DNA of 64,000 nucleotides. Origin: Promicromonospora sukumoe 327MFSha3.1. GTDB taxonomy: Bacteria > Actinomycetota > Actinomycetes > Actinomycetales > Cellulomonadaceae. The translations under genes were made by a program, and so were the position numbers. Positions 1 to 64,000 of this stretch are shown in pieces (position 1 is the stretch's first letter; the number at the start of each line of letters is the position of its first letter). The notes under the pieces were generated by a model that did no database searches, was not told the DNA's origin, and worked only from the letters and a program-made list of their open reading frames with translations. The stretch is taken from positions 558,001 through 622,000 of the forward strand of contig NZ_ARQM01000010.1 of the NCBI RefSeq assembly GCF_000385135.1, read 5' to 3'.

Positions 1-404
1 TGATCCGTCTCGTGCTGGAGGCAGCGGGCCATGATCCCGGTGCCCTCGACCGTGACCGGTTTGCCGTCCAGGTCGATGCCCTCGACCCGCGCGTAGTTCG
101 CGCGCACGGTCGGGTACCAGAGCCCGGGCACGGACAGGCAGCCCTCGCCGCCGTCCTGCAGCTCCTCGCCGAGCTCGACGATGCGCGGGTTGATGACGTA
201 GCCGATCTCGCCCTCGATGTTCCACGAGAAGGCCCGCAGCGAGACACCGATCTGGTTGGCGGCCAGCCCGGCGCGCCCCTCGTCGTCGACGGTCTCGACC
301 AGGTCGGCGATGAGGCCGCGTACGCGGTCGTCGATCGTCGTCACGGTGTCGCACGGGGTGCGCAGCACAGGGTCGGGAACCACTCGGATCTCACGCATTG
401 CCAT
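1..404 (-). CDS. def: Peptide deformylase, partial (C-terminus off the window)
   Basis: Removes the N-formyl group from nascent proteins; cytoplasmic metalloenzyme. The reading frame from the ATG at 404 begins [18 protein letters not shown] and shows the three family motifs in order: [13 protein letters not shown] (the Cys is a metal ligand) and the start of the HExxH-type motif as QHETD, where the window ends. About 134 residues are visible and roughly 30-60 are missing. The start was chosen because a GGGAGA Shine-Dalgarno-like stretch precedes it and the ATG at 420 runs out of frame into a stop. It lies downstream of fabF on the same strand but is separated by a strong hairpin, so it is probably a separate transcript. 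Confidence 0.93.
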
Positions 405-455
405 GGTGACATTCTCCCATGTCAGGAGGAGGAGAGCCGCGAGGCGCCCCGACAT

Positions 456-495
456 GTCAGACGCTCAGGTCACCGGGGTGACCTGAGCGTCTGAC
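456..495. terminator. Perfect 19-bp hairpin after fabF
   Basis: Arms 456-474 and 477-495 are perfect reverse complements (left arm begins GTCAGACGCTCAGG) with only GG between them. It starts about 10 bases beyond the fabF stop and lies before def on the same strand, so it probably ends the fatty-acid operon transcript. No T-run follows, which is normal in high-GC actinobacteria. Confidence 0.75.
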
Positions 496-504
496 ACGGA
501 CCTC

Positions 505-1749
505 TCAGTGGTTCTGGATGACCAGCGCGACGTTGTGGCCGCCGAACCCGAACGAGTTGTTGATCGCGGCGATGTCGCCGCCCGGCAGCTTGGCCGGCTC
601 GTCGCGCACGAGCGGCACCTGCAGCTCGGGGTCGGGGTTCTCGACGTTGATCGTCGGCGGGGCCAGGCGCTCGGCCACGGCCTTGACCGCGAAGACCGAC
701 TCGATGGCGCCGGCGCCGCCCAGCAGGTGGCCGGTCATCGACTTGGTCGCCGAGAGCTGCACGTGGTCGGCGTCCGACCCGAAGAGCTTGCGGATCGAGG
801 CGGTCTCGGTGAGGTCGCCCACCTTGGTCGAGGTGGCGTGCGCGTTGACGTGCACGACGTCGGAGGCGGTGACGCCGGCGTCCTCCATGGCGAAGCGCAT
901 GGCGGTCACCTGGCCGGTGCCCTCGGGGTCCGGGGAGGTGATGTGGTACGCGTCGGACGACAGGCCCACACCGCCGACCTTGGCGTAGACGCGGGCGCCG
1001 CGGGCGGCGGCGTGCTCCGCGCTCTCCAGCACCAGCACGGCCGCGCCCTCGCCGAGGACGAAGCCGTCGCGGTCGATGTCGTACGGGCGGGAGGCGTGCT
1101 GCGGGTCGTCGTTGCGCAGCGAGAGCGTGCGCGACGCCGCGAACGCGGCGAGCGGCATCGGGTGGATCGACGCCTCGGTACCGCCGGCGACGACGACGTC
1201 GGCCCGGCCGGAGCGGATCATCTCGACGGCGTAGCCGACCGCCTCGGCGCCGGAGGCGCAGGCCGAGACCAGCGCGTGCGTGCCGGCGCGGGCGCCGAGC
1301 TCCAGGGACACGTAGGCCGTCGGCGAGTTCGGCATGAGCATGGGGACGGTCATGGGCAGCATGCGCCGGGCGCCACGCTCACGGAGCGTGTCCCAGCCGT
1401 CCAGGATGGTCTGGATGCCGCCGATGCCGGAGGAGACCACGGCGCCGAGCCGCTCGCCCGGGACCTCGGGGCTGCCCGCGTCGGCCCAGGCCTCGCGGGT
1501 CGCGACGATCGCGTACTGCGCGGACGGGTCCATGCGCTTGGTCTCGGGGCGGGACAGGACCTCGGCCGGGTCCACCTTGATGGTGGCGGCGAAGTTCACG
1601 GGGATCCCGTACTTCTCGGCCCAGTCGTTCTCGAGGGTGCGCGCACCGGACACGCCGGCGAGCGCGGCCTCCCACGTGGATGCCACGTCCCCGCCGATCG
1701 GGGTGGTGGCGCCGAGGCCAGTGACGACGACTTCGCGTGCGGAGGTCAT
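505..1749 (-). CDS. fabF: 3-oxoacyl-[acyl-carrier-protein] synthase II (KAS II)
   Basis: Condenses malonyl-ACP with acyl-ACP in type II fatty acid elongation; cytoplasmic. The 414-residue protein is full length for the family and carries the Cys-His-His triad: Cys164 in VSACASG, His304 in NAHATST and His341 in SMTGHLLGG, with Lys336 in SATKS and the terminal NNSFGFGGHN motif near residue 397. It is the last gene of the fabD-fabH-acpP-fabF cluster, 130 bp downstream of acpP, and is followed by a perfect hairpin. Confidence 0.97.
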   Translation of the reverse strand: MTSAREVVVTGLGATTPIGGDVASTWEAALAGVSGARTLENDWAEKYGIPVNFAATIKVDPAEVLSRPETKRMDPSAQYAIVATREAWADAGSPEVPGERLGAVVSSGIGGIQTILDGWDTLRERGARRMLPMTVPMLMPNSPTAYVSLELGARAGTHALVSACASGAEAVGYAVEMIRSGRADVVVAGGTEASIHPMPLAAFAASRTLSLRNDDPQHASRPYDIDRDGFVLGEGAAVLVLESAEHAAARGARVYAKVGGVGLSSDAYHITSPDPEGTGQVTAMRFAMEDAGVTASDVVHVNAHATSTKVGDLTETASIRKLFGSDADHVQLSATKSMTGHLLGGAGAIESVFAVKAVAERLAPPTINVENPDPELQVPLVRDEPAKLPGGDIAAINNSFGFGGHNVALVIQNH

Positions 1750-1879
1750 GATGATGCTCCCGAGGGTGTGGGACGAATGGGGGCAGGTGCTAAGGGGTGC
1801 TGCCGGTGGGCAGCGATGCCCGACGGCGGCGCGGGCCGGTGGATCTCAGCCGGCCGCGCGGCCGCCGTCGGGGGGCGGC

Positions 1880-2128
1880 TCAGTCCTGGGCGCCCTTGAT
1901 GAAGCTCACTGCGTCACCGACGGTCGCGAGGTTCTTGACCTCCTCGTCCGGGATGCGAACCCCGAACTTGTCCTCGGCGTGCGTGACGATGGTCATCATC
2001 GACAGGGAGTCGATGTCGAGGTCGTCCGTGAAGGACTTCTCGAGCAGGACGTCGGCCGTGTCGAGGCCCGTCTCCTCGGCGACGATCTCGGCGAGGCCCT
2101 CGAGGATCTCCTGGTCCGTGTTGGCCAT
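1880..2128 (-). CDS. acpP: Acyl carrier protein
   Basis: Carries growing acyl chains on a 4'-phosphopantetheine arm for the type II fatty acid synthase. The 82-residue acidic protein has the conserved DIDSLSM motif with the pantetheine-bearing serine at residue 41. It sits between fabH and fabF in the usual actinobacterial order, with 123 bp to fabH and 130 bp to fabF. An AAGGAAGTCCC stretch directly upstream of the ATG supplies the ribosome site. Confidence 0.97.
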   Translation of the reverse strand: MANTDQEILEGLAEIVAEETGLDTADVLLEKSFTDDLDIDSLSMMTIVTHAEDKFGVRIPDEEVKNLATVGDAVSFIKGAQD

Positions 2129-2251
2129 GGGACTTCCTTATCTTTCGGTAACGGTCACCGGCGCCGTCGGGCACCGGAGTCTTGCTGGTCAGATCTTGGC
2201 GCATCCCGCGACCGGAATGCACAACGGGTCACGTCCGTGGACCGTCCTGCG

Positions 2252-3253
2252 CTACGGCAGCACCACGACCTGTGCGGCGTAGACGAGGCCCGCGCCGAAC
2301 CCGATCTGCAGGGCCAGGTCGCCGGAGTTTGCCTGTCCCTCGGACAGGAGCCGCTCGGCGGCCAGGGGGATCGACGCGGCGGACGTGTTGCCGGTCTCGG
2401 CGATGTCGCGCGCGATCACCACGGTATCCGGCAGACCGAGCTGCTTCTTCATCTGGTCGATGATCCGCATGTTGGCCTGGTGCGGGATGAACACCTGGAT
2501 GTCCTGGGCGGTGACGCCGGCCTCGGCCATCGCCTTCTCGGCGACGGGGGCCATCTGGAAGCTCGCCCACTTGAAGACCGTCTGGCCGTCCTGGCGCAGC
2601 GTGGGCCAGCCGAGCGAGGGGTCCTCGCGCAGCTCGGTCCAGGAGTGCGTCTGGCGGATCGCGGTGGCCTTGGAACCGTCCGAGCCCCACACCGTCGGGC
2701 CGATGCCCGGCGTGTCCGAGGGGCCGACGATCGCGGCGCCCGCGCCGTCGCCCAGCAGGAACGAGATCGAGCGGTCGGTCGGGTCGATGATCTCGCTGAG
2801 CTTCTCGGCGCCGATCACCAGCACGTGGCGGGCGAGCCCGGAGCGGACCAGGGCGTCCGCCTGGCCGATGCCGTAGGCGTAGCCGGCGCACGCGGCCGAC
2901 ACGTCGTAGGCCGCGGCGGGCGTCGCGCCGATGCGCTCGGCCAGGATCGCGGCCGCGGACGGCGTCATGTGCATGTGCGTGATCGTCGACAGGATGACCG
3001 CGTCGATGTCGGCACCGGTGAGGCCGGCGGCGGCCAGCGCGCGGTTCGAGGCGGCCTCCGCGAGGTCGAGCATGTCCTTGTCGGCGCCGGCCCGGCGCCG
3101 GGTGACGATGCCGGTCCGCTGGCGGATCCACTCGTCCGAGGAGTCGATGGGGCCCGCGATGTCGTCGTTCGTGACGACGAGCTCACCGCGCTCCGCGCCG
3201 ATCGCCAGGATCCGCGAGAACTGGGTGGGCTGGGCCTGCTGGAGGGAGGTCAC
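2252..3253 (-). CDS. fabH: 3-oxoacyl-[acyl-carrier-protein] synthase III
   Basis: Starts fatty acid synthesis by condensing an acyl-CoA primer with malonyl-ACP. The 333-residue product has the KAS III triad: Cys122 in SAACAGYAYG, His258 in IPHQANMRI and Asn289 in ETGNTSAAS. The frame stays open upstream into fabD, but the GTG at 3253 overlaps the fabD stop as GTGA and gives the expected N-terminus (MTSLQQAQPTQFSRILAIGA), so fabD and fabH are translationally coupled. Confidence 0.96.
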   Translation of the reverse strand: MTSLQQAQPTQFSRILAIGAERGELVVTNDDIAGPIDSSDEWIRQRTGIVTRRRAGADKDMLDLAEAASNRALAAAGLTGADIDAVILSTITHMHMTPSAAAILAERIGATPAAAYDVSAACAGYAYGIGQADALVRSGLARHVLVIGAEKLSEIIDPTDRSISFLLGDGAGAAIVGPSDTPGIGPTVWGSDGSKATAIRQTHSWTELREDPSLGWPTLRQDGQTVFKWASFQMAPVAEKAMAEAGVTAQDIQVFIPHQANMRIIDQMKKQLGLPDTVVIARDIAETGNTSAASIPLAAERLLSEGQANSGDLALQIGFGAGLVYAAQVVVLP

Positions 3254-4230
3254 TGGGCTGCTCCGGGTGTGCTCGTGCCGGCGACTGTGCTGTGGGCCGC
3301 GATGAGCTCGCGGGCCGCGTCGAGGTCGGCGGGCGACTTGACCGCCACCGTCTCGACACCCTTCAGGCCGCGCTTGGCCAGACCCGTCAGGACACCGCCG
3401 GGGGCGAGCTCCAGCAGGCCCGTGACGCCGCGCGCGGCGAGCTCGGTCATGATCAGGTCCCAGCGCACCGGGGCCGTGACCTGGCCCGCGATGTTGCGCA
3501 GCACGTCGGCGCCGGTGCCGTGGCCGTGGGCGCCGCCGGTGTAGGCGGTCCCGTCCAGGTCGGCGAGGAACGGCAGCGCCGGGTCGGCGGCGTCCCAGCC
3601 CAGGGCGACCGGCTCGAACTCGGCGCGCGCGGCGTCCATGAACGGCGTGTGGAACGCGCCGGCCACCTGCAGCGGGATCACGCGGGCGCGGGTCGGCGGG
3701 TTCTCCGCGAGCTTGGCCAGGTTCTCCAGGGAACCTGCGGCGACCGTCTGGCCGGCGCCGTTCACGTTGGCGGGCCACAGGCCCGCGGCCTCGATCGCGG
3801 CCAGCACCTCGTCCGGGTCACCGCCCACGACGGCGCTCATGCCCGACGGCGCCGCTGCGGCGGCCGTGGCCATCGCCCGGGCACGGCGCGCGACCAGGCC
3901 GGCCGCGCCGTCGTCCGTGAGGGCGCCCGCGACCGCGGCGGCCGACAGCTCGCCGACCGAGTGGCCGGCGGTGACGTCGACGACGTCCGCGGCGGCGCGG
4001 CCGTCGAGCAGGGCGCGCAGCGCGAGCAGGGAGGTGGTGACGATCAGCGGCTGGGCCACGGCGGTGTCGCGGATCGTGTCCGCGTCCGACGTCGTGCCGT
4101 GCGCGACCAGGTCCAGGCCCGCGGCCTCGGAGGCTGCCGCGAGGCGTTGTTCGGTGCCGGGCAGCTCGAGCCAGTCGCTGAGCATCCCGGGGGTCTGAGA
4201 GCCCTGTCCAGGGCAGACGACGGCGAGCAC
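3250..4230 (-). CDS. fabD: Malonyl-CoA:ACP transacylase
   Basis: Loads malonyl groups onto AcpP for chain elongation. Counting from the GTG at 4230 (MLAVVCPGQGSQTPG, the normal family N-terminus) the protein is 326 residues, with nucleophile Ser91 in GHSVGE and catalytic His194 in GAFHTPF. A longer frame from a GTG at 4260 adds ten residues (MSGQGWQSGR) that look untypical and have no better ribosome site, so the true start is slightly uncertain. It is first in the fab cluster and shares a GTGA overlap with fabH. Confidence 0.94.
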   Translation of the reverse strand: MLAVVCPGQGSQTPGMLSDWLELPGTEQRLAAASEAAGLDLVAHGTTSDADTIRDTAVAQPLIVTTSLLALRALLDGRAAADVVDVTAGHSVGELSAAAVAGALTDDGAAGLVARRARAMATAAAAAPSGMSAVVGGDPDEVLAAIEAAGLWPANVNGAGQTVAAGSLENLAKLAENPPTRARVIPLQVAGAFHTPFMDAARAEFEPVALGWDAADPALPFLADLDGTAYTGGAHGHGTGADVLRNIAGQVTAPVRWDLIMTELAARGVTGLLELAPGGVLTGLAKRGLKGVETVAVKSPADLDAARELIAAHSTVAGTSTPGAAQ

Positions 4231-4359
4231 GCGTCCACTCTGCCAACCCTGGCCGCTCACGGGACGTCGCGACCTGTACCAACCTGGTCGGGGGGCCTTG
4301 TCGGGAACCTACAAGGCGCCCGTCTGGCGCGCAGGTTAGTGACGTACGTCTCGGCGGGC

Positions 4360-5646
4360 TCAGCCGCGGCCGAGCTGGCCCAGCGCCAGCGCCACCTGCA
4401 GCACGAACGACTCGCGCGCGTCGAGCGGGTCCCAGCCCGTGATCTCGGAGACCTTGCGCAGGCGGTAGCGCACGGTGTTGGGGTGAACGTACAGATGACG
4501 GGCCGCGGCCTCCAGGGAACGACCCGTGCCCAGGTAGGCCGAGAGGGTCTCCAGCACGGCGCCACCGGCGTCCTGCAGCGGGGTGAACGCCTGGGCGATC
4601 AGGGTGGCGCGGGCGGTGTAGTCGCCGGTCAGCACGCGTTCGGGCAGCAGGTCGTCGGCCATCACCGGGCGGGGCGCCTGCGGCCACGCCGGGGCGGCCG
4701 TGAGCCCCGCGAGGGCGGAGCGGGCCGAGCGGGCGGCGTCGGTCAGGCTGGGCACCTGGGTGCCGATCACGACCGGGCCGGTGCCGAACCGGGACAGGAG
4801 CGAGGCGGCCGCCGCCACGAGGTCGCCCTCGCCGCCGAGCACCAGCACGAGGCGGTCGCCGTGGATGCCCACGAGGGCGTCGCCCGCGGCGCGGCGGGCC
4901 ACTCGGCGGATCTCGGCGGTGCGGATCTCGTCGAGCTCCTCGGTGGCGACCCCGACCACGACCAGGGCGTTGCCCTTGCCGCTCCAGCCGAGCGCGGAGA
5001 TGCGGGAGCGCAGCGAGTCGTCGCCGTCGCCGCGCACCAGGGCGTCGACCACGAGCGCCTCCAGCCGGGCGTCCCAGGCGCCGCGCCACTCGGCGGCGCG
5101 GGCGTAGACCTCGGCCGCCGAGAACGCGACCTCGCGGGAGTAGCGCAGCACGGCCTCGCGCAGGTCGCGCTCGCCGCCGGGGGCGGCGATCCGGTCGGAG
5201 TGCGTCTCGACGACGTCGACCACCACGCGCACGAGCTGCAGGGTGTGCTGCAGGGAGATGGAGCGGGTCAGCTCGGTGGGCGCGGCGGCGAAGATCTCGC
5301 TCACGCCGTGCGGCGGGCGGTCCGGGTCCGTGAACCAGGAGGTGAAGGCGTTGATGCCGGCCTGGGCGACGAGGCCCACGTAGGAGCGGTCCTCGGCGGG
5401 CAGCTCGCGGTACCAGTTCAGGTCCTCGTCGAGGCGGCGCATCGCGGCGGCGGTCAGCAGGCCGCTGGCCTCGCGGACGCGCTGGAGGTTCATGGGGAAG
5501 CCGGCAGGGTCCAGCCCGGCGTCGGTCTCGGGTGCCTGGCCGGCGTCCTGGCCGGTGCCCTGCTCGGTGGTGCGGTCGGTTACCTGCCCGGCCTCCTGGT
5601 CGGTCTCCTGGGCACTGGCTCGAGCGGCCCGTCGTGTTGCTGGCAC
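4360..5646 (-). CDS. fasR: PucR/CdaR-type regulator of fatty acid genes (FasR-like)
   Basis: A 428-residue regulator ending in the PucR-type helix-turn-helix (RHLYVHPNTVRYRLRKV, near the C-terminus) after a GGDEF-like middle region. A protein of this family, FasR, directly upstream of fabD-fabH-acpP-fabF activates that operon in Streptomyces coelicolor; assigning the same role here rests on identical position and domain type. The open frame begins at 5760 but would overlap the divergent gene at 5746. The GTG at 5646 is preferred because a TATGCT box ends exactly 6 nt upstream, as in other leaderless genes of this window. The N-terminus is Gln/Thr/Asp-rich and probably disordered; MNLQRVREASG further in is an alternative start. 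Confidence 0.88.
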   Translation of the reverse strand: MPATRRAARASAQETDQEAGQVTDRTTEQGTGQDAGQAPETDAGLDPAGFPMNLQRVREASGLLTAAAMRRLDEDLNWYRELPAEDRSYVGLVAQAGINAFTSWFTDPDRPPHGVSEIFAAAPTELTRSISLQHTLQLVRVVVDVVETHSDRIAAPGGERDLREAVLRYSREVAFSAAEVYARAAEWRGAWDARLEALVVDALVRGDGDDSLRSRISALGWSGKGNALVVVGVATEELDEIRTAEIRRVARRAAGDALVGIHGDRLVLVLGGEGDLVAAAASLLSRFGTGPVVIGTQVPSLTDAARSARSALAGLTAAPAWPQAPRPVMADDLLPERVLTGDYTARATLIAQAFTPLQDAGGAVLETLSAYLGTGRSLEAAARHLYVHPNTVRYRLRKVSEITGWDPLDARESFVLQVALALGQLGRG

Positions 5647-5652
5647 CCCGGC

Positions 5653-5685
5653 AGCATACGAGCCCGACTTGTGGAGAGTCCACAA
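5653..5685 (-). promoter_or_regulatory. fasR promoter with palindromic operator
   Basis: On the minus strand, TATGCT (5658-5653) lies 6 nt before the GTG of the regulator and fits a leaderless -10 box. Just upstream, 5669-5685 is a perfect palindrome, TTGTGGA-GAG-TCCACAA, where a regulator would block the -35/spacer region. It may be an autoregulatory site or an operator for both divergent genes; this is inferred from position only. Confidence 0.55.
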
Positions 5686-5733
5686 ACGGACTTTCGCGAC
5701 AGTGCTATCCCAGTGAGTACGGGTGAGAAACTG

Positions 5734-5739
5734 TAGGGT
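5734..5739 (+). promoter_or_regulatory. Leaderless -10 box TAGGGT for the 5746 gene
   Basis: TAGGGT is followed by exactly six bases (CGAGGC) and then ATGGCC at 5746, placing the expected transcription start at the A of the start codon. No Shine-Dalgarno sequence is present. Confidence 0.55.
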
Positions 5740-5745
5740 CGAGGC

Positions 5746-6435
5746 ATGGCCCTGATGCACCGGCTCCGTCGCCTCATCCGTCGGCCCTTGTCCGCGTCCA
5801 CGGTCGGCACACGTCGGCAGTCACCGTCGGCACCCCGGCGTGGGGACGTGGGGCACGAGGACGCGCTACGAGCGCAGCTCACCGACGATCCCAACAACGA
5901 GGAGGCGTTCGCCGCCCTGGCGGAGATCGTCCGCCGCCGGGCCGCGGAGGACCCGACGCTGGAGGACCCGCTGCGGGACTCGGACGAGATCCCGGAGTCC
6001 AGGCAGCGGGAGGCCGACCTCGCGGTCTGGTCGCTGGCCGAGGAGCTGGCCGGGCACCCGCGCGGCTGGTACCCCCTCATCGAGCTGGGCCGGCTGTCGC
6101 TGGCCGACGACCCGGAGGGCGCCGTCCGCCGCCTGATCACCGCCGCCGAGCGCGACCCGGACGGGAACGCGCTGGCCGAGGGGCTCGCGATCCTGCGCGA
6201 GGCCGGGATGCCCGTGGAGGCCCTGGGCCTCGGCGTCGGGCACTGGCGCGTGCGGGAGCACTCGCCGGTCGTGGGAAAGCATCTCGTGCTCGCCGCGCTG
6301 GAGGCCGGCCGGGTATTCGAGGCCAAGCAGCACCTGCGGGCCCTGGACCTGCACCCGGACACACGAGCGGTCAAGCCGCTCCAGGCGGAGCTGGCCCAGG
6401 CGATCGCGGCGGCGGAGCAGACGACGCCGAAGTAG
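5746..6435 (+). CDS. Helical-repeat (TPR-like) protein of unknown function
   Basis: A 229-residue soluble, Ala/Glu/Arg-rich protein with a basic N-terminus (MALMHRLRRLIRR) and repeated amphipathic helices from about residue 45, for example EAFAALAEIVRRRAAED and YPLIELGRLSLADDPEGA, consistent with a degenerate tetratricopeptide fold. There is no signal peptide or catalytic motif. It is divergent from the fatty acid regulator and translated from an apparently leaderless mRNA. The stop codon lies inside a short tandem repeat that continues downstream into a long hairpin. Molecular role unknown; TPR proteins usually act as scaffolds. Confidence 0.8.
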   Translation: MALMHRLRRLIRRPLSASTVGTRRQSPSAPRRGDVGHEDALRAQLTDDPNNEEAFAALAEIVRRRAAEDPTLEDPLRDSDEIPESRQREADLAVWSLAEELAGHPRGWYPLIELGRLSLADDPEGAVRRLITAAERDPDGNALAEGLAILREAGMPVEALGLGVGHWRVREHSPVVGKHLVLAALEAGRVFEAKQHLRALDLHPDTRAVKPLQAELAQAIAAAEQTTPK

Positions 6436-6544
6436 AACGCCGGCGAAGTAGAACCCTGGCGAGATAGAACTCTGGCGAAGTAGAACTGCAGCGCACCGGT
6501 TGTCGGTGCGCTGCAGTTCTACTTCGCCAGAGTTCTACTTCGCC
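6425..6544. repeat. Tandem 16-bp repeats forming a long terminator hairpin
   Basis: Four copies of a GGCGAAGTAGAAC-like unit run in tandem from 6427 to about 6486; the first contains the TAG stop of the upstream gene. The last copies pair with their inverse: arms 6465-6497 and 6505-6537 are perfectly complementary (33 bp) around the loop GGTTGTC, and pairing continues outward with one mismatch. It lies between the convergent gene at 5746 and aceE and probably ends both transcripts. Confidence 0.8.
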
Positions 6545-6567
6545 CTGGTTCTATCTCGGAGACACGG

Positions 6568-9333
6568 TCAGCTGTCGCCGCCCGTGTTGCCGGACGTGCC
6601 GGCGGTGACGTCGAGCAGGCTGTACTTCTCGACGGCCTTGCTGACGACGTCGGCCGGGACCTCGCCACGGCGGGCGAGGACCTGCAGCGTCTTGACCACC
6701 ATCGACGGGCCGTCGATGAGGAAGTAGCGCCGTGCGGCCGCGCGGGTGTCGGAGAAGCCAAAGCCGTCCGCACCGAGCACCGCGTAGTCGCCGGGGACCC
6801 ACGCGCGGATCTGGTCGGGGACCAGGTGGTCGTAGTCGCTGGTGGCGACGAACGGCCCCTGCGCGCCCGAGAGCTTCTCGGTCACGTACGGGGTGCGCAG
6901 CGGCGCCGACGGGTCGACGAGGGCGTCGTGCTCCGCCGCGAGGGCGTCGCGACGCAGCTCGTTCCAGCTCGTCACGGACCAGACGTCGGCCGAGACGCCC
7001 CAGTCCTCCTTGAGGAGCTGCTGCGCCTCCAGCGCCCACGGCACGCCCACGCCGGAGGCGAGGAGCTGGGCCTTGGGGCCCTCGGCGTCGGACACCGCGA
7101 TGCGGTGGATGCCGCGCTTGATGCCCTCGACGTCGACGTCCTCCGGCTCGGCCGGCTGGACCATCGGCTCGTTGTACACCGTGAGGTAGTACATGACGTC
7201 CTGCGCGCGACCGTCCGGCGTGTGGCCGTTCTCGCCGGGGCCGTACATGCGCTCGATGCCGTCGCGCACGATGTGCCGGATCTCGTACCCGTAGGCCGGG
7301 TCGTACTGCACGATCGCGGTGTTGGTGCCGGCGATGAGCGGGCTGTGCCCGTCGGCGTGCTGCAGGCCCTCACCCGTGAGGGTGGTGCGGCCCGCGGTGG
7401 CGCCGATGATGAAGCCGCGCGTGAGCTGGTCGCCGGCCGCCCAGAACTGGTCGCCCGTGCGCTGGAACCCGAACATCGAGTAGAAGATGTAGACCGGGAT
7501 CATCGGCTCGCCGTGCGTCGCGTACGACGTGCCGACCGACTGGAACGCGGCCGCGGAACCGGCCTCGTTGATGCCGGTGTGCATGATCTGGCCGGACTCG
7601 GACTCCTTGTAGCTCAGCATGAGCTCGCGGTCCACGGCGAGGTAGTTCTGGCCGAGCGTGTTGAAGATCTTGGCGCTCGGGAAGATCGAGTCCAGACCGA
7701 AGGTCCGGGCCTCGTCCGGGATGATCGGCACGATGCGGTTGCCGAAGTCCTTGGCCTTGAACAGGTCCTTGAGCAGTCGGACGAACGACATGGTCGTGGC
7801 GACCTGCTGCGTGCCGGAGCCCTTCTTCAGTAGCTCGTAGGACTTGTCCTCGGGCAGCGTCAGGGTGGTCTTCGCCGTGGTGCGGCGCTCCGGTACGAAC
7901 CCACCGAGCTGACGGCGGCGCTCCAGCATGTACTGGATCTCCGGCGCGTCGGCACCCGGGTGGTAGTACGGCGGCAGGTACGGGTCGGCCTCGAGCTCGG
8001 CGTCCGAGATCGGGATGCGCAGCGAGTCGCGCAGCGTCTTGAGGTCGTCGCCCTTGAGCTTCTTCATCTGGTGCGTCGCGTTGCGGCCGGCGAAGCCGGC
8101 GCCCAGGCCGTAGCCCTTGACGGTGTGCGCCAGGATGACGGTCGGCTGGCCCGTGTGCGCGCGCGCCGCGGAGTAGGCGGCGTAGAGCTTGCGGTAGTCG
8201 TGGCCACCGCGCTTCATGTTCCAGATGTCCTCGTCCGTCATGTTCTCGACGAGGGCCTTGGTGCGCGGGTCGCGACCGAAGAAGTGCTCGCGGATGAACG
8301 CGCCGGACTCCGCACGGTAGGTCTGGTAGTCACCGTCCGGGGTCACGTTCATCAGGTTGACCAGCGCGCGGTCCTTGTCGGCGTTGAGCAGGGCGTCCCA
8401 CTCGCGGCCCCAGACGACCTTGATGACGTTCCAGCCGGCGCCCTTGAACTGGGCCTCCAGCTCCTGGACGATCTTGCCGTTGCCACGGACCGGGCCGTCG
8501 AGGCGCTGCAGGTTGCAGTTGACGACGAAGGTCAGGTTGTCCAGCTGCTGCTGCGCGGCGTGCTGGATCATGCCGCGGCTCTCCGGCTCGTCCATCTCGC
8601 CGTCGCCGAGGAACGCCCAGACGTCCTGCTGGCTGGTGTCCTTGATCCCGCGGTTGTGCAGGTACTTGTTGGTCCAGGCCTGGTACACGGCCGACGCCGG
8701 GCCGAGGCCCATGCTCACGGTCGGGAACTCCCAGAAGTCCTGCATGAGGCGCGGGTGCGGGTAGGACGGCAGGCCGCCACCGGCGTGCGACTTCTCCTGG
8801 CGGAAACCGTCGAGCTGGTCCGCCGTGAGGCGGCCCTCGAGGAACCCGCGGGCGTAGACGCCGGGGGAGGCGTGGCCCTGGAAGTAGATCTGGTCGCCGC
8901 CGCCCGGGTGGTCCTTGCCGCGGAAGAAGTGGTTCAGGCCCACCTCGTACAGCGTCGCGACGGACGCGTAGGAGGAGATGTGCCCGCCGACGCCGAGGCC
9001 CTCACGCTGGGCGCGCGTGACCATGACGGCCGCGTTCCAGCGGATCCACGAGCGGTACCGGCGCTCCATCGCCTCGTCGCCCGGGAAGTAGGGCTCCTCG
9101 TGCACACCGATGGTGTTCACGTAGGGCGTCGCCATCGACGCGGGGATGCTCACGTTCCGCTCCCGCGCACGGCGCAGCAGGTTGAGCATGACGTACCGGG
9201 CGCGGGGTCCGCCCTTGTCGTCGATCAGCCCGTCGAAGGACTCGACCCATTCCTCGGTCTCGGCCGGGTCGATGTCAGGTACGGCGCTGAGCAGACCGTT
9301 GATCAGCGGTCCGGTCTCGTCAAACGAAGCCAC
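6568..9333 (-). CDS. aceE: Pyruvate dehydrogenase E1 component, homodimeric type
   Basis: Thiamine-diphosphate-dependent E1 of the pyruvate dehydrogenase complex; decarboxylates pyruvate and passes the acetyl group to lipoyl-E2. The 921-residue protein matches the homodimeric AceE length. The thiamine-binding motif GDGEMDEP is at 243-250 and is followed by [14 protein letters not shown] at about 272-285. The N-terminal [21 protein letters not shown] motif region (about 118-138) and the substrate-channel [10 protein letters not shown] are intact. The start is a GTG with AGAGAGGT just upstream. It stands alone, without E2 or E3 genes nearby, as is usual in actinobacteria. Confidence 0.97.
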
Positions 9334-9773
9334 CAGCTACCTCTCTCGGTGTCGCGCGGCGCGGTCGCGGTTCGCGCTCCTCGCCGCCTCGTCAGAACCC
9401 GTCGCGTCGGCAGCGTCGCCACAGCTGGGGTTGCGGCTGTGCACGCCCACGCACAGGTGGTCCTATCTATTCTGTCCCCTCACAGCCTCCGCCCACACCA
9501 TAGGGCGGTCAAGACTGCGTGATCTGCGTTACGTCTGTGTCGGTTCGCACCAGTATTGATACGCAGTATCGCAATGTTGAGACTGAGTGCATGACTCGCC
9601 CGTTGCCCGTGACTCATCGATTCATCAAAAAGACACCACACGTCCTGGCTACGAGGCATGGCGGGGGTCCGTGCACTACCTTTGGCGACGGAGGGCCCGA
9701 CCCAAGGGCCGACAGAAGAAGACGGAGACGACCCGGCAGGTACTGCCGGACAGAGAAGGGAACGATCAACCAA
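9334..9773. promoter_or_regulatory. Divergent control region of aceE and DUF3052 gene
   Basis: This 440-bp gap separates the divergent aceE and the DUF3052 gene and holds no credible open frame. It is visibly less GC-rich near 9500-9640. It contains a 13-bp palindrome GATAC-GCA-GTATC (9558-9570), a plausible regulator site. On the minus strand TTGACC (about 9510) is a possible -35 for aceE, but I see no clean -10 partner. Promoter assignments are tentative. Confidence 0.4.
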
Positions 9774-10181
9774 GTGAGCACGGACACCCAGGGCGCGGGG
9801 CGCCTCGGCTTCGAGGCCGGCCAGGTCGTGCAGGAGTTCGGCTGGGGAGACGACGTCGACGAAGCGCTCCGGTCTGACATCGAGCAGATCATCGGCAGCG
9901 AGCTGGAGGACGAGGACTTCGGTGACGTCACCGACGGCGTCATCCTCTGGTGGCGGGACGACGACGGCGACCTCACCGACGCGCTCGTCGACGTGCAGAC
10001 CGTCCTGGACGACGGCGGCCTGATCTGGATCTTCACGCCCAAGCCCGGCCGCGACGGCGAGGTCGGCCACGGCGACATCCAGGAGGCGGCCACCACCGCC
10101 GGCCTGCAGACCACCAGCACGTTCGCGATCGCGGACGACTGGTCGGCCACCAAGCTCGGCTACCGGGGCCGTGGCAAGTAG
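9774..10181 (+). CDS. DUF3052 domain protein
   Basis: A 135-residue acidic protein of the DUF3052 family, which is common in actinobacteria beside aceE and a peroxiredoxin gene. Family features seen are LGFEAGQVVQEFGWGDDVD near the N-terminus, the GVILWWRDDDGDLTDAL stretch, and the terminal DDWSATKLGYRGRGK. The frame is open upstream, but the GTG at 9774 gives the normal N-terminus (MSTDTQGAGRLGF) and follows GAAGGGAA. Function unknown; position next to aceE is conserved across the phylum. The next gene starts 6 bases later, so the two are probably cotranscribed. Confidence 0.85.
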   Translation: MSTDTQGAGRLGFEAGQVVQEFGWGDDVDEALRSDIEQIIGSELEDEDFGDVTDGVILWWRDDDGDLTDALVDVQTVLDDGGLIWIFTPKPGRDGEVGHGDIQEAATTAGLQTTSTFAIADDWSATKLGYRGRGK

Positions 10182-10187
10182 CGGCTC

Positions 10188-10679
10188 ATGACCGAGTCTT
10201 CCGGAGCGCACGCCGCTGCCGAGGTGACGCTGAAGCCGGGTGACCCCGCACCCGACTTCACGCTCCCCGACACGCATGGCACGCCGACCACGCTGTCCGA
10301 CCTGCGCGGCACGCCGGTGCTCGTGGTCTTCGTGCCGTTCGCCTTCTCGGGCACCTGCACGGGCGAGCTGTGCGAGCTGCGCGACAACATCGAGGACTTC
10401 GAGACCGCTGGCGTGCGGTTGTTCGTGATCTCGACCGACGCCGTGTTCACGCTCAAGGCGTGGCAGGCGGCCGAGGGCTACCAGTTCGACCTGCTGTCGG
10501 ACTTCTGGCCGCACGGCGAGGTAGCGCGCGACTACGGCGTCTTCGACGAGGGCTCGGGCATCGCGCTGCGCGGCTCGTTCCTCATCGACGCCGACGGGAT
10601 CGTGCGGTGGTGCGTGGTCAACCCGCGCGGGCAGGCGCGTGACCTGGAGGACTACCGGCGGGCGGTCGCGGAGATCTGA
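10188..10679 (+). CDS. AhpE-type peroxiredoxin
   Basis: Thiol peroxidase that reduces hydroperoxides; cytoplasmic. The 163-residue protein has the peroxiredoxin core PAPDFTLPDTHG and the active-site motif PFAFSGTCTGEL with peroxidatic Cys57. A second cysteine, Cys62 (GELCELRD), sits where mycobacterial AhpE has a non-Cys residue, so it could act as a resolving thiol, as in PrxQ/BCP-like enzymes; the assignment between one- and two-cysteine mechanism is open. A third Cys lies in VRWCVVNPRG. Starts 6 bp after the DUF3052 gene. Confidence 0.92.
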   Translation: MTESSGAHAAAEVTLKPGDPAPDFTLPDTHGTPTTLSDLRGTPVLVVFVPFAFSGTCTGELCELRDNIEDFETAGVRLFVISTDAVFTLKAWQAAEGYQFDLLSDFWPHGEVARDYGVFDEGSGIALRGSFLIDADGIVRWCVVNPRGQARDLEDYRRAVAEI

Positions 10680-10781
10680 CCGCGCTCGGAACCTGCTCGG
10701 GTCGAAAATCTGGCCGGGTTTCGGGTGCCGGGCAGGTATTGTTGGCCGCTGCTGGTGCGTGCTGCTGAGGCAGCGCTGCCG

Positions 10782-10855
10782 GGGCTCGTAGCTCAGTTGG
10801 TTAGAGCGCCACGTTTACACCGTGGATGTCGGGGGTTCGAATCCCTCCGGGCCCA
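10782..10855 (+). tRNA. tRNA-Val (anticodon TAC)
   Basis: Cloverleaf can be drawn directly: acceptor GGGCTCG pairs with CGGGCCC (one G-T), D-arm GCTCAGTTGGTTAGAGC, anticodon stem CCACG/CGTGG around loop TTTACAC with anticodon TAC, and T-arm GGGGGTTCGAATCCCTC. Discriminator base A is at 10855. It is followed by CCT, so the 3' CCA is not fully encoded. Confidence 0.96.
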
Positions 10856-10977
10856 CCTAGTGCCGGTTACGTGCGGTGAGCTGCGGCGACGACGGTGTCG
10901 CCCTCGCCGGGCCGATGAGCGGTCAGAGGCGGCCGTGCTGCCCTGCCCGTCTGGGTGCGGGCCGTTGGCCCAAGGTG

Positions 10978-11037
10978 GTCGAACGTAGGGGTGGTCGCAC
11001 TCTGAGCGCTCAGAGTGCGACCACCCCTACGTTCGAC
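10978..11037. terminator. Perfect 60-bp palindrome between convergent genes
   Basis: Bases 10978-11007 are the exact reverse complement of 11008-11037, with no loop and no mismatch; the centre is TCTGAGCGCTCAGA. It lies 120 bp after the tRNA gene and 35 bp from the stop of the convergent DUF4267 gene, so it is probably a bidirectional terminator. Its length is exceptional for that role. Confidence 0.7.
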
Positions 11038-11072
11038 GCCGCTGCTCGTGCGCACGGAGATCGACTACCCGA

Positions 11073-11435
11073 TCAGACGGCGAACAGCAGCCCCGCGTTG
11101 ATCAGGACGACGACGGCCGTGGCGAAGTGGATCCCGAACGCGACCGACTTGCGCCCTCCGTGCCGCAGCACGATCACCGTGTCACCCAGGGGCGCCACCG
11201 CGACGGCGAGCATGAACCAGGCCGCGGCGTGGGCTCCCGCGAACGCGAGCAGCGCCAGCCCGACGATCCCGAACGTGGCGTCCCGCAGCCCCTTGATCTC
11301 GAGGTAGGCCCGGTCCTGCTTGGCGGGGACGCCGTAGCCGGCCGCGGCGGGGAAGGGGCTGATCAGGAACCGCGTCCCGATGAAGAGGATGAACAGGTTG
11401 AGGACCACGGCCAGGGCGTACGCGACGACAGTCAT
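11073..11435 (-). CDS. DUF4267 family small membrane protein
   Basis: A 120-residue protein with four predicted hydrophobic helices (about residues 2-22, 48-66, 68-86 and 98-118) and the DUF4267 pattern: ISPFPAAAGYGVP, then LEIKGLRDATFGIVGLALL, then VAVAPLGDTVIVLRHGG. Function unknown; members often sit beside TetR regulators. ATG 11435 is preceded by AAGGAG at good spacing, so this gene has a normal leader. It is divergent from a TetR gene with palindromic operators between them, making it the probable target of that repressor. Confidence 0.85.
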   Translation of the reverse strand: MTVVAYALAVVLNLFILFIGTRFLISPFPAAAGYGVPAKQDRAYLEIKGLRDATFGIVGLALLAFAGAHAAAWFMLAVAVAPLGDTVIVLRHGGRKSVAFGIHFATAVVVLINAGLLFAV

Positions 11436-11448
11436 GCCAGATCTCCTT

Positions 11449-11515
11449 GCTAGCAGTGATAGCTGATATAGCGACGCTAGCAGAGCAGGGACAGAATTCC
11501 TAGCAGTGCTAGGAT
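11449..11515. promoter_or_regulatory. Twin TetR operators in the divergent promoter
   Basis: Two copies of a CTAGCAGTGNTAG palindrome are present: CTAGCAGTGATAG at 11450-11462 (one mismatch) and CCTAGCAGTGCTAGG at 11499-11513 (perfect). The second overlaps TAGGAT (11510-11515), which ends 6 nt before the TetR ATG and fits a leaderless -10. The first lies over the 5' leader of DUF4267, near a TATATC box on the minus strand. The arrangement predicts repression of both genes. Confidence 0.7.
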
Positions 11516-11521
11516 CTGGAT

Positions 11522-12103
11522 ATGGCAACAGGGACGCGCCGCGAGCGTGAGCGGGCTCAGCGTGAGGAACTGATCGTCAGGGCCGCGCGCGAGCTGGCAG
11601 AGGCAGAGGGCTGGGACGCGGTCACGACCAGGCGGCTCGCCGCCGAGATCGAGTACAGCCAGCCCGTCCTGTACAGCCACTTCAAGGGCAAGAACGCCAT
11701 CATGACGGCGGTCGCGGCCCAGGGCTTCGAGGAGCTGGTGACGGAGCTGCGCGCCGCACGCACCGCCGTCCGCGGTGGGCCCGAAGCGCTGGCTGCGGTC
11801 GCGGCGGCCTACACGGACTTCGCCCGGGAGCGCCCGGCGCTGTACGACGCCATGTTCACCCACGCCGTCGAGGTGGAGTTCGCCACCCCGGACGGCCCGG
11901 CGTACCTCCGGGAGGGGTTCGGCGAGCTGCTCCAGGCGGTCGAGCCGCTGGCCGGGGACGACGATCCCGGCGTCCTCACCGAGACCTTCTGGGCAAGCCT
12001 GCACGGCCTGGCCACGTTGGAGCGCAGCGGCCGCCTTCCCATGTCGCTGCACGACGAGCGGTTGAGGCTGCTGCTCGGGCGGTTCACGAGGCCGAAGGGC
12101 TGA
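11522..12103 (+). CDS. TetR family transcriptional repressor
   Basis: A 193-residue TetR regulator. The N-terminal helix-turn-helix spans about residues 15-60, with the typical TTRRLAAEIEYSQPVLYSHFKGKNAI sequence region. The C-terminal ligand domain has the WHG-like pattern (ERPALYDAMFTH, FWASLHGLATLERSGR) seen in one TetR subfamily. The mRNA appears leaderless: TAGGAT ends 6 nt before the ATG and no ribosome site is present. Two copies of a palindrome in the shared upstream region indicate control of itself and the divergent DUF4267 gene. The inducer is unknown. Confidence 0.9.
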   Translation: MATGTRRERERAQREELIVRAARELAEAEGWDAVTTRRLAAEIEYSQPVLYSHFKGKNAIMTAVAAQGFEELVTELRAARTAVRGGPEALAAVAAAYTDFARERPALYDAMFTHAVEVEFATPDGPAYLREGFGELLQAVEPLAGDDDPGVLTETFWASLHGLATLERSGRLPMSLHDERLRLLLGRFTRPKG

Positions 12104-12141
12104 CCTGCCCTGGGCTGGTCGGAGTCGACCGGGACGTGCCC

Positions 12142-12147
12142 TATCTT
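12142..12147 (+). promoter_or_regulatory. Leaderless -10 box TATCTT for the 12154 gene
   Basis: TATCTT is followed by TCTGGC and then GTG at 12154. This fixes the start at 12154 rather than the in-frame GTG at 12136, which lies upstream of the box. Confidence 0.55.
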
Positions 12148-12153
12148 TCTGGC

Positions 12154-12921
<768 letters not shown>

Positions 12922-13022
12922 GCTACGACGGGCGGCGTGTGCTCACCACAGGCCGCCCATGGGCCTCCGGGAGGGACTCGCATGGGACCCGCTCCGGCGC
13001 TGACCGCAGGCACATTTCAGCG

Positions 13023-13055
13023 CGACGGCGCCCGCACCAGGTGCGGGCGCCGTCG
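13023..13055. terminator. GC-rich bidirectional hairpin
   Basis: Arms 13023-13038 and 13040-13055 are complementary with one G-T pair (core GACGGCGCCCGCACC) around a single A, so the loop must open by a few pairs. It lies between the convergent genes ending at 12921 and 13072. Confidence 0.75.
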
Positions 13056-13071
13056 TCGCGATGAGAGCGGC

Positions 13072-14160
13072 CTAGAAGAAGTTGCGGGGGTCGAACTTCT
13101 CCGCGATGTCCGAGAGACCCTGGCCCGCCTCCGAGACCTGGTCGCCGACTCCGGAGACCTGGTCCCCGACGCCGGACACCGCGCCCTCGGCCGTGCCGGC
13201 GAGGTCCTCGACGCCCGTGGTCGCCTGGCCCAGAGCGTCCGCGCCGTAGCCCTCGATGCCAGCCGTGGCCTGGTCGATCGCACCGGCGCCGAGGCCCTCG
13301 ACCCCTGCGGCGGCCTCGCCCAGCGCACCGGCCCCGTACTCCTCGAAGCCGGCCGTGGCCTCGCCCAGGGCGCCGGCACCGTACTCGCCGGCCGCCGCCG
13401 TCAGGCCCTCGACGTCGACACCCGCGGCGAGCGATTCGAAGTCGACGCCGAGGTTCGCGGCGTTCTCCAGGAGCGGGCCGGCCACGCTGCTGACCGCGGC
13501 ACCGGCCGCGACGGCGCCCAGGATGCCCACGGCGCCGACGGCGACACCCGCGACGGCGCCGCCCGTGCCGACCTTGGCGAGCACGGACCGCATGGAGCCC
13601 GGACGACGGGCCTCGCTCCGGGCCGCTGCCCGGGCCAGCTCGGCGTGGTCGGCGGAGCGCGGCTGCTCGTGCGGCGGCAGCTCCGTCTGCATGCGCTGCA
13701 GCACGGCGTGGCGCTGGGCCGGCGTCAGGCGCGCGAAGGACTCGGCGTGGATCCGCTCGACCTGGTGCGGGTCGGCGGTCTGCATGAGGTAGTCGTAGCG
13801 CGCGATGGCCTGCCGGTCGGCGTCGGCGGTGCCTGGAGCGCCCCGGTAACCCTGCTGGGCGGGCGGGTAACCCTGCTGCTGGCCCGGGTAGCCCTGCGGC
13901 GCGGGCGGGTACCCCTGCTGCTGTCCGGGGTAGCCCTGCTGAGCGCCCGGGTACCCCTGCTGGCCGGGGTAGCCCTGACCCGGCGCGCCCTGCTGCTGGT
14001 TGCGCCCGCTCACCGCGTCGGCGACGTCCTTCAGGGTGGACTGCCAGGACCTCTGCCCCGTCGAACCGCCCTGCGGCGCGCCCTGTTGCTGCTGCTGCCC
14101 GTCGTTCTGCGAGTCGAGCATCTTCTTGGCCAGGCCGATCATGTTCGAGAGCTTGGACAT
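13072..14160 (-). CDS. Repeat-rich protein with Pro/Gln/Gly-Tyr linker and membrane segment
   Basis: A 362-residue protein of unknown function with three distinct parts. Residues about 20-105 are low complexity with repeated PGQQGYP units. Residues 105-175 form a charged helical region (RYDYLMQTADPHQVERIHAE). A Gly/Ala-rich hydrophobic segment at about 190-220 could span a membrane. The tail has four or more copies of a roughly 15-residue unit such as GYGADALGQATTGVE. No signal peptide is seen. The ATG at 14160 follows GAAGGAAC. The mix suggests a scaffold or envelope-associated protein; the DNA repeats are simply the coding of the peptide repeats. Confidence 0.8.
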   Translation of the reverse strand: MSKLSNMIGLAKKMLDSQNDGQQQQQGAPQGGSTGQRSWQSTLKDVADAVSGRNQQQGAPGQGYPGQQGYPGAQQGYPGQQQGYPPAPQGYPGQQQGYPPAQQGYRGAPGTADADRQAIARYDYLMQTADPHQVERIHAESFARLTPAQRHAVLQRMQTELPPHEQPRSADHAELARAAARSEARRPGSMRSVLAKVGTGGAVAGVAVGAVGILGAVAAGAAVSSVAGPLLENAANLGVDFESLAAGVDVEGLTAAAGEYGAGALGEATAGFEEYGAGALGEAAAGVEGLGAGAIDQATAGIEGYGADALGQATTGVEDLAGTAEGAVSGVGDQVSGVGDQVSEAGQGLSDIAEKFDPRNFF

Positions 14161-14329
14161 GCGGTCCGTTCCTTCCGTCGGGGCGGAAGGACCACGCTTC
14201 CAGCCCATCATGAGAAGTACGTGAGACCAGGATGAGAGATTCACCCGGTGGCCTGGCGATATGCACCGGGATCAGCCATCGTGTGAAGCGCGCGGGACGT
14301 CCGAGCCCCCACCGAGCGACGGAGGCACA

Positions 14330-16852
14330 GTGCATTCCCATCTCCCTGGACCCGGCCGCCGCACCCCGGTCAGCACGTATCGGCTCCAGCTCGGTCCGGA
14401 ACTGACGTTCGCGGACGCCGAGAAGGCGCTCCCGTACCTCGACACCCTCGGGATCACGGACCTCTACCTCTCGCCCGTGCTGCAGGCCGCGCCCGGTTCC
14501 ACGCACGGGTACGACGTCGTGGACCACACCCGGATCAGCGACGTCATGGGTGGCCGGGACGGCCTCGAACGGCTCGCGGCCGCGGCGCACGCGCGGGGGA
14601 TGGGCGTCGTCGTCGACGTGGTGCCGAACCACATGGCCGTGCCGACGCCGGCCTGGCACAACCGGGCGCTGTGGTCCGCGCTCAAGCACGGCCACGAGTC
14701 CCCGTACGCGCACTGGTTCGACCTCGAGATCGCCGCGGGCGAGGGGCTCCTGATGCCGGTGCTGGGCGCGCGGATCGGCACGGTGCTCGCGGCGGGGGAG
14801 CTCGTGCTGGACCGCGCCGTCGTGCCCGGGGAGGGCGACGAGGAGCAGCCCGTGCTGCGCTACTACGACCACCTGTTCCCCGTGCGGCCCGAGACCGAGG
14901 ACCTGCCGCTCGCCGAGCTGGTGGGCCGCCAGCACTACCGGCTCGCCTACTGGCGCGTGGCCGACGAGGAGCTCAACTACCGGCGCTTCTTCGACGTCGG
15001 CACGCTGGCGGGCATCCGCGTGGAGGACGACGACGTCTTCGACGCCACGCACGCCCTGCTGCTGGAGCTCTTCCACGCGGGCGTGGTCGACGGCTTCCGG
15101 ATCGACCACCCCGACGGGCTGGCCGACCCGCGCGGCTACCTGCGGCGGCTGGACGAGGCGACCGGCGGGGCGTGGGTCGTGGCAGAGAAGATCCTCGAGG
15201 AGGACGAGGCCCTGCCCGACGACTGGCCCGTCGCCGGCACCACTGGTTACGACACGGCCTGGCGGCTGCACGCCCTGCAGGTGGATGCCGACGGCGCGGC
15301 CCCGCTCGCCGCGCTCATGCACGAGGTGGCGGGCGAGCAGACCAGCCTGGACGACGTGATCGAGCAGGCCAAGCGGCAGATCGTCGAGACCTCGCTGTAC
15401 GCGGAGACCCATCTGCTGACGACGATGCTCGCCGACATCTGCCGAGAGGACGTGCGGCTGCGCGACCACACGTTCCGGTCGCTGCAGGACTGCGTGGTCG
15501 AGCTGGTCGTCGCGTTCGGCCGGTACCGCGCGTACGTCGTCCCCGGCGAGACCGCGCCGGCGGAGGCGGAGCGCGTGGTGCGGGAGGCGGCCGACGTCGC
15601 CCGGGCGCGCCTCGACCCGGACCGGCACGACACGCTGGACCTCGTGGTCGACCTGGTGCTCGGGCGCGAGGCCGGGTCGGCGGGGCGGCGCGACGAGGAG
15701 CGGCGTGCCGAGCTCGTGGTCCGGTTCCCGCAGGTGTGCGGCGCCGTGATGGCCAAGGGCGTGGAGGACACGGCGTACTACCGGTGGACCCACCTGGTCA
15801 GCCTGTGCGAGGTGGGCGGGGCGCCGGCGCGGTTCGGCGTCGGGCCGGACGAGCTGCACGCGCACGCGCGGCACACCGCCGAGTCGTGGCCCGCGACGAT
15901 GACCGCCGGGTCCACGCACGACACGAAGCGCGGCGAGGACGTGCGGTCGCGGATCGGGGCGGTGTCCTCGCACGCGGAGGCCTGGGTCGGGCTGGTGCAC
16001 CGGCTGCGGGAGGCGACGTCGGACGTGCGACCTGCCGATCTCGACGGTCGCACCGAGAACCTGCTCTGGCAGACGCTCGCCGGGACCTGGACGCCGGACG
16101 GGCCGATCGAGGCCGAGCGGCTCGCCGCGTACCTGGTCAAGGCGTCGCGCGAGCAGAAGGCGTGGACCACGTGGACGGCGCCCGACGTCGTCCGGGAGGA
16201 GGCGTTGGTCGGGTACGCGACCTCGCTGCTGACGCACCCCGAGGTCGTCGCCGGGTTCGACGGGTGGGTCGCCGAGGTGACGCCGACCGTGCGGCGGTCG
16301 GTGCTCGCGACCAAGCTGCTGCAGCTCACCGTGCCCGGCGTCGCCGACGTCTACCAGGGGACCGAGGTGACCGGGACGTCGCTCGTCGATCCGGACAACC
16401 GGCGGCCCGTGGACCTGGAGGGGCTCGCGACGGTGCTCGGGTCGCTCGACGCGGGGCGGACACCGGTGGGGCTCGCGGAGGAGAAGCTCGTGGTGACGGC
16501 CGCCGCGTTGCGGGTACGGCGGGAGTATCCCGGGGCGTTCGTCGGGGAGGACGCCGGGTACGAGCCGCTGCCGGTGACCACCGGACGGGCCGTCGGGTTT
16601 GCGCGGCTCGATGCTGCCGGGCCCCGGGTGGTCGTGGTCGCGACGCGGCTCGGGGATGCACCGGGGCTGTCGGAGGCGTCGATGGTGCTGCCGGAACCTG
16701 CGTCCGGAGAGGCGTGGCGGTCGGTGCTGACCGGGGCCTTGGCCGATGCCGGGGCGGTGCGGCTCGGCGACCTGCTGGGGGACTGGCCGGTCGCGCTGCT
16801 GGTGGCGGAGGCTGCTGGTGATGACGGTTCGGCTCAGGGGGTGGACGCATGA
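14330..16852 (+). CDS. treY: Malto-oligosyltrehalose synthase
   Basis: Converts the reducing-end alpha-1,4 bond of malto-oligosaccharides to the alpha,alpha-1,1 bond of trehalose; first step of the TreY-TreZ route from glycogen. The 840-residue protein is a GH13-family enzyme with region I DVVPNH (96-101), region II DGFRIDHPDG with nucleophile Asp259, region III VAEKIL with acid Glu286, and region IV TAGSTHDTKRGED. The GTG at 14330 is chosen because GGAGG lies 4 nt upstream and the protein then begins just before STYRLQL; the frame is open to 14261. The stop overlaps the treZ start as ATGA. Confidence 0.96.
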   Translation: MHSHLPGPGRRTPVSTYRLQLGPELTFADAEKALPYLDTLGITDLYLSPVLQAAPGSTHGYDVVDHTRISDVMGGRDGLERLAAAAHARGMGVVVDVVPNHMAVPTPAWHNRALWSALKHGHESPYAHWFDLEIAAGEGLLMPVLGARIGTVLAAGELVLDRAVVPGEGDEEQPVLRYYDHLFPVRPETEDLPLAELVGRQHYRLAYWRVADEELNYRRFFDVGTLAGIRVEDDDVFDATHALLLELFHAGVVDGFRIDHPDGLADPRGYLRRLDEATGGAWVVAEKILEEDEALPDDWPVAGTTGYDTAWRLHALQVDADGAAPLAALMHEVAGEQTSLDDVIEQAKRQIVETSLYAETHLLTTMLADICREDVRLRDHTFRSLQDCVVELVVAFGRYRAYVVPGETAPAEAERVVREAADVARARLDPDRHDTLDLVVDLVLGREAGSAGRRDEERRAELVVRFPQVCGAVMAKGVEDTAYYRWTHLVSLCEVGGAPARFGVGPDELHAHARHTAESWPATMTAGSTHDTKRGEDVRSRIGAVSSHAEAWVGLVHRLREATSDVRPADLDGRTENLLWQTLAGTWTPDGPIEAERLAAYLVKASREQKAWTTWTAPDVVREEALVGYATSLLTHPEVVAGFDGWVAEVTPTVRRSVLATKLLQLTVPGVADVYQGTEVTGTSLVDPDNRRPVDLEGLATVLGSLDAGRTPVGLAEEKLVVTAAALRVRREYPGAFVGEDAGYEPLPVTTGRAVGFARLDAAGPRVVVVATRLGDAPGLSEASMVLPEPASGEAWRSVLTGALADAGAVRLGDLLGDWPVALLVAEAAGDDGSAQGVDA

Positions 16853-18675
16853 TCGGGGACCTGCGGGTCTGGGCGCCGCGGGCATCCCGCGTCGACCTGG
16901 TCCTGTCGGCCAGCGGCAGCACGGAGGCGATGGACGCCGACTCCGGGGGCTGGTGGCGCTCCCGCCGTCCGCTGCTGGCCGGGACCGACTACGCCTTCTC
17001 GCTCGACGGCGGCCCGCCGCGCCCTGACCCGCGCAGCCCCTGGCAGCCCGCGGGCGTGCACGGCCCGTCGCGCACCTTCGACGCCGGAGCCTTCCCGTGG
17101 TCCGACGGCGGCTGGGCCGGCCGCGACGTCCGCGGCGCCGTCATCTACGAGCTGCACGTCGGCACGTTCACGCCCGAGGGCACGCTCGACGCCGCCGTCG
17201 GGCGCCTCGACCACCTCGCCGACCTCGGGGTCGACGTCGTCGAGCTGATGCCGGTCGCCGCGTTCGGCGGGCACCACGGCTGGGGGTACGACGGCGTCGC
17301 ACTGTGGGCGGTGCACGAACCGTACGGCGGCCCGGCCGCGCTCCAGCGCTTCGTGGACGCCGCGCACGCGCGCGGGCTCGCCGTGTGCCTCGACGTCGTC
17401 GACAACCACCTGGGGCCGTCGGGGAACTACCTCGCCGAGTTCGGTCCCTACTTCACCGACCAGCACCAGACGCCGTGGGGCGCGGCCGTGAACCTCGACG
17501 GCGACGGCTCCGCCGAGGTGCGCGCGTTCGTCGTCGAGAAGGCGCTGCGGTGGTTCCGGGACTTCCACGTGGATGTGCTGCGGCTCGATGCTGTCCACGC
17601 CCTGGTTGACGACTCGCCGCGGCACGTGCTGGCGGAGCTGTCGGACGCGGTTTCTTTGCTTGCTGCCGATCTGGGGCGGCCGTTGTCGCTGGTGGCCGAG
17701 TCGGACGCCAACGATCCGCGGACCGTGACACCCACTCGTGAGGCGTTCCAGGGACGGGCCGGGTACGGGATGACGGCGCAGTGGGCCGACGACGTCCACC
17801 ACGCCCTGCACACCCTGATCACCGGCGAACGGCAGGGGTACTACGCCGACTTCGGCACTCCGGACACGCTCGCCAAGGCGCTCACCGACGTCTTCGTGCA
17901 CGACGGCGGCTGGTCCACCTTCCGCGGCAAGAACTGGGGCGCGCCCGTGCCCGCCGAGCTGGACCGACGACGCTTCGTCGTCTGCTCCCAGAACCACGAC
18001 CAGGTGGGCAACCGGGCACTCGGCGACCGGCCGTCGCGCGTGCTGACGCCGGGGGCGCTCGCGGTGAGCGCGGCCGTGGTGCTGCTCGGGCCGTTCACGC
18101 CGATGCTGTTCATGGGCGAGGAGTGGGGCGCGACGACGCCGTTCCAGTACTTCTCGGACCATGAGGAGCCGGAGCTCGCGGCGGCGATCTCGCGCGGGCG
18201 GGCGGCGGAGTTCGGCGGGCACGGGTGGGTCGAGCTTTATGGGGCTGGGGTTGTGGTGCCTGATCCGCAGGCTTTGTCGACGTTCGAGGCTTCGCGGTTG
18301 GACTGGGGGGAGGCTTCGGGCGAGGGCGGGGCTCGGATGCTGGAGTTCTATCGGCGGTTGGTGAGGCTGCGGCGCGCGGAGGCGGCTGTGGCCTCGGGGG
18401 ATGCTTCCGGGACGTCCGTGCAGGTCGGGGACGGGGTGGTGGTGATGACGCGTTCGGCTGGTGGCTCTGGTGATTCTGGCTCTGGTGGGCGCGTGGATGT
18501 GGTGCTGGTGCTGGAGGAGGGACCGGTGTCGGTGGTGGTTGAGCGCGACGGCGAGCCGGCGTCGGTAGTGCTCGACTCCGGCGTGATGCTCGGGGGTGAG
18601 GCTGCGGTTGTCGAGAGCGGGTCGGGTCGGACCACGGTGAGGGTGTCGGGGCCGGGGGTCGTGGTGCTGCGGTGA
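16849..18675 (+). CDS. treZ: Malto-oligosyltrehalose trehalohydrolase
   Basis: Releases free trehalose from maltooligosyl-trehalose made by TreY. The 608-residue GH13 enzyme has an N-terminal beta-sandwich domain (WAPRASRVDLVLSASGS), region I DVVDNHLG (182-189), nucleophile Asp247 in DVLRLDAVHAL, acid Glu284 in LVAESDAND and the SQNHDQVGNR region IV. Coupled to treY by a 4-bp ATGA overlap. From about 18230 the codon use relaxes and the last 130 residues are Val/Ser/Gly-rich, a poorly conserved C-terminal domain. The treX debranching gene usual in such operons is not next to it. Confidence 0.95.
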   Translation: MIGDLRVWAPRASRVDLVLSASGSTEAMDADSGGWWRSRRPLLAGTDYAFSLDGGPPRPDPRSPWQPAGVHGPSRTFDAGAFPWSDGGWAGRDVRGAVIYELHVGTFTPEGTLDAAVGRLDHLADLGVDVVELMPVAAFGGHHGWGYDGVALWAVHEPYGGPAALQRFVDAAHARGLAVCLDVVDNHLGPSGNYLAEFGPYFTDQHQTPWGAAVNLDGDGSAEVRAFVVEKALRWFRDFHVDVLRLDAVHALVDDSPRHVLAELSDAVSLLAADLGRPLSLVAESDANDPRTVTPTREAFQGRAGYGMTAQWADDVHHALHTLITGERQGYYADFGTPDTLAKALTDVFVHDGGWSTFRGKNWGAPVPAELDRRRFVVCSQNHDQVGNRALGDRPSRVLTPGALAVSAAVVLLGPFTPMLFMGEEWGATTPFQYFSDHEEPELAAAISRGRAAEFGGHGWVELYGAGVVVPDPQALSTFEASRLDWGEASGEGGARMLEFYRRLVRLRRAEAAVASGDASGTSVQVGDGVVVMTRSAGGSGDSGSGGRVDVVLVLEEGPVSVVVERDGEPASVVLDSGVMLGGEAAVVESGSGRTTVRVSGPGVVVLR

Positions 18676-18682
18676 GTGGGCG

Positions 18683-19405
18683 TTGGCTACGCTCGCTATC
18701 CGTGAGGCACCTTGGACGAACCCGGCGGCACCGAGTGAGCTGCGCGTGAACGACTTCGACCTGCTCCTGGCGGAGTGCTCATGGCTCACCCAACAGAGTG
18801 TTGACCTGGCCGCGCCCAGACAGAATTGGCCCATCGACATCGCGGGCATGCCTGTCATGTCGAGGCTTCTGTCGACGGCGACGGTCACTCCCGTCCGGCT
18901 CGACGGCATCGATCACGAGCTACTTGCCTGGGGGCCGCCGTCGGACCGTCGCGGCTGGTTGTGTCAGCCGCCGACGCACTGTGACGACGCGAATGCTCCG
19001 GAGGTATTGCGGGCGGTGTGGGCTGCCACGGGCGGGATCGTCGAGCACTTCGGTGCGGTGTCTGACGACTGGTGGTGGCTCAACTGCAATGACGTCCTGA
19101 CCCGCGAGGCCGCCGCACATTCGGTGGAGCAGATGCTGGGCGCCTACGAATGGATGTGGGCCGACGAAGGGCTCGAAATTCCGATCAAGGCAGACGACTA
19201 CGTTCCGGTAGCCATTGAGGCGAACGGCAACCTGACCCTCGCGCACCGGCTGACGGGGAAGGTGGTCTGGTTCGCACCGGACCACTCCGCATCCGACGTC
19301 ACGGTGCTGCCGGGCTGCCCGGAGTACTCCCTGTACACGTTCGACGGCGCGACGGACCTGACCTCGTGGATCGAAGCGGGCGCTGCCCAGTGGGCGACGC
19401 CGTGA
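18683..19405 (+). CDS. Hypothetical protein, SUKH/immunity-like appearance
   Basis: A 240-residue soluble, Trp-rich protein. The pattern LLAWGPPSDRRGWLCQPP, then DDWWWLNCNDVL, then the C-terminal VWFAPDHSASDVTVLPGCP and LYTFDGATDLTSWIE recalls SMI1/KNR4 (SUKH)-type immunity proteins, but I cannot confirm membership. The start is uncertain: TTG 18683 has GGTGAG upstream, while GTG 18746 (MNDFDLLLAE) is also possible. It is first of three genes joined by GTGA overlaps. GC content is lower than in treY/treZ, suggesting acquisition. Confidence 0.65.
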   Translation: MATLAIREAPWTNPAAPSELRVNDFDLLLAECSWLTQQSVDLAAPRQNWPIDIAGMPVMSRLLSTATVTPVRLDGIDHELLAWGPPSDRRGWLCQPPTHCDDANAPEVLRAVWAATGGIVEHFGAVSDDWWWLNCNDVLTREAAAHSVEQMLGAYEWMWADEGLEIPIKADDYVPVAIEANGNLTLAHRLTGKVVWFAPDHSASDVTVLPGCPEYSLYTFDGATDLTSWIEAGAAQWATP

Positions 19406-19932
19406 CGTCGCTGAGCGACATTCAGCAGCGGCTCGTCGTGCCCTTCTACCTGCAGATGATGGGCGCGAATGTCGTGGATCTGGAACCTGAGCTGCGTGAC
19501 GAGCTGGTGCAGGTCAGCACAACCGTCACGGTTGCCGAGGTGTGCCAGCTTCTCGATTCGGCGTGGGGGTGGCGGCCCCTGGTGATGGGCACCTGGTTCG
19601 CACTGGCCATGCCTGACGACGAGGTCAAACACGAGCTCGTCACCGCAATGGCATCCTCAGCAGGCGGGCTGACGGCACCACCGCTTGCTGCGGTGAGCGC
19701 TCTCGTTGCTGGTGCCGAGGCGATCGACGCCCTGCAGACCTACGCGGAATGGATTGCGGACCCACTACGCAGGGACGGGTCGTACGAGGTGGTCGCCGCA
19801 GGAATCGTGCACCTCGGTGGCACGCCGCCTGCGTTCGCCTCGTCAGCGTCCACCGCGGTCTTTGAGAGCCTGTATCGCCGCGCAAAAGAACTGCGTCTCG
19901 CGTTCCTCGATGCTCGGAACGGACTGTCGTGA
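19402..19932 (+). CDS. DUF6000-like protein
   Basis: A 176-residue soluble protein. The pattern WRPLVMGTWFALAMPDDEVKHEL followed by SAGGLTAPPLAAVSALVAGAEA fits my memory of the DUF6000 family, whose function is unknown. The GTG start overlaps the upstream stop as GTGA, and its own stop overlaps the next start in the same way, so all three genes are translationally coupled. The short helical-repeat-like sequence is typical of immunity or stand-alone accessory proteins. The family assignment is tentative. Confidence 0.7.
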   Translation: MTSLSDIQQRLVVPFYLQMMGANVVDLEPELRDELVQVSTTVTVAEVCQLLDSAWGWRPLVMGTWFALAMPDDEVKHELVTAMASSAGGLTAPPLAAVSALVAGAEAIDALQTYAEWIADPLRRDGSYEVVAAGIVHLGGTPPAFASSASTAVFESLYRRAKELRLAFLDARNGLS

Positions 19933-20249
19933 CCGACGACGATGGCGAACCGCGATGGGACGGCTTCGGATCGGACGAGGAACGACTGAGCCGGCAGCGG
20001 CAGGGGGTCTTGAACGAACTGACGCGTGAGATCACCGCCGGCCACGAGTTGCACGGTCGGATCGTCCGGGTGGAGGCGTTCTTCACGGCCACCGACGATG
20101 TGATCGTCCGCCTCGAGGACGACACGTTCGCCCTTGTTCATCCGACCTGGATCAGGCGTGCCGAACGGCCCGGCTACCCCGAGACGACGATGCTCGGTTC
20201 AGCGGATGCTGCGAAGGCATTCATGTCCCGGTGGGAGGAGCGGTACTGA
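19929..20249 (+). CDS. Small hypothetical protein
   Basis: A 106-residue soluble protein with an acidic N-terminus (MTDDDGEPRWDGFGSDEE) and a C-terminal beta-rich part (GRIVRVEAFFTATDDVIVRLEDDTFALVHPTWI). No known family recognised. It is last in a three-gene coupled set (GTGA overlap with the previous gene). The size and coupling suggest an immunity-type or accessory protein, without proof. Confidence 0.65.
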   Translation: MTDDDGEPRWDGFGSDEERLSRQRQGVLNELTREITAGHELHGRIVRVEAFFTATDDVIVRLEDDTFALVHPTWIRRAERPGYPETTMLGSADAAKAFMSRWEERY

Positions 20250-20387
20250 GGGCCGGGCGCTCGAGGGCCGGTCGACCCCGGCCGGCGTCGTCGGCTCCTG
20301 ACGGACGCGCTGGCGCCTCGCCTCTCGGGTCCGAGCGAAATGTGACAACCTGACCTGCCGAACGGCACGGACCACGGGGGAGACCTG

Positions 20388-21668
20388 ATGCGATCACCAA
20401 TTCTCGATTACCTCGACACCATCATCGAGCAGACGGCGCACATCGAATCCGGCGCTCTGGCGGACTACATCCCGGAGCTGGCGGCGGCCGACCCCGATCG
20501 GGTGGCGGTCGCGCTGTGCACGGTGAACGGGACCGTCTACGCCAGCGGCGACACCGACCACGAGTTCAGCATCCAGTCGATGTCCAAGCCGTTCGCGTAC
20601 GCGCAGGCGATCGAGGACCGCGGGCTGAAGACCGTGCTCAGGCACATCGGCGTCGAGCCGAGTGGTGAAGCCTTCAACGAGCTCTCCCTGGACCCGCAGA
20701 CCGGCAAGCCGCGCAACCCGATGATCAACGCGGGCGCCATCACCACCCACGCCCTCCTCAAGGATGACGAGGAGTCGGCGGTGAACCGCATGCTCGGCCT
20801 GTTCTCGCGGCTCGCAGAGCGGCCGATCAAGGTGGACGAGGCGGTCGCCGCCTCGGAACTGGCTACCGGGGACCGCAACCTCGGCCTCGCCTATCTGCTG
20901 CACTCCTCGGGCGCGCTGCGCCAGGAGCCCCGCACGGCGGTCACCGGCTACATCCGGCAGTGCGCGGCGTCGGTCACCGTGCGCGACCTCGCCCTGATGG
21001 CCGCGACGCTGGCCAACGGCGGCGTCCAGCCCAACACCGGCGAGCGGCTGTTCAGCCGGACCGGCACCCGGCACCTGCTCAGCGTGATGGCCTCGTGCGG
21101 CATGTACGACGCCGCCGGCGACTGGCTCACCACGGTCGGCATCCCGGCCAAGAGCGGGGTGGCCGGCGGCATCATCGGCGTGCTGCCCGGGCAGATCGGC
21201 GTTGCCGTCTTCTCCCCGCGCCTGGACCCGCACGGCAATAGCGCCCGCGGCGTCGAGATGATGCAGCTGCTCTCCGACGACCTGGGGCTGCACCTCATGG
21301 AGGCGAGCCGGCCCGCCCGATCGTCGCTACGTGAGACGCGCGAGGTGACGATCGAGAGGCAGCCGGCCACGGTCTACGTGCTGCAGGGCGACCTGGTGCT
21401 GAGCAGCATCGAGTCGCTGGTGAGGGTGCTCATCGAGGACCCGCCCGCGACAGAGCTCGTGGTGTTCGACCTGAGCCGCGTGGACGAGGTGCTGCCCGTG
21501 GCGCGCCGCACGGCGTCGGAGACGGCGACGAAGCTGATCGACGACGGGCACCGGATCGCGCTGGTCGATCCCGAGGAGACGGTCGTCGGTTTCTCGGACA
21601 GCCAGGGGCGGGCCGTCGAGTGGTGGAGCGTGGAGCGGCTGGAGAAGGGGACTGCGGGCGGGGCGTGA
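20388..21668 (+). CDS. glsA: Glutaminase A with C-terminal STAS domain
   Basis: Hydrolyses glutamine to glutamate and ammonia; serine-dependent beta-lactamase-like fold, cytoplasmic. The catalytic S-x-x-K is Ser64-Lys67 in IQSMSKPFAYA, and the family motifs RNPMINAGAI and KSGVAGGIIGVLPGQIG are present. Residues about 325-415 form an added STAS (anti-sigma antagonist-like) domain, ATVYVLQGDLVLSSIESLVR to DDGHRIALVDPEE, making 426 residues against about 310 for the enzyme alone. Glutaminases with this extension are known in actinobacteria. GGGGGAG precedes the ATG. It is monocistronic. Confidence 0.93.
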   Translation: MRSPILDYLDTIIEQTAHIESGALADYIPELAAADPDRVAVALCTVNGTVYASGDTDHEFSIQSMSKPFAYAQAIEDRGLKTVLRHIGVEPSGEAFNELSLDPQTGKPRNPMINAGAITTHALLKDDEESAVNRMLGLFSRLAERPIKVDEAVAASELATGDRNLGLAYLLHSSGALRQEPRTAVTGYIRQCAASVTVRDLALMAATLANGGVQPNTGERLFSRTGTRHLLSVMASCGMYDAAGDWLTTVGIPAKSGVAGGIIGVLPGQIGVAVFSPRLDPHGNSARGVEMMQLLSDDLGLHLMEASRPARSSLRETREVTIERQPATVYVLQGDLVLSSIESLVRVLIEDPPATELVVFDLSRVDEVLPVARRTASETATKLIDDGHRIALVDPEETVVGFSDSQGRAVEWWSVERLEKGTAGGA

Positions 21669-21728
21669 TCGCTCGGCCGGGGCGGAAGAGCCTGCCGAGC
21701 GCGGATCTGTCTGCGCCCGCGAACCCGC

Positions 21729-21734
21729 TACCGT
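21729..21734 (+). promoter_or_regulatory. Leaderless -10 box TACCGT for the 21741 gene
   Basis: TACCGT, then GCCCAC (6 nt), then GTG at 21741. No ribosome site is present. Confidence 0.5.
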
Positions 21735-21740
21735 GCCCAC

Positions 21741-22733
21741 GTGCGTTGGTACCCCTGGACTGACGGCGACCGCATCGCCCTCGCAGATCTTGCCCTGACC
21801 CCCGCCGACGGCAGCCCCCTCGCCGAACACGCGGCCTTCCCGCTGCCCGCAGAGCACCGCGGCCAGGACACCGTGGACGACGTCGTGGCCACGGATGACG
21901 GCGAGGTCGTCTACGCGGCGCGAGACGTCGTCGTCCGGCTGGACGCCACTGGTGTGGCCGTCTGGTCCCACGACCTCGGCAACAGCGGACCTCAGCGCGG
22001 CTTCGCCTGTTCGGGCCTGGTCCTCAGCCACGACGGCGCTCTCACCTGGGTCTACGCCGCCGATGCCATGGCCGACCGCGGCGATGACGACCGGCTCCTG
22101 GCCCTGGACTCGCGGACCGGGCTGCTGCTCGGGTCGGCGGCCCTGGACTCGGTCGGGCACGGCGCCGAGCTGTTGGCCCATGCGGACGGGAGCCTGCTCG
22201 TCGGCGTCGCGCAGGGCCAGGACGGCGGGATCCTTTACCTTGCGCGGTTCGACGACGGTGCGCTCACCGTCCTGGAGCTGACCGGGATGCTCGACGGCGA
22301 CCGCGTGCCTTGCGCGTTCTCGCCCGACGGCACGCGGCTGCTGACCTGCGAGTACGCCGGGCCGGACGACGTCGCGGTGCACTCCTGGCCCGACGGCGCC
22401 GTGGTCGCCTCGTTCGCGGTCGAGGACCTTGCGCCCGACCAGCTTCCAGGCGAGGAACCGCTGTTGGAGTACGGGGCGGGGTTCCTCGGGGACGACCAGG
22501 TGTTCGTGATGGTCAAGGGCGACGACGAGACGGAGGTCGACTTCGTCGAATGGGCGGTGCCGGTGGTGATCGACCTCGTGTCCGGGACAGCGCGGGCCGT
22601 CGGGGAACCAGCGCCGTCGCCCCGCGACGAGCCGGTCGCCCTTGGTGACGGCACCTGGATCGCCGTCGACCCGCGGCCGGACAGGAGTGGGCCGGCCTCG
22701 GTTCGTCGCCGGTTCCGGCTCTCGCCGGCATAG
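21741..22733 (+). CDS. Beta-propeller-like hypothetical protein
   Basis: A 330-residue soluble protein with repeated beta-strand modules of the kind DGEVVYAARDVVVRLDATGVAVW, DRLLALDSRTGLLLGS and CAFSPDGTRLLTCEYAGPDDVAVHSWPDG, consistent with a WD40/YVTN-type propeller. No signal peptide or catalytic motif. GTG 21741 is supported by the leaderless promoter spacing. It converges on the hydrolase at 22813 across a GC-rich hairpin. Function unknown. Confidence 0.75.
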   Translation: MRWYPWTDGDRIALADLALTPADGSPLAEHAAFPLPAEHRGQDTVDDVVATDDGEVVYAARDVVVRLDATGVAVWSHDLGNSGPQRGFACSGLVLSHDGALTWVYAADAMADRGDDDRLLALDSRTGLLLGSAALDSVGHGAELLAHADGSLLVGVAQGQDGGILYLARFDDGALTVLELTGMLDGDRVPCAFSPDGTRLLTCEYAGPDDVAVHSWPDGAVVASFAVEDLAPDQLPGEEPLLEYGAGFLGDDQVFVMVKGDDETEVDFVEWAVPVVIDLVSGTARAVGEPAPSPRDEPVALGDGTWIAVDPRPDRSGPASVRRRFRLSPA

Positions 22734-22739
22734 CGCCGC

Positions 22740-22780
22740 GACGGCGGGACGGCGCCAACATCGCGCGCCGCCCCGCCGTC
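22740..22780. terminator. GC-rich hairpin between convergent genes
   Basis: Arms GACGGCGGGACGGCGC (22740-22755) and GCGCCGCCCCGCCGTC (22765-22780) pair with one mismatch around a 9-base loop. It lies 7 bp after the stop of the 21741 gene and 33 bp from the stop of the convergent hydrolase. Confidence 0.75.
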
Positions 22781-22812
22781 GTCCGACACTCCGAACCGAG
22801 CCGGACGCTAGG

Positions 22813-24459
22813 TCACTCGCCCGCGCCCGCCTGCGCCGGCACCCGCGTCGTCCCCGCCGGCACCGCCTCGCAGACCGTCCCCTCGGCGGGCAGCACGCCG
22901 TTGATCAGCGCGGCATCCACTGCGTCGTCGATGCACGGCCCGCTCGTCCGGTAGGAGGTGTGGCCGACGTCCGTCCGGGTGAGCAGGACGGCGTCCTCCA
23001 GGCGCTCGGTCACGGCCTGCGCCCAGTGGTACGGCGACACGTTGTCGACCTCGCCGCCGACCACCAGGATCGGCGGGGCACCGGCGCCCGTGAGCTCGTC
23101 GGTGAACCGGTCCTTGTTCGCGGCCGGCCAGAACGCGCAGTTCAGCGCGCTGTACGCGGCCCGGCTGCCGAGGCGCTCGCCGCGGGCGTCGATCTCGCGG
23201 GCGGCGGCGCGGTGGTCGCCGAGGTTGCGCAGGGCGGGCCAGTCGGCGCAGCGGACGGCGGTGTGGGGCTCCTGCAGCGTGGCGAACGGGCCGCCGAACG
23301 GCGCGACCGTCAGGTTCACGACCATGAAGTGGAGGAAGGCGCCGTTGCCCTGCTGCGCGGCGAGCAGACCGGCGGTGAGCTGCGGCCAGAGGGTACGAAC
23401 GCCTGCCGCAGCCCTCACGCCCTCCAGCGCCATGGCGCCGTCGAGCGTCCCGCCAGGGGTGAGGCCCTCGATCGGCGGGACCTGCAGGGGCTCCCGCTCC
23501 AGGTCGGCGATCAGGGCGTCGAACGCGGCCTCCGGGTCGCCGTCGCCGAACGGGCAGGCCTCGACGCCCTCGGCGCGGCACGTCTCGAACCACAGGTCGA
23601 GCGTCTCCTCGTTGGACCGGGAGACGTCGTCGAGCAGCTGGAGCGGGTCGTTCTGCCACAGGTCGGTGTCGACGGGGGCGTCGATCACCATCTGGCGCAC
23701 GCGCTCGGGGAACAGCGTGGCGTACATCGGGCCGACCACGGTGCCGTACGAGGCGCCGTAGAAGGTGATCTGCTCCTCGCCGATCGCGGCGCGTACCTGG
23801 TCCAGGTCGCGGGCGACGTTGTCGGTGGACAGGCTCGCCAGGAACGCACGGTCCTGGTGCGTGGCGCAGCCCTTCGTGAAGGTGCGAGCGTCCTTGACCA
23901 GCTGCCTGAACGACTTCCCGCCCGGGATGGTCGGATCGCGGTCCTCGGCCGCCTGCTCGGCGCGCTGCTCGTCGGTGAGGCAGCGGACGGCGTCCGACTC
24001 CCCGACGCCGCGCGGGTCCATGCCGACGACGTCGAAGCGCGCCACGACGTCGGGCGAGAACGGGCTGGTCTCACTCTTGGGGTCGATCGACCGGACCATG
24101 TCGGACGCCGGAACGCCCGGGCCGCCCGGGTTGATGAACAGGCTGCCGATGCGGTTGTCCGGGTCCGTGGCGCGGTGCCGGACGACGGAGAGCGGGATCT
24201 GCTCGCCGTCCGGGTCGCTGTACTCCAGCGGGACCTCGACGGTGGCGCAGTCCAGGCCCGGGCCGCACTCGGTCCAGTCGATCGGGTCGGGGGTCGGAGC
24301 CTGTGCGGTCGGGCCGGGCGCGGCGTCGTTCGCCGACGCCGTCAGCGCCGCACCGGAACCGCCGGCGCACCCGGTCGCGGCCAGCGAGACGGCGGCGAGC
24401 ACCGCGGCGATCCGCAGCACTACGTGCGATGAGCGGGTTGGTCGTGTGGGTGAAGGCAT
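22813..24459 (-). CDS. TAP-like alpha/beta-hydrolase lipoprotein
   Basis: Probable exported tripeptidyl aminopeptidase-type hydrolase of the SlpD/SlpE (TAP-like) family. The 548-residue precursor has a basic N-terminus, a hydrophobic stretch and lipobox LAATGC with Cys31 as the lipidated residue, then an Ala/Pro/Thr linker. The fold elements are the oxyanion loop INPGGPG (109-115), the nucleophile elbow GASYGT (Ser237), the acid region GGEVDNVSPY and the TDVGHTSY histidine, followed by the TAP C-terminal domain. The ATG at 24459 is supported by TAGGGT 7 nt upstream. Substrate unproven. Confidence 0.9.
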   Translation of the reverse strand: MPSPTRPTRSSHVVLRIAAVLAAVSLAATGCAGGSGAALTASANDAAPGPTAQAPTPDPIDWTECGPGLDCATVEVPLEYSDPDGEQIPLSVVRHRATDPDNRIGSLFINPGGPGVPASDMVRSIDPKSETSPFSPDVVARFDVVGMDPRGVGESDAVRCLTDEQRAEQAAEDRDPTIPGGKSFRQLVKDARTFTKGCATHQDRAFLASLSTDNVARDLDQVRAAIGEEQITFYGASYGTVVGPMYATLFPERVRQMVIDAPVDTDLWQNDPLQLLDDVSRSNEETLDLWFETCRAEGVEACPFGDGDPEAAFDALIADLEREPLQVPPIEGLTPGGTLDGAMALEGVRAAAGVRTLWPQLTAGLLAAQQGNGAFLHFMVVNLTVAPFGGPFATLQEPHTAVRCADWPALRNLGDHRAAAREIDARGERLGSRAAYSALNCAFWPAANKDRFTDELTGAGAPPILVVGGEVDNVSPYHWAQAVTERLEDAVLLTRTDVGHTSYRTSGPCIDDAVDAALINGVLPAEGTVCEAVPAGTTRVPAQAGAGE

Positions 24460-24466
24460 GCGATCG

Positions 24467-24472
24467 ACCCTA
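24467..24472 (-). promoter_or_regulatory. Leaderless -10 box TAGGGT for the TAP-like gene
   Basis: On the minus strand TAGGGT is followed by CGATCGC (7 nt) and ATG at 24459, with no ribosome site. Confidence 0.5.
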
Positions 24473-24541
24473 GAAATCTCATCCGCTCCCCGCATCGGCC
24501 GATGGGTCCGGACCCGCCGACCAGAAGTCGGAGCCTGCCCG

Positions 24542-25240
24542 CTACTCCGGGTCGGCAGGCGAGCCGAGCCCCGCCTCCTGCACCAGCAGCGCCACCTGCA
24601 CCCGGTTGTTCAGACCCAGCTTGGTGAGGATCGACGACACGTGCGTCTTCACCGTGGTCAGGCCCAGGAAGAATCGCGCCGCGATCTCCGCGTTGGACCT
24701 CCCGGCCCCGATCTCGATCGCGACCTCCCGCTCCCGCTCCCCGAGGACGTCGAGGCGCTCGCGAGCCTTGGCCCGGCGTCCGTCCTGGTCCGACTCGGCG
24801 ACCTTGGTGATGAGCCGCCGAGTCACCTCGGGGGAGAGCACGGGGCGACCCTGGGCCGCGTGCCGGACGGCGACGACGAGCTCGTCGGGCGGGGTGTCCT
24901 TGAGCAGGAACCCGGCGGCGCCGGCGCGGAGCGCGCGCAGCACGTGGGCGTCGGCGTCGAACGTGGTGAGCACCATGACCTGCGGCGCGGGGGAGTCCTT
25001 GCGCAGGATCTCGGTCGCGGTGAGCCCGTCCGTGCCGGGCATCCGGATGTCCATGAGCACGACGTCGGGGTGGTGACGTCGGGCCAGCTCGATCGCCTCG
25101 GCGCCGTCACCGGCCTCCGCGACCACGGTGAGGTCGGGGGCGCCGTCGAGCATCATCTTGAGGCCGAAGCGGACCATGGCGTCGTCGTCGGCGATGAGGA
25201 CGTTGATGGCCGGGTCTGCGCCGGGCGTGGGATCACTCAC
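24542..25240 (-). CDS. NarL/LuxR-type response regulator
   Basis: A 232-residue response regulator paired with the adjacent sensor kinase. The receiver has the acidic pair in IADDD (residues 16-20), phosphoacceptor Asp64 in VVLMDIRMPG, Thr in VLTTFDAD and Lys in LLKDTPPDE. The C-terminal LuxR helix-turn-helix (about 165-225) includes GRSNAEIAARFFLGLTTVKT. The GTG start overlaps the kinase stop as GTGA, so the pair is cotranscribed and coupled. The signal and targets are not evident from the surroundings. Confidence 0.94.
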   Translation of the reverse strand: MSDPTPGADPAINVLIADDDAMVRFGLKMMLDGAPDLTVVAEAGDGAEAIELARRHHPDVVLMDIRMPGTDGLTATEILRKDSPAPQVMVLTTFDADAHVLRALRAGAAGFLLKDTPPDELVVAVRHAAQGRPVLSPEVTRRLITKVAESDQDGRRAKARERLDVLGEREREVAIEIGAGRSNAEIAARFFLGLTTVKTHVSSILTKLGLNNRVQVALLVQEAGLGSPADPE

Positions 25241-26412
25241 GACGGCCAGGGTAGGCGCAGGCGGACGCGCCAGCCGCCCAGGTCGGTCGGGCCGAAGTCG
25301 AGGGTGCCGTTGACGAGGCGGGTGCGCTCCTGGAGTCCCTGGAGTCCGGTGCTGTTTCCCTGTGGTTGTCTCGTCCGGGTGGTCGGGGGTGCGTTGACCA
25401 CCTCGGCGACGACGGCGTCGTCGGGCCGCCCGGTGATCCGGACGGTGACGGGGGCGCCCGGGGCGTGCTTGCGGGCGTTGGTCAGGGACTCCTGGACGAC
25501 GCGGTAGAGCGTGCGGCCGTGGACGTCGGGGAGGGTTCGGTGGCCGGTGGTGAGGCCGGCGTCGTCGTGGAGTTCTACGTTCGTGCCGGCTTTGCGGGCC
25601 TCGTCGATCAGCTCCAGGACGTCGGCGACGGCCGGCATCGGCAGCTCGCCCACGGGGGCGCGGAGGACGCCGATCACCTCGCGGAGGTCCTGGAGGGCGC
25701 GGTGCGCGTTCTCGCGGACCACCTCGGCGGCGCGACCGACGTCGTCGGGCGGCGCGGTGCGGGCGTAGGCGAGGGCGCCGGCGTGCACGCTGAGCAGGGA
25801 GAGGCGGTGGCCCAGGACGTCGTGCATCTCGCGGGCGATGGCCTGACGGGCCTCGCGCTCGGACTGCTCGGCGCGGAGCTGGGCCTCTCGCTCCGCGGCG
25901 GCCGCGCGTTCGCGGAGGGAGGCGACGAGTGCTCGTCGGCTGCGGATGGTCAGGCCCCAGGCGACGGTGGCGGCGTGGCCCAGGGCGATGATGACGAAGA
26001 CGGTGCTGGGTGGGGTGGCCTGGTCAGGCCAGATGAGTTGGTAGGTGCTGAGGGCGGCGATGCTGATCGCGGCCACGGTTGCGGTGGCACGGATCGAGCT
26101 GTGGATGGCGACGGTGAAGAGGGCGACTATCGCGGCGCCGGTGACCGTTTCGGAGTAGACGCTGGTGGCGGCCAGGCCGATGGCGATCTGGACCGGGTAC
26201 TTGCGGCGCCACCAGAGGGCGATGCAGCCGAGGAGGCCGGTTGCTCGGTCGGCTAGGAGGAGCGGGGTGGGGAGGGGGGTGGGTTCGTTGGTTTGGATCT
26301 GGAGGGAGATCAGGGCCAGGGCTAGGGCCAGGGTGATCAGGCTGGCGTCGGTCAGGCGGGTGCGGAGGGTATTGCTTGGTGGTGTGGCCGGGATGGAGGG
26401 CGCGATAGGCAT
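25237..26412 (-). CDS. Two-component sensor histidine kinase (HPK7 type)
   Basis: A 391-residue membrane kinase. Four to six hydrophobic helices fill residues about 22-157, then a short coiled region rich in Arg/Glu leads to the HisKA_3 box REMHDVLGHRLSLLS with His197 as phosphoacceptor. The ATPase N-box is ESLTNARKHAPG, and GLQGLQERTRLVNG is the G2 box. The frame runs far upstream, but ATG 26412 has TAGGCT 7 nt before it, which fits a leaderless start, and the remainder upstream is not protein-like. Coupled to its regulator by GTGA. Confidence 0.92.
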   Translation of the reverse strand: MPIAPSIPATPPSNTLRTRLTDASLITLALALALISLQIQTNEPTPLPTPLLLADRATGLLGCIALWWRRKYPVQIAIGLAATSVYSETVTGAAIVALFTVAIHSSIRATATVAAISIAALSTYQLIWPDQATPPSTVFVIIALGHAATVAWGLTIRSRRALVASLRERAAAAEREAQLRAEQSEREARQAIAREMHDVLGHRLSLLSVHAGALAYARTAPPDDVGRAAEVVRENAHRALQDLREVIGVLRAPVGELPMPAVADVLELIDEARKAGTNVELHDDAGLTTGHRTLPDVHGRTLYRVVQESLTNARKHAPGAPVTVRITGRPDDAVVAEVVNAPPTTRTRQPQGNSTGLQGLQERTRLVNGTLDFGPTDLGGWRVRLRLPWPS

Positions 26413-26528
26413 CGGGTCGAGCCTAGGGCGGGGATGGGGGCGGATGGTGCCCGTGGTGCCGGGGCGAAGCGCGAGGTGGCCAGTACCTGTCAGCGTCGCG
26501 GTGGAACGGCATCTGGGCGGGCACTCGG

Positions 26529-26697
26529 GGTGTCGTGGCGGGGTTGCCTGACAACTATCGGTTTCACGACCTGCGGCAAACGGGGGCTGACCCGGATTGC
26601 GCAGGAGGTGGCGATCTTGGCCGGGCTCATGCAGCGTGGTGGACACCCCGATGCTTCGGTGGTGCTGCAGTACCAGAAGGGGACGATGATCGGTACG
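26529..26697 (+). pseudogene. Tyrosine recombinase (integrase) C-terminal remnant, frameshifted
   Basis: One frame reads AGLPDNYRFHDLRQTG (to about 26585) and the frame one base over continues GLTRIAQEVAILAGLMQRGG and then HPDASVVLQYQ. Joined, these are the C-terminal catalytic region of a phage-type integrase: the HxLR box, the RxGH-like box (RGGHPDASV) and the tyrosine motif in LQYQ. The shift occurs at a run of five G near 26583-26587, where removing one base restores the frame. No N-terminal integrase sequence is found. This 315-bp gap between genes holds nothing else. Confidence 0.7.
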
Positions 26698-26727
26698 GTG
26701 CGCCGTAACTCGGATCAGGAGGTACCG

Positions 26728-26985
26728 ATGGACACGGCAGTTCCCATTGAACTGTACGTTGCGGGCGCTGGATTCGTTGTGGCCGGGGTCCTCTTCATTG
26801 TGTTCGCACGGCCGCTCGGAAGGTTCAACGAATACATCGTCAATCGGTTCTTCCCCGAGCCTTTGAGAGATCTCGTTCTGGAGGCTCCGCTGGGACTCGA
26901 CATGCGGAGGCGACACATCACAGGCGGTGTGTTGTTCATCATTTTCGGGCTGTTGTATCTCTGGGCGGTGGTAGGACTCTCGTGA
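26728..26985 (+). CDS. Small two-helix membrane protein
   Basis: An 85-residue protein with two transmembrane segments, about residues 8-26 (ELYVAGAGFVVAGVLFIVF) and 64-82 (TGGVLFIIFGLLYLWAVVG), joined by a basic/acidic loop with FNEYIVNRFFPEPLRD. ATG 26728 follows AGGAGG at ideal spacing, so it is probably translated. No family recognised. It lies directly downstream of the decayed integrase in the same orientation and could be cargo of the lost element. Confidence 0.7.
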   Translation: MDTAVPIELYVAGAGFVVAGVLFIVFARPLGRFNEYIVNRFFPEPLRDLVLEAPLGLDMRRRHITGGVLFIIFGLLYLWAVVGLS

Positions 26986-27258
26986 TGGCTGCCCGTAGAA
27001 GCCAGGGCCTGCGGGCAAAATTAGGTGAGTGCTGTCGGCGGTGCGGTGATGCGGCGTTTGACGGACACGTGGAGAGCTTGGCGGTATCGGCCAGCGGGAC
27101 CAAGTGGGTGGTCGGCTGATGTGCGACATGAGAGCGCCTTTCGCGCTTTCCGGCTCTATATCACCGGTGTGCACCCAACTCCCGCAGCCGCCCTGCATCT
27201 GCCGGTTCCAGTCTCAGCCCGCAAGATGCCTCGCCGGGCGGCGTGGATCTCTCGCCGC

Positions 27259-27597
27259 TTAGTCGTCGAAGTCGAACCCGTCCGCATCGGCTGCAGTGAC
27301 CAGGCTCCGCATCCTGCTGTCGTCCGTGGCGACGCCGTCCATCAGTTCGCCCAACGCTTCGAGTGCGGTTTTGTCCTCGCCGTAGGCGCAGAACATGTCG
27401 CCCTCCGGGTCGTAGTTGAACCGGCTCTCGAGCGAAGGAGCCTCGGTAGCGATCAGCCTGCGCGCGACGCCCTCCCAGAAGTATCCGTTCGGCTCGTGCC
27501 CGAGTTCCTCGACCAGTGCGTCGACCGGCGTCGTCCCGGCGTGCAGCAGCAACGAGAACCTTCCAGGAGTGGTCTCGACCAGCTTCGGTAGCGTCAT
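27259..27597 (-). CDS. Imm51-like immunity protein
   Basis: A 112-residue acidic protein. The sequence TPVDALVEELGHEPNGYFWEGVA followed by FNYDPEGDMFCAYGEDKTALEALG fits what I know of the Imm51 family of polymorphic-toxin immunity proteins. The ATG at 27597 (MTLPKLVETTPGRF) is preferred over 27627. No toxin gene with a matching system is seen nearby, so it may be an orphan immunity gene protecting against toxins of neighbours. The family call is from memory of the motif pattern. Confidence 0.65.
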   Translation of the reverse strand: MTLPKLVETTPGRFSLLLHAGTTPVDALVEELGHEPNGYFWEGVARRLIATEAPSLESRFNYDPEGDMFCAYGEDKTALEALGELMDGVATDDSRMRSLVTAADADGFDFDD

Positions 27598-27838
27598 GCG
27601 CCGGAACCTAGCACCCGTGACCGACACCGCTGCGCTGGACGATCGGACGCTGCTTCACCCCTGCTCAGGCAGCCTCGGGAGGTAGGGCCGGGCGGTACCG
27701 GAACACTGGCAGAGCTGCTCCTGCTGCCGGTGCCATCCGCACGTGAACGCTGCAGATACATATCCGCTGTGGCCGGGTCCCATGAGCCGCGCCCGAGCAT
27801 CGCCTCGAGTGCCGGGAGGGTCTCACGCTTGCGGCAGG

Positions 27839-28603
27839 ATGACGTCCGTGCAGCAGCTCACCAGTAAGGTCGCCGGCGCGTGCGATGCGTGGCTTACCCC
27901 GCGCCTGGGGATGTTCTTCCGTCCCGCTGCAGAACCCATCACCACGGCCGAAGCAAAGCTCGGGGGACAGCCGGTCTGGCTCGAAACGCCGCAATGGCCG
28001 CTGTCGCGGACCGACGGTGCCCCCATGATGTTCATCGGGCAATTTCCCGTTCCGCAGAGTGATGGCCGGATCGCGTACTTGTTCATGTCTGCCGAGGGCT
28101 CCGGTCTGCGCGAGACCTGGGACTCCGAGGCGGGAGAGAACGCCGTCATCATCCAACCCGGCGGCCGCGTGCCCGACGTCGTGCGCACGGCCGATACCGC
28201 CACAGGTCCGACGCTGTGGACCCGTGGGCCCACCTGGGACGATGAGGTACCGGTCGAGCTGCACGTCGACCTCACACCCCTAGACCCGGCCACGGACCGC
28301 ATCCTCGATGCGAAGGTCGCAGAGGGCGACGCCGAACGGCGCGGGCTGTACCTCGATCCCGACGAAGAGGTCGACGAGAGCGCCGACGTGACCCGCAGCT
28401 ACGTTGGTGGCGCACCGGTATTTTGGCAGCCGCACCTCCCCGCAGTCCCGCCTGACAGCATGTCGTGGAGGTTCTTCCTCCAGCTCGACGGCGCCGAAGG
28501 AATCGACGACGATCCGTACGCGCTGAACTTCGGCGGTGGCACCGCCTACGTCTTCCTCTCCCGTTACACACTCGAAGGCCGCCTGACCTGGGACTGCGTC
28601 TGA
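27839..28603 (+). CDS. DUF1963 family protein
   Basis: A 254-residue soluble protein with the DUF1963 pattern: KLGGQPVWLETPQWPLSRTDG, then MMFIGQFPVPQ, later FWQPHLPAVPPDSMSWRFFLQLDG and the terminal GGGTAYVFLSRYTLEGRLTWDC. DUF1963 proteins are of unknown function; they are frequent in toxin-immunity gene arrays. ATG 27839 is weakly supported; GTG 27848 is an alternative. About 225 bp after its stop contain only a possible decayed frame (YDDDAFYRAPSDQRG, later VFWQAEPGMSAGAATV) without a start. Confidence 0.75.
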   Translation: MTSVQQLTSKVAGACDAWLTPRLGMFFRPAAEPITTAEAKLGGQPVWLETPQWPLSRTDGAPMMFIGQFPVPQSDGRIAYLFMSAEGSGLRETWDSEAGENAVIIQPGGRVPDVVRTADTATGPTLWTRGPTWDDEVPVELHVDLTPLDPATDRILDAKVAEGDAERRGLYLDPDEEVDESADVTRSYVGGAPVFWQPHLPAVPPDSMSWRFFLQLDGAEGIDDDPYALNFGGGTAYVFLSRYTLEGRLTWDCV

Positions 28604-28828
28604 TCACCATCGGCAGCGACGACGAGACCTATCTCGACACCTTCCACGTGGTGCCGACGACAGCGTTGCGTACGACGACGACGCCTTCTACCGCGCTCCC
28701 TCCGACCAACGAGGCTGCGGTGCCGTTGCGGACGGGTGGCATACCGTGTTCTGGCAGGCAGAGCCGGGAATGTCGGCGGGTGCCGCTACGGTGCGTGTCG
28801 TTGCGAGAGAACGACAAGGAGCCGCACG

Positions 28829-29101
28829 ATGAGCTGGGACATCAGCCTGTTCAACGCACCACCCGGGATGACGATCGAGGAGATCCCGCACGACTACAAG
28901 CCGGCGCCGCTCGGCTCGGTCGCGGAGATCCTCGACAGGCTGCAGGCCGCGTTCGTGGACCTGAACCTGAGCGACCCGTCGTGGGGCGACCTCGTGCGGC
29001 CGGGCTGGGCGATCGAGTTCAGAGATGGGTGGGCTGACTTCCAGGCGTTCTGCGACCGTGCGGTCGGTCAAGGTGCCGCCACGCGGAACACGGAGCAGTA
29101 G
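28829..29101 (+). CDS. Small MSWDI-type protein, probably truncated
   Basis: A 90-residue protein starting MSWDISLFNAPPGMTIEEIP, with LGSVAEILDRLQAAFVDLNL and DPSWGDLVRPGWAIEF. I recall longer relatives (about 130-150 residues) that share this N-terminal half and then continue with a beta-rich domain; here the similarity stops after AIEF and the tail (RDGWADFQAFCDRAVGQ) looks unrelated. It may therefore be a truncated copy. AAGGAG lies 7 nt before the ATG. Function unknown. Confidence 0.65.
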   Translation: MSWDISLFNAPPGMTIEEIPHDYKPAPLGSVAEILDRLQAAFVDLNLSDPSWGDLVRPGWAIEFRDGWADFQAFCDRAVGQGAATRNTEQ

Positions 29102-29105
29102 GAGC

Positions 29106-29363
29106 ATGTCGATTCCTGCAGTGAGTTCGATGAGTCGGCGAGACGCCCGCTTCACCGCTGGCCCGTACACGGGCAAGTTCGTCGTTGCCGAAGCGGACGA
29201 GAGCGGCTCGATCATCGCGATCATCTGCGGGGGACAGCTTGGTTCCCTGGTTACGATCGGTGACTGGTGGTTCGCCGGCATGAGCGAATTCGAGCTCGGC
29301 GTGACCGAGGATGGCTGGGACGTCGAGTGGCTCCCTTCGGGGAGTCTCGGGACGCCGCGGTGA
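29106..29363 (+). CDS. Small hypothetical protein
   Basis: An 85-residue protein with a basic N-terminus and beta-rich core (FVVAEADESGSIIAIICGGQ, WWFAGMSEFELGVTEDGWDV). Family not recognised. The ATG lies 4 bp after the previous stop with GGAG immediately upstream, and its stop overlaps the next start as GTGA, so it belongs to a small coupled gene string of immunity-like proteins. Confidence 0.55.
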   Translation: MSIPAVSSMSRRDARFTAGPYTGKFVVAEADESGSIIAIICGGQLGSLVTIGDWWFAGMSEFELGVTEDGWDVEWLPSGSLGTPR

Positions 29364-29752
29364 CAGGGACTGCAGGGGTGCCGGGCTTTCGAACGGGGAA
29401 TCCGGTGAAGCGGATCTACCGCCAGCCGACTCCTCTCGATCGAAGCGACTTCGATCGGGCACGAACGGATCGTGACGTGCCTGCCATCTGTGAAGCGGCG
29501 ATCGCGCTTGCCTCGACCGAGCTGGACCGGAAATGGATGGAACGCCAACTCATCGAGTTGATGCGGGACGTGGACGGCTCGGTCCGCTCGATTGCGGCAC
29601 TGGCCGTCGGACACCTCGTTCGCGTGCACGGGCAGATCGACCTTGAGGAAGTAATGCCGGTCTTGCAGGAACTGCTCGAAGACCGTGAGGCCGCTGGCAA
29701 TGCCGCGAACGCTCTCGACGACATCCGCATGTTCGTCCGCCACGGCGAGTGA
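29360..29752 (+). CDS. HEAT-repeat-like small protein
   Basis: A 130-residue helical protein. Residues about 50-125 contain paired helices typical of HEAT repeats: RQLIELMRDVDGSVRSIAALAV and LEEVMPVLQELLEDREAAGNAA. The GTG at 29360 overlaps the upstream stop; a second GTG at 29405 (MKRIYRQPTPLDRSDF) is an equally good start. Small HEAT proteins of this type occur in immunity gene arrays; the role here is inferred from context only. Confidence 0.65.
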   Translation: MTGTAGVPGFRTGNPVKRIYRQPTPLDRSDFDRARTDRDVPAICEAAIALASTELDRKWMERQLIELMRDVDGSVRSIAALAVGHLVRVHGQIDLEEVMPVLQELLEDREAAGNAANALDDIRMFVRHGE

Positions 29753-29791
29753 GGACGATTCAGACGTGCGTGTCGTCGATGCGATGGGTTC

Positions 29792-30169
29792 CTAACCGCG
29801 CAGTGCGTTGACCTCATCGGGCGTCATGTTTGGCCGGAGGGCGACGATGTCGTCGGCCCAGTGCACGACGACGATCCCGTCGTCCGGGAATGCTGTGTGC
29901 TGGGTCAGGAGGGCGATGAACTCGGCTTCGAGGTCGTCGTCGCCCTCCACCCCGATGGCCTGATTGTCCGCGTGAAAGTTCGCCACCACGACATGCCGGC
30001 CGTCACCGATGGTGAGCTGCTTGCTCAGCAGGCGGGCCAGGTCAGCGAGTTCAGGACCCGTGATGTCGACGTCGTCGGTGGACGGCCATCGCCGAACAGC
30101 GGCAGCGGCGATCTGGTCGGGGTCGAACCTGTGCTCGCCCGGGGTTACTGCCACCAGAAGGTCTGTCAT
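29792..30169 (-). CDS. Small hypothetical protein
   Basis: A 125-residue acidic soluble protein, MTDLLVAVTPGEHRFDPDQI, with a central VVVANFHADNQAIGVEG and terminal DDIVALRPNMTPDEVNALRG. No family recognised. ATG 30169 follows GGAGACCC. It lies 10 bp downstream of the TIR-ATPase partner gene on the same strand and could be the last gene of that transcript, or a separate immunity-like gene. Confidence 0.65.
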   Translation of the reverse strand: MTDLLVAVTPGEHRFDPDQIAAAAVRRWPSTDDVDITGPELADLARLLSKQLTIGDGRHVVVANFHADNQAIGVEGDDDLEAEFIALLTQHTAFPDDGIVVVHWADDIVALRPNMTPDEVNALRG

Positions 30170-30179
30170 GGGTCTCCAA

Positions 30180-30452
30180 TCACTCCGGGACGATCCGAAC
30201 ATAGCCTCGGACTCCGAGTTCCTTCATCCGAGACTCGATGAACCCGGCAGCCTTCGTGCTGTTCGTCGTCAGCTCGACCACACCGCCACCCTCCATCACC
30301 TCGTTACCGGCCTTCTGCAACCTGAGCAACGTCTCGTCCATCTCGTTGATCGCACGTTCGCGAAGGAACTCTGGGAGCGTGTCTGGAACATAGAAGCTGT
30401 TCGACCGGCCAGCGCCGTCGATGTCAGGGCGCCCGACGTAGCCGAAGGGCAT
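30180..30452 (-). CDS. Small partner gene of the TIR-ATPase
   Basis: A 90-residue protein, MPFGYVGRPDIDGAGRSNSF then EFLRERAINEMDETLLRLQK, with a C-terminal VELTTNSTKAAGFIESRMKE. Family not recognised; mixed helical/beta character. Its ATG lies 29 bp inside the end of the TIR-ATPase gene, and AGGAGAT within that gene gives a proper ribosome site, so the two are translationally coupled. That tight coupling suggests the product works with the TIR-ATPase, for example as a regulator or inhibitor. Confidence 0.65.
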   Translation of the reverse strand: MPFGYVGRPDIDGAGRSNSFYVPDTLPEFLRERAINEMDETLLRLQKAGNEVMEGGGVVELTTNSTKAAGFIESRMKELGVRGYVRIVPE

Positions 30453-31977
30453 TCGGGGAGATCTCCTGCGCCGCGGCGAGCTTCTCCAGCACGAAATCCG
30501 CGACCTTCTCCATCGGCTGGTCCTGCAGGCTGAGGAAGCCGAAGGTCGCGGGCAGTCCGACGATGGGTGGCCGATTCCCGACGAGGAGGGGCAGCAGATA
30601 TTCCTCGGTACGCTTGCTCGCCGCGTTCCGTCCGACCTCGTACTCAAACGTCGTCCAGTCGCGCTCGGGGTAGTCGTCGGAGAGGCAGATGATCATGAAC
30701 TGTGCCTGCTCCCCGTAGATGCGGGCGAGCCCGCGGCGCAGGTCCTTCCCCCAGAGTTCCGCCTGCTGGTTGTAGTCGTAGAAGACCTTGATGTGCCGTT
30801 CCTCGAGCACCTCGACGAACTTGTCGACGACCGGCCGGTCGTTCCCCGCGAACGACACCGCCACGTCGTACTCGTACTTGCGTCGACGGGGGACCACCCC
30901 GGAGCTGACCCGGGTGAGGTCGAGGTGGTCGAGGTAGAAGCGGAACGTCGGGTCGTCGATCCGCAGGGTCCGGTGCTCGTAGGTCAAGGTCTCGTCCAGG
31001 CCGCTCTCCTCGATCAAGGTCGGGAGGATGTCGACAGCGCGGTTGAACGCGCTCCTGACCCGGCCTCTGTCGGCCGGGTCGGCGATTCCGACGACTGCGG
31101 CGTCCAGTTCCTTGTAGGCGGTGCGGAATCCCGGGCTGGCCGCGGCGCGCTGGACGAGCTTGAAGTAGACGTCATGCACAGAACGCCGCCCCTGTGTCAG
31201 GTGGACGAGACTGCGGATGTAGCGACCGTCGAACTGCTTGGCGATCTGGGGGGTAACGACGGCCAGGTCGATGGCGACCTGCCGCGGCTCCGGGACTGTC
31301 CGCATCACGTCGGCCTCGACACAGGCAGCGCGGCAGATCGCCTGGAAGATCGACGGCGACCCCCTGGCGGCCCTGATCGCCGCGCCCCGGCTCGCCTCGT
31401 CGAACCGGATGTTGAGGGCGAGTTCCCCCTGTGTCATGAGGGTGTCCATGAAGGCGTCGCTCTGCGTGCCCAGGTACCAGGTGTCGTTCCGGATCGCGAG
31501 CTCCGGGTCGTGGCCGAGGATGGCGTCGCTCGTCTTGGCGATTCCGATCATGAAGAAGCGGATGCCGCTCTCGTGCCAGAGCTTGAGGCGCGAGGCGAGC
31601 TGGGTGCGCGCCTTGAGCGAGAGGCGGTGGACGTCCTCGATCTTGATCAGGTCGAAGTCCCGCAGCCTCGGCTCAACCGCCTTCACCGTCCGCCCGACGC
31701 CGAGCTCGGCGCCCAGGACGGTGAAGATGCTCTGCGCACTGGTGTGGGCCCGCGCGTTGAAGGAGAGGACGCGGTCGGTGTCGAACCCGGCTGCTGCGAG
31801 CGCTCGCTCGGCGACGGTCGACTTGCCGCTCCCGGACGGTCCGACGAGGGTGACGTGCTTACCCGGCGTCACGAGCGACCCCTTGAGGCGTTGTGCTTCG
31901 GCCGGCGCTACGTAGGTGATGTCCGACGCCTGCGACTCGTTGAAGACCTGGGCGAACTCGTACACGTCCCGCGTCAT
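30424..31977 (-). CDS. AAA-type ATPase with C-terminal TIR domain (putative defence NADase)
   Basis: A 517-residue protein. Residues about 20-200 are a TniB/AAA-like ATPase with Walker A GPSGSGKS (46-53), Walker B IKIEDVH (111-117) and a sensor strand FFMIGIAK (141-148). Residues about 368-480 form a TIR domain: YEYDVAVSFAGNDR, KVFYDYNQQAELWGKDL, FMIICLSDDYPERDWT and FEYEVGR, where Glu445 or Glu447 is the probable catalytic glutamate. Bacterial TIR domains of this type hydrolyse NAD or make signal nucleotides in phage defence. The ATG at 31977 has AGGAG 4-5 nt upstream. Divergent from the HIT-membrane gene. Confidence 0.85.
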   Translation of the reverse strand: MTRDVYEFAQVFNESQASDITYVAPAEAQRLKGSLVTPGKHVTLVGPSGSGKSTVAERALAAAGFDTDRVLSFNARAHTSAQSIFTVLGAELGVGRTVKAVEPRLRDFDLIKIEDVHRLSLKARTQLASRLKLWHESGIRFFMIGIAKTSDAILGHDPELAIRNDTWYLGTQSDAFMDTLMTQGELALNIRFDEASRGAAIRAARGSPSIFQAICRAACVEADVMRTVPEPRQVAIDLAVVTPQIAKQFDGRYIRSLVHLTQGRRSVHDVYFKLVQRAAASPGFRTAYKELDAAVVGIADPADRGRVRSAFNRAVDILPTLIEESGLDETLTYEHRTLRIDDPTFRFYLDHLDLTRVSSGVVPRRRKYEYDVAVSFAGNDRPVVDKFVEVLEERHIKVFYDYNQQAELWGKDLRRGLARIYGEQAQFMIICLSDDYPERDWTTFEYEVGRNAASKRTEEYLLPLLVGNRPPIVGLPATFGFLSLQDQPMEKVADFVLEKLAAAQEISPNALRLRRAP

Positions 31978-32179
31978 CGCACTCCTCTGACCTGGGTGGA
32001 GATGCCTGGTGGCCGCCATCCTCCCCGACCGGCGTCGTCCGGCGCCACCACGCGGTGGCATGTGTTTCGGCACGTGTTTCCGTCACGCGAAGCGTCTGGA
32101 AGGATCGTCGCGAAGGTGACATCCGGGACACGGTCGGCGGTGACGCCCGTGCCCTGCCCCGCGCGGAGAGGTGCCGACC

Positions 32180-33091
32180 TTGACGACGTCCGACAGGTGC
32201 TCGTTCTGCAGGATCGTTCGCGGGGACGATCCGGCCGCCCGCGTGATCTACGAGGACGAACACGTGGTGGCCTTCTTCCCGACCCGGCCTGCGGTCGTCG
32301 GGCACGTCCTCGTCGTTCCACGCCGTCATGTGCCGGACATCTGGATGCTCGACGAGAGCGAGGCCGCCTATCTCGGGCGAGTCTGCGTCCGGCTCGCCGG
32401 CGTCGTCAGAAAGGTGCTCCATCCCGAGGGTCTCAACGTCATCCAGTCCAACGGTGCGGCCGCCACGCAGACGGTGTTCCACCTGCACGTGCACCTCGTG
32501 CCGAGACGGGCCGGGGACGCGATGGGGCGCATCTGGCCCGCGAAGACGAACTATTCGAAGCCCGAGAAGGACGAGGCGTGGGCGCTGCTGCGCGAGGCAT
32601 GCCAGACGGGGGTGGCTGTGGGTGACGAGCCGAGCGGTGAGGACCGTCGCAAGCATCTCGAGCTCGTCCAGGCCGTCGTGACCCGCATGGCCGGCGCCTC
32701 AGCGAACGTGAAGACCTGGCTGCTCCCGGTGGTCACCGCCCTGTACGGGTTCGGCGTGACCGAGCGGTCCGCCGGCCTGACGCTGCTCGGGCTGGCCACG
32801 GTGCTCCTGCTCATGTACATCGACGCCAACTACCTGCGCGTCGAGCGTGAGTACCGGCGTCTTTACGACGCCGTCGCGCGGAACGCTGCGCCGATCAGGG
32901 CGTTCTCGCTGGATCCTTCCGGAGTTGCTGTCTCGGCTCGGCCCGGTTCGCGGCCAGGCCGGCTGGCAGCCGCGCGCAGGGCATGGCTGCCCGGTTGGAG
33001 CGTCTGGAGGTCGTGGTCGATCCTGCCGTTCTACGGGGTGCTCGCGCTGATCGGTGTGGTGATCGCGATCAGTGGGGTGTGGTGGGGCTGA
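32180..33091 (+). CDS. HIT-domain protein fused to transmembrane helices
   Basis: A 303-residue protein with an N-terminal histidine-triad (HIT) nucleotide hydrolase/transferase domain: CSFCRIVRGDDPAARVIYED, the Asn-Gly loop IQSNGAAATQ, and triad His101-x-His103-x-His105 in FHLHVHLVPR. After about residue 165 come two close membrane helices (TWLLPVVTALYGFG; LTLLGLATVLLLMYIDANYL), a basic stretch REYRRLYDAV, and a last helix near the C-terminus (FYGVLALIGVVIAISG). Most HIT proteins are 110-150 residues and soluble, so the fusion is unusual. The start is TTG 32180 (GAGAGG 8 nt upstream) or GTG 32171. Confidence 0.8.
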   Translation: MTTSDRCSFCRIVRGDDPAARVIYEDEHVVAFFPTRPAVVGHVLVVPRRHVPDIWMLDESEAAYLGRVCVRLAGVVRKVLHPEGLNVIQSNGAAATQTVFHLHVHLVPRRAGDAMGRIWPAKTNYSKPEKDEAWALLREACQTGVAVGDEPSGEDRRKHLELVQAVVTRMAGASANVKTWLLPVVTALYGFGVTERSAGLTLLGLATVLLLMYIDANYLRVEREYRRLYDAVARNAAPIRAFSLDPSGVAVSARPGSRPGRLAAARRAWLPGWSVWRSWSILPFYGVLALIGVVIAISGVWWG

Positions 33092-33274
33092 TGCTGGGAG
33101 GGGGATCGTGCAGCGAACGGAGATCGTCGAGCTCCCGATCGCTGTCTTGCGGTGACTCGACGCGATCGGCATCTCTGACCAGTCGCTATGCTCGGCGCTC
33201 ACAGGCGTGAGATGGATTGATGACTGGACGCCTCAACGACACCATCGCCAGAAGCCGTTCGAAAGGGCCCCGCC

Positions 33275-33562
33275 ATGAGTGCTTACGCCGTGTTCTTCAA
33301 GGAAAGCACGCACGACCAGTCCGAGGTCGACGCGTACCTGGAGAATGTAGGGAAGTCGTTCGAGGGGCATGACGCGAAGATTCTCGCCGCCTATGGTGAG
33401 CAGCAGGTACTCGAAGGCGCCGCGCCCGAGGGGGTCGTGGTGATCGAATTCCCGACCACGACCGCAGCGCGTGCGTGGTACGACAGTCCCGCCTACAAGG
33501 CTGCGGCGGAGCACCGGTTCAAGGGAGCTATCTTCCGCGTCGTTCTTGTGGAAGGTGTCTGA
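33275..33562 (+). CDS. DUF1330 family protein
   Basis: A 95-residue ferredoxin-like-fold protein of the DUF1330 family: SAYAVFFKESTHDQSEVDAY, ILAAYGEQQVLEGAAPEGVV, VVIEFPTTTAARAWYDSPAY and the terminal RVVLVEGV. The key tryptophan/tyrosine (AWYDSPAYK) is intact. Function of the family is unknown. GAAAGGG precedes the ATG. Monocistronic; converges on the acetyltransferase at 33612. Confidence 0.9.
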   Translation: MSAYAVFFKESTHDQSEVDAYLENVGKSFEGHDAKILAAYGEQQVLEGAAPEGVVVIEFPTTTAARAWYDSPAYKAAAEHRFKGAIFRVVLVEGV

Positions 33563-33611
33563 GAGACATCTGACCCAGCCGCTGATCCCAGCCCCGTCGT
33601 CGGAGTAATAG

Positions 33612-34295
33612 CTAATCCGGCCGAGTCATTCCGAGCAGCTGGCGAACCGGCGGAAGGCCTTCGAGCGTGATCTCTGCGCGCAGCCCGTCACCACGCGAGT
33701 TCCATTGCTCGCGGGTCATGCGGTATCTGGTCTCGAGAACCGAGCGTCCCTCTCGGGCCGCGAATCGGGTTCCGCTGACCGTATACCCGAGTCGGCGGGA
33801 GACGGCGTTCGAAGCAGGGTTGTCCTCGTAGGCATCGCTGATCAACTCCATGGCACCGAAGCCTTCGAAGGCGAGATGTAGCGCCATGAGACGCATCCGG
33901 GTGCCGATGCCCTGGCCGTGGTACCGGAGCCCGAGCCAGGAACCGGTCAGTCCAGACCGAGTGACCGGGAAGTGTTTCGCGGAGATCTGCTGTTCTCCGA
34001 TGATCGCGCCGCCGCGGAACAGGGCGAGCGAGAGCACCCAGTCGTCGGCGTCGGCCCGCCCCCGGTTTCGCCATTGGTGCGCGAGAACGTTCCGGCTCAC
34101 CTCTTCGCTGGTGCCACGGGTCCAGGGCCAGGAGAACGGCACGACATCGAGGTTGTGCACGCCACTGGCGGCGAGACTGGCGAGAGCGAGGAGCTCGCTG
34201 TCGTCGGGCAGGCGCAGTTCCAGGTCCTCCCAACGGACCCGGAGTCCGAAGGTCGGCTGGACCGCGCTCAGAGCGGACCGGTCTCCGATGGTCAT
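33612..34295 (-). CDS. GNAT family N-acetyltransferase
   Basis: A 227-residue acyl-CoA-dependent acetyltransferase of the RimJ/RimL type. The acetyl-CoA pyrophosphate-binding region is LGLRYHGQGIGTRMRLMAL, with the following DAYEDNPASNAVSRRLGYT segment typical of the RimL group; ALFRGGAIIGEQQIS is the central strand. The C-terminal tail (about 30 residues) extends beyond the core. The substrate could be a protein N-terminus or a small molecule. Followed on the same strand by the broken FxLD-type methyltransferase upstream. Confidence 0.9.
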   Translation of the reverse strand: MTIGDRSALSAVQPTFGLRVRWEDLELRLPDDSELLALASLAASGVHNLDVVPFSWPWTRGTSEEVSRNVLAHQWRNRGRADADDWVLSLALFRGGAIIGEQQISAKHFPVTRSGLTGSWLGLRYHGQGIGTRMRLMALHLAFEGFGAMELISDAYEDNPASNAVSRRLGYTVSGTRFAAREGRSVLETRYRMTREQWNSRGDGLRAEITLEGLPPVRQLLGMTRPD

Positions 34296-34371
34296 GGCGG
34301 GGTGCCGAGGTTCGTGCCGGCGTCGTCGATGGTGAGTTCCCAGTGAGCTGGCTGGCGCGTAGAACGAGATG

Positions 34372-35623
34372 TCATGGCTGCTCGGCCGTCGGCCAACTGA
34401 TTGTCAAGGTGCCGTGTGGTCGTGTCAGCGCCGACGCGGTCGGCGGGATGTCGTCGGGTTCTGTGCCGGTGGGCCACCACTCGAAGGTCGGCTTGGTGCC
34501 GCGGTGGTGGGCACCGTAGTGCGAGATCGTGTCCGCGAGCCTCTGGGTGAGGCGGGTCGCGTCAGGGCCCTTGCCGATCGCGCCGACTTCAAGTGTCGTC
34601 TCGGCGGCCGAACGGCGGTGCAGTGCCGCGAACGATGCCCCGTCGACAAGGGCAGGGTAGAACGACATCTCCGAGCCACGATCGGCCGGGTCCTCCGCCT
34701 CCATCGCACAAGCATCCGGTTGGACCAGGAGGCAGGTGAGCAGGTCGAGCCAGATCGTGCGGTTCTTGTAGATCACGCCGGACCAGGCCTCGACCGGGTC
34801 GGATGCCAGGACGTCGTCCGAGACCCCGAACCCCTGAGGGATCTCGTTGCCCGGGAACGTGAACGTGACTGGCTTCCCCGATGGGCCTGTCAACCGGGCT
34901 GAGGGCGGGGTGAACAACTCAGTGCCCTGCAGCGGGACGAATCCGCCGGGCACGGTCGACTCCGAGACCAGTCGTCCCGTCCTGCTCGCGAAACCCGATG
35001 ATGCGCTGGAGTCCCGGGGCGATCTGGAGGGGGACGATCAGGATTCCCCCGGGTGCGAGCTGCCCGACCCAGGTCTGTGGGAGGGTCCAGGGAGAGACGG
35101 TGACCATGATCCGGTCGAACACACCGCGTCCGAGGGGTTCGGCGGCATCGGCCGTGATGACCTCGACCCGGTCGGTCAGGCCCAGCTGTTCGAGGCCGGT
35201 GCGGGTGCGGGCTGTGACGTCTTCATCGATGTCGACGCTGACCACGGTGCCGGTACGCCCGACAAGGTGGGCGAGCATGGCGGCATTGGGGCCGCCGGAC
35301 CCGATCTCCAGCACGCGCTGGCCCTCCTGGATCCGGGCTTGCGCGAGGTTGCCCGCGTGCATCGTTGGCGCGGACAGGGAGGACAGGGCCTTGCCGTCGT
35401 CGCCGAACCGCGTCCGCAGGGCGTCGTGGATCGCGTACGGGAGGTCCACCGGGGTGCCTGCTGGTGCGAAGACCTCACGCGGGACAGCGCGGAACGCGGC
35501 CTCGACCGCCTGATCCGTGAGGAACCCGGTCTCGATGAGTTCGGCGATCATGGCCTCGCGCAAGTCCTCGGAACTTGGTGCTGCCTCGGGCTGACTGGTC
35601 GTGCGCGCCTCGGTCTGCGTCAA
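34372..35623 (-). pseudogene. FxLD-system / PCMT-like methyltransferase, frameshifted
   Basis: The 5' frame (35623-34919, TTG start MTQTEARTTSQPEAAP, GGAG upstream) encodes a protein-isoaspartate-methyltransferase-like domain with VLEIGSGGPNAAMLAHLVG as SAM motif I. It ends in an abnormal tail after IIGFREQDG. The other frame (about 34970-34372) picks up as RLVSESTVPGGFVPLQGTE, the expected continuation in this family, and runs to the C-terminus. Removing one base near 34975 joins them into about 417 residues, a normal length for methyltransferases of FxLD lanthipeptide systems. No convincing lanthipeptide precursor is nearby. Either a real inactivating frameshift or a sequencing error. Confidence 0.7.
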
Positions 35624-35839
35624 CTGAACTCCCTGGGAGTCGATCGTGTGTTCGACATCGTCAAAGACGGTACGGCTCGAAATCTCTCCTTGTGGGTTGA
35701 CGTGCTGAACATGCGTCGAACCGCCGACGCACACCACGTTCAGCAGCGGCTTCGTCGCGCCGCGCACGGATAGCGTTGGTTGTCTGCCAGGTAAGTGGGC
35801 GGTGCGAGATCCGCCCGCCGGTGACGAAAGGGATCGCAC

Positions 35840-36316
35840 ATGGGCGTTGCGGAGGCTGTTGCAGTGGGGCGTCGAGGGGCACGAGGCATCGTGATCGACG
35901 ACGAGGGGCGGATGGTCCTGATCAAGCGGACCAAGCCTGGTCAGGATCCGTACTGGACCTCTCCCGGTGGCGGAGTCGAGGAATCCGACCCCTCCGTCGA
36001 GGATGCGTTGCGTCGTGAGCTGGCCGAGGAGCTCGGCGCGACGGCTGACGGCTATCAGCAGGTGTTTCTCGCCTCGGACCCCACTGACGCGGGCGTCGCG
36101 ATTCAGCACTTCTTCGTTGCACGGCTGACGTCGCTGAACCTGACCGAGCGCTACGGGTCGGAGTTCACCAAGCCGGAGCGTGGCGGGTATGACCTGGACT
36201 ACGTGCCCTTGAGCGACGGCTCGCTGGAAGTGATCGACCTCAAGCCCGCGGTGCTCAAAGAGTTCGTGCTCGCGAACCGGGACGCGCTCCTGGCCGAGGC
36301 TGGTTTCGCCGTCTGA
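35840..36316 (+). CDS. Nudix hydrolase
   Basis: A 158-residue Nudix protein. The Nudix box GGGVEESDPSVEDALRRELAEELGA matches GX5EX7REUXEEXGU, so the metal-binding glutamates are intact. It probably hydrolyses a nucleoside diphosphate linked to another group; substrate not predictable. The N-terminal GVAEAVAVGRRGARGIVIDD starts the first strand and GAAAGGGA precedes the ATG. It lies divergent from the broken methyltransferase and converges on the TylF gene that ends the large minus-strand cluster. Confidence 0.92.
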   Translation: MGVAEAVAVGRRGARGIVIDDEGRMVLIKRTKPGQDPYWTSPGGGVEESDPSVEDALRRELAEELGATADGYQQVFLASDPTDAGVAIQHFFVARLTSLNLTERYGSEFTKPERGGYDLDYVPLSDGSLEVIDLKPAVLKEFVLANRDALLAEAGFAV

Positions 36317-36361
36317 GCTCTGCCCGAGAGCGTTGGGACGTTGTGCCCTTGCCAGCCCAGG

Positions 36362-37129
36362 TCACAGAGGCCGGCCCTCCCACCTCAGGTAGGCAGGTGT
36401 CGCGAACCCGGGAATGGTCCGAAGGGCCGAGACGTCCGTGCCGAGCCAGTCGCGCAGCGCGGACGTCTCGCCCGGCCACTTGGCGTGGGCCAGCTCGTCA
36501 AACGCCAGGATGCTGCCCAGGGTGAGAAAGGGGCGGATCGCGCTGAGTGCTGCCAGGGTCGGCTCGTAGAGGTCCAGGTCGAAGTACGCGAGCGCGATGA
36601 CTGTCTGCGGGTTGTCGGCAAGGTACTGCGGCAGGGTTTCGCGTACGTCACCCTGCACGAGAAGCGTCCGGCGGATGTGTCCCAGGGGTTCGTCGCGTTC
36701 GTGGGCGTCCAGGACGGCGCGGAGGTGGTCCGGGTATTCGCTGCCCAGCTCGAATCGCCCGGGAATGGCGCTGCGCGTGGTGTCGTGGGCACTGACGTCG
36801 GGGAACCCGGTGAAGGTGTCGAAGCCGATGATCCTGCGGTGAGGGTTGTACGGCTCGTGGACGGCGCGCAGCGCGGTGAGGGTGGCGATGCGCCGGCCGC
36901 GGTGGACGCCGAACTCCATGATCACGCCAGGGACGTCCCGAACGATGCGGTACAGAGCATCCATGGCGAGCACATCGGCCAATGGCCGCCGCCGCAGATA
37001 GAGCGCGATGTTGTCGACAAGTTCGTCGGGCGGTATCGGGGTGACCGCGAGGTGCTCGGCAAGGGCTCCGCGGGTCTCGGCCTCACGAGGAGACTCGTGG
37101 GGCAGCAGGGTCTCGTCATGCGTGGACAT
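36362..37129 (-). CDS. TylF/MycF-type O-methyltransferase
   Basis: A 255-residue SAM-dependent methyltransferase of the TylF/MycF (macrocin O-methyltransferase) family, metal-dependent enzymes that usually methylate sugar hydroxyls. Motifs seen are VIMEFGVHRGRRIATLTALR (SAM site), IIGFDTFTGFPD and YFDLDLYEPTLAAL with the metal-binding aspartates. It is the last gene of a long coupled minus-strand operon and overlaps the upstream phosphatase gene by 14 bp. In context it probably methylates the product built by the glycosyltransferase, kinase and dehydrogenase of the same operon. Confidence 0.88.
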   Translation of the reverse strand: MSTHDETLLPHESPREAETRGALAEHLAVTPIPPDELVDNIALYLRRRPLADVLAMDALYRIVRDVPGVIMEFGVHRGRRIATLTALRAVHEPYNPHRRIIGFDTFTGFPDVSAHDTTRSAIPGRFELGSEYPDHLRAVLDAHERDEPLGHIRRTLLVQGDVRETLPQYLADNPQTVIALAYFDLDLYEPTLAALSAIRPFLTLGSILAFDELAHAKWPGETSALRDWLGTDVSALRTIPGFATPAYLRWEGRPL

Positions 37130-37727
37130 AGGGAGTGCCTCTCTTCTCGTGGGTCCATGACTTCGCCGGACGGAGCTCGAAGTGCCGTGCGTGGTCGAAC
37201 ACGGCTACCGGATCGTCGGTGCCGGCGCTGATCGCCGCGACGGCACCGATCAGGAGGCGGTGCGCCACGACGACGACGGGCCGGCCGGCCTCCGCCAGGA
37301 GGTCGGCGGTGGCCATCGCCCGGCGTACGCGACCGTGGAACTCGTCGAGGCTCTCGCCGCCGGGCAGCGCACTCCTTGGGTCTGCGGTTCTCCTGCCCCG
37401 CCACTCGACGTAGACGTCCGGGTACTGCGCCGGTGACCTGCCTAGTACACAGGTTGGTGCGCGCCACTCGTCGAACGTCGAGTCGGCAGGGGACAGCGTT
37501 AGCCCGGTCAGCTCGGAGACGATCCGGGCGGTGCTGCGGGCACGCAGGAGCGTGCTGGAGACGATCACTCCGTCGGCCATCCCGGACTTCCGCAGAGTCT
37601 GGGCTGTGCGTTCCGCCTGTCGTGCTCCGAGGCGTGTGAGCAGGCTTCGCGGACGTGCGTGAGCGTCCGGGCGGTGGAAGCCGTCGGCACAGATTCCGTG
37701 CCGCATCCAGGTGACGGTAGCGCTCAC
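37116..37727 (-). CDS. Histidine phosphatase (phosphoglycerate mutase-like)
   Basis: A 203-residue member of the histidine phosphatase superfamily. The phosphohistidine motif RHG is in TWMRHGICADG near the N-terminus, the acid/base region is FDEWRAP, and the second histidine lies in VVVVAHRLLIGAVAA. The GTG at 37727 overlaps the stop of the upstream SDR gene as GTGA. It probably removes a phosphate from the pathway intermediate of this operon. Substrate unknown. Confidence 0.88.
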   Translation of the reverse strand: MSATVTWMRHGICADGFHRPDAHARPRSLLTRLGARQAERTAQTLRKSGMADGVIVSSTLLRARSTARIVSELTGLTLSPADSTFDEWRAPTCVLGRSPAQYPDVYVEWRGRRTADPRSALPGGESLDEFHGRVRRAMATADLLAEAGRPVVVVAHRLLIGAVAAISAGTDDPVAVFDHARHFELRPAKSWTHEKRGTPYVHA

Positions 37728-38476
37728 GACAGGTGCCACCCGCCGTCGACCGTGAGGCACTGCCCCGTGATGAAGGCAGCGTCCTCGGAGAGCAGGAACG
37801 ACACGGCACCGGCGACGTCGTCTGGCACGCCTCGCCGTCGGATTGCCTGGCGAGCGAGCTGCCGGACGACCATCGCCTCGTGATCGTCGACCACCGCATG
37901 CTCTGCGGGTACCTCGATGGATCCAGCACGGACGCAGTTGACGGTGACGTCGTCCGGTCCGAGCTCGCGGGCCAGCGCTCTGACCAAGCCCTCCAGCCCG
38001 GCCTTCGCCGCGATGTACCCGGCGAGATCGACCCGGCCGAGCTGGCTCAGGACCGATGAGATCGCGACGACTCGTCCACCTTCGTTGGCCCTCAGGGCGG
38101 AAGTGGCCAGGTGCGCGACGGCGGCGTGCGTCGTGAGGTTGACGTCGATCTGTCGGCGGAAGGTGTCGCCGTCGTGCTCAACCCACGGGATGCGGGGATA
38201 GGCGCCGGCATTCGAGACGAGCACGGTGACCCGCTCATGCTGTTCGTCGATGAGACCTTGCAGCCGGTCGATCGTTGCGGTCTCCGTCAGGTCGCCGGTG
38301 ACGGTGCTGACCGCAGCGCCGTTCCTGTCCGCCTCAGCCGTGACGCGGGAGAACTCGGCGTCGTCGCTGAGGTGGGTCAGGATCAGGTCGTAGCGGGGCG
38401 CGAGGCGTGCGGTGATCGCTACGCCGATGCCGCCGCCGGCTCCGGTAATGATCGCGACCGGTCGTGGTGGGTTCAT
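37724..38476 (-). CDS. Short-chain dehydrogenase/reductase
   Basis: A 250-residue classical SDR that oxidises or reduces a carbonyl/hydroxyl with NAD(P). The cofactor loop is TGAGGGIG (about 10-17), followed by VLVSNAGAY, catalytic Ser in ISSVLSQLGR and the YxxxK pair in YIAAKAGLEG. The C-terminus (FITGQCLTVDGGWHLS) is FabG-like. ATG 38476 has AGGAG upstream and overlaps the stop of the upstream kinase-like gene as ATGA, so translation is coupled. In this cluster it may modify a sugar or similar polyol. Confidence 0.9.
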   Translation of the reverse strand: MNPPRPVAIITGAGGGIGVAITARLAPRYDLILTHLSDDAEFSRVTAEADRNGAAVSTVTGDLTETATIDRLQGLIDEQHERVTVLVSNAGAYPRIPWVEHDGDTFRRQIDVNLTTHAAVAHLATSALRANEGGRVVAISSVLSQLGRVDLAGYIAAKAGLEGLVRALARELGPDDVTVNCVRAGSIEVPAEHAVVDDHEAMVVRQLARQAIRRRGVPDDVAGAVSFLLSEDAAFITGQCLTVDGGWHLS

Positions 38477-39609
38477 CGGGGCGCTCCTGTCGATGTGGTG
38501 GCGAAGCACGGGAACGGGACGGTCGGGCTGACGTCGTCATCGGCGAGCTGTGCGAGAAGGGCGAGCGACAGCGCGACATCGGGGCCGTCGAGGCGCGTGA
38601 TGTCGTAGACACCCAGGACGCGTGCGATGAGATACGGGCGTAACCAGGCCCAGAGGTCCCGGACACCGAGCGCCTCCGCGACCGGTCGCACGACCTCGGT
38701 GAGATAGCGGCCGACCACGTGGGTGCGGACAGCCCCAGGGTCGAAGGCGTAGGTGATTGCCAGGCCGGTGTCCGACTGCTCGGTGTAGATCCGCGGACGG
38801 TGAAACACGGAGCTGTGCAGGGCCTCGGGGTGATCGTCGAAGGCATCGCGGTTGTACCGCGGGGTGAGCCATGCCCCGTGGAGCACCTGGTACATCAGGA
38901 AGCAGGCGAACTCGCCGGCGACGGCGTTCAGGCCACCGGTGTCGTAGTCGAACCACACCGGACCCGAGCGGGGTGACCAGCCGATGTTGAAGTCGGTCGG
39001 GTCGCCCTGCGAGATCGCTGCCCAGACACGCCGGTCGGCGGCGAAGTCGGCGCGGAGGCGTTCGACGATCGAAGGCAAGTCCACCATGTGGGGGCGACCG
39101 TTCACTTCCATGCGAAGGCCAGCGGGCACGACCTCGCCCGAACGCAGCGGCCAGGGCGGGCACCTGCCGTAGTACTGATCGACTCGTCCGCTCGTGCGCA
39201 GGCGGTCTCCGTAGAGCTTTCCGACGACGCGGCGGGCGGGGATGTGCCTGGCTGTGCTCAGAAGGGTGTCTCGGTAGTAGGTCAAGATGTCGTCCAGGAA
39301 CATGTCGAGCCGCGCGCGGTCGTTCGTGGTCTCGGCGCGTGAGATCTCGTCGACCAGCAGACTGCCGCCCTCGTCTCGGTGGAGCGACCGATCGAACACG
39401 TGGACCGCCCAGGGGCCCGCGGATCCGGCCCACCGAAGCGCGGGGATCGGGTAGTAGGCCTCGATCGCGGCGTGCCCGGTCAGCTCTTGGCGTGCTTCGG
39501 CACGGTTGGGGTTGGCCTTGACGAACAGCGGCCATCCGGCGACGTCGAGGTGCCAGGTGTGGTTGCGGGTGTAGCGGCGGTGGTTGGAGATCCGGGGCAT
39601 GAGGGTCAC
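38473..39609 (-). CDS. Aminoglycoside phosphotransferase-fold kinase-like protein
   Basis: A 378-residue protein with an APH/choline-kinase-like C-lobe: SQGDPTDFNIGW resembles the catalytic HGDxxxxN loop (with Gln in place of His) and VWFDYDTGG the metal-binding D(Y/F)D motif. The N-terminal part (HLDVAGWPLFVKANPNRAEA) contains a VK pair typical of the ATP-binding lysine. The replaced histidine is also seen in some active family members. Probably phosphorylates a small molecule of the pathway. The GTG start overlaps the glycosyltransferase stop (GTGA) and the stop overlaps the SDR start. Confidence 0.75.
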   Translation of the reverse strand: MTLMPRISNHRRYTRNHTWHLDVAGWPLFVKANPNRAEARQELTGHAAIEAYYPIPALRWAGSAGPWAVHVFDRSLHRDEGGSLLVDEISRAETTNDRARLDMFLDDILTYYRDTLLSTARHIPARRVVGKLYGDRLRTSGRVDQYYGRCPPWPLRSGEVVPAGLRMEVNGRPHMVDLPSIVERLRADFAADRRVWAAISQGDPTDFNIGWSPRSGPVWFDYDTGGLNAVAGEFACFLMYQVLHGAWLTPRYNRDAFDDHPEALHSSVFHRPRIYTEQSDTGLAITYAFDPGAVRTHVVGRYLTEVVRPVAEALGVRDLWAWLRPYLIARVLGVYDITRLDGPDVALSLALLAQLADDDVSPTVPFPCFATTSTGAPR

Positions 39610-40682
39610 CTCCCGGCCAGCTTCTGCAGCGCGAAACGCGCGACTGTCGCCGGTGGTACCTGGCGCAGGTCCGAGGCATTGCCCCAGACCGTGTCGTCGA
39701 GCTGGTCACGGACGGGGCACCGGTCGGCTTGGGCGAGCATCTGGGAGAACGGCGTGGCCACGCCGTGATGGTTGCTCCGGCCGGTCGTCCACTTCGTGTG
39801 GGGGTGACGCCCGTACAGGCCGATGACCTGCGGGGACGTACCGTCTGCGCGTTCGGTGAGGGCCGCGAGGTGCGTCAGGCCGGTGTCGTTGCCGATGACC
39901 AGCCCTGCCGTGGCGAACACGTCGAGACAGTCGGCGGCATCGAGGCCGGCGACCAGCTCGAGGCCAGTCGGTGCACGAGTCGATGAGGCGTCATTGCCGG
40001 TGAGGAGGGTGAACCGCCACGGGCCGGGACGCGCGTCGGCGAGGTACTGGGCGACCTCCTCGAACCCGTCCGGTCCAAAGTCCTTGCGATCGGGCATGCT
40101 CGTTGCCGCAACGAAGACGACGTGCCAGGGATCAAGCGCGCCGGTGCCGGTGAACGTGGGCAGTGGCGCGGACGCGCGAGGCAGCTCACGGCCAAGGCAC
40201 TGCTCGACCTCCAGGTAGTAGCGCATCGGCAGGGCAGCGTGGACCTCGAGGAGATCGTCGTCCCGCCGGTCGAGCCACGTAGGCGGTCGTTCCGGGACTG
40301 CGTTGAACGTGTACTGTCCGGGGCCTTCAGCGCTCACGATGCTCGCACCGAGGTCCCGGACGGTGCGCAGTGGCAGGTGGCACCGGGCGAAGAGCTCCGG
40401 CCGCGGGCCGCGATAGGTCGGGCTGCCGGCGGGGAACGCGTCCATGAACGCGGTGACGGCACCCAGGGCGAGCAGCACGTCTCCGAGCCCACCGGCACCG
40501 AGATCGACGCTCCATCCCGGCGTCGCTGCCCGGACCCTGGTGGGGAGAGTTGTGTGGCGGCCGCGCCGGTAGGGCAGAACCCGGCCCAACGGGGCATCCT
40601 CTCGACGAACCACCGTGCGTCCACCGAAGGCCGTGACCGGGGCGAGCGGATGGACGGCGCTCAGATGCGTGTCAGCGTGCAC
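39606..40682 (-). CDS. GT9-like glycosyltransferase
   Basis: A 358-residue protein resembling family 9 (heptosyltransferase-like) glycosyltransferases. The GT-B signature GNDTGLTHLAALTE in the C-terminal domain is the nucleotide-sugar site, preceded by VIGNDTG and followed by VIGLYGRHPHTKW; LGAGGLGDVLLALGAV near residue 65 matches the N-terminal acceptor-side glycine loop. Actinobacteria lack LPS, so the acceptor must differ from the classical family. GTG 40682 has GGGAG 7 nt upstream and lies 22 bp inside the phosphoribosyltransferase gene. Confidence 0.85.
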   Translation of the reverse strand: MHADTHLSAVHPLAPVTAFGGRTVVRREDAPLGRVLPYRRGRHTTLPTRVRAATPGWSVDLGAGGLGDVLLALGAVTAFMDAFPAGSPTYRGPRPELFARCHLPLRTVRDLGASIVSAEGPGQYTFNAVPERPPTWLDRRDDDLLEVHAALPMRYYLEVEQCLGRELPRASAPLPTFTGTGALDPWHVVFVAATSMPDRKDFGPDGFEEVAQYLADARPGPWRFTLLTGNDASSTRAPTGLELVAGLDAADCLDVFATAGLVIGNDTGLTHLAALTERADGTSPQVIGLYGRHPHTKWTTGRSNHHGVATPFSQMLAQADRCPVRDQLDDTVWGNASDLRQVPPATVARFALQKLAGR

Positions 40683-41218
40683 AGCGGCACTCCCAGGTCT
40701 TCTATGACGGCTCGTGCATCACCAGACGTGTCCTCGATCAGGCAAGCGATACCGGTCACGTCGGCACCGCGCGCCCGGAGCACAGTGACGAGGTTGGCCA
40801 GGGTGCGCCCGGTGGTGATCTCGTCGTCGACGATCAGGACGCGCTGCCCGCGCAGGTCGCCGTAGGTGTAGACGTCGGTGCGGCGGGCGTGCGGCTCGGA
40901 GAACTGAGCCTTGTGGGGCAGATCGAGGTCGAGCTTCCACGCAAGCCGATAGGGGATACCGCTGGCAAGAGCGACCGCAACGGTCGGGAGGATGCCTCCG
41001 GCGTCCAGGCCGAGCAGAACGTCGGGCGTGACGAACGCGGGGTCGTGCGCCCATCGGTCCCAGAGTGCGTCGCCCGTGGCGATGAGTGATTCGGGGGCGA
41101 CCTGATCCAGGATCCCGTCGAGGTCGTGGACGATACGGACGTCTCGGGCGTGCTCGGGGACTCCGAGCCTGTGTACGCGCTGGGCAGTGAACGAAGCAGC
41201 GGAGCCGGTGACGGTCAT
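40661..41218 (-). CDS. Type I phosphoribosyltransferase
   Basis: A 185-residue PRTase. The PRPP-binding motif VLIVDDEITTGRTL is at 127-140 and is complete. The hood region has LLGLDAGGILPTVAVALASG. It transfers a phosphoribosyl group to or from a base (or cleaves a nucleotide in reverse). Purine/pyrimidine salvage enzymes are the nearest relatives by motif, but the location inside a kinase/glycosyltransferase operon suggests a specialised role. ATGA overlap with the upstream kinase-nucleotidyltransferase gene. Confidence 0.9.
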   Translation of the reverse strand: MTVTGSAASFTAQRVHRLGVPEHARDVRIVHDLDGILDQVAPESLIATGDALWDRWAHDPAFVTPDVLLGLDAGGILPTVAVALASGIPYRLAWKLDLDLPHKAQFSEPHARRTDVYTYGDLRGQRVLIVDDEITTGRTLANLVTVLRARGADVTGIACLIEDTSGDARAVIEDLGVPLCTLTRI

Positions 41219-43086
41219 GGGGCGGTCCTTCCGATCGAGTCGACGTAGTGCAGAAGGTTCTCGGCGGCTAGCACGAGCTGCGCCTGGATGTCCGTGCTGT
41301 TCGGGTCAGCGACTACCTCGTCGAGAGAAGGCGGCAAGCACCGCAGACGGGGGTGGGTGTCGGCGAGGGCTTCGAACACCAGCGGGGGAGTCCGGGCATC
41401 GATTCCGTCTGCACGGAGCAGGATCCGGCCGACGATCACCAGATGTTTGTAGAGGGCGCGGGTGTCGAGGTCGTCGGTGGCTAGCAGGCGGCGTGTGTTC
41501 ATCAGGACGAGGCCGAGCTCGCCCCGGCTAGCTGCGTCGTCTTCTCGATGGGTCGGCAGCGGGATCGCGAAGTCCGGGCGCCGGTGCAGCACACCCACGC
41601 CTGTCCGTGCGCCTCGGAGCGAATGGACGACTCTGGGTGGTACACGGTGCGCCGCTAGATCGGCGACGGTGAAAGCGCTCAGCGCTACCTTGAAGCCGGG
41701 CCTGGTCAGGTCTGCTGTGGCCTGACGAAGCCACTCGGCAGAGAGCTCGTCGCGCACGACGAGCAGGTCGACGTCGCTCCACTCCTCGACCCAGTGCCGG
41801 GTCCCTGTACTGCCGGTCGCCATCACCAGTGCGACGGCGTCGTCGGCGAGCACCTGAGTGGCCTTCCGCAGCCACTCCTCGTCGCTGCGCGGGCGCCACG
41901 AGGGTGGCGTCACACGCGTGGTGTGCATACTGCGGACCATGGATCCGACGGCGAACTTGAGGGTGCTAAGCGGCCCCGAGTTGTCCAGGACGTGGTCGGC
42001 GACCTCGAGGATGCGGCCGGCGCCTCGGCTCAGCTTGATGGCATCCCGTTCCCGAAGCTCGGCCCGGCTCTCTGCGGCGCGATCGGCCCGGGCTTCTGGT
42101 CCAGCATCCACGTAGACGACCTGGCAGCGCGATCCCCACGTCTTGCGGAGGCTGGCGGTCTGCTCGAAGCGGTGGGCGCTCTCCAGGCTGATGCTCCTCG
42201 CCCTGGTCGCGGAGGCGAAACGCAGGATCTCCTCGGTCAGGCGTCCGGCCTGTTCTGCCTCGGACCAGGCGTATGGGTCGTCCTGCCCGACGCGGAGCGC
42301 GGCGACCTCAAGCAGGTAGCCAATCTTGAGCCGGGCCACGCCATGCTCGTCGCGCAGCAGCTCGCCGACCGTGCTCTTGCCGGACTCCGACATACCGCCC
42401 AACACCCAGACGCGGTCCAGCTGTGGGTCGGGCAGCGAATCGACCGCTACTCCGATGTCGGCGATCCGGGCACGGATGGCCCGCTGAACGTCGAGGATCG
42501 GAGCGTCACGCTGATCTATCACCATGTCGTAGGCCCCCCGCTCGACCTGGATCGCGAGCACCTGGGCGAGTGCTTCCTGATAGGCCCGGTATCGGTCGCC
42601 GACGCTTTGTACCTCGCGCTGGAGCGACATGGTCGCCTCCTGTGCTGGGTCGCTGTGGCGCCGCAACAGCAGGTGCACTTCGTGCCGGTGCGCGGGCTGG
42701 GGCAGGTCGCGCGTGATGCGGGTGACCTCGTCGAGTGCGTCATGAGGAGCCAGCCCGTCCTTGACCGCAGAGGTCGCTGCGCACGCCGCAAGGATCATCG
42801 GGAGGCCGCGGTCCTCCAGGGCCAGCGGGCCGCTTGCCTCACGGCGCGCGACGTGGCTGGTGAACATCAAGGCGGTGTGCTCGGAAGTGCTCGAGTCCTG
42901 GAACCACCACTGGGCGAAGCCGTCACCCGCGAGGTCGGCCCAACGGCGGTGCCACTTGTCGGCCGAACCGACGTGATGTGCCCCGTCGATCGCTCGCGCG
43001 AGCCAGGAGAGCTGTGCGGTCTTGCCGACGTTGTCGACTCCGTTGAGGGAAAGGCTCAGTGGGTGAGCCACGGCCGCCGCGCTCAT
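41215..43086 (-). CDS. Three-domain fusion: kinase - kinase - nucleotidyltransferase
   Basis: A 623-residue protein with three catalytic modules. Residues 1-205 resemble a thymidylate-kinase-like P-loop enzyme (Walker A GVDNVGKT at 16-23, LEDRGLPM near 90, DRYRAYQEAL near 164-173). Residues about 223-385 form a second P-loop kinase (GGMSESGKST at 230-239, LKIGYLLEV, later VVYVDAGPEARADR). Residues about 405-520 form a minimal nucleotidyltransferase: GST 425-427 and SDVDLLV 437-443 give the GS-x-DxD active site. I know no described enzyme with this order. It is coupled on both sides by ATGA overlaps and probably acts on a nucleoside or sugar phosphate. Confidence 0.8.
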   Translation of the reverse strand: MSAAAVAHPLSLSLNGVDNVGKTAQLSWLARAIDGAHHVGSADKWHRRWADLAGDGFAQWWFQDSSTSEHTALMFTSHVARREASGPLALEDRGLPMILAACAATSAVKDGLAPHDALDEVTRITRDLPQPAHRHEVHLLLRRHSDPAQEATMSLQREVQSVGDRYRAYQEALAQVLAIQVERGAYDMVIDQRDAPILDVQRAIRARIADIGVAVDSLPDPQLDRVWVLGGMSESGKSTVGELLRDEHGVARLKIGYLLEVAALRVGQDDPYAWSEAEQAGRLTEEILRFASATRARSISLESAHRFEQTASLRKTWGSRCQVVYVDAGPEARADRAAESRAELRERDAIKLSRGAGRILEVADHVLDNSGPLSTLKFAVGSMVRSMHTTRVTPPSWRPRSDEEWLRKATQVLADDAVALVMATGSTGTRHWVEEWSDVDLLVVRDELSAEWLRQATADLTRPGFKVALSAFTVADLAAHRVPPRVVHSLRGARTGVGVLHRRPDFAIPLPTHREDDAASRGELGLVLMNTRRLLATDDLDTRALYKHLVIVGRILLRADGIDARTPPLVFEALADTHPRLRCLPPSLDEVVADPNSTDIQAQLVLAAENLLHYVDSIGRTAP

Positions 43087-43616
43087 GATGCCGCCTGGTA
43101 CTGCTTGAGGTGGCGCCAGGCGGGAACCCGACGAGCTCCACCAGTCACATCCCGAACCAGGTCGTCGTAGGCCGCGGCGAGCTCACGCAACTGGTGCAGT
43201 GCCTGGCGGGCACGATCCTTCGCGCCGGCATCGATCAGCTTGTTCGCGCGCACCCAGGCGATCGCCAGCCGGTCGATCACCGACCCGACCGTCTCGGTGT
43301 GCAGCGGGGCGTCGTCGGGTGCCGTGGAGCAGGAGGCGACGTAATCATCGATCTGCTCGACGACGGTGACCCGGGCGGTGTTCAGCGAGTCGATCGTGCG
43401 CTTGGAAGCGGCGACCGTCGCATCCGCGGCCGTCGTGTCCCGGCTGATGGTCTCGGCGTCCCACTGGCGCTGGTGCTGGCTCGCCAGGTGCCCGGCCAGA
43501 CGTAGCAGGCCGTCGCTCTGCTCGTTCTCGCTGCGGAATGCCTCGATGATCGTGGCGGATCGGTGCAGGACGACGAGGTCCCGTTCGATCTTCTCTGACG
43601 TGGTTGCGCTGTCCAT
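43083..43616 (-). CDS. DUF4254 family protein
   Basis: A 177-residue helical protein with the DUF4254 hallmarks: LVVLHRSATIIEAFRSENE, LAGHLASQHQRQWDAE and VAASKRTIDSLNTARVTVVEQID. Family members commonly neighbour glycosyltransferases; their function is unknown. ATG 43616 has AGAGAGG upstream. It is the first gene after a hairpin and starts the coupled string that runs to TylF, so its 208-bp upstream gap may hold the promoter of the main operon. Confidence 0.82.
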   Translation of the reverse strand: MDSATTSEKIERDLVVLHRSATIIEAFRSENEQSDGLLRLAGHLASQHQRQWDAETISRDTTAADATVAASKRTIDSLNTARVTVVEQIDDYVASCSTAPDDAPLHTETVGSVIDRLAIAWVRANKLIDAGAKDRARQALHQLRELAAAYDDLVRDVTGGARRVPAWRHLKQYQAAS

Positions 43617-43778
43617 CCGGATCGGCCTCTCTCCAGTGGTTGCTTCCGCCCAGACATCCGGGCCGCCGACCTTGCGTCGCCGTGACCACCAGCGTCGTCT
43701 TAGCGGCGCGGACGAAAAACGATCGGCCGGTGCATCGCCGCCGAACGGCCGTCGAACACGTCGAACCTGCAGCACGAC

Positions 43779-43811
43779 GAAGCCCGCCCTCCGATCGGGA
43801 GGACGGGCTTC
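43779..43811. terminator. Hairpin between ARMT1 and DUF4254 genes
   Basis: GAAGCCCGCCCTCC (43779-43792) pairs with GGGAGGACGGGCTTC (43797-43811) with one bulge. It lies 14 bp after the stop of the ARMT1-like gene on the minus strand and before DUF4254, so it may end or attenuate the upstream two-gene transcript. Confidence 0.7.
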
Positions 43812-43824
43812 GGGGGCGGTGAGT

Positions 43825-45012
43825 TCAGGGCCGGACGTGGATGACTGCGTGCGTGCCGTCCGTACGCCATCCGGACGCGGTGGCTTCCAGGTGCGCCAGG
43901 CGGTCCACGTCCACGCCGACGGCGACGTCGGACTTGAGGGTCCGTAGCGCGACCAGCGGCGCGGGGAAATAGGACGTGAGGCTCTCGAACGAGCTTGTGG
44001 GTGCCCAGTGGGCGTCGCCGACGAGGCGGCGATAGTTGAGGTCGCCCTTGATGATCACGACGGTTGCCTCGGCCAGCTCGGTGGTCAGGTCGGCTGGCAG
44101 CCCGTGGAAGCCCAGAGGGCTGCACCAGAACGCATGGGTGTGTACCTGAAGCCGTCCGTCACTGATTGCGGCACGGAGCCGATCGGCGATACTGGCGGCG
44201 GCTCCGGCCGCAGCCTCCAGACGTCGGAGTACCTGGAGCAGGTCGGCGGTCGTGGCGTCGGAGACATAGTAGGGATGCGGCTTCAGGTGCAACGTCACCG
44301 TTGCAGCGCGCCCGGTCGCGAGGAGCCGGTCGATCAGGACGAGGTCGGCGGTAAGCTCCCGGCCCGCGTTGTCTGCGACGAGGTGCACCTGGTTCGGTGC
44401 CCCTGCATCCAGGAGGCGCCACAGCACTGCCGAGTCGTCGGCGACGAGGTCGTCGACTTGTTCCTTGTTCTGGGCCGACGGATCGGACATCCGGAACCCG
44501 AGGTCCGCCCGGTTTCCCCACAGCGAAGCGATCAGCGCCGTGGCGAGGCCAACCTGGTCGGGTGCTGTGACAAGACGGTCGAGGTCTGCCAGGTCGCGGG
44601 CCAGGTCCGGAGTGTCGAGCTCCGCGTTCTTCTGCGGGGCGAACGGGTCGATCCCCGCCCAGGGGCCCGAACCAAAATAGGCGGTGGCCTCCAGCAGTAG
44701 GCGGTAGAAGTAGGACTCGGCCCACAGGAACGGAACATCGAGCCAGGAACGATCCAGATACGGGGCGGCCCATTCCTGCCACACCGCGTGGTCGTGGGCG
44801 TCGGCCGGGAGCGGCGGAATGGCGCCGGCGATGGTCACCAGCAACTGGTCGAGCGACGTCTGGATGTCAGGTGGGTAGGGCACGAGCCGGCGGACTGTCG
44901 CGATCAGGTCGGGGTGCCTCTGGGTCAGCACGCCCCAGGGAAAAGAGCCAGGCACGTTCGACAAGATGGCTTCCGCGGCTGAGGGATGGTCCTGGTCGTC
45001 GTCGATGGTCAC
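43825..45012 (-). CDS. ARMT1-like (DUF89) metal-dependent phosphatase
   Basis: A 395-residue protein of the DUF89/ARMT1 family, metal-dependent phosphatases that act on phosphometabolites such as sugar phosphates. Diagnostic segments are LWGNRADLGFRMSDPSA, HLVADNAGRELTADLVLIDR with the metal-binding Asp-Asn, and IIKGDLNYRRLVGDAHW with the phosphate-site lysine. The GTG start overlaps the stop of the NB-ARC protein as GTGA. Its presence supports a sugar- or nucleotide-phosphate pathway in this cluster. Confidence 0.87.
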   Translation of the reverse strand: MTIDDDQDHPSAAEAILSNVPGSFPWGVLTQRHPDLIATVRRLVPYPPDIQTSLDQLLVTIAGAIPPLPADAHDHAVWQEWAAPYLDRSWLDVPFLWAESYFYRLLLEATAYFGSGPWAGIDPFAPQKNAELDTPDLARDLADLDRLVTAPDQVGLATALIASLWGNRADLGFRMSDPSAQNKEQVDDLVADDSAVLWRLLDAGAPNQVHLVADNAGRELTADLVLIDRLLATGRAATVTLHLKPHPYYVSDATTADLLQVLRRLEAAAGAAASIADRLRAAISDGRLQVHTHAFWCSPLGFHGLPADLTTELAEATVVIIKGDLNYRRLVGDAHWAPTSSFESLTSYFPAPLVALRTLKSDVAVGVDVDRLAHLEATASGWRTDGTHAVIHVRP

Positions 45013-48000
45013 TCCCTGATTCCTCGCTCATCCTCACGCAATGTCAACAGAGTGGTCCCGCCGGCGCTGCCGACGACAACGCTCGCGGTGCGGGGATCGA
45101 ATGCGGCACACTGGCCGCTGGCGTCCACGCGCACCTGCACCGCACTCCGCCCTGGCAGAGTGCCGGCGTCATCAAGCGCCCAGCGCCGGACCGTCCCGTC
45201 GGCCGCGGTCGACGCGAGCCACGAACCGTCCTCGGAGAAGCCGAGCATCAGGACCCGGCCTCGATGCCCTCGCAGTACGGCCTCGGCAACGGGCACGCCC
45301 ATCCGATGAACGTGGATGTCACCGTTGCCCGCGCCGACGGCCAGCCGCGCCCCCGAAGGATCGAACGTGACCGTCCGCGCCCAACCTGGCACCGGAAGGT
45401 CACCACGTTCCTCCCCTGTGCTGAGCGTCCAGGTGCGGACCACGCCATCACCGCCCGCCGCAGCAACCAGGTCCGCCTTGGCGGACACGGCGAGCGAGCG
45501 GACGCGCCCTGCCTTGGCATCCTGATCCCAGCGCAGCTTCCCGTCCGGCAACGACCAGACGCGCACATGCCCGTTCGTGTCGCTGGCAGCCATGAGCGAG
45601 CCGTCCTCGGTGATGGCAACCGCCCAGGTAAGAACCACGTCGTCGTTCAGTTCAAGGATCTGCTCCCCGGCATTCCAGACACGCAAGTGCCCATCACCAC
45701 AGGCCGCCGCGAGGTAGGGGCCGGCCGCGGCCAGTGCCCAGACCCGACCATGACCCGCCGCAAGACGCGACGTCTCCTGCCCGGTCGCGGCGTCGAGCAA
45801 GCGCACGGTGCCGTCAGCGCGACCAAGAGCCACCGAGCCGTCCCCTCCGGTGAAGGCGGCCGACCACACGGTGTTACGTCCCTCAGCGAGGGTCTCCAGG
45901 ACGGACCCGTCCTCGGGTCGCCAGATGCGGAGTCCGCCGTCCTCGCAGCCGGCCACGATCCCGTGTCGCGTCGACGCGATAGTCCTGACCCAGTTGACCC
46001 CGGCCGGCATCCGCGCCCGCAGCCGCGCGTCACCGTGGACGGTGACAGCGGCATCCTCACCGGCAGTCACGACGTGACCGTCCCAGATTGTGAGGGCACG
46101 CAGGCGCTCGCCGTCGGCGTCCAGGACTTCCGCTGGATCAAGTTGCCTGCTGCTGACGTCCCAGGTGCGGGCGGTGCCGTCGGCGGACGCCGAGACGAGC
46201 ACCGGTTGCCCCGGAAGGAATGTCACCGACCTGACCCAGCTGCGGTGCAGAGCCTTCTCGGCGAGCAGCTCGCCATCGCGTAGGTCGAAGAGGCGGACGT
46301 ACTCGTCCTCGCCGCTGGCGGCCACGAGCGTGTCGTCGTCGGAGACGGACAGCGACCAGATGCCTGTGCCGCGCGTCATCGTCTGTCGAGCGAGAACCAG
46401 GGCGGCCAGGTCCCAGACCCGCACCAGCCCGTCTTCGGCGCCGGACACGAGCTCGCCGCCGCGACGGAGGAACGCCAGCGTGCGGATCCGCTTGTCGTGA
46501 CCCGGCAGGATTCCGATCTGTGTCCCGTCAGCCGTCGACCACAGACGGATGGCGTTGTCCTCGCCGGCCGAGGCGATCACGCTGCCATCGGGCGAGATCG
46601 CGACGGCGTGCACCCATCCGGTGTGGCCCCGCAGCGACCGGATCAGGGTTCGTGCGGCTAGGTCCCACAACCTCACGGTGCCGTCCTCGCCGCCGGAGAC
46701 GAGCAGGTTCTCGCGAGCAGCGACGGACACGACCGTACCCACATGACCGGGGAGGTCCGGGTCCTCGACGCCGGCTGCCCACGGAAGTGAGGTGCCGGCG
46801 GAATGGGTGATCCCGAGGAGGGTCTGGTCCGCTTCCTCTCCCACCCGGGACAGGGCTACGAGAAGCGTGCTGGCCATGTCCTGCTCGGTCTGCTGGCCAT
46901 GCAGGAGGTAGCCCTGCGACGTGAGGAACTGAGCCCTCTTCAACGCCTCGACGACAGGTTCGCCGGCGTTGTCGTGACCGGCGGCCAACGCGAGGTCACG
47001 GTCGGCGCGCAAGGCGTGCGCTCCACTGACGGTCGCCTTGGCGATCACATACCGCGGATCGCTGAGCAGATGGGCCAGCGCCTCATGGTCTCTGGACTCG
47101 TAGAGATGGAATGCCAGGTTCGCCCACTCGTAGACCCGAGCGCGGGGCATCTCCAACCAGCCGGACGGCGGCCTGGCCGCCTCTAGGAACGACCTGTGCA
47201 GCCCCGGCAGCGACTGAGCGACCAGGCTGAGCAGATACGCGCGGAAGACGTCGTGCAGGACGACGACGTCCTGATCGGCCCGGTAGGCGCTGAGCAGCGA
47301 CCGGTCGGCGAGGACCTTGCAGAACTGCCGGACCGCGACGGGCGACCACCCGTACGAGTGGCCCCACCATCGGGTCAGGGCCTCCAACGGGATTGGTGTC
47401 GCCGGCGGGAAGACAGCCAGCGAGACATACCGCTCGCTCAGGTCGCTTCCTCCCGGGATGCGCACGTTCTCGTCGAGAGCGCGGAGTGTCGCGGAGATGA
47501 CCTGGCTGATGGCTACCTTGCGCTGGTCGGTGTCCCAGATGTCGAAGGCCTGCGGGCCATGCGTTCGGAGCGCGTCTCGTGCCACGTCGACTGCGTGCTC
47601 AGGATGCGCACCGGCAACGACATCGCTGCTCACGCTCGCACCGACCAGGTTGGCCAGCAGCGGCCAGCCGCCGCAGAGGTCCGCCAGCGGCAGGAGCGAG
47701 GAAGTGGAAGCTGCCGGGATGGTGCGCTGCAGGAGCTCGGCGACCTGGTCCGCGCGCATCGGGCCCAACCGCGTCACTCGAGCGGTGCTCGGTGCGACCC
47801 GGACGTTCCGGGTCGTGACCAGCCGGACGCAGTTCGGCGCTCCCATCAGGAACGGTGCCAGGTCTGCCCCGGACCAGACGTTGTCCACGACCAGAAGCAG
47901 CCGGCGCTCACCGATGACCCTCGCCAGGTGGAACCCTGCCTGTTCCGGATCGGAGAGCTCAGGCCGGGTGCCGTCGAGGTGGAAACACAGGTCGGAGATC

Positions 48001-48521
48001 AGGTGAGTGATCCGCCCAGGCGTGCAGTTCTCGCCTGTCTCGACCCAGAGAATCTCCGGGAAGGCATCGCGAACGGACGGCGCATGACCTGCCTGCGTCG
48101 CAAGGGTCGTCTTGCCGAACCCGCCAGGTCCGGCCACGCAGATGGTCTGCGCGCCTGGAGCCTCCGCCGCCTCACCGATCATGGCGACGAGCGTCTGGAG
48201 TACATCAGGGCGGGCGATCAAGGCCGGCTCCAGATCCGGAACGATGGCGAACCCGCTCGTGGTGGGGGAGAGGACGGCGATCGGTACCCCAAGCGATTCC
48301 CAGAACCGCTCCTGCACACCTGCTTCTGCGCGCCCGTAGGCGGTGTCGAGGATGGCTTGAGACTCCGGGCCTGGTGCGCGGGCTCCATCATCGGCTTCCC
48401 ACTTGGACACGGCCCGGTCGCTGACACCTAGATGCTGCGCGAACGTACGCACGCTCAACCGCAACGCGTGGCGTAGCGCTCGAGACTCGCGCCCGGTCCA
48501 GCGCTGGATCGTTCTCGACAT
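45009..48521 (-). CDS. XRE - NB-ARC (STAND) - WD40 protein
   Basis: A 1170-residue protein. Residues about 10-65 are an XRE-type helix-turn-helix (SVRTFAQHLGVSDRAVSKWE). Residues about 100-400 are an NB-ARC ATPase with Walker A GPGGFGKTT (131-139), Walker B LLLVVDNVW (208-216) and the RLVTTRN sensor. A winged-helix/TPR-like link follows. From about residue 595 come 14 WD40-type repeats (for example GEDGTVRLWD, AEDGLVRVWD, AADGTVRRWA), enough for two seven-bladed propellers. Such STAND proteins sense a ligand through the repeats; here the DNA-binding head suggests a transcription switch for the cluster. ATG 48521 follows GGGGAG. Confidence 0.9.
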   Translation of the reverse strand: MSRTIQRWTGRESRALRHALRLSVRTFAQHLGVSDRAVSKWEADDGARAPGPESQAILDTAYGRAEAGVQERFWESLGVPIAVLSPTTSGFAIVPDLEPALIARPDVLQTLVAMIGEAAEAPGAQTICVAGPGGFGKTTLATQAGHAPSVRDAFPEILWVETGENCTPGRITHLISDLCFHLDGTRPELSDPEQAGFHLARVIGERRLLLVVDNVWSGADLAPFLMGAPNCVRLVTTRNVRVAPSTARVTRLGPMRADQVAELLQRTIPAASTSSLLPLADLCGGWPLLANLVGASVSSDVVAGAHPEHAVDVARDALRTHGPQAFDIWDTDQRKVAISQVISATLRALDENVRIPGGSDLSERYVSLAVFPPATPIPLEALTRWWGHSYGWSPVAVRQFCKVLADRSLLSAYRADQDVVVLHDVFRAYLLSLVAQSLPGLHRSFLEAARPPSGWLEMPRARVYEWANLAFHLYESRDHEALAHLLSDPRYVIAKATVSGAHALRADRDLALAAGHDNAGEPVVEALKRAQFLTSQGYLLHGQQTEQDMASTLLVALSRVGEEADQTLLGITHSAGTSLPWAAGVEDPDLPGHVGTVVSVAARENLLVSGGEDGTVRLWDLAARTLIRSLRGHTGWVHAVAISPDGSVIASAGEDNAIRLWSTADGTQIGILPGHDKRIRTLAFLRRGGELVSGAEDGLVRVWDLAALVLARQTMTRGTGIWSLSVSDDDTLVAASGEDEYVRLFDLRDGELLAEKALHRSWVRSVTFLPGQPVLVSASADGTARTWDVSSRQLDPAEVLDADGERLRALTIWDGHVVTAGEDAAVTVHGDARLRARMPAGVNWVRTIASTRHGIVAGCEDGGLRIWRPEDGSVLETLAEGRNTVWSAAFTGGDGSVALGRADGTVRLLDAATGQETSRLAAGHGRVWALAAAGPYLAAACGDGHLRVWNAGEQILELNDDVVLTWAVAITEDGSLMAASDTNGHVRVWSLPDGKLRWDQDAKAGRVRSLAVSAKADLVAAAGGDGVVRTWTLSTGEERGDLPVPGWARTVTFDPSGARLAVGAGNGDIHVHRMGVPVAEAVLRGHRGRVLMLGFSEDGSWLASTAADGTVRRWALDDAGTLPGRSAVQVRVDASGQCAAFDPRTASVVVGSAGGTTLLTLREDERGIRE

Positions 48522-49448
48522 GGGCTCCCCCTGCGACGCGCGGGCGAACCCCACTGCGTTCTCCGTAGAACGGGTCGTGCGTAGTCATCATGCGGCATCC
48601 GAACTTCTCATGCTGTGGGTCAACGCGACCGCCGGATGAACGACGGCGTTCCTATCCTCGCTGGACACATCGGGCGAACGGAACCACCTGGTGTCGAACG
48701 AATGCTGAACTGGACCCGAGAGGTGCACAGTCTCTTGACGAGCCTGTTTGAGGGGGTGGGGGAGCTCTCGTTGATCATGAGCTCGAGGCGTTCGTGAGTG
48801 CGCCTGCTCCGAAACCGGGTGCCCTGTGGGGCCGAGGCTGGTTGCTTCCGCCCTGGCCCTCGTGCAGGCAGAGGGTGTCACTGAGTACATGCATGGCCAT
48901 GCTCCCTCCGTGCGAACTTGGGCCGGCACCGTGGCCTCGATTGCCAACACTCGACGTTCGAACGGGGGCATGCGCCACAGTTTTGTGTCACCTCAGGGGG
49001 GTGGTGACACAAAACTGTGGCACTCCTCGACATTGACTTTCCGCAGGTTGGGCGGATGTGTGTTTGTGCAGAAATTCTTGGAGATGCAGAGTGCTCGATG
49101 GCCCCGACCTCATGGTTCTTGCCTGCTGGGAGAACCTCGGCCAGCATCCGTGCCCAGGCCAAGAGTGATCAGCTCTACACCTTCCGCGTGCTGGCCCGGC
49201 AACCGCGCTCCGCGCGCACGGTGCCTCGGGAGGAAGACCGGCCCGTCGCAACAGGCGACGGGAAGAGCGACAGGAGAGAATCCCGAGCGTTGACGAGCAC
49301 CTCGCAAGCCCTCTTTCCGCGGGCGGTGGCGCCGAGGCACCAGGACCACTACTACGCGGCGATGCTGCATCTCGAAGCCCGGCGTCGTGGCGGCGGCAGC
49401 CTGAATCCGGAGGAGTCTGCGCGGCTCAAGCGTTTGCTGGACAAAACG
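48522..49448. other. 927-bp gap with hairpins and a doubtful small frame
   Basis: No convincing gene on either strand. It contains the upstream region of the NB-ARC gene, a 19-bp hairpin (48974-49021), a smaller hairpin CCCGTCGC-AACAG-GCGACGGG (49242-49262), and a doubtful plus-strand frame from TTG 49290 (HYYAAMLHLEARRRGGGSLN, then PEESARLKRLLDKTSRR). That frame looks protein-like for about 50 residues and then runs antisense through vsr, so it may be a broken gene end. Confidence 0.5.
48974..49021. repeat. 19-bp perfect inverted repeat, 10-nt loop
   Basis: Arms 48974-48992 (GCCACAGTTTTGTGTCACC) and 49003-49021 are perfect reverse complements. It lies inside a gap with no gene ending close to it on either side, so its role as a terminator is less obvious than for the other hairpins here; it may mark the end of a lost gene or element. 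Confidence 0.75.
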
Positions 49449-49886
49449 TCACGCCGACTGGTCACGCAGGACCGCAACTACGACGTCCGCCGCAGCAGCA
49501 GGTGTCTCGTGCTCCCAGATCCGCAAGACGCGCCATCCCATCTCCGTCAGCACACGGTTCGTGTCAGCGTCACGGGCCGAGTTGGCAGCAAGTTTCGTGG
49601 CCCACCACCCAGCGTTGGAGCGAGGCTTTGTTCCATGGACCGGGCATCCGTGCCAGAAACAGCCATCAACCATGACGGCGACCCTGGCACGAGTGAACGC
49701 GATGTCGATCGTCCGACGCCGCTGCCCGGGAATCGGGTAAGTAACTCGGTAACGCAGCCCACGACCGTGGAGCTCGCGGCGAAGCGCTATCTCGGGGGCC
49801 GTGTCCTTCCGCCGTGCCGTCGACATCCGGCGGCTGATCGCCGATGACGAGCCCCCCGGGTGTGCGCCGACATGTTGCGGCACCAT
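49449..49886 (-). CDS. vsr: Very short patch repair endonuclease
   Basis: Nicks T:G mismatches created by deamination of 5-methylcytosine. The 145-residue protein has the family core: RRKDTAPEIALRRELHGRGLRYRV, catalytic Asp in TIDIAFTRARVAVMVDG, and the zinc-site region GCFWHGCPVHG, ending with the ADTNRVLTEMGWRVLRIWEHE helix-strand. Start at ATG 49886 (MVPQHVGAHPGG) is likely; MSTARRKD is shorter. It is the last gene of the operon headed by the C5-methyltransferase at 57.7 kb, 40 bp after the nuclease gene, which explains its presence. Confidence 0.95.
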   Translation of the reverse strand: MVPQHVGAHPGGSSSAISRRMSTARRKDTAPEIALRRELHGRGLRYRVTYPIPGQRRRTIDIAFTRARVAVMVDGCFWHGCPVHGTKPRSNAGWWATKLAANSARDADTNRVLTEMGWRVLRIWEHETPAAAADVVVAVLRDQSA

Positions 49887-49926
49887 CCCCGCCGTCGGCC
49901 TGGTCCGGGTGCTCTGAGGCAGTCGT

Positions 49927-51006
49927 TCAGCGTCGCGCAAAGCCCGCCTCTTCAAGAACCTTGCTCGCGGCGCGCACAAGATCGGTCGTCGGATTGAGAT
50001 CGCCATTGATCTGCGTGGGCAGCGCGATTCGAAAGGTCACCGAGTCGTGCTCGATGTGAGGGATTCCTGCGACATCCGACGACTGCAGTACGCGGATCCG
50101 CTCATCTTTCATATCGTAGAGCCGTTCGAACGCCCCCATCAGACGCTTGGCGTACCTCGGTCGGTTGCGGTCAGCAGTGTGGTCGTACCCGACCCCGATG
50201 TCGCCGCCGTACTGGCGTACCCGTGTGATGAACTGTTCGCGGTCGGAGGTGCTCAACCGCTCTGCGATGGCGTCGACCAGTTCGGGGACCGAGGTACCGC
50301 CCACCGCCGCAGGTGGCAACCACCGGACGCCGACGCTGAACAGATAGAGAGCTGTTTCTGGCACTCCCTCCACGGGATGCCCTAGTTCTACCTGGTGGAA
50401 CCCCTGGATGAGGTGGCTGGCCGTCGCTCCCGTCGTTGCCTTGACCTCGACGCCGACCTCGCCCAACTGAACGTCACGTGACGACGGGACGCTCCCGAAC
50501 CAGCACGCCACCACTTCGTCTGGTGCACTCGACTGGCGCGTGAGTTCGTCCAGCAGAATCAGTTCGCCGACCAGGCCAGTGAGGACCTCGCTGCCAAGCT
50601 GCTGCTGTGCGAACAATGCGGCGATCACTGGCTCCGTGCGTGAGAAAGCTGGCTGCCGTTCCCTCCCGAACCCGTTGGCCAAGAGCTCCGCACAGATGAA
50701 TGCGGCCACGCCCGGCAGGTTTGAGGACTCAGGGAGCGCCATGCGGTTGGCGGCGAGCGCACCGCCTCCCCTGGTCGTCCACGTCTGGTGCTCGAGCAGA
50801 TCCCGGAGAACACGCGTCGCCGGCTCGATCGGGTCCCCGACAAGGAAGATCTCAATAGTTCCCTTGTCGTCGCGCGAGACAGCGACCGTGTGCGCGGTGT
50901 CCGCCCAGATGAGGTCGCGGTCTCCCCCAGTGCTCGCGTGTGGGTGCCGATCGATCTCGGTCCTCAGCCACTCGAAGGACTCGGTGCGGGCGTAGGTCAA
51001 CGTCAT
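49927..51006 (-). CDS. PD-(D/E)XK nuclease (DUF4420 type), restriction component
   Basis: A 359-residue protein of the PD-(D/E)XK motif family found with Z1 helicases. The predicted nuclease site is in SSRDVQLGEVGVEVKATTG: an Asp, then Glu-x-Lys (VEVK). Other family segments are LTGLVGELILLDEL and the C-terminal FRIALPTQINGDLNP. Published analysis of MORC/Z1-type restriction systems proposes this protein as the cleaving subunit. Its ATG overlaps the Z1 stop as ATGA, so the two are made in a fixed ratio. Confidence 0.88.
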   Translation of the reverse strand: MTLTYARTESFEWLRTEIDRHPHASTGGDRDLIWADTAHTVAVSRDDKGTIEIFLVGDPIEPATRVLRDLLEHQTWTTRGGGALAANRMALPESSNLPGVAAFICAELLANGFGRERQPAFSRTEPVIAALFAQQQLGSEVLTGLVGELILLDELTRQSSAPDEVVACWFGSVPSSRDVQLGEVGVEVKATTGATASHLIQGFHQVELGHPVEGVPETALYLFSVGVRWLPPAAVGGTSVPELVDAIAERLSTSDREQFITRVRQYGGDIGVGYDHTADRNRPRYAKRLMGAFERLYDMKDERIRVLQSSDVAGIPHIEHDSVTFRIALPTQINGDLNPTTDLVRAASKVLEEAGFARR

Positions 51007-53750
51007 ACCTCCGATCGTGCTCGGATGTGGTCGGGTCCCCCGAGCGGGATTGAGACGCCGACGGCGATCGTCGGGTCCGCCCCCTGGTGCCCGACAAGGT
51101 GGAAGAGGATCAGGCCGTCTTCCCCGGGTGGGCGCCTGCCGTCAAGCACCTGTGGTGGGTTCACGCCTCGCGCGACGTAGTCGAACAGGTCATCGCCCTG
51201 GATGACGTCGCCGGAGTAGTTCCTCGATCCCCAGTCCGCGTCGAGCGACGTCGTACCGTCTGCAAGCCTTCGTATCATGGGCCTTGCTGGCCAACGGAGG
51301 TGGGCAAGCGGCCCCCCGGTCAGCGGTTCACCACGCCCGAACCGAATACCGACCCAGAACCTCGGCTGCCTTCGGGCTCGTGCCGCGGGCTCGACGAGAC
51401 TCCACATCATCGGAATGTCGTCGGTCGTTAGGAGACCGGGGACGCTTCGAGGCACGACAGCTGACCACAGGCGCAGATATGCCGCGACTGTGTACGGCGA
51501 GTCCTTAGACAGATCCAGTGAGTCTGCGACTAGGGGAGAGCGGTAGAGCGGGAGGCACGGGTCATCGTCGGGTATCCGCGCGTGATGGGCTACCGACCGC
51601 CACTTGGCGGCCTCCCCGCTGTCCGGACCCGGCCCGTGGTCCTCGTAGCTCAAAGACTCGAGCAGCTTCGCGGCCTCGGTGAGGCTGAGCGCCTCGGAGA
51701 GCAGCAGGCCGCGTTGTCCCGATCCGGAGGGCACGGCGATCACCCTGTCATCGGAGAAGACGCTCGCCACGAGCTCGAGGTTGTTCTTGTCAGAGCCAGC
51801 TGGATTCATGTGGCGGACGAATGGTTTAGGCCCCGGGAACAGCGGGTCGGCCTGAAGGTTTGCAATCTTCCCGGTCGCTTTGAACGCACGGCCCTGCAGA
51901 ATGACCGGGTTCGGCGCAGTGCCCGATCCCATGGCCTTGAGTACGTCGCGCCGGAGTGCCTCATCGTTCTCGTGATAGTGGGTAAACAGGTCGATCTGGT
52001 CACGTGTCGTCAGCACACGGCACAGGTCGATAATCGTGCCCCGATAGCCGAACCAGCGCTGCATCTGCATCTGGGTGTCAGCGAGCGGGGTGGATGCGCT
52101 GCGTGTGAACAGCGTCGTGGTCAGGCCCTCGAGAGTCAGTCCGCGCGACATGACGTTCCCTGACACGAAGATCGTAGAGAGGTTGGTCGCCGGACGCCAA
52201 GAGCCGTCGGCGCACTGTCGGGGCGAGAACTCAGGACGGTCATCTGCTCTCTCGTCACTGTTGATGACAGCGACGCGAGTGCCGGGCGCGATGTCCTCGA
52301 GGATCAGGCGAGCCACGCTGTCCCATTCGTCCGAAGTCGGGACTAGACGCTCTTCAGCCGGGGCCAACCTGCCCACTACAAGGTTCGCGCTCTCACGGTA
52401 CGAATCGAGCCATGCTGTCCACCGATCGCGGTGCTCCACCATGTCGGTCGCGATCCCCTCGACGCCGAGATCACGGCCTTCGGACGCAGCCTCGTTAGAC
52501 CGACCCGACCACGCGCCGCCCGCCCAAGCAATCACAGCGTCGGCGGTATCGAAGTGTTCGTCCTTCTCCGCGGACGGGTTGATCAGCATCGACATGGGGT
52601 CAATGACCGCGGACCGCGCCTCCCTGAAGGTCGCGTATCGCTTGCCCCGCGCATGAAACGGACCGAGCCGGTCAGGCGAACGCAGTAGGCGCACGGCGGC
52701 CGCTACGAGGTACGCCCTGACGGCATCAGGCACACGCTCTTCCTCAGGGATGTCGTCGGTTTTCACGCAGAGTGGTGCGTCAGCCAGGTCCTTGTAGAAG
52801 GTTTCTCCGCCCGTGTACCAACCTTTGAGCCCGTCCTCTGTGCGAAAGGTCGACTCACGAACGGCGGCGTTGCCTCTGGCCCCCGGGGTGCGCAAACTGG
52901 CGACGAAATCGGTAGGAGCGAGCGGGTTGGTGCCGTCCTGCAGGAAGTTCGCCTGGGGTGTCGCGGTGTATGCGAGATAAGTCGCGAAGATCTCCGGTCG
53001 CACCGTCTCGCCCGGCCGCTGTCTTGACTCCCACAGATCGACGATGCGCCGTGGTACAGGCCTGCTTCCTGCGACCGCCGACGTGTCGACGACAGAAGCG
53101 TCATCAGCCTCGTCATCGATCACGAGTAGGTGGAACGATCCGCCCCGCTCCGATGCGAGGGGGTAGACGACATCCTGCAGATTGCGACTTACCCGTTCCA
53201 GGTGTGCAGCGTTTTTCATCACGACGGCGATGACCGGGCGCCGACGCGCCAGGGCGCGGTTCATGCGGGGCCCCGGCATCTCGTAAAGATTGCTGAGGTC
53301 GGTGCCTGGCAGATCAGATGCCGGGCCGCCCGGTATGCGTACTCGACGAGTGTGAGCGTTCGCGTCGGTGTCGATGTGGTCCACGAACCGCTCGAATGTC
53401 TGGAGCCAGAGGGCTGTCCTCGTGCCGGCGAGGATGACGAGTGCGTCGACGCCCCGATCGAGCGCCATCGCGGCGACCGCCATCATCGATGCTGTCTTGC
53501 CCGACTGCACAGCGCCCATGACTAGTCCTCGACGCTCTCGCGTCAGCGGCCAGGCAGGACCGCCTGGCTCCCCTGCACCGAAGATGCCGTGCTCCACGAT
53601 GTACCGTGCGTCATCAGCGATCACCTCACGACTAGTCACGCCTATGCCCGACGCTGCCAGCTTGGTTTCGTACGCCGACCACCACGTCCCGGGCCTTCGG
53701 GCCAGCGCGACGTGCTCGACGCCGTACCTAGCACCAGCCTCGCTTCTCAT
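51003..53750 (-). CDS. Z1 domain ATPase/helicase-like protein
   Basis: A 915-residue protein of the Z1 family, superfamily 2-like ATPases in restriction-type operons. Walker A is GAVQSGKT (79-86), Walker B LLVIDDEADD (208-217), then YTATPQANFLQ (motif III-like) and the Z1 core FVSGNVMSRGLTLEGL and MQMQRWFGYRG (motifs V-VI). It probably moves along or remodels DNA for the coupled nuclease. ATGA overlaps link it to the DUF262 gene upstream and the nuclease gene downstream. Confidence 0.93.
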   Translation of the reverse strand: MRSEAGARYGVEHVALARRPGTWWSAYETKLAASGIGVTSREVIADDARYIVEHGIFGAGEPGGPAWPLTRERRGLVMGAVQSGKTASMMAVAAMALDRGVDALVILAGTRTALWLQTFERFVDHIDTDANAHTRRVRIPGGPASDLPGTDLSNLYEMPGPRMNRALARRRPVIAVVMKNAAHLERVSRNLQDVVYPLASERGGSFHLLVIDDEADDASVVDTSAVAGSRPVPRRIVDLWESRQRPGETVRPEIFATYLAYTATPQANFLQDGTNPLAPTDFVASLRTPGARGNAAVRESTFRTEDGLKGWYTGGETFYKDLADAPLCVKTDDIPEEERVPDAVRAYLVAAAVRLLRSPDRLGPFHARGKRYATFREARSAVIDPMSMLINPSAEKDEHFDTADAVIAWAGGAWSGRSNEAASEGRDLGVEGIATDMVEHRDRWTAWLDSYRESANLVVGRLAPAEERLVPTSDEWDSVARLILEDIAPGTRVAVINSDERADDRPEFSPRQCADGSWRPATNLSTIFVSGNVMSRGLTLEGLTTTLFTRSASTPLADTQMQMQRWFGYRGTIIDLCRVLTTRDQIDLFTHYHENDEALRRDVLKAMGSGTAPNPVILQGRAFKATGKIANLQADPLFPGPKPFVRHMNPAGSDKNNLELVASVFSDDRVIAVPSGSGQRGLLLSEALSLTEAAKLLESLSYEDHGPGPDSGEAAKWRSVAHHARIPDDDPCLPLYRSPLVADSLDLSKDSPYTVAAYLRLWSAVVPRSVPGLLTTDDIPMMWSLVEPAARARRQPRFWVGIRFGRGEPLTGGPLAHLRWPARPMIRRLADGTTSLDADWGSRNYSGDVIQGDDLFDYVARGVNPPQVLDGRRPPGEDGLILFHLVGHQGADPTIAVGVSIPLGGPDHIRARSEV

Positions 53751-55993
53751 GGGCGGACGTAACCCTCGGGCGCGTGAGCGTGGTCGACAATCAACTTGAG
53801 ACCAGAGGAACCAAACTGCTCGACCAGGGCGGCGTGCGCGTCCTCAGGGTCGACGTCCAGGATCGCGAGGATCTCGCTGACTACGAAGCCGATCCAGCGC
53901 CACTGTTCCTTCGACTGGTTGCGAACAGGCTTGCCCCACCTGGCCGCAGAGTCACTGATGGCCGGCACCGCGTCCTCCAACCGGTCGACGAGCTGGTCGT
54001 CCAACACGACGGCTGCCGCAGACAGAGCGACCAGTGTCGCCACCAAGCGAAGTTCTTGCCACTTTCCGGTGCCGCGGTCGTTGCCGCTACGGAAGCGCTT
54101 GGGCCATGCGTCTGCCACAGTGGCGTGGGCATCCAGGGCGTGATCGATCAGGAGCATAAGATCCCGGACGGTCGTGGATCTCTGCAGAGGGTCGCCTGCG
54201 TCTGCCTGCACTCGCTGCAACAACGCGTTGATGTGGGCAGACGTGGAACGCGTGATCCCGTCTTTTCCTGCGTCGTTGAGGAGCAGCGCTGCGGCGACCC
54301 ACGACAACACCTTCGTACGCTTGTAACCAACGTCGCCGAACTGGTACCGCGCAAGGACCTCGCTCGTCGACTTGAGGTCTCCCCAGTCATCCGAGAGGAA
54401 GGAGGCCACGCTCAGATCCGTGGAGTCTCCCCCCATGACGAGGAGACCACGCATCAGGTCGAGCCGGTGATACAGGGCGTTGCGAATTTCTTCGGCGTTG
54501 AGAGACTTGCCCTGCGTGTTATACAGGGAAAATACCTCATGAATCTGCGCCATCGTAGCCGTCTTATAGATGATGACGGGGATCTTGTACGTAGCCGCCT
54601 GCTCGAAGACATATCGAACACGCCGTGGCGTCCCCTGGACCGGGATGGTGAGGTCCCGGATCTCGCCGTAGTACTTTTCGCGCAGTGGCGCAAGATCACC
54701 AACTAGAGGGTTCGGGCTGTCAGGCGTCTCGCTCGACCGGAGCGGGAACGGAAAATGGTTCTTCCGTTCCATCTCCGTGGTGAGGCGGTCGCGCTCGTTC
54801 TTGTTCCAGATCTCCTTGAAACGCGGATAGTCGGTTTCGAACACATGTGGAAGGTCCGGCTCGTTCCACTCCAGGCTCTTCTGAGCGACAACATCGAGGG
54901 CGTGCGGGTGCGCACCTGTGAAACGCAGCACCGACGTGAGTCGCTGCTTGCCATCGACGACCTCGTAGACGGTTCCGCGGTCCTCGCTCTTCTCCAGGAT
55001 GATCACCGACGGCAGCGGGATGCCGCGGAGGATCGACTCGATTAGGCGCTGAGCGTAGTTGGTCGGCCAAACATCAGCCCGCTGGTAAGAAGGGCTGAGG
55101 TCCAGCTCGTCGTCGCGGGCATACTGGATGAACGTCTGGATCGGCCAGGTCTCCGCCCTGGCATCGATCATGCCGCTCGGTTCAGTGCCGTCGTCGTCGG
55201 CGGCGTCGTCCCACGATGCAGCCCACGCGAGAGAGGCACTGGTCTTTGTCTCTGTTCCCTCCGCGGTCTGCTCCATCGCCTGCAGGAATTCATCACGCCG
55301 CGCAGACGCCTCCTCGAGCAGCAGCGCGAGAGCTGCGAGGAGCTCGTTGCCGGCATGTGTGGGCACGAGATTCAGAGCCTTGGCCAAGCTTGCGTCAAAA
55401 GCTTGCGGCGACGAGTCGTCCAACGTGATCCCTAGTCGGATCCAGCCCTCGACCTCCAGCAGTTTCTGGCGCCACGTCCCGTCGTCGAACCGCACGTCAG
55501 TCGCCCGAAAGGCAAACGGCTCCCGACCGAAGTCTTCGGGCAGAGGACCAGGCTCGCTAAGGCGGGCGAGGTAGTCCGCCACGTTCTGCTGCACGTCGGT
55601 GAGGGCCTCCGGCATGAGTTCTCTCCTGTCGTCGTTCGAATGTCCCGCGGCGAGGAGCCGCTCGATCAGTTCGCTGGCCTCCTCCGGTCCGAGGTGCGCG
55701 ACCTTTGCCATGGTCACAGCGTCCACGAGCCTGTTGATGCCTACGGACGTGATGGTGTCTCCGGCGGACCAGCAGCCTGTATCCCACTCGACGCCCACGG
55801 CGTCCGCGATGGCCGCAGCGCAACGGTGCTTCGACCGCACATCGACCAAATCCATGCCGATCGCAGTGCCGAGCGCTTCGAAAGCCGATCTCTTCTCTTT
55901 GGCACCAGGCCCCAGCGGCTCAGGGGCTCGCCCACCGAGCACGTACATCCGCGCGACGGCGGATGCCTTCGAGTTAGCGCTCGTGTACTGCAC
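53747..55993 (-). CDS. DUF262 (ParB/GmrS-like) protein with extra N-terminal domain
   Basis: A 748-residue protein. The DUF262 core lies at about 285-560 with SPSYQRADVWP (YQR at 303-305), RLIESILRGIPLPSVII and YEVVDGKQRL (DGKQR at 347-351; usually DGQQR). These are the ParB-like NTPase motifs of GmrSD and related nucleases. Residues 1-250 are an additional region (KASAVARMYVLGGRAPEPLG) that I do not recognise. There is no C-terminal DUF1524 HNH motif, so it probably lacks its own nuclease. It sits where MORC-type ATPases occur in related operons, 131 bp after the methyltransferase. Confidence 0.85.
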   Translation of the reverse strand: MQYTSANSKASAVARMYVLGGRAPEPLGPGAKEKRSAFEALGTAIGMDLVDVRSKHRCAAAIADAVGVEWDTGCWSAGDTITSVGINRLVDAVTMAKVAHLGPEEASELIERLLAAGHSNDDRRELMPEALTDVQQNVADYLARLSEPGPLPEDFGREPFAFRATDVRFDDGTWRQKLLEVEGWIRLGITLDDSSPQAFDASLAKALNLVPTHAGNELLAALALLLEEASARRDEFLQAMEQTAEGTETKTSASLAWAASWDDAADDDGTEPSGMIDARAETWPIQTFIQYARDDELDLSPSYQRADVWPTNYAQRLIESILRGIPLPSVIILEKSEDRGTVYEVVDGKQRLTSVLRFTGAHPHALDVVAQKSLEWNEPDLPHVFETDYPRFKEIWNKNERDRLTTEMERKNHFPFPLRSSETPDSPNPLVGDLAPLREKYYGEIRDLTIPVQGTPRRVRYVFEQAATYKIPVIIYKTATMAQIHEVFSLYNTQGKSLNAEEIRNALYHRLDLMRGLLVMGGDSTDLSVASFLSDDWGDLKSTSEVLARYQFGDVGYKRTKVLSWVAAALLLNDAGKDGITRSTSAHINALLQRVQADAGDPLQRSTTVRDLMLLIDHALDAHATVADAWPKRFRSGNDRGTGKWQELRLVATLVALSAAAVVLDDQLVDRLEDAVPAISDSAARWGKPVRNQSKEQWRWIGFVVSEILAILDVDPEDAHAALVEQFGSSGLKLIVDHAHAPEGYVRP

Positions 55994-56124
55994 CGATTGC
56001 TGCTCCTTCAGCTCGCTGACCTGGATTCATCACACTACACAGCGAGGTGAGAGGCTTGGCACGATGTCGGGTGAACGATCCGGCTAGATGCGGGGTGAAC
56101 TCCACCGCGACGGTCTGCCCCGCC

Positions 56125-57735
56125 TCAGAACAGGGTCCGCTCGTGGGGATGAGAGGAGCCGGCGCGCGATGCGCCTCTCCTTGGGCTGCCGGCCGTCGTA
56201 ATCGGATCGAAGTTCCATGCAGAGTGTCTACGGCAGTTCTCGAGCAGCACGTCGAGGCCTCCGAGATAGTCCTGCTCTACTGAGTCGAAATGGTGCTTCA
56301 TAAAACGAACGAGGGCAAACTGAATAGTGCCGACATGGACCGCGTTGCCGAACTGCTTGTACGACTGCGCGTCGGGCTGAAGGTCTCGCATCGCTGCATA
56401 GACCTGGTCAGGGAAGCCTTGCACTCTTCCCGCCTCGTATGGGGTCAGTCTGCGGAGGTCCTGTCCTAGGATCGGAGCTTGGTTGATAGCGACGAGGGCC
56501 GGGGTATAAGTCGCCTTTTTGACCCGCACGCCCGACGGCCGGACCTGTATCAGACAGTCGCGAAGTGACGTGGCATCCTGCGCCTGCCACTCGAACTTCC
56601 TCCAGGCGTTGTTCCCCAGGGCACGGATCTCCGCGAGCAGCGGTCGTCTCGCCGGCTGCTCCAGAATGTCAGCAAACTCTGCCACAAATCGCTCGGACTT
56701 ATCGAGGAACTCATCCTTCCAGGGACGCGCCTTGCGACCGAGCCCGTCGTGCGCCCGCGCATCGTCGCGCTCTCTTTGGGCCCACACCGGATCAGTGACG
56801 TCAAACCAGATGGGATGGCCAGGAAATCGAGAGCCGCGTGCGTTAGGCCGGTGGTTCGTGCTCGCGCTCACCTTCTTTACCAGAGTCTCGTAGACCTTGA
56901 ACCAAGCGGCGTCCGTGACCTTGTAGGGCTTGGTGTCCCCACGCAGTGCCGAGACTTCGTTCGCGCGCGGGGCGAGGACTGAATCTCGGGCCGTACGCAG
57001 CCATCCCTCGGTGATCGCGGCTGGTACACCGTCGGCCAGCGACGTCTCTGTCAGTGACCACTTCTCTGCCTGCCATCCGGGCGTTCGCGTTGGTCCCGCA
57101 AAGGGCTCTTCTTCGCCGCGGGCAAGGTCCCCGCGCAGCCCGAGGATGAACACGCGCTCCCTGCTCTGGGGGCCGCCGCCATGCTCAGGTGAGAGGAAGT
57201 GCGGCGAGAACACTGTCGGCTCGTCGCTCACCACATACTCGAGCGCTCGGAGAGCCGTGATGATCGTGCGGAAAGTCGTTTCTCGGTGCTCTGGCCCGAC
57301 GAGGTTCTTCACGTTCTCAAGGAACACAATCTTTGGCCGCCGGATCGCGACTACAACCAAGATGTTGTAGAATAGGGTGCCCCGAATCCTGTCGAGTACA
57401 CCCATCTGCTTTCCCGATTTGCTGAATGCTTGACAAGGAAAACCAGCGGTCAGTACGTCGAACTCGTCGGGGATCTTGCCCAGGTCTATCTGGCCGCCGC
57501 GCGCCCGTTCCAGGAGCTCGTCGATGGTGTGGCTCGCATCGATCTGCACATCGTCGTTGATGTCCTCTGAGAACGCGACGTCTTCACCGGAGAGCCATGC
57601 CTTTCTGTAGACGCTTGCGGCGTGCTTGTCCTTCTCTGCCACATATACGCAACGCCCGCCGAGCTCAGAAAGGGCTGCGTGGAACCCTCCGACTCCGGCG
57701 AAGAGGTCGACGAACGTAAACGCGTCGCTGGTCAC
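56125..57735 (-). CDS. dcm: DNA (cytosine-5-)-methyltransferase
   Basis: Protects host DNA by methylating cytosine at C5 in the target of the operon. The 536-residue enzyme has motif I DLFAGVGG (10-17), motif IV PCQAFS with catalytic Cys101, motif VI ENVKN (140-144), motif VIII QSRERVFI, a large variable target-recognition region, and motif X QFGNAVHVG. The GTG at 57735 has AGGAGT 4-5 nt upstream; the open frame to 57786 is not needed. First gene of the five-gene operon ending with vsr. The target sequence cannot be read from the protein. Confidence 0.95.
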   Translation of the reverse strand: MTSDAFTFVDLFAGVGGFHAALSELGGRCVYVAEKDKHAASVYRKAWLSGEDVAFSEDINDDVQIDASHTIDELLERARGGQIDLGKIPDEFDVLTAGFPCQAFSKSGKQMGVLDRIRGTLFYNILVVVAIRRPKIVFLENVKNLVGPEHRETTFRTIITALRALEYVVSDEPTVFSPHFLSPEHGGGPQSRERVFILGLRGDLARGEEEPFAGPTRTPGWQAEKWSLTETSLADGVPAAITEGWLRTARDSVLAPRANEVSALRGDTKPYKVTDAAWFKVYETLVKKVSASTNHRPNARGSRFPGHPIWFDVTDPVWAQRERDDARAHDGLGRKARPWKDEFLDKSERFVAEFADILEQPARRPLLAEIRALGNNAWRKFEWQAQDATSLRDCLIQVRPSGVRVKKATYTPALVAINQAPILGQDLRRLTPYEAGRVQGFPDQVYAAMRDLQPDAQSYKQFGNAVHVGTIQFALVRFMKHHFDSVEQDYLGGLDVLLENCRRHSAWNFDPITTAGSPRRGASRAGSSHPHERTLF

Positions 57736-58410
57736 TCGACTCCTGTCACGGTCACGGCGCGCTGAAGATCCAGCCGCGTCGTACATCAGTCCGAACTTGC
57801 CCTACGGAGTAGGTAAGCAGCTTCACGCTCGGGACACAACTTCCGACACCCCGCCCCTGCTCAAGCTCACCCCGGATTCGCTAGGCGCCGGTACAGCTGC
57901 TCCGGCCCCTTTCTGGTGCCAGCCTACGTGCCGCGAGGCCCCGAGCCCCGCTCAACACAGCCACTATGACCACTCAGAGCCTTATTCAGCGGCTCGGGAG
58001 TGGCCATGAGTGTGTGGCGTGCTGACCTGCGTCGTTGCTTGCCAGGATCAAGATCGGGCAGGTAGAGCAACGGCCCTTGGGTCCGGTTGGGACTGCCGCA
58101 GGGATGGTTGACACGTCTCCTTTGATGGGAGGGGCAGGGGCTGGTCAGCGTAGACGGTCTCGAGCCCGATCGGTGTCATCCTGCCCAGGCGATGTCGGCG
58201 CCGTTGGCGGTGGTAGGTCCGATCGATCCAGGTCACGATCGGCCAAACGGAGTTGCTCGCGGGCGGCCCAGGGGCGGCGAGTGAGGAGGGTCTCCTGTAG
58301 CGGCAAATAGGGTGATTTGATCGGGTATCACACCTAAGGTGGAGACGTACCCCGGCGAGGTTGCCTACGATCGGGTCCGCAAACTTCGATCTCGTGAGGG
58401 AGTGCCAGTC
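57736..58410. other. 675-bp divergent region with decayed element
   Basis: This gap separates the divergent methyltransferase operon and the GmrSD-like gene. Besides both promoters it holds a hairpin, CCACTCAGAGCC / GGCTCGGGAGTGG around TTATTCAGC (57970-58003), and a transposase remnant (58055-58300). The first 200 bp are less GC-rich than the flanks. Confidence 0.6.
58055..58300 (-). pseudogene. IS3-type transposase (OrfB) C-terminal remnant
   Basis: On the minus strand, one frame gives ETLLTRRPWAAREQLRLA and, after a one-base shift near 58240, the neighbouring frame gives IVTWIDRTYHRQRRRHRLGR followed by MTPIGLETVY. This is the C-terminal integrase-core end of IS3-family transposases (conserved W-x-x-x-x-YN-x-x-R-x-x-x-x-LG-x-x-SP pattern). 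No other part of the element or terminal repeats were found, so it is a frameshifted fragment. Confidence 0.7.
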
Positions 58411-60114
58411 ATGGCGACCGTCAACTTCAACCCCACCCTGCGCGAGATCCGCGACGTGCTCAAAGCCGACTTCTACCAGATCCCCAGGTTTCAGCGGCCG
58501 TACTCCTGGTCTCCCGAGAACCTCGACGAGTTTTGGAACGACGCGATCGTCGACAACACCGACGGGTACTTCATCGGGCCGATGGTGTGCTACGAGATGG
58601 AGAGGGGGCTCCACGGGATCGTCGATGGCCAACAGCGGATGACAACCATCACGCTTGCGATCTGTGCGATCCGCGATCTGTTCGCCGAACTCGGCGAGAA
58701 GCTGCTCGCCGATGGCATCCAGCCGTACATCGAACGCCCGGATGACGACAGCCTCCCGCACTTCGTTCTGAAGTCAGGCTCGGCGGGCGAGTATCTCCAC
58801 GCACAGTTCCAGTTGCGTGCATCTGACCGCGTCGAACTCGCTGCCATCAACGATGAGCACCGCGCGCTACGGAGCGCATTCAAGGACATAAGCACGCGAC
58901 TCCGCGTCTCGATCGAGGGCCTGGAGACCACACCGACGACTGCCCCGTCGAGTGAGGCCGCGCTCCGTCTTCGTGAGATCCGCGACAAGATCCTCTCACT
59001 CCGCGTCATCTGGATCCAGCTGAACAACGAGGACGACGCTTATATTGTCTTCGAAACCCTCAACTCGCGTGGCAAGGACCTAGAGACCGTCGACCTGCTG
59101 AAGAACCACCTGCTCGGAAAAATCCGCGAAAGCAACGGTGACATCGACACCGCCCGGGTCATGTGGGACAAGATGCGTCAACATCTGGTCGACGATGGGG
59201 GTAACGCTCCGGTGAACGCCTTCATTCACCACTGGTGGCTCACGCGCGATAAGTATGTCGCGGAGCGGAAGGTGTTCAGCGAGATCAAACGAAGCAACTT
59301 GCCCGGCGACTCGTTGCTCAAGGATCTACAAGCCAAGGCGGAGGTCTATGCCCGGATTGCTGAACCCGGCCAATGGGCCTGCAACAGGGAGCTCGTGGGT
59401 GTTCGGAACAGCCTGCTCGCCATGAATGCGTTCGGTGTCCGCCAGCCACGACCATTCTTGCTGGCACTTCTCCATGCTCATCAAGTCCGCCAGGTCTCGA
59501 CCAAGCAACTGAAGCGAGCCGTGTCTGCTGTCGAGGCCTTCCATTACATCACCACGGCGGTCGTCGGCGAGAGCTCAACCGGTGGGATCAGCCAAATGTA
59601 CGCGAAGCATGCCCGTGACCTGGGTGCTGCTGCCGGAGATGAGTCAGCAGTCGCAACTGTGGTCGACGGGCTCCGAAGCCAGCTGCGCGGCAAGGTCGCT
59701 AACCGCGAGTCGTTCCTGGCCACCTTCCCCGAGAAGATCCGGTACTCGGCGAGCGAGCCGAAGGTGAAGCGGGTTACCGCATACACCCTCCGTAAGATTC
59801 AAGAGTCCAAGTTCCCGAACTCGCCGCTCGATCCGGAAAAGGCAAACATCGAGCACATTGCGCCGCAGTCCGACGGCAACGGCCCCTGGATTCATGGCAT
59901 CGGCAATCTCGTTTGGGTTGGCGAAGCGCTAAACAAAGAGCTCGACAACCTGCCGTTCGATCGAAAATTGCCGATATTCAAGGCACATTCTTCCGGGATC
60001 GACGTTGCAGATGTGGTCACACAGACCGTCTGGGACAAATCTGCCGCTGCCGAGCGAGGCCACGCGCTGGCCGCGTACGGATACGACCAGATCTGGTTAC
60101 AGCTACTCAAGTGA
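58411..60114 (+). CDS. GmrSD-like DUF262-DUF1524 nuclease (type IV restriction)
   Basis: A 567-residue protein with a ParB-like N-terminal domain (FYQIPRFQRPYSW, DGQQRMTTI with DGQQR at 72-76, VFETLNSRGKDLETVDLLKN) and a C-terminal DUF1524 HNH domain (NIEHIAPQS with His482, GIGNLVWV, EALNKELDNLPFDRK). This is the architecture of GmrSD, which cuts glucosylated or otherwise modified phage DNA, and of related defence nucleases. ATG 58411 has GAGGGAG upstream; the longer frame from 58339 starts in the remnant region. Divergent from the C5-methyltransferase operon. Confidence 0.9.
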   Translation: MATVNFNPTLREIRDVLKADFYQIPRFQRPYSWSPENLDEFWNDAIVDNTDGYFIGPMVCYEMERGLHGIVDGQQRMTTITLAICAIRDLFAELGEKLLADGIQPYIERPDDDSLPHFVLKSGSAGEYLHAQFQLRASDRVELAAINDEHRALRSAFKDISTRLRVSIEGLETTPTTAPSSEAALRLREIRDKILSLRVIWIQLNNEDDAYIVFETLNSRGKDLETVDLLKNHLLGKIRESNGDIDTARVMWDKMRQHLVDDGGNAPVNAFIHHWWLTRDKYVAERKVFSEIKRSNLPGDSLLKDLQAKAEVYARIAEPGQWACNRELVGVRNSLLAMNAFGVRQPRPFLLALLHAHQVRQVSTKQLKRAVSAVEAFHYITTAVVGESSTGGISQMYAKHARDLGAAAGDESAVATVVDGLRSQLRGKVANRESFLATFPEKIRYSASEPKVKRVTAYTLRKIQESKFPNSPLDPEKANIEHIAPQSDGNGPWIHGIGNLVWVGEALNKELDNLPFDRKLPIFKAHSSGIDVADVVTQTVWDKSAAAERGHALAAYGYDQIWLQLLK

Positions 60115-60243
60115 GGGCCTTGTCAGCGGGCATCGTGATTCGAGCGCGGCAGGCATATCGCGCGCGTCTTCGGCGGTGTCTCGGGCTGAGAAGCGAGACA
60201 CGCCGTCCCGAGCCTCGGAAGCCGAGCGTCGGGGGATGTGTCG

Positions 60244-61368
60244 TCACGCGCTAAGGTCCCCGGAGTGCAGCCTCGGCCACCACCCCCGCCCAACCACCCC
60301 CACCAGCTGCGGCGGCACCGACTTCCGCGCCCACGCCCGGAACACCACATACATCACCACCACCAGCACCCACCGCAGCACCACCGCGACCGTGCTGGCA
60401 GCAGTATCGTCGCAGAACGCCGTCGCCGAGCTGTCGTTCAGCGAGTGCACCACCATCACCAGCGCGATCCCGCCCAGCGCGCCCAACATGCCGCGGCGTC
60501 CGTACAGGTGCCAAAGCCGCCACGCGATGGCCGCAGCGATGCCGGTCCACAGCCAGTGCAGCGGCGACACGGTGAACACCCGGAAGATCTGCTCCTGCAC
60601 CACCGCGGCCGGCGTCGAGTCCAGGGTGCCGGTGCCGCAGAAGTTCGGGCCGGACGCCGTCGCCGTGGCGTAGGCGTACTGCGTGGTCTCCGTGATCGCG
60701 AAGCCGAAGCCCGAGGCCAGACCCAGCGCGATGCCCGCGCGCGGGTCGCGGTAGCGGCCCAGGACGAACAGCAGCAGCGGGACCAGCAGCTTGGTCCCCT
60801 CCTCGACGACGCCGACCCACGCCGTCGCCGTCGCGATCCCCGCGTCGTTGATGATCCAGGAGTTGATGTTCGCGGCGATCAGGATGACGGCGCCGCTGGT
60901 TCCGACCACGACCGACACGATGCTGAGGGAGCCGACGACGTCGTGCAGGGCGAGCCGGCGGCTCACGAAACCGTAGAAGGCCCAGCAGACGCCGGTCATG
61001 CCGAGCAGGCTCGCCAGACCCATCACGTGGACGTTCCCCGACGACTGGTACAGGACCGACCCGGCCAGCAGGACGACGACGGCCGCCAGCAGGTGCCAGA
61101 CCCACGAGCCCCAGAAGCGTCGGCGGAACCGGCGGCCGCGCTCGGCGGGTGGGCCGCCGTCGGCGATCTGGCCTGTCCAGGCCCGGCCGTCCCAGTAGCG
61201 CTGGCGAGCGACGCGGGAGGCCGGGTCGGGGAACCAGCCCGGGGCGGGGACACCGTCCCGTGGCCGGCCCGCGATGAAGGCAACCGCCGTGCCGGCCAGG
61301 AAGAGGATCGCCCCGATCACGACGAGTGTCATGACTGGAGAGAACCAGCCCCCGAGGCGACCTGCCAT
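60244..61368 (-). CDS. PrsW family intramembrane protease with DUF2510 domain
   Basis: A 374-residue polytopic membrane protein. After one N-terminal helix, residues about 42-68 form a DUF2510 module (APGWFPDPASRVARQRYWDG). The PrsW core has EE-x-x-K in VVEEGTKLLVP, the FAITETTQY glutamate and the histidines in HWLWTG and VVHSLND. PrsW-type proteases cut anti-sigma factors or other membrane proteins. Start ATG 61368 is tentative (no ribosome site); ATG 61332 is shorter. Monocistronic. Confidence 0.87.
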   Translation of the reverse strand: MAGRLGGWFSPVMTLVVIGAILFLAGTAVAFIAGRPRDGVPAPGWFPDPASRVARQRYWDGRAWTGQIADGGPPAERGRRFRRRFWGSWVWHLLAAVVVLLAGSVLYQSSGNVHVMGLASLLGMTGVCWAFYGFVSRRLALHDVVGSLSIVSVVVGTSGAVILIAANINSWIINDAGIATATAWVGVVEEGTKLLVPLLLFVLGRYRDPRAGIALGLASGFGFAITETTQYAYATATASGPNFCGTGTLDSTPAAVVQEQIFRVFTVSPLHWLWTGIAAAIAWRLWHLYGRRGMLGALGGIALVMVVHSLNDSSATAFCDDTAASTVAVVLRWVLVVVMYVVFRAWARKSVPPQLVGVVGRGWWPRLHSGDLSA

Positions 61369-61447
61369 CGGAAGACATGCCTGCCGGACACGATGCCGAG
61401 CCGACCGTGGAGCCGGTAATCCCGTGCCAGCCCCCACCCCACCGACC

Positions 61448-61453
61448 TACAGT
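61448..61453 (+). promoter_or_regulatory. Leaderless -10 box TACAGT upstream of a short frame
   Basis: TACAGT is followed by GCCGAC (6 nt) and ATG at 61460, the same spacing as at five other starts in this window. Confidence 0.4.
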
Positions 61454-61459
61454 GCCGAC

Positions 61460-61516
61460 ATGGCGAGAAGCATCCGCGGGTTCCGACCCCGCCCACTCAG
61501 GCGGGAGTTGTCCTGA
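61460..61516 (+). CDS. Putative 18-residue Arg-rich leader peptide
   Basis: The frame MARSIRGFRPRPLRRELS ends at TGA 61514-61516, 12 bp before the next gene. It begins exactly where a leaderless transcript from TACAGT would start. Six of the eighteen residues are arginine. It could be a leader peptide that controls the downstream gene or simply a by-product of the promoter position. Translation is not proven. Confidence 0.35.
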   Translation: MARSIRGFRPRPLRRELS

Positions 61517-61528
61517 GACGAGGTACCC

Positions 61529-61840
61529 ATGGCGTTCCGACGCTTCTACCGCCGCACCTTCCTGAACCGCCGCGGTCACCACGCGGGCGCGTACGCGCTC
61601 GCGGACTTCACCGTCGAGCCCGGATACACCGCGGACGACGACGCCAAGCGGGTCAGCGCACGCCTGTCGATCGCTGACTGCGGCCGCGTCGTCACGCTCG
61701 ATTTCGACGCCGACACCCCGGCCGAGGCGCGCAACGCCCTGCACAAGGCGCGCCTGCTGCGCGACATCCTCGAGCAGTCGGTCGACGCGCTCGAACGGGC
61801 GGTCGCGGACGCCGGCCTCTCGGGCGGCCGCAAGGGGTGA
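61529..61840 (+). CDS. Small hypothetical protein
   Basis: A 103-residue protein with a very basic N-terminus (MAFRRFYRRTFLNRRGHHAG), a beta-rich middle (YALADFTVEPGYTADDDAKR, SARLSIADCGRVVTLDFDAD) and a C-terminal helix (EARNALHKARLLRDILEQSV). Family not recognised. GAGG lies about 5 nt before the ATG. It may be cotranscribed with the short leader frame at 61460. Confidence 0.65.
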   Translation: MAFRRFYRRTFLNRRGHHAGAYALADFTVEPGYTADDDAKRVSARLSIADCGRVVTLDFDADTPAEARNALHKARLLRDILEQSVDALERAVADAGLSGGRKG

Positions 61841-61942
61841 ACAACGCGGGCCACCGCGAACCCGCGCTGTCCCGCTCTTACGATCGAGCCGTCAGGAACC
61901 CGCGGCAACCCGCCCGCGGGCGGCGCTCGACGAGGAGCGATC

Positions 61943-62563
61943 ATGTCTGATGAGACCTACGCGGAGACGGACCCCCTCACCCAGCTGAGGGAGATCACGG
62001 CGACCGGGCCCGACGGCGCCGTCCTCGAACGGCTCCACGCGGCCGGGCTGATCGAGATCGGGAGTGACCTGCCGGTACGCGACGTCCTCTACGAGGCCGA
62101 ACGGGACGGGACGGACCTGTCCGCGACCTTCGGCGAGGTCGACGTCGCCGCCGCGCTCGACGCCACACCGATCGGGCGCCTCACCCCTCGGCAGTCCCGG
62201 CGGACCCTGCCGGGCGGGCGGGCGCTCGGCATGTACGTGCAGGACTGCCTCATCGCCACGGAGGCGGAACCGGCGTACCACCGGCTCCCGAGCTTTGCCT
62301 CGCACACGCCGTACCACATCGTCTACCTGTTCAAGTTTCCGCCGAACGCGACCCACACCATCGAGGTGACCCTCCAGGTGTTCTCGGCGGGCACGGTGCG
62401 GATCACGGGCCTGAACAGCCCGGCAGCGCTCACGGTGGGGCAGAGCTCGTTCGCGCTCAAGGTGCCTGTTGGTGTGAAGACGACGAACGAGGGGTTCGCG
62501 AGCGTGCTGATCCAGCGCAACGGTGAGGTCGGGTTTGACTGGTTCTCCGCAGCGGTCTTCTGA
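61943..62563 (+). CDS. Hypothetical protein with beta-rich C-terminus
   Basis: A 206-residue soluble protein. The N-terminal half is acidic and helical (DPLTQLREITATGPDGAVLE); the C-terminal half is beta-rich (YHIVYLFKFPPNATHTIEVT, TVGQSSFALKVPVGVKTTNE). Family not recognised and no catalytic motif is visible. GGAG precedes the ATG. It stands alone between the 61529 gene and the CYTH gene in the same orientation. Confidence 0.7.
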   Translation: MSDETYAETDPLTQLREITATGPDGAVLERLHAAGLIEIGSDLPVRDVLYEAERDGTDLSATFGEVDVAAALDATPIGRLTPRQSRRTLPGGRALGMYVQDCLIATEAEPAYHRLPSFASHTPYHIVYLFKFPPNATHTIEVTLQVFSAGTVRITGLNSPAALTVGQSSFALKVPVGVKTTNEGFASVLIQRNGEVGFDWFSAAVF

Positions 62564-62737
62564 TCGGCAAGTGGGCAGTGCAGCGCGACGTCGTCGGTCC
62601 GTTGCGCTGAGATAGGCGTGCGCCGGAATGCCAGACGGATCGATACGGCAGCACCAGGGAGGTGTCTGCATCCAGCGCATCGACCTGTGCCCCGAGTGCC
62701 CCTGGCTGACCCAGAGCATCAACCGAAAGGACCTGCT

Positions 62738-63268
62738 GTGCCGATCGAGCACGAGGGCAAGATCCTCGACATCGACCCTGCCGCCGTCGAGCGGACGATC
62801 CTCGACAAGGGCGGGCAGAAACTGGGCGAGAAACTCATGCGCCGGTATGTCTACGACATCATCCCCGGAGACATGTCCAAGTGGATTCGGCTGCGGGACA
62901 CCGGCCAGGAGACGACGCTCACCGTCAAGGAGATCAAGAGTGACGCGATCGACGGCACACATGAGACCGAGGTCGTGGTCGACAGCTTCGAGGAGACGAA
63001 CGCGCTGCTCGGGATGCTCGGTTTCACCGCGAAGTCGTACCAGGAGAACAAGCGGGTGAGCTTCGTCCTCGACGGTGCCGAGATCGAGATCGACACCTGG
63101 CCGCGGATCCCCACCTACCTGGAGATCGAAGCCGGATCAGCCGAGGAAGTGATCCGCATCGCCGGCGTACTCGGCTTTGGCACCGATGACCTGACCGGGG
63201 AGAACACGATGAAGGTCTACGACCGGTACGGCATCGACCTGGCTGCGATCTCCGAGCTTCGCTTCTGA
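62738..63268 (+). CDS. CYTH-domain protein (class IV adenylate cyclase-like)
   Basis: A 176-residue CYTH protein; the family binds and processes triphosphates or other polyphosphates with divalent metals. The N-terminal EHEGKILDID corresponds to the ExExK motif (with Gly before Lys), followed by the tunnel strands RYVYDIIPGDMSKWIRLRDT, ETTLTVKEIKSD, KRVSFVLDGAEIEIDTW and YLEIEAGS. GTG 62738 has AAAGGA at good spacing. Reaction unproven: triphosphatase and cyclase activities both occur in this fold. Confidence 0.85.
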   Translation: MPIEHEGKILDIDPAAVERTILDKGGQKLGEKLMRRYVYDIIPGDMSKWIRLRDTGQETTLTVKEIKSDAIDGTHETEVVVDSFEETNALLGMLGFTAKSYQENKRVSFVLDGAEIEIDTWPRIPTYLEIEAGSAEEVIRIAGVLGFGTDDLTGENTMKVYDRYGIDLAAISELRF

Positions 63269-63300
63269 TCCTTGGGGCCTCGCGGGCCGCCGGTCTCGTC

Positions 63301-63306
63301 TATGTT
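63301..63306 (+). promoter_or_regulatory. Leaderless -10 box TATGTT for the Nudix gene
   Basis: TATGTT, then CGCCGCC (7 nt), then ATG at 63314. This supports 63314 over the earlier in-frame starts at 63272 and 63302. Confidence 0.45.
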
Positions 63307-63313
63307 CGCCGCC

Positions 63314-63838
63314 ATGCCCACCCACGACCAGCCCCAGGACATCGGCTCGGCCGAGCACACCCACACCATCCCGCGGAAGCGCATGGCGGCGTCCGTCGTG
63401 TTCACCGATCACGCCGGCCGCGTGCTCCTGTGCGAGCCGACGTACAAGCAGGTCTGGGAGGCCCCGGGCGGCGCCGTCGAGCTCGGTGAGTCGCCCCGGG
63501 CGGCCGGGGCGCGTGAGGTCCGCGAGGAGCTCGGGCTGGAACTCGACCCGGGACGCCTCGTCGTCGTCGACCACGTCTCAGCCGTCGACGGGCGCACGGA
63601 GGCCCTGGTCCTCGTGTACGACGGCGGCCGGTTGACCGAGCAGCAGACCGCGGCCATCCGGCTCCCCGAGGACGAGCTGCGGTCCTGGTCGTGGTGCACC
63701 GTCGACGAGGCGCGCGAGCGGATGCGCCCGCTCGTCGCGCGACGGATCGCCGCCGCGCTACACGCGATCACCAACGGCGGCGTGGCCGAGCTGGAGAACG
63801 GCCATCCAGTCGCCGTGCCGCCGGCCGATCAGGGCTGA
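63314..63838 (+). CDS. Nudix hydrolase
   Basis: A 174-residue Nudix protein. The Nudix box GGAVELGESPRAAGAREVREELGL fits the consensus with all acidic metal ligands. RMAASVVFTDHAGRVLLCEP begins the core. The C-terminus (AALHAITNGGVAELENGHPV) is family-typical for actinobacterial Nudix proteins of unknown substrate. Start fixed by the leaderless box. It converges on the SulP gene with only 9 bp between the stops. Confidence 0.92.
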   Translation: MPTHDQPQDIGSAEHTHTIPRKRMAASVVFTDHAGRVLLCEPTYKQVWEAPGGAVELGESPRAAGAREVREELGLELDPGRLVVVDHVSAVDGRTEALVLVYDGGRLTEQQTAAIRLPEDELRSWSWCTVDEARERMRPLVARRIAAALHAITNGGVAELENGHPVAVPPADQG

Positions 63839-63847
63839 ACCCGTGCG

Positions 63848-64000
63848 TTAGTGCCCGCCCCCGACCACCTCGGCCAGCCTTCCGTGCCGCGCCGCCGAGT
63901 CCTCGTTCATCCCGACGATCGTCACCGTCTTGCCCCGCGCCTCGTACTTGGCCCGCACCGCGTCCAGCGACGCGACCGTGGACGCGTCCCAGATGTGCGC
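63848..64000 (-). CDS. SulP-type anion transporter, C-terminal STAS end (partial)
   Basis: The minus-strand frame enters at the window edge and reads AHIWDASTVASLDAVRAKYE then ARGKTVTIVGMNEDSAARHG, ending at TAA 63848-63850. The pattern WD-x-S-x-V-x-x-LD and the following VTIVGMNE strand are the STAS domain at the C-terminus of SulP family sulfate/bicarbonate transporters. Only the last 50 residues are in the window; a stand-alone STAS protein cannot be excluded. Confidence 0.75.
   Translation of the reverse strand, partial: AHIWDASTVASLDAVRAKYEARGKTVTIVGMNEDSAARHGRLAEVVGGGH

Follow-up and report, generated by a model that had tools for sequence, protein, structure and literature searches.

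The window, a 64,000-nucleotide stretch of the genome of Promicromonospora sukumoe 327MFSha3.1, contains ten minus-strand frames (36362-48554) that overlap successively by 4 to 37 bp, save for one gap (Table 1). An earlier note on this DNA had read them as ten coupled genes; the frames stand, but the borders of the unit do not. The conserved unit consists of eight coupled minus-strand genes, from DUF4254 to TylF (43616..36362), together with an opposite-strand NUDIX gene that had been missed. The start of the DUF4254 gene, previously placed at a GTG (43775), is likelier to be the ATG at 43616, which is preceded by a purine-rich stretch, and this start leaves a gap of 208 nt from the stop of the ARMT1 gene (43825). 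The hairpin previously reported in the gap before DUF4254 was recovered as a stable structure. Since it went unlisted by a terminator scan that requires T-rich tails, we infer rather than observe a terminator here; this terminator-like element separates ARMT1 from the operon.

Table 1. Features of the locus (positions in the window)
Feature	Position	Strand	Support and remarks
NUDIX hydrolase	35840..36316	+	PF00293 2.5e-15; convergent with the operon (TylF)
TylF-type O-methyltransferase	36362..37129	-	PF05711 1.3e-07
Histidine phosphatase	37116..37760	-	PF00300 1.9e-19
Short-chain dehydrogenase/reductase (SDR)	37724..38509	-	PF13561 8.1e-47; alternative ATG start at 38476 possible
APH/MTR-kinase-fold small-molecule kinase	38473..39609	-	Fold; without Pfam family
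GT9 (heptosyltransferase-type) glycosyltransferase	39606..40682	-	PF01075 2.5e-10, over cut-off
Type I phosphoribosyltransferase (PRTase)	40661..41218	-	PF00156 2.3e-11; intact PRPP loop VDDEITTG
Three-domain fusion: thymidylate-kinase/AAA_28-like P-loop kinase (TMPK part), AdkA-like P-loop kinase, Pol-beta-type nucleotidyltransferase (NTase)	41215..43086	-	
DUF4254 protein, first operon gene	43083..43616	-	PF14063 5.8e-26; 91.5 bits vs cut-off 27
Terminator-like hairpin	43766..43826	-	15-bp stem, -35.2 kcal/mol, z -4.74; 0/200 shuffles equally stable
ARMT1-like (DUF89) protein	43825..45012	-	PF01937 2.2e-59
XRE/NB-ARC/WD40 STAND protein	45009..48554	-	PF00931, PF00400

Most of the domain names proposed earlier agree with Pfam matches over cut-off (TylF, His_Phos_1, SDR, GT9, PRTase, DUF4254, ARMT1 and NB-ARC/WD40). 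The name "APH" holds at the level of the fold and not of a Pfam family, and "kinase/NTase" describes a protein whose copy in the window matches AAA_18 and NTP_transf_2 below cut-off, its relatives matching better. Among 35 members of this fusion family, matches at E<=0.1 were obtained to NTP_transf_2 in 30 and to AAA_18 in 21, and in the TMPK part to AAA_28 in 17 and to Thymidylate_kin in four. Profile matches to PDB structures include an AdkA-like kinase (1.7e-6) and CdnD (2.8e-4), besides a weak match to ANT (E 0.021). Despite the resemblance of the NTase to CdnD, membership in CBASS was rejected, as the fusion is without a PADLOC match and the set without an effector domain by Pfam. In three loci (L015, L016, L017) DUF4254 and the kinase-NTase region share one open frame and the TMPK part is separate, the opposite of the window, where the TMPK part is fused to kinase-NTase and DUF4254 is free.

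The proteins retain their characteristic motifs. Across 24 sequences, DUF4254 displays 22 invariant columns and the PRPP loop of the PRTase is invariant or almost so; the latter protein also passes the PRTase_2 cut-off of Pfam, barely (30.2 vs 28.8 bits). The hallmark motifs of GT9 enzymes are LGD and DTGLxH, and their counterparts here, LGD and NDTGLTHLA, are invariant in 24 sequences, so that the assignment is supported by both the Pfam match and the motifs; there is also a match to heptosyltransferase 1 at 0.003. In the APH/MTR-kinase fold the catalytic D lies in a [HQ]GDxxxxN loop, and the APH-like protein both shows the fold and keeps the Q, G, D, P, T and N of QGDPTDxN nearly invariant. 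The REXXEE motif of the NUDIX protein is invariant in 34 sequences. The histidine phosphatase has ten NCBIfam matches, every one under its cut-off.

Conservation and modular build of related loci

A scan of contigs with an alignment of the kinase and NTase parts (A1, five sequences) recovered 118 relatives, the best 80 of which were retained and represent 79 distinct loci, 78 of them labelled actinobacteria and one a Bacillota MAG. Gene presence in these 79 retained loci (best 80 of 118) was judged by tblastn with the window proteins. Both kinase parts and the NTase occur in all 79, a count that for the kinase-NTase part holds by construction since the loci were chosen by it. The NUDIX gene is kept in 78 of the 79, the APH-like gene in 77 and the SDR in 74, although the SDR family is promiscuous and identities in the short loci are mostly 40-44%, making orthology there unsure. 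DUF4254, PRTase and GT9 behave in an all-or-none manner, occurring together in 52 of the 79 retained loci (long form) and being absent together from the other 27 (short form), which indicates a core with an add-on module. The histidine phosphatase is found in 48 of the 79 (best 80 of 118); four long loci are without it, of which L035, L054 and L067 stop at a contig end and L041 does not. TylF is confined to a subset of eight of the 79.

Gene order is likewise conserved among the retained loci (best 80 of 118). The commonest arrangement, NUDIX-TMPK-DUF4254-kinase/NTase-PRT-GT9-APH-SDR-HisPhos, occurs in 31, and two further loci share this NUDIX-first long order with the addition of an opposite-strand ARMT1. 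The order of the window, with NUDIX on the opposite strand, is seen in 15 (TylF in eight of these), the short order TMPK-kinase/NTase-APH-SDR-NUDIX in 22, and variant or truncated orders in the other nine. The recurrence of identical genes in identical order in dozens of genomes from several families implies that the set is more than a chance assembly, and the synteny check across actinobacterial genomes named in the earlier note thus came out in its favor. On the kinase-NTase tree, long and short forms are separated by a single change, but the dividing branch has a support of 85/28 and long branches meet there, so that a single long/short origin is not firm. The window sits on a long branch in a group (support 99/87) made up otherwise of one MAG and six Pseudonocardiaceae rows, with identities to it of no more than 58%.

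Beside the set lie lineage-specific tailoring genes, namely TylF and a TauD dioxygenase. The latter directly precedes NUDIX in one locus (L017:7535-8395) and belongs to a protein cluster of four loci (L017, L048, L074, L081), one member of which was confirmed by Pfam. Long loci of Streptomyces carry a divergent trio of XRE, isochorismatase-family and FAD/NAD oxidoreductase genes (L038:6405-8152, L040:5442-6392), whose protein clusters span 26-27 loci. Upstream of the Micromonospora loci (L031:4995-8804), permease-, amidase-, GPP34- and acetyltransferase-like frames were recognized by eye. One strain of Kitasatospora phosalacinea has two copies of the short cluster (L086, L098).

The phyletic pattern is patchy. 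The fusion was not found in any of 12 congeners (one only 83% complete), and at E<=1e-3, with three candidates scored per genome, it occurs in nine of 394 class genomes including that of the window. Among these nine, the long set is present in the window's own genome, G055, G257 and G371, and the short set in G395; weak partial matches with stops were seen in G093, G313 and G403. An apparent remnant in G168 (L018:9324-9775) comprises the end of DUF4254 and the first TMPK part at 61-65% identity to the window, and the same locus has a NUDIX match at 44%. Fusion fragments also lie on linear Streptomyces plasmids of ~1.2 Mb (L020, L021, near 14863-15438).

The DUF4254 family itself is found in nine of 394 class genomes, four of which carry the cluster (the window's own, G055, G257, G371). 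In two others, of one genus (G339, G378), a GT9 gene lies ~0.2-1.2 kb from DUF4254 on the same strand; these GT9s are recognized by Pfam and not by similarity to the window GT9, and tblastn found none of the other cluster genes in the 19-kb DUF4254 stretches. A comparable neighborhood is described in flavobacteria, where a passage of PMC9425974 gives DUF4254 as "Linked to ADP-heptose:LPS heptosyltransferase, RfaF". The proximity of DUF4254 to GT9 in these three settings, the window included, suggests that it is probably a partner of GT9 enzymes. The remaining three genomes, of another genus, have 6, 7 and 6 DUF4254 matches; at one of these copies (L127, 10 kb) the window GT9 matches nothing and no GT9 frame was seen by eye, so this genus either stands against the partnership or leaves it untouched. 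The L127 copy adjoins a GalT-like frame, judged by eye, and the copies span L106-L124.

Neighboring genes and the hotspot

The earlier interpretation is borne out for the co-inherited unit and is not supported for ARMT1 as one of its members. The ARMT1 protein is a clear member of the ARMT1/DUF89 phosphatases, yet it is not co-inherited with the set, lying near only two of the 79 retained loci (best 80 of 118) and there on the other strand; moreover, congener G011 has ARMT1 without other window genes in the surrounding 16 kb. It is a neighbor, and probably no member of the unit. The XRE/NB-ARC/WD40 gene, previously taken as the regulator, is a more equivocal case. Its HTH comprises the first 78 residues and belongs to a subfamily with matches at E<=1e-3 in 37 of 296 class genomes, single-copy in 30 of these (at most 19 candidates scored per genome). 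In G055, which belongs to another family, the sole copy sits inside that genome's own cluster; however, two genomes with the long set (G257, G371) have no copy, the hairpin intervenes in the window, and among 30 HTH loci (~3.2 kb each, the window's included) only that of G055 holds cluster genes. A role in regulating the cluster via the HTH is therefore possible, the link being suggestive only.

The cluster resides in a variable hotspot bounded by a HIT gene (32171) and the gene at 60247-61437, which is present in three of 12 congeners and measures 27 kb in the window and ~15, ~69 and ~65 kb in G006, G007 and G010, respectively. Beside the cluster are GmrSD genes and an MZA-like defense block; G006 possesses the block at 94.7% identity without the cluster, indicating that the cluster is separate cargo of the hotspot. 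A GmrSD-type restriction protein with N and C domains is encoded at 58339-60114, and at 30424-32073 a protein with a TIR domain plus AAA is encoded next to HIT, at the edge of the hotspot. That the set is itself an anti-phage system could be argued from this setting, from its patchy spread and from the match of the adjacent STAND gene to the PADLOC candidate model HEAT-ARM_XIII (3.4e-33). We consider this very unlikely, as no effector domain was seen in the set, its absence from G006 uncouples it from the defense block, and the HEAT-ARM_XIII match, confined to the WD40 part, is read as repeat similarity. Within the set, PADLOC covered four members, of which the fusion, DUF4254 and the APH-like protein gave no match and the PRTase a weak one to ShosT (5.3e-4); the adjacent ARMT1 gave none.

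Predicted function and relation to known systems

The conserved gene set and order, the modular build, the catalytic motifs, the APH fold and the DUF4254-GT9 neighborhoods elsewhere lead us to propose, tentatively, a biosynthetic operon that moves horizontally and makes a nucleoside-like small molecule, both glycosylated and phosphorylated, and the earlier view of chemistry on a phosphorylated sugar, nucleoside or nucleotide remains plausible. Under this proposal the PRTase would join a base-like acceptor to PRPP, and the histidine phosphatase might strip the 5'-phosphate in the manner of CobC, which dephosphorylates alpha-ribazole phosphate. GT9, assisted by DUF4254, would add a sugar with a nucleotide sugar as donor, the SDR would alter a hydroxyl, the APH-fold and two P-loop kinases would phosphorylate the product, and the Pol-beta NTase would attach a nucleotidyl group. 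The NUDIX enzyme may cut a diphosphate intermediate or excess product, and in some lineages TylF may O-methylate the product. Consisting of fusion, APH, SDR and NUDIX, the short form would complete a simpler acceptor. Of the protein clusters, 14 occur in at least 20 loci, and among these (six judged from sequences, the others by position) neither a base-forming enzyme nor an exporter was seen, which would be unusual for an exported antibiotic and counts against this proposal.

The NTase and kinases could equally act on a sugar phosphate as on a nucleoside. They might then make an unusual nucleotide sugar for GT9 and DUF4254 to transfer to a lipid or glycan at the surface, with phosphoribose supplied by the PRTase. 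The GT9 genes beside DUF4254 in G339 and G378 and the flavobacterial RfaF link are in keeping with this, and known GT9 and TylF members act on sugars. Nevertheless, the short form has the kinases and NTase with no GT9 found, the ten frames include no membrane, lipid-carrier or polymerase family by Pfam, and soluble type I PRTases are not known as usual glycan enzymes; hence we regard glycan decoration as rather unlikely. The near-universal NUDIX gene and the unseen exporter would also suit an intracellular nucleotide signal or cofactor, made by the fusion and its partners, removed by NUDIX and read by adjacent XRE regulators. Of the 79 retained loci (best 80 of 118), 51 have an XRE gene no more than 3 kb away (36/52 long, 15/27 short), with a density of 0.117 per kb near vs 0.018 far; this enrichment is biased by seeding of the XRE model from six genes of the same loci and the window. 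Given that the other 28 loci are without an XRE gene inside 3 kb and that the tailoring genes differ by lineage as in secondary metabolism, such a signal is unlikely. Equally unlikely, in our estimate, is that the core four proteins make a new actinobacterial nucleotide class (signal or cofactor), with a dedicated kinase-kinase-NTase synthase that is served by a separate NUDIX hydrolase and by XRE readers, a module of PRTase, GT9, DUF4254 and phosphatase having been added to yield a glycosylated form. Least probable of all is a set of drug-modifying (detoxifying) enzymes: the APH fold and the weak ANT match would speak for it, folds of both kinds being associated with resistance, but the fixed-order PRTase, GT9, SDR, phosphatase and DUF4254 do not fit detoxification.

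Returning to the biosynthetic operon, the literature searched contained no description of this gene combination, and DUF4254 occurs there in a single paper. As the genes co-occur in other genomes and no named pathway was found in that literature, the claim of an undescribed co-inherited unit holds, and the set is apparently a real, conserved enzyme unit that has so far escaped description. Ter-dependent loci carry TerD/TerC-type and ATP-grasp genes, and a Ter-dependent biosynthetic module with a predicted nucleoside-like metabolite was reportedly described by Anantharaman in 2012. This module was rejected as a match, there being no TerD or ATP-grasp Pfam match at E 0.01 in the ten frames, nor any TerD/TerC-type or ATP-grasp match in the NUDIX gene and nine neighbors. 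The likeness lies in the predicted nucleoside-like product, as summarized in a section of PMC8115787, and in the window PRTase just passing PRTase_2. Pentostatin/angustmycin-type purine N-nucleoside clusters likewise combine a PRTase-type step with an SDR or phosphatase en route to a nucleoside, according to parts of PMC12648386. The pentostatin type uses a HisG-like PenA, whereas the window enzyme is an APRT/OPRT-like type I PRTase that matches PF00156 and APRT/OPRT models and structures, HisG not being among the matches listed, and membership in that type was accordingly rejected. The kinase-kinase-NTase fusion, GT9, DUF4254 and NUDIX further set the window apart; the words kinase, nudix and glycosyltransferase are absent from the main text of PMC12648386.

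The locus is a small, sharply bounded and widespread operon which may be overlooked by rule-based mining, since it has no hallmark enzyme, be it of polyketide, peptide-synthetase or another type. Its core and add-on build makes the chemistry readable by comparing short and long strains, and the proposed partnership with GT9 gives DUF4254 a role that can be tested.
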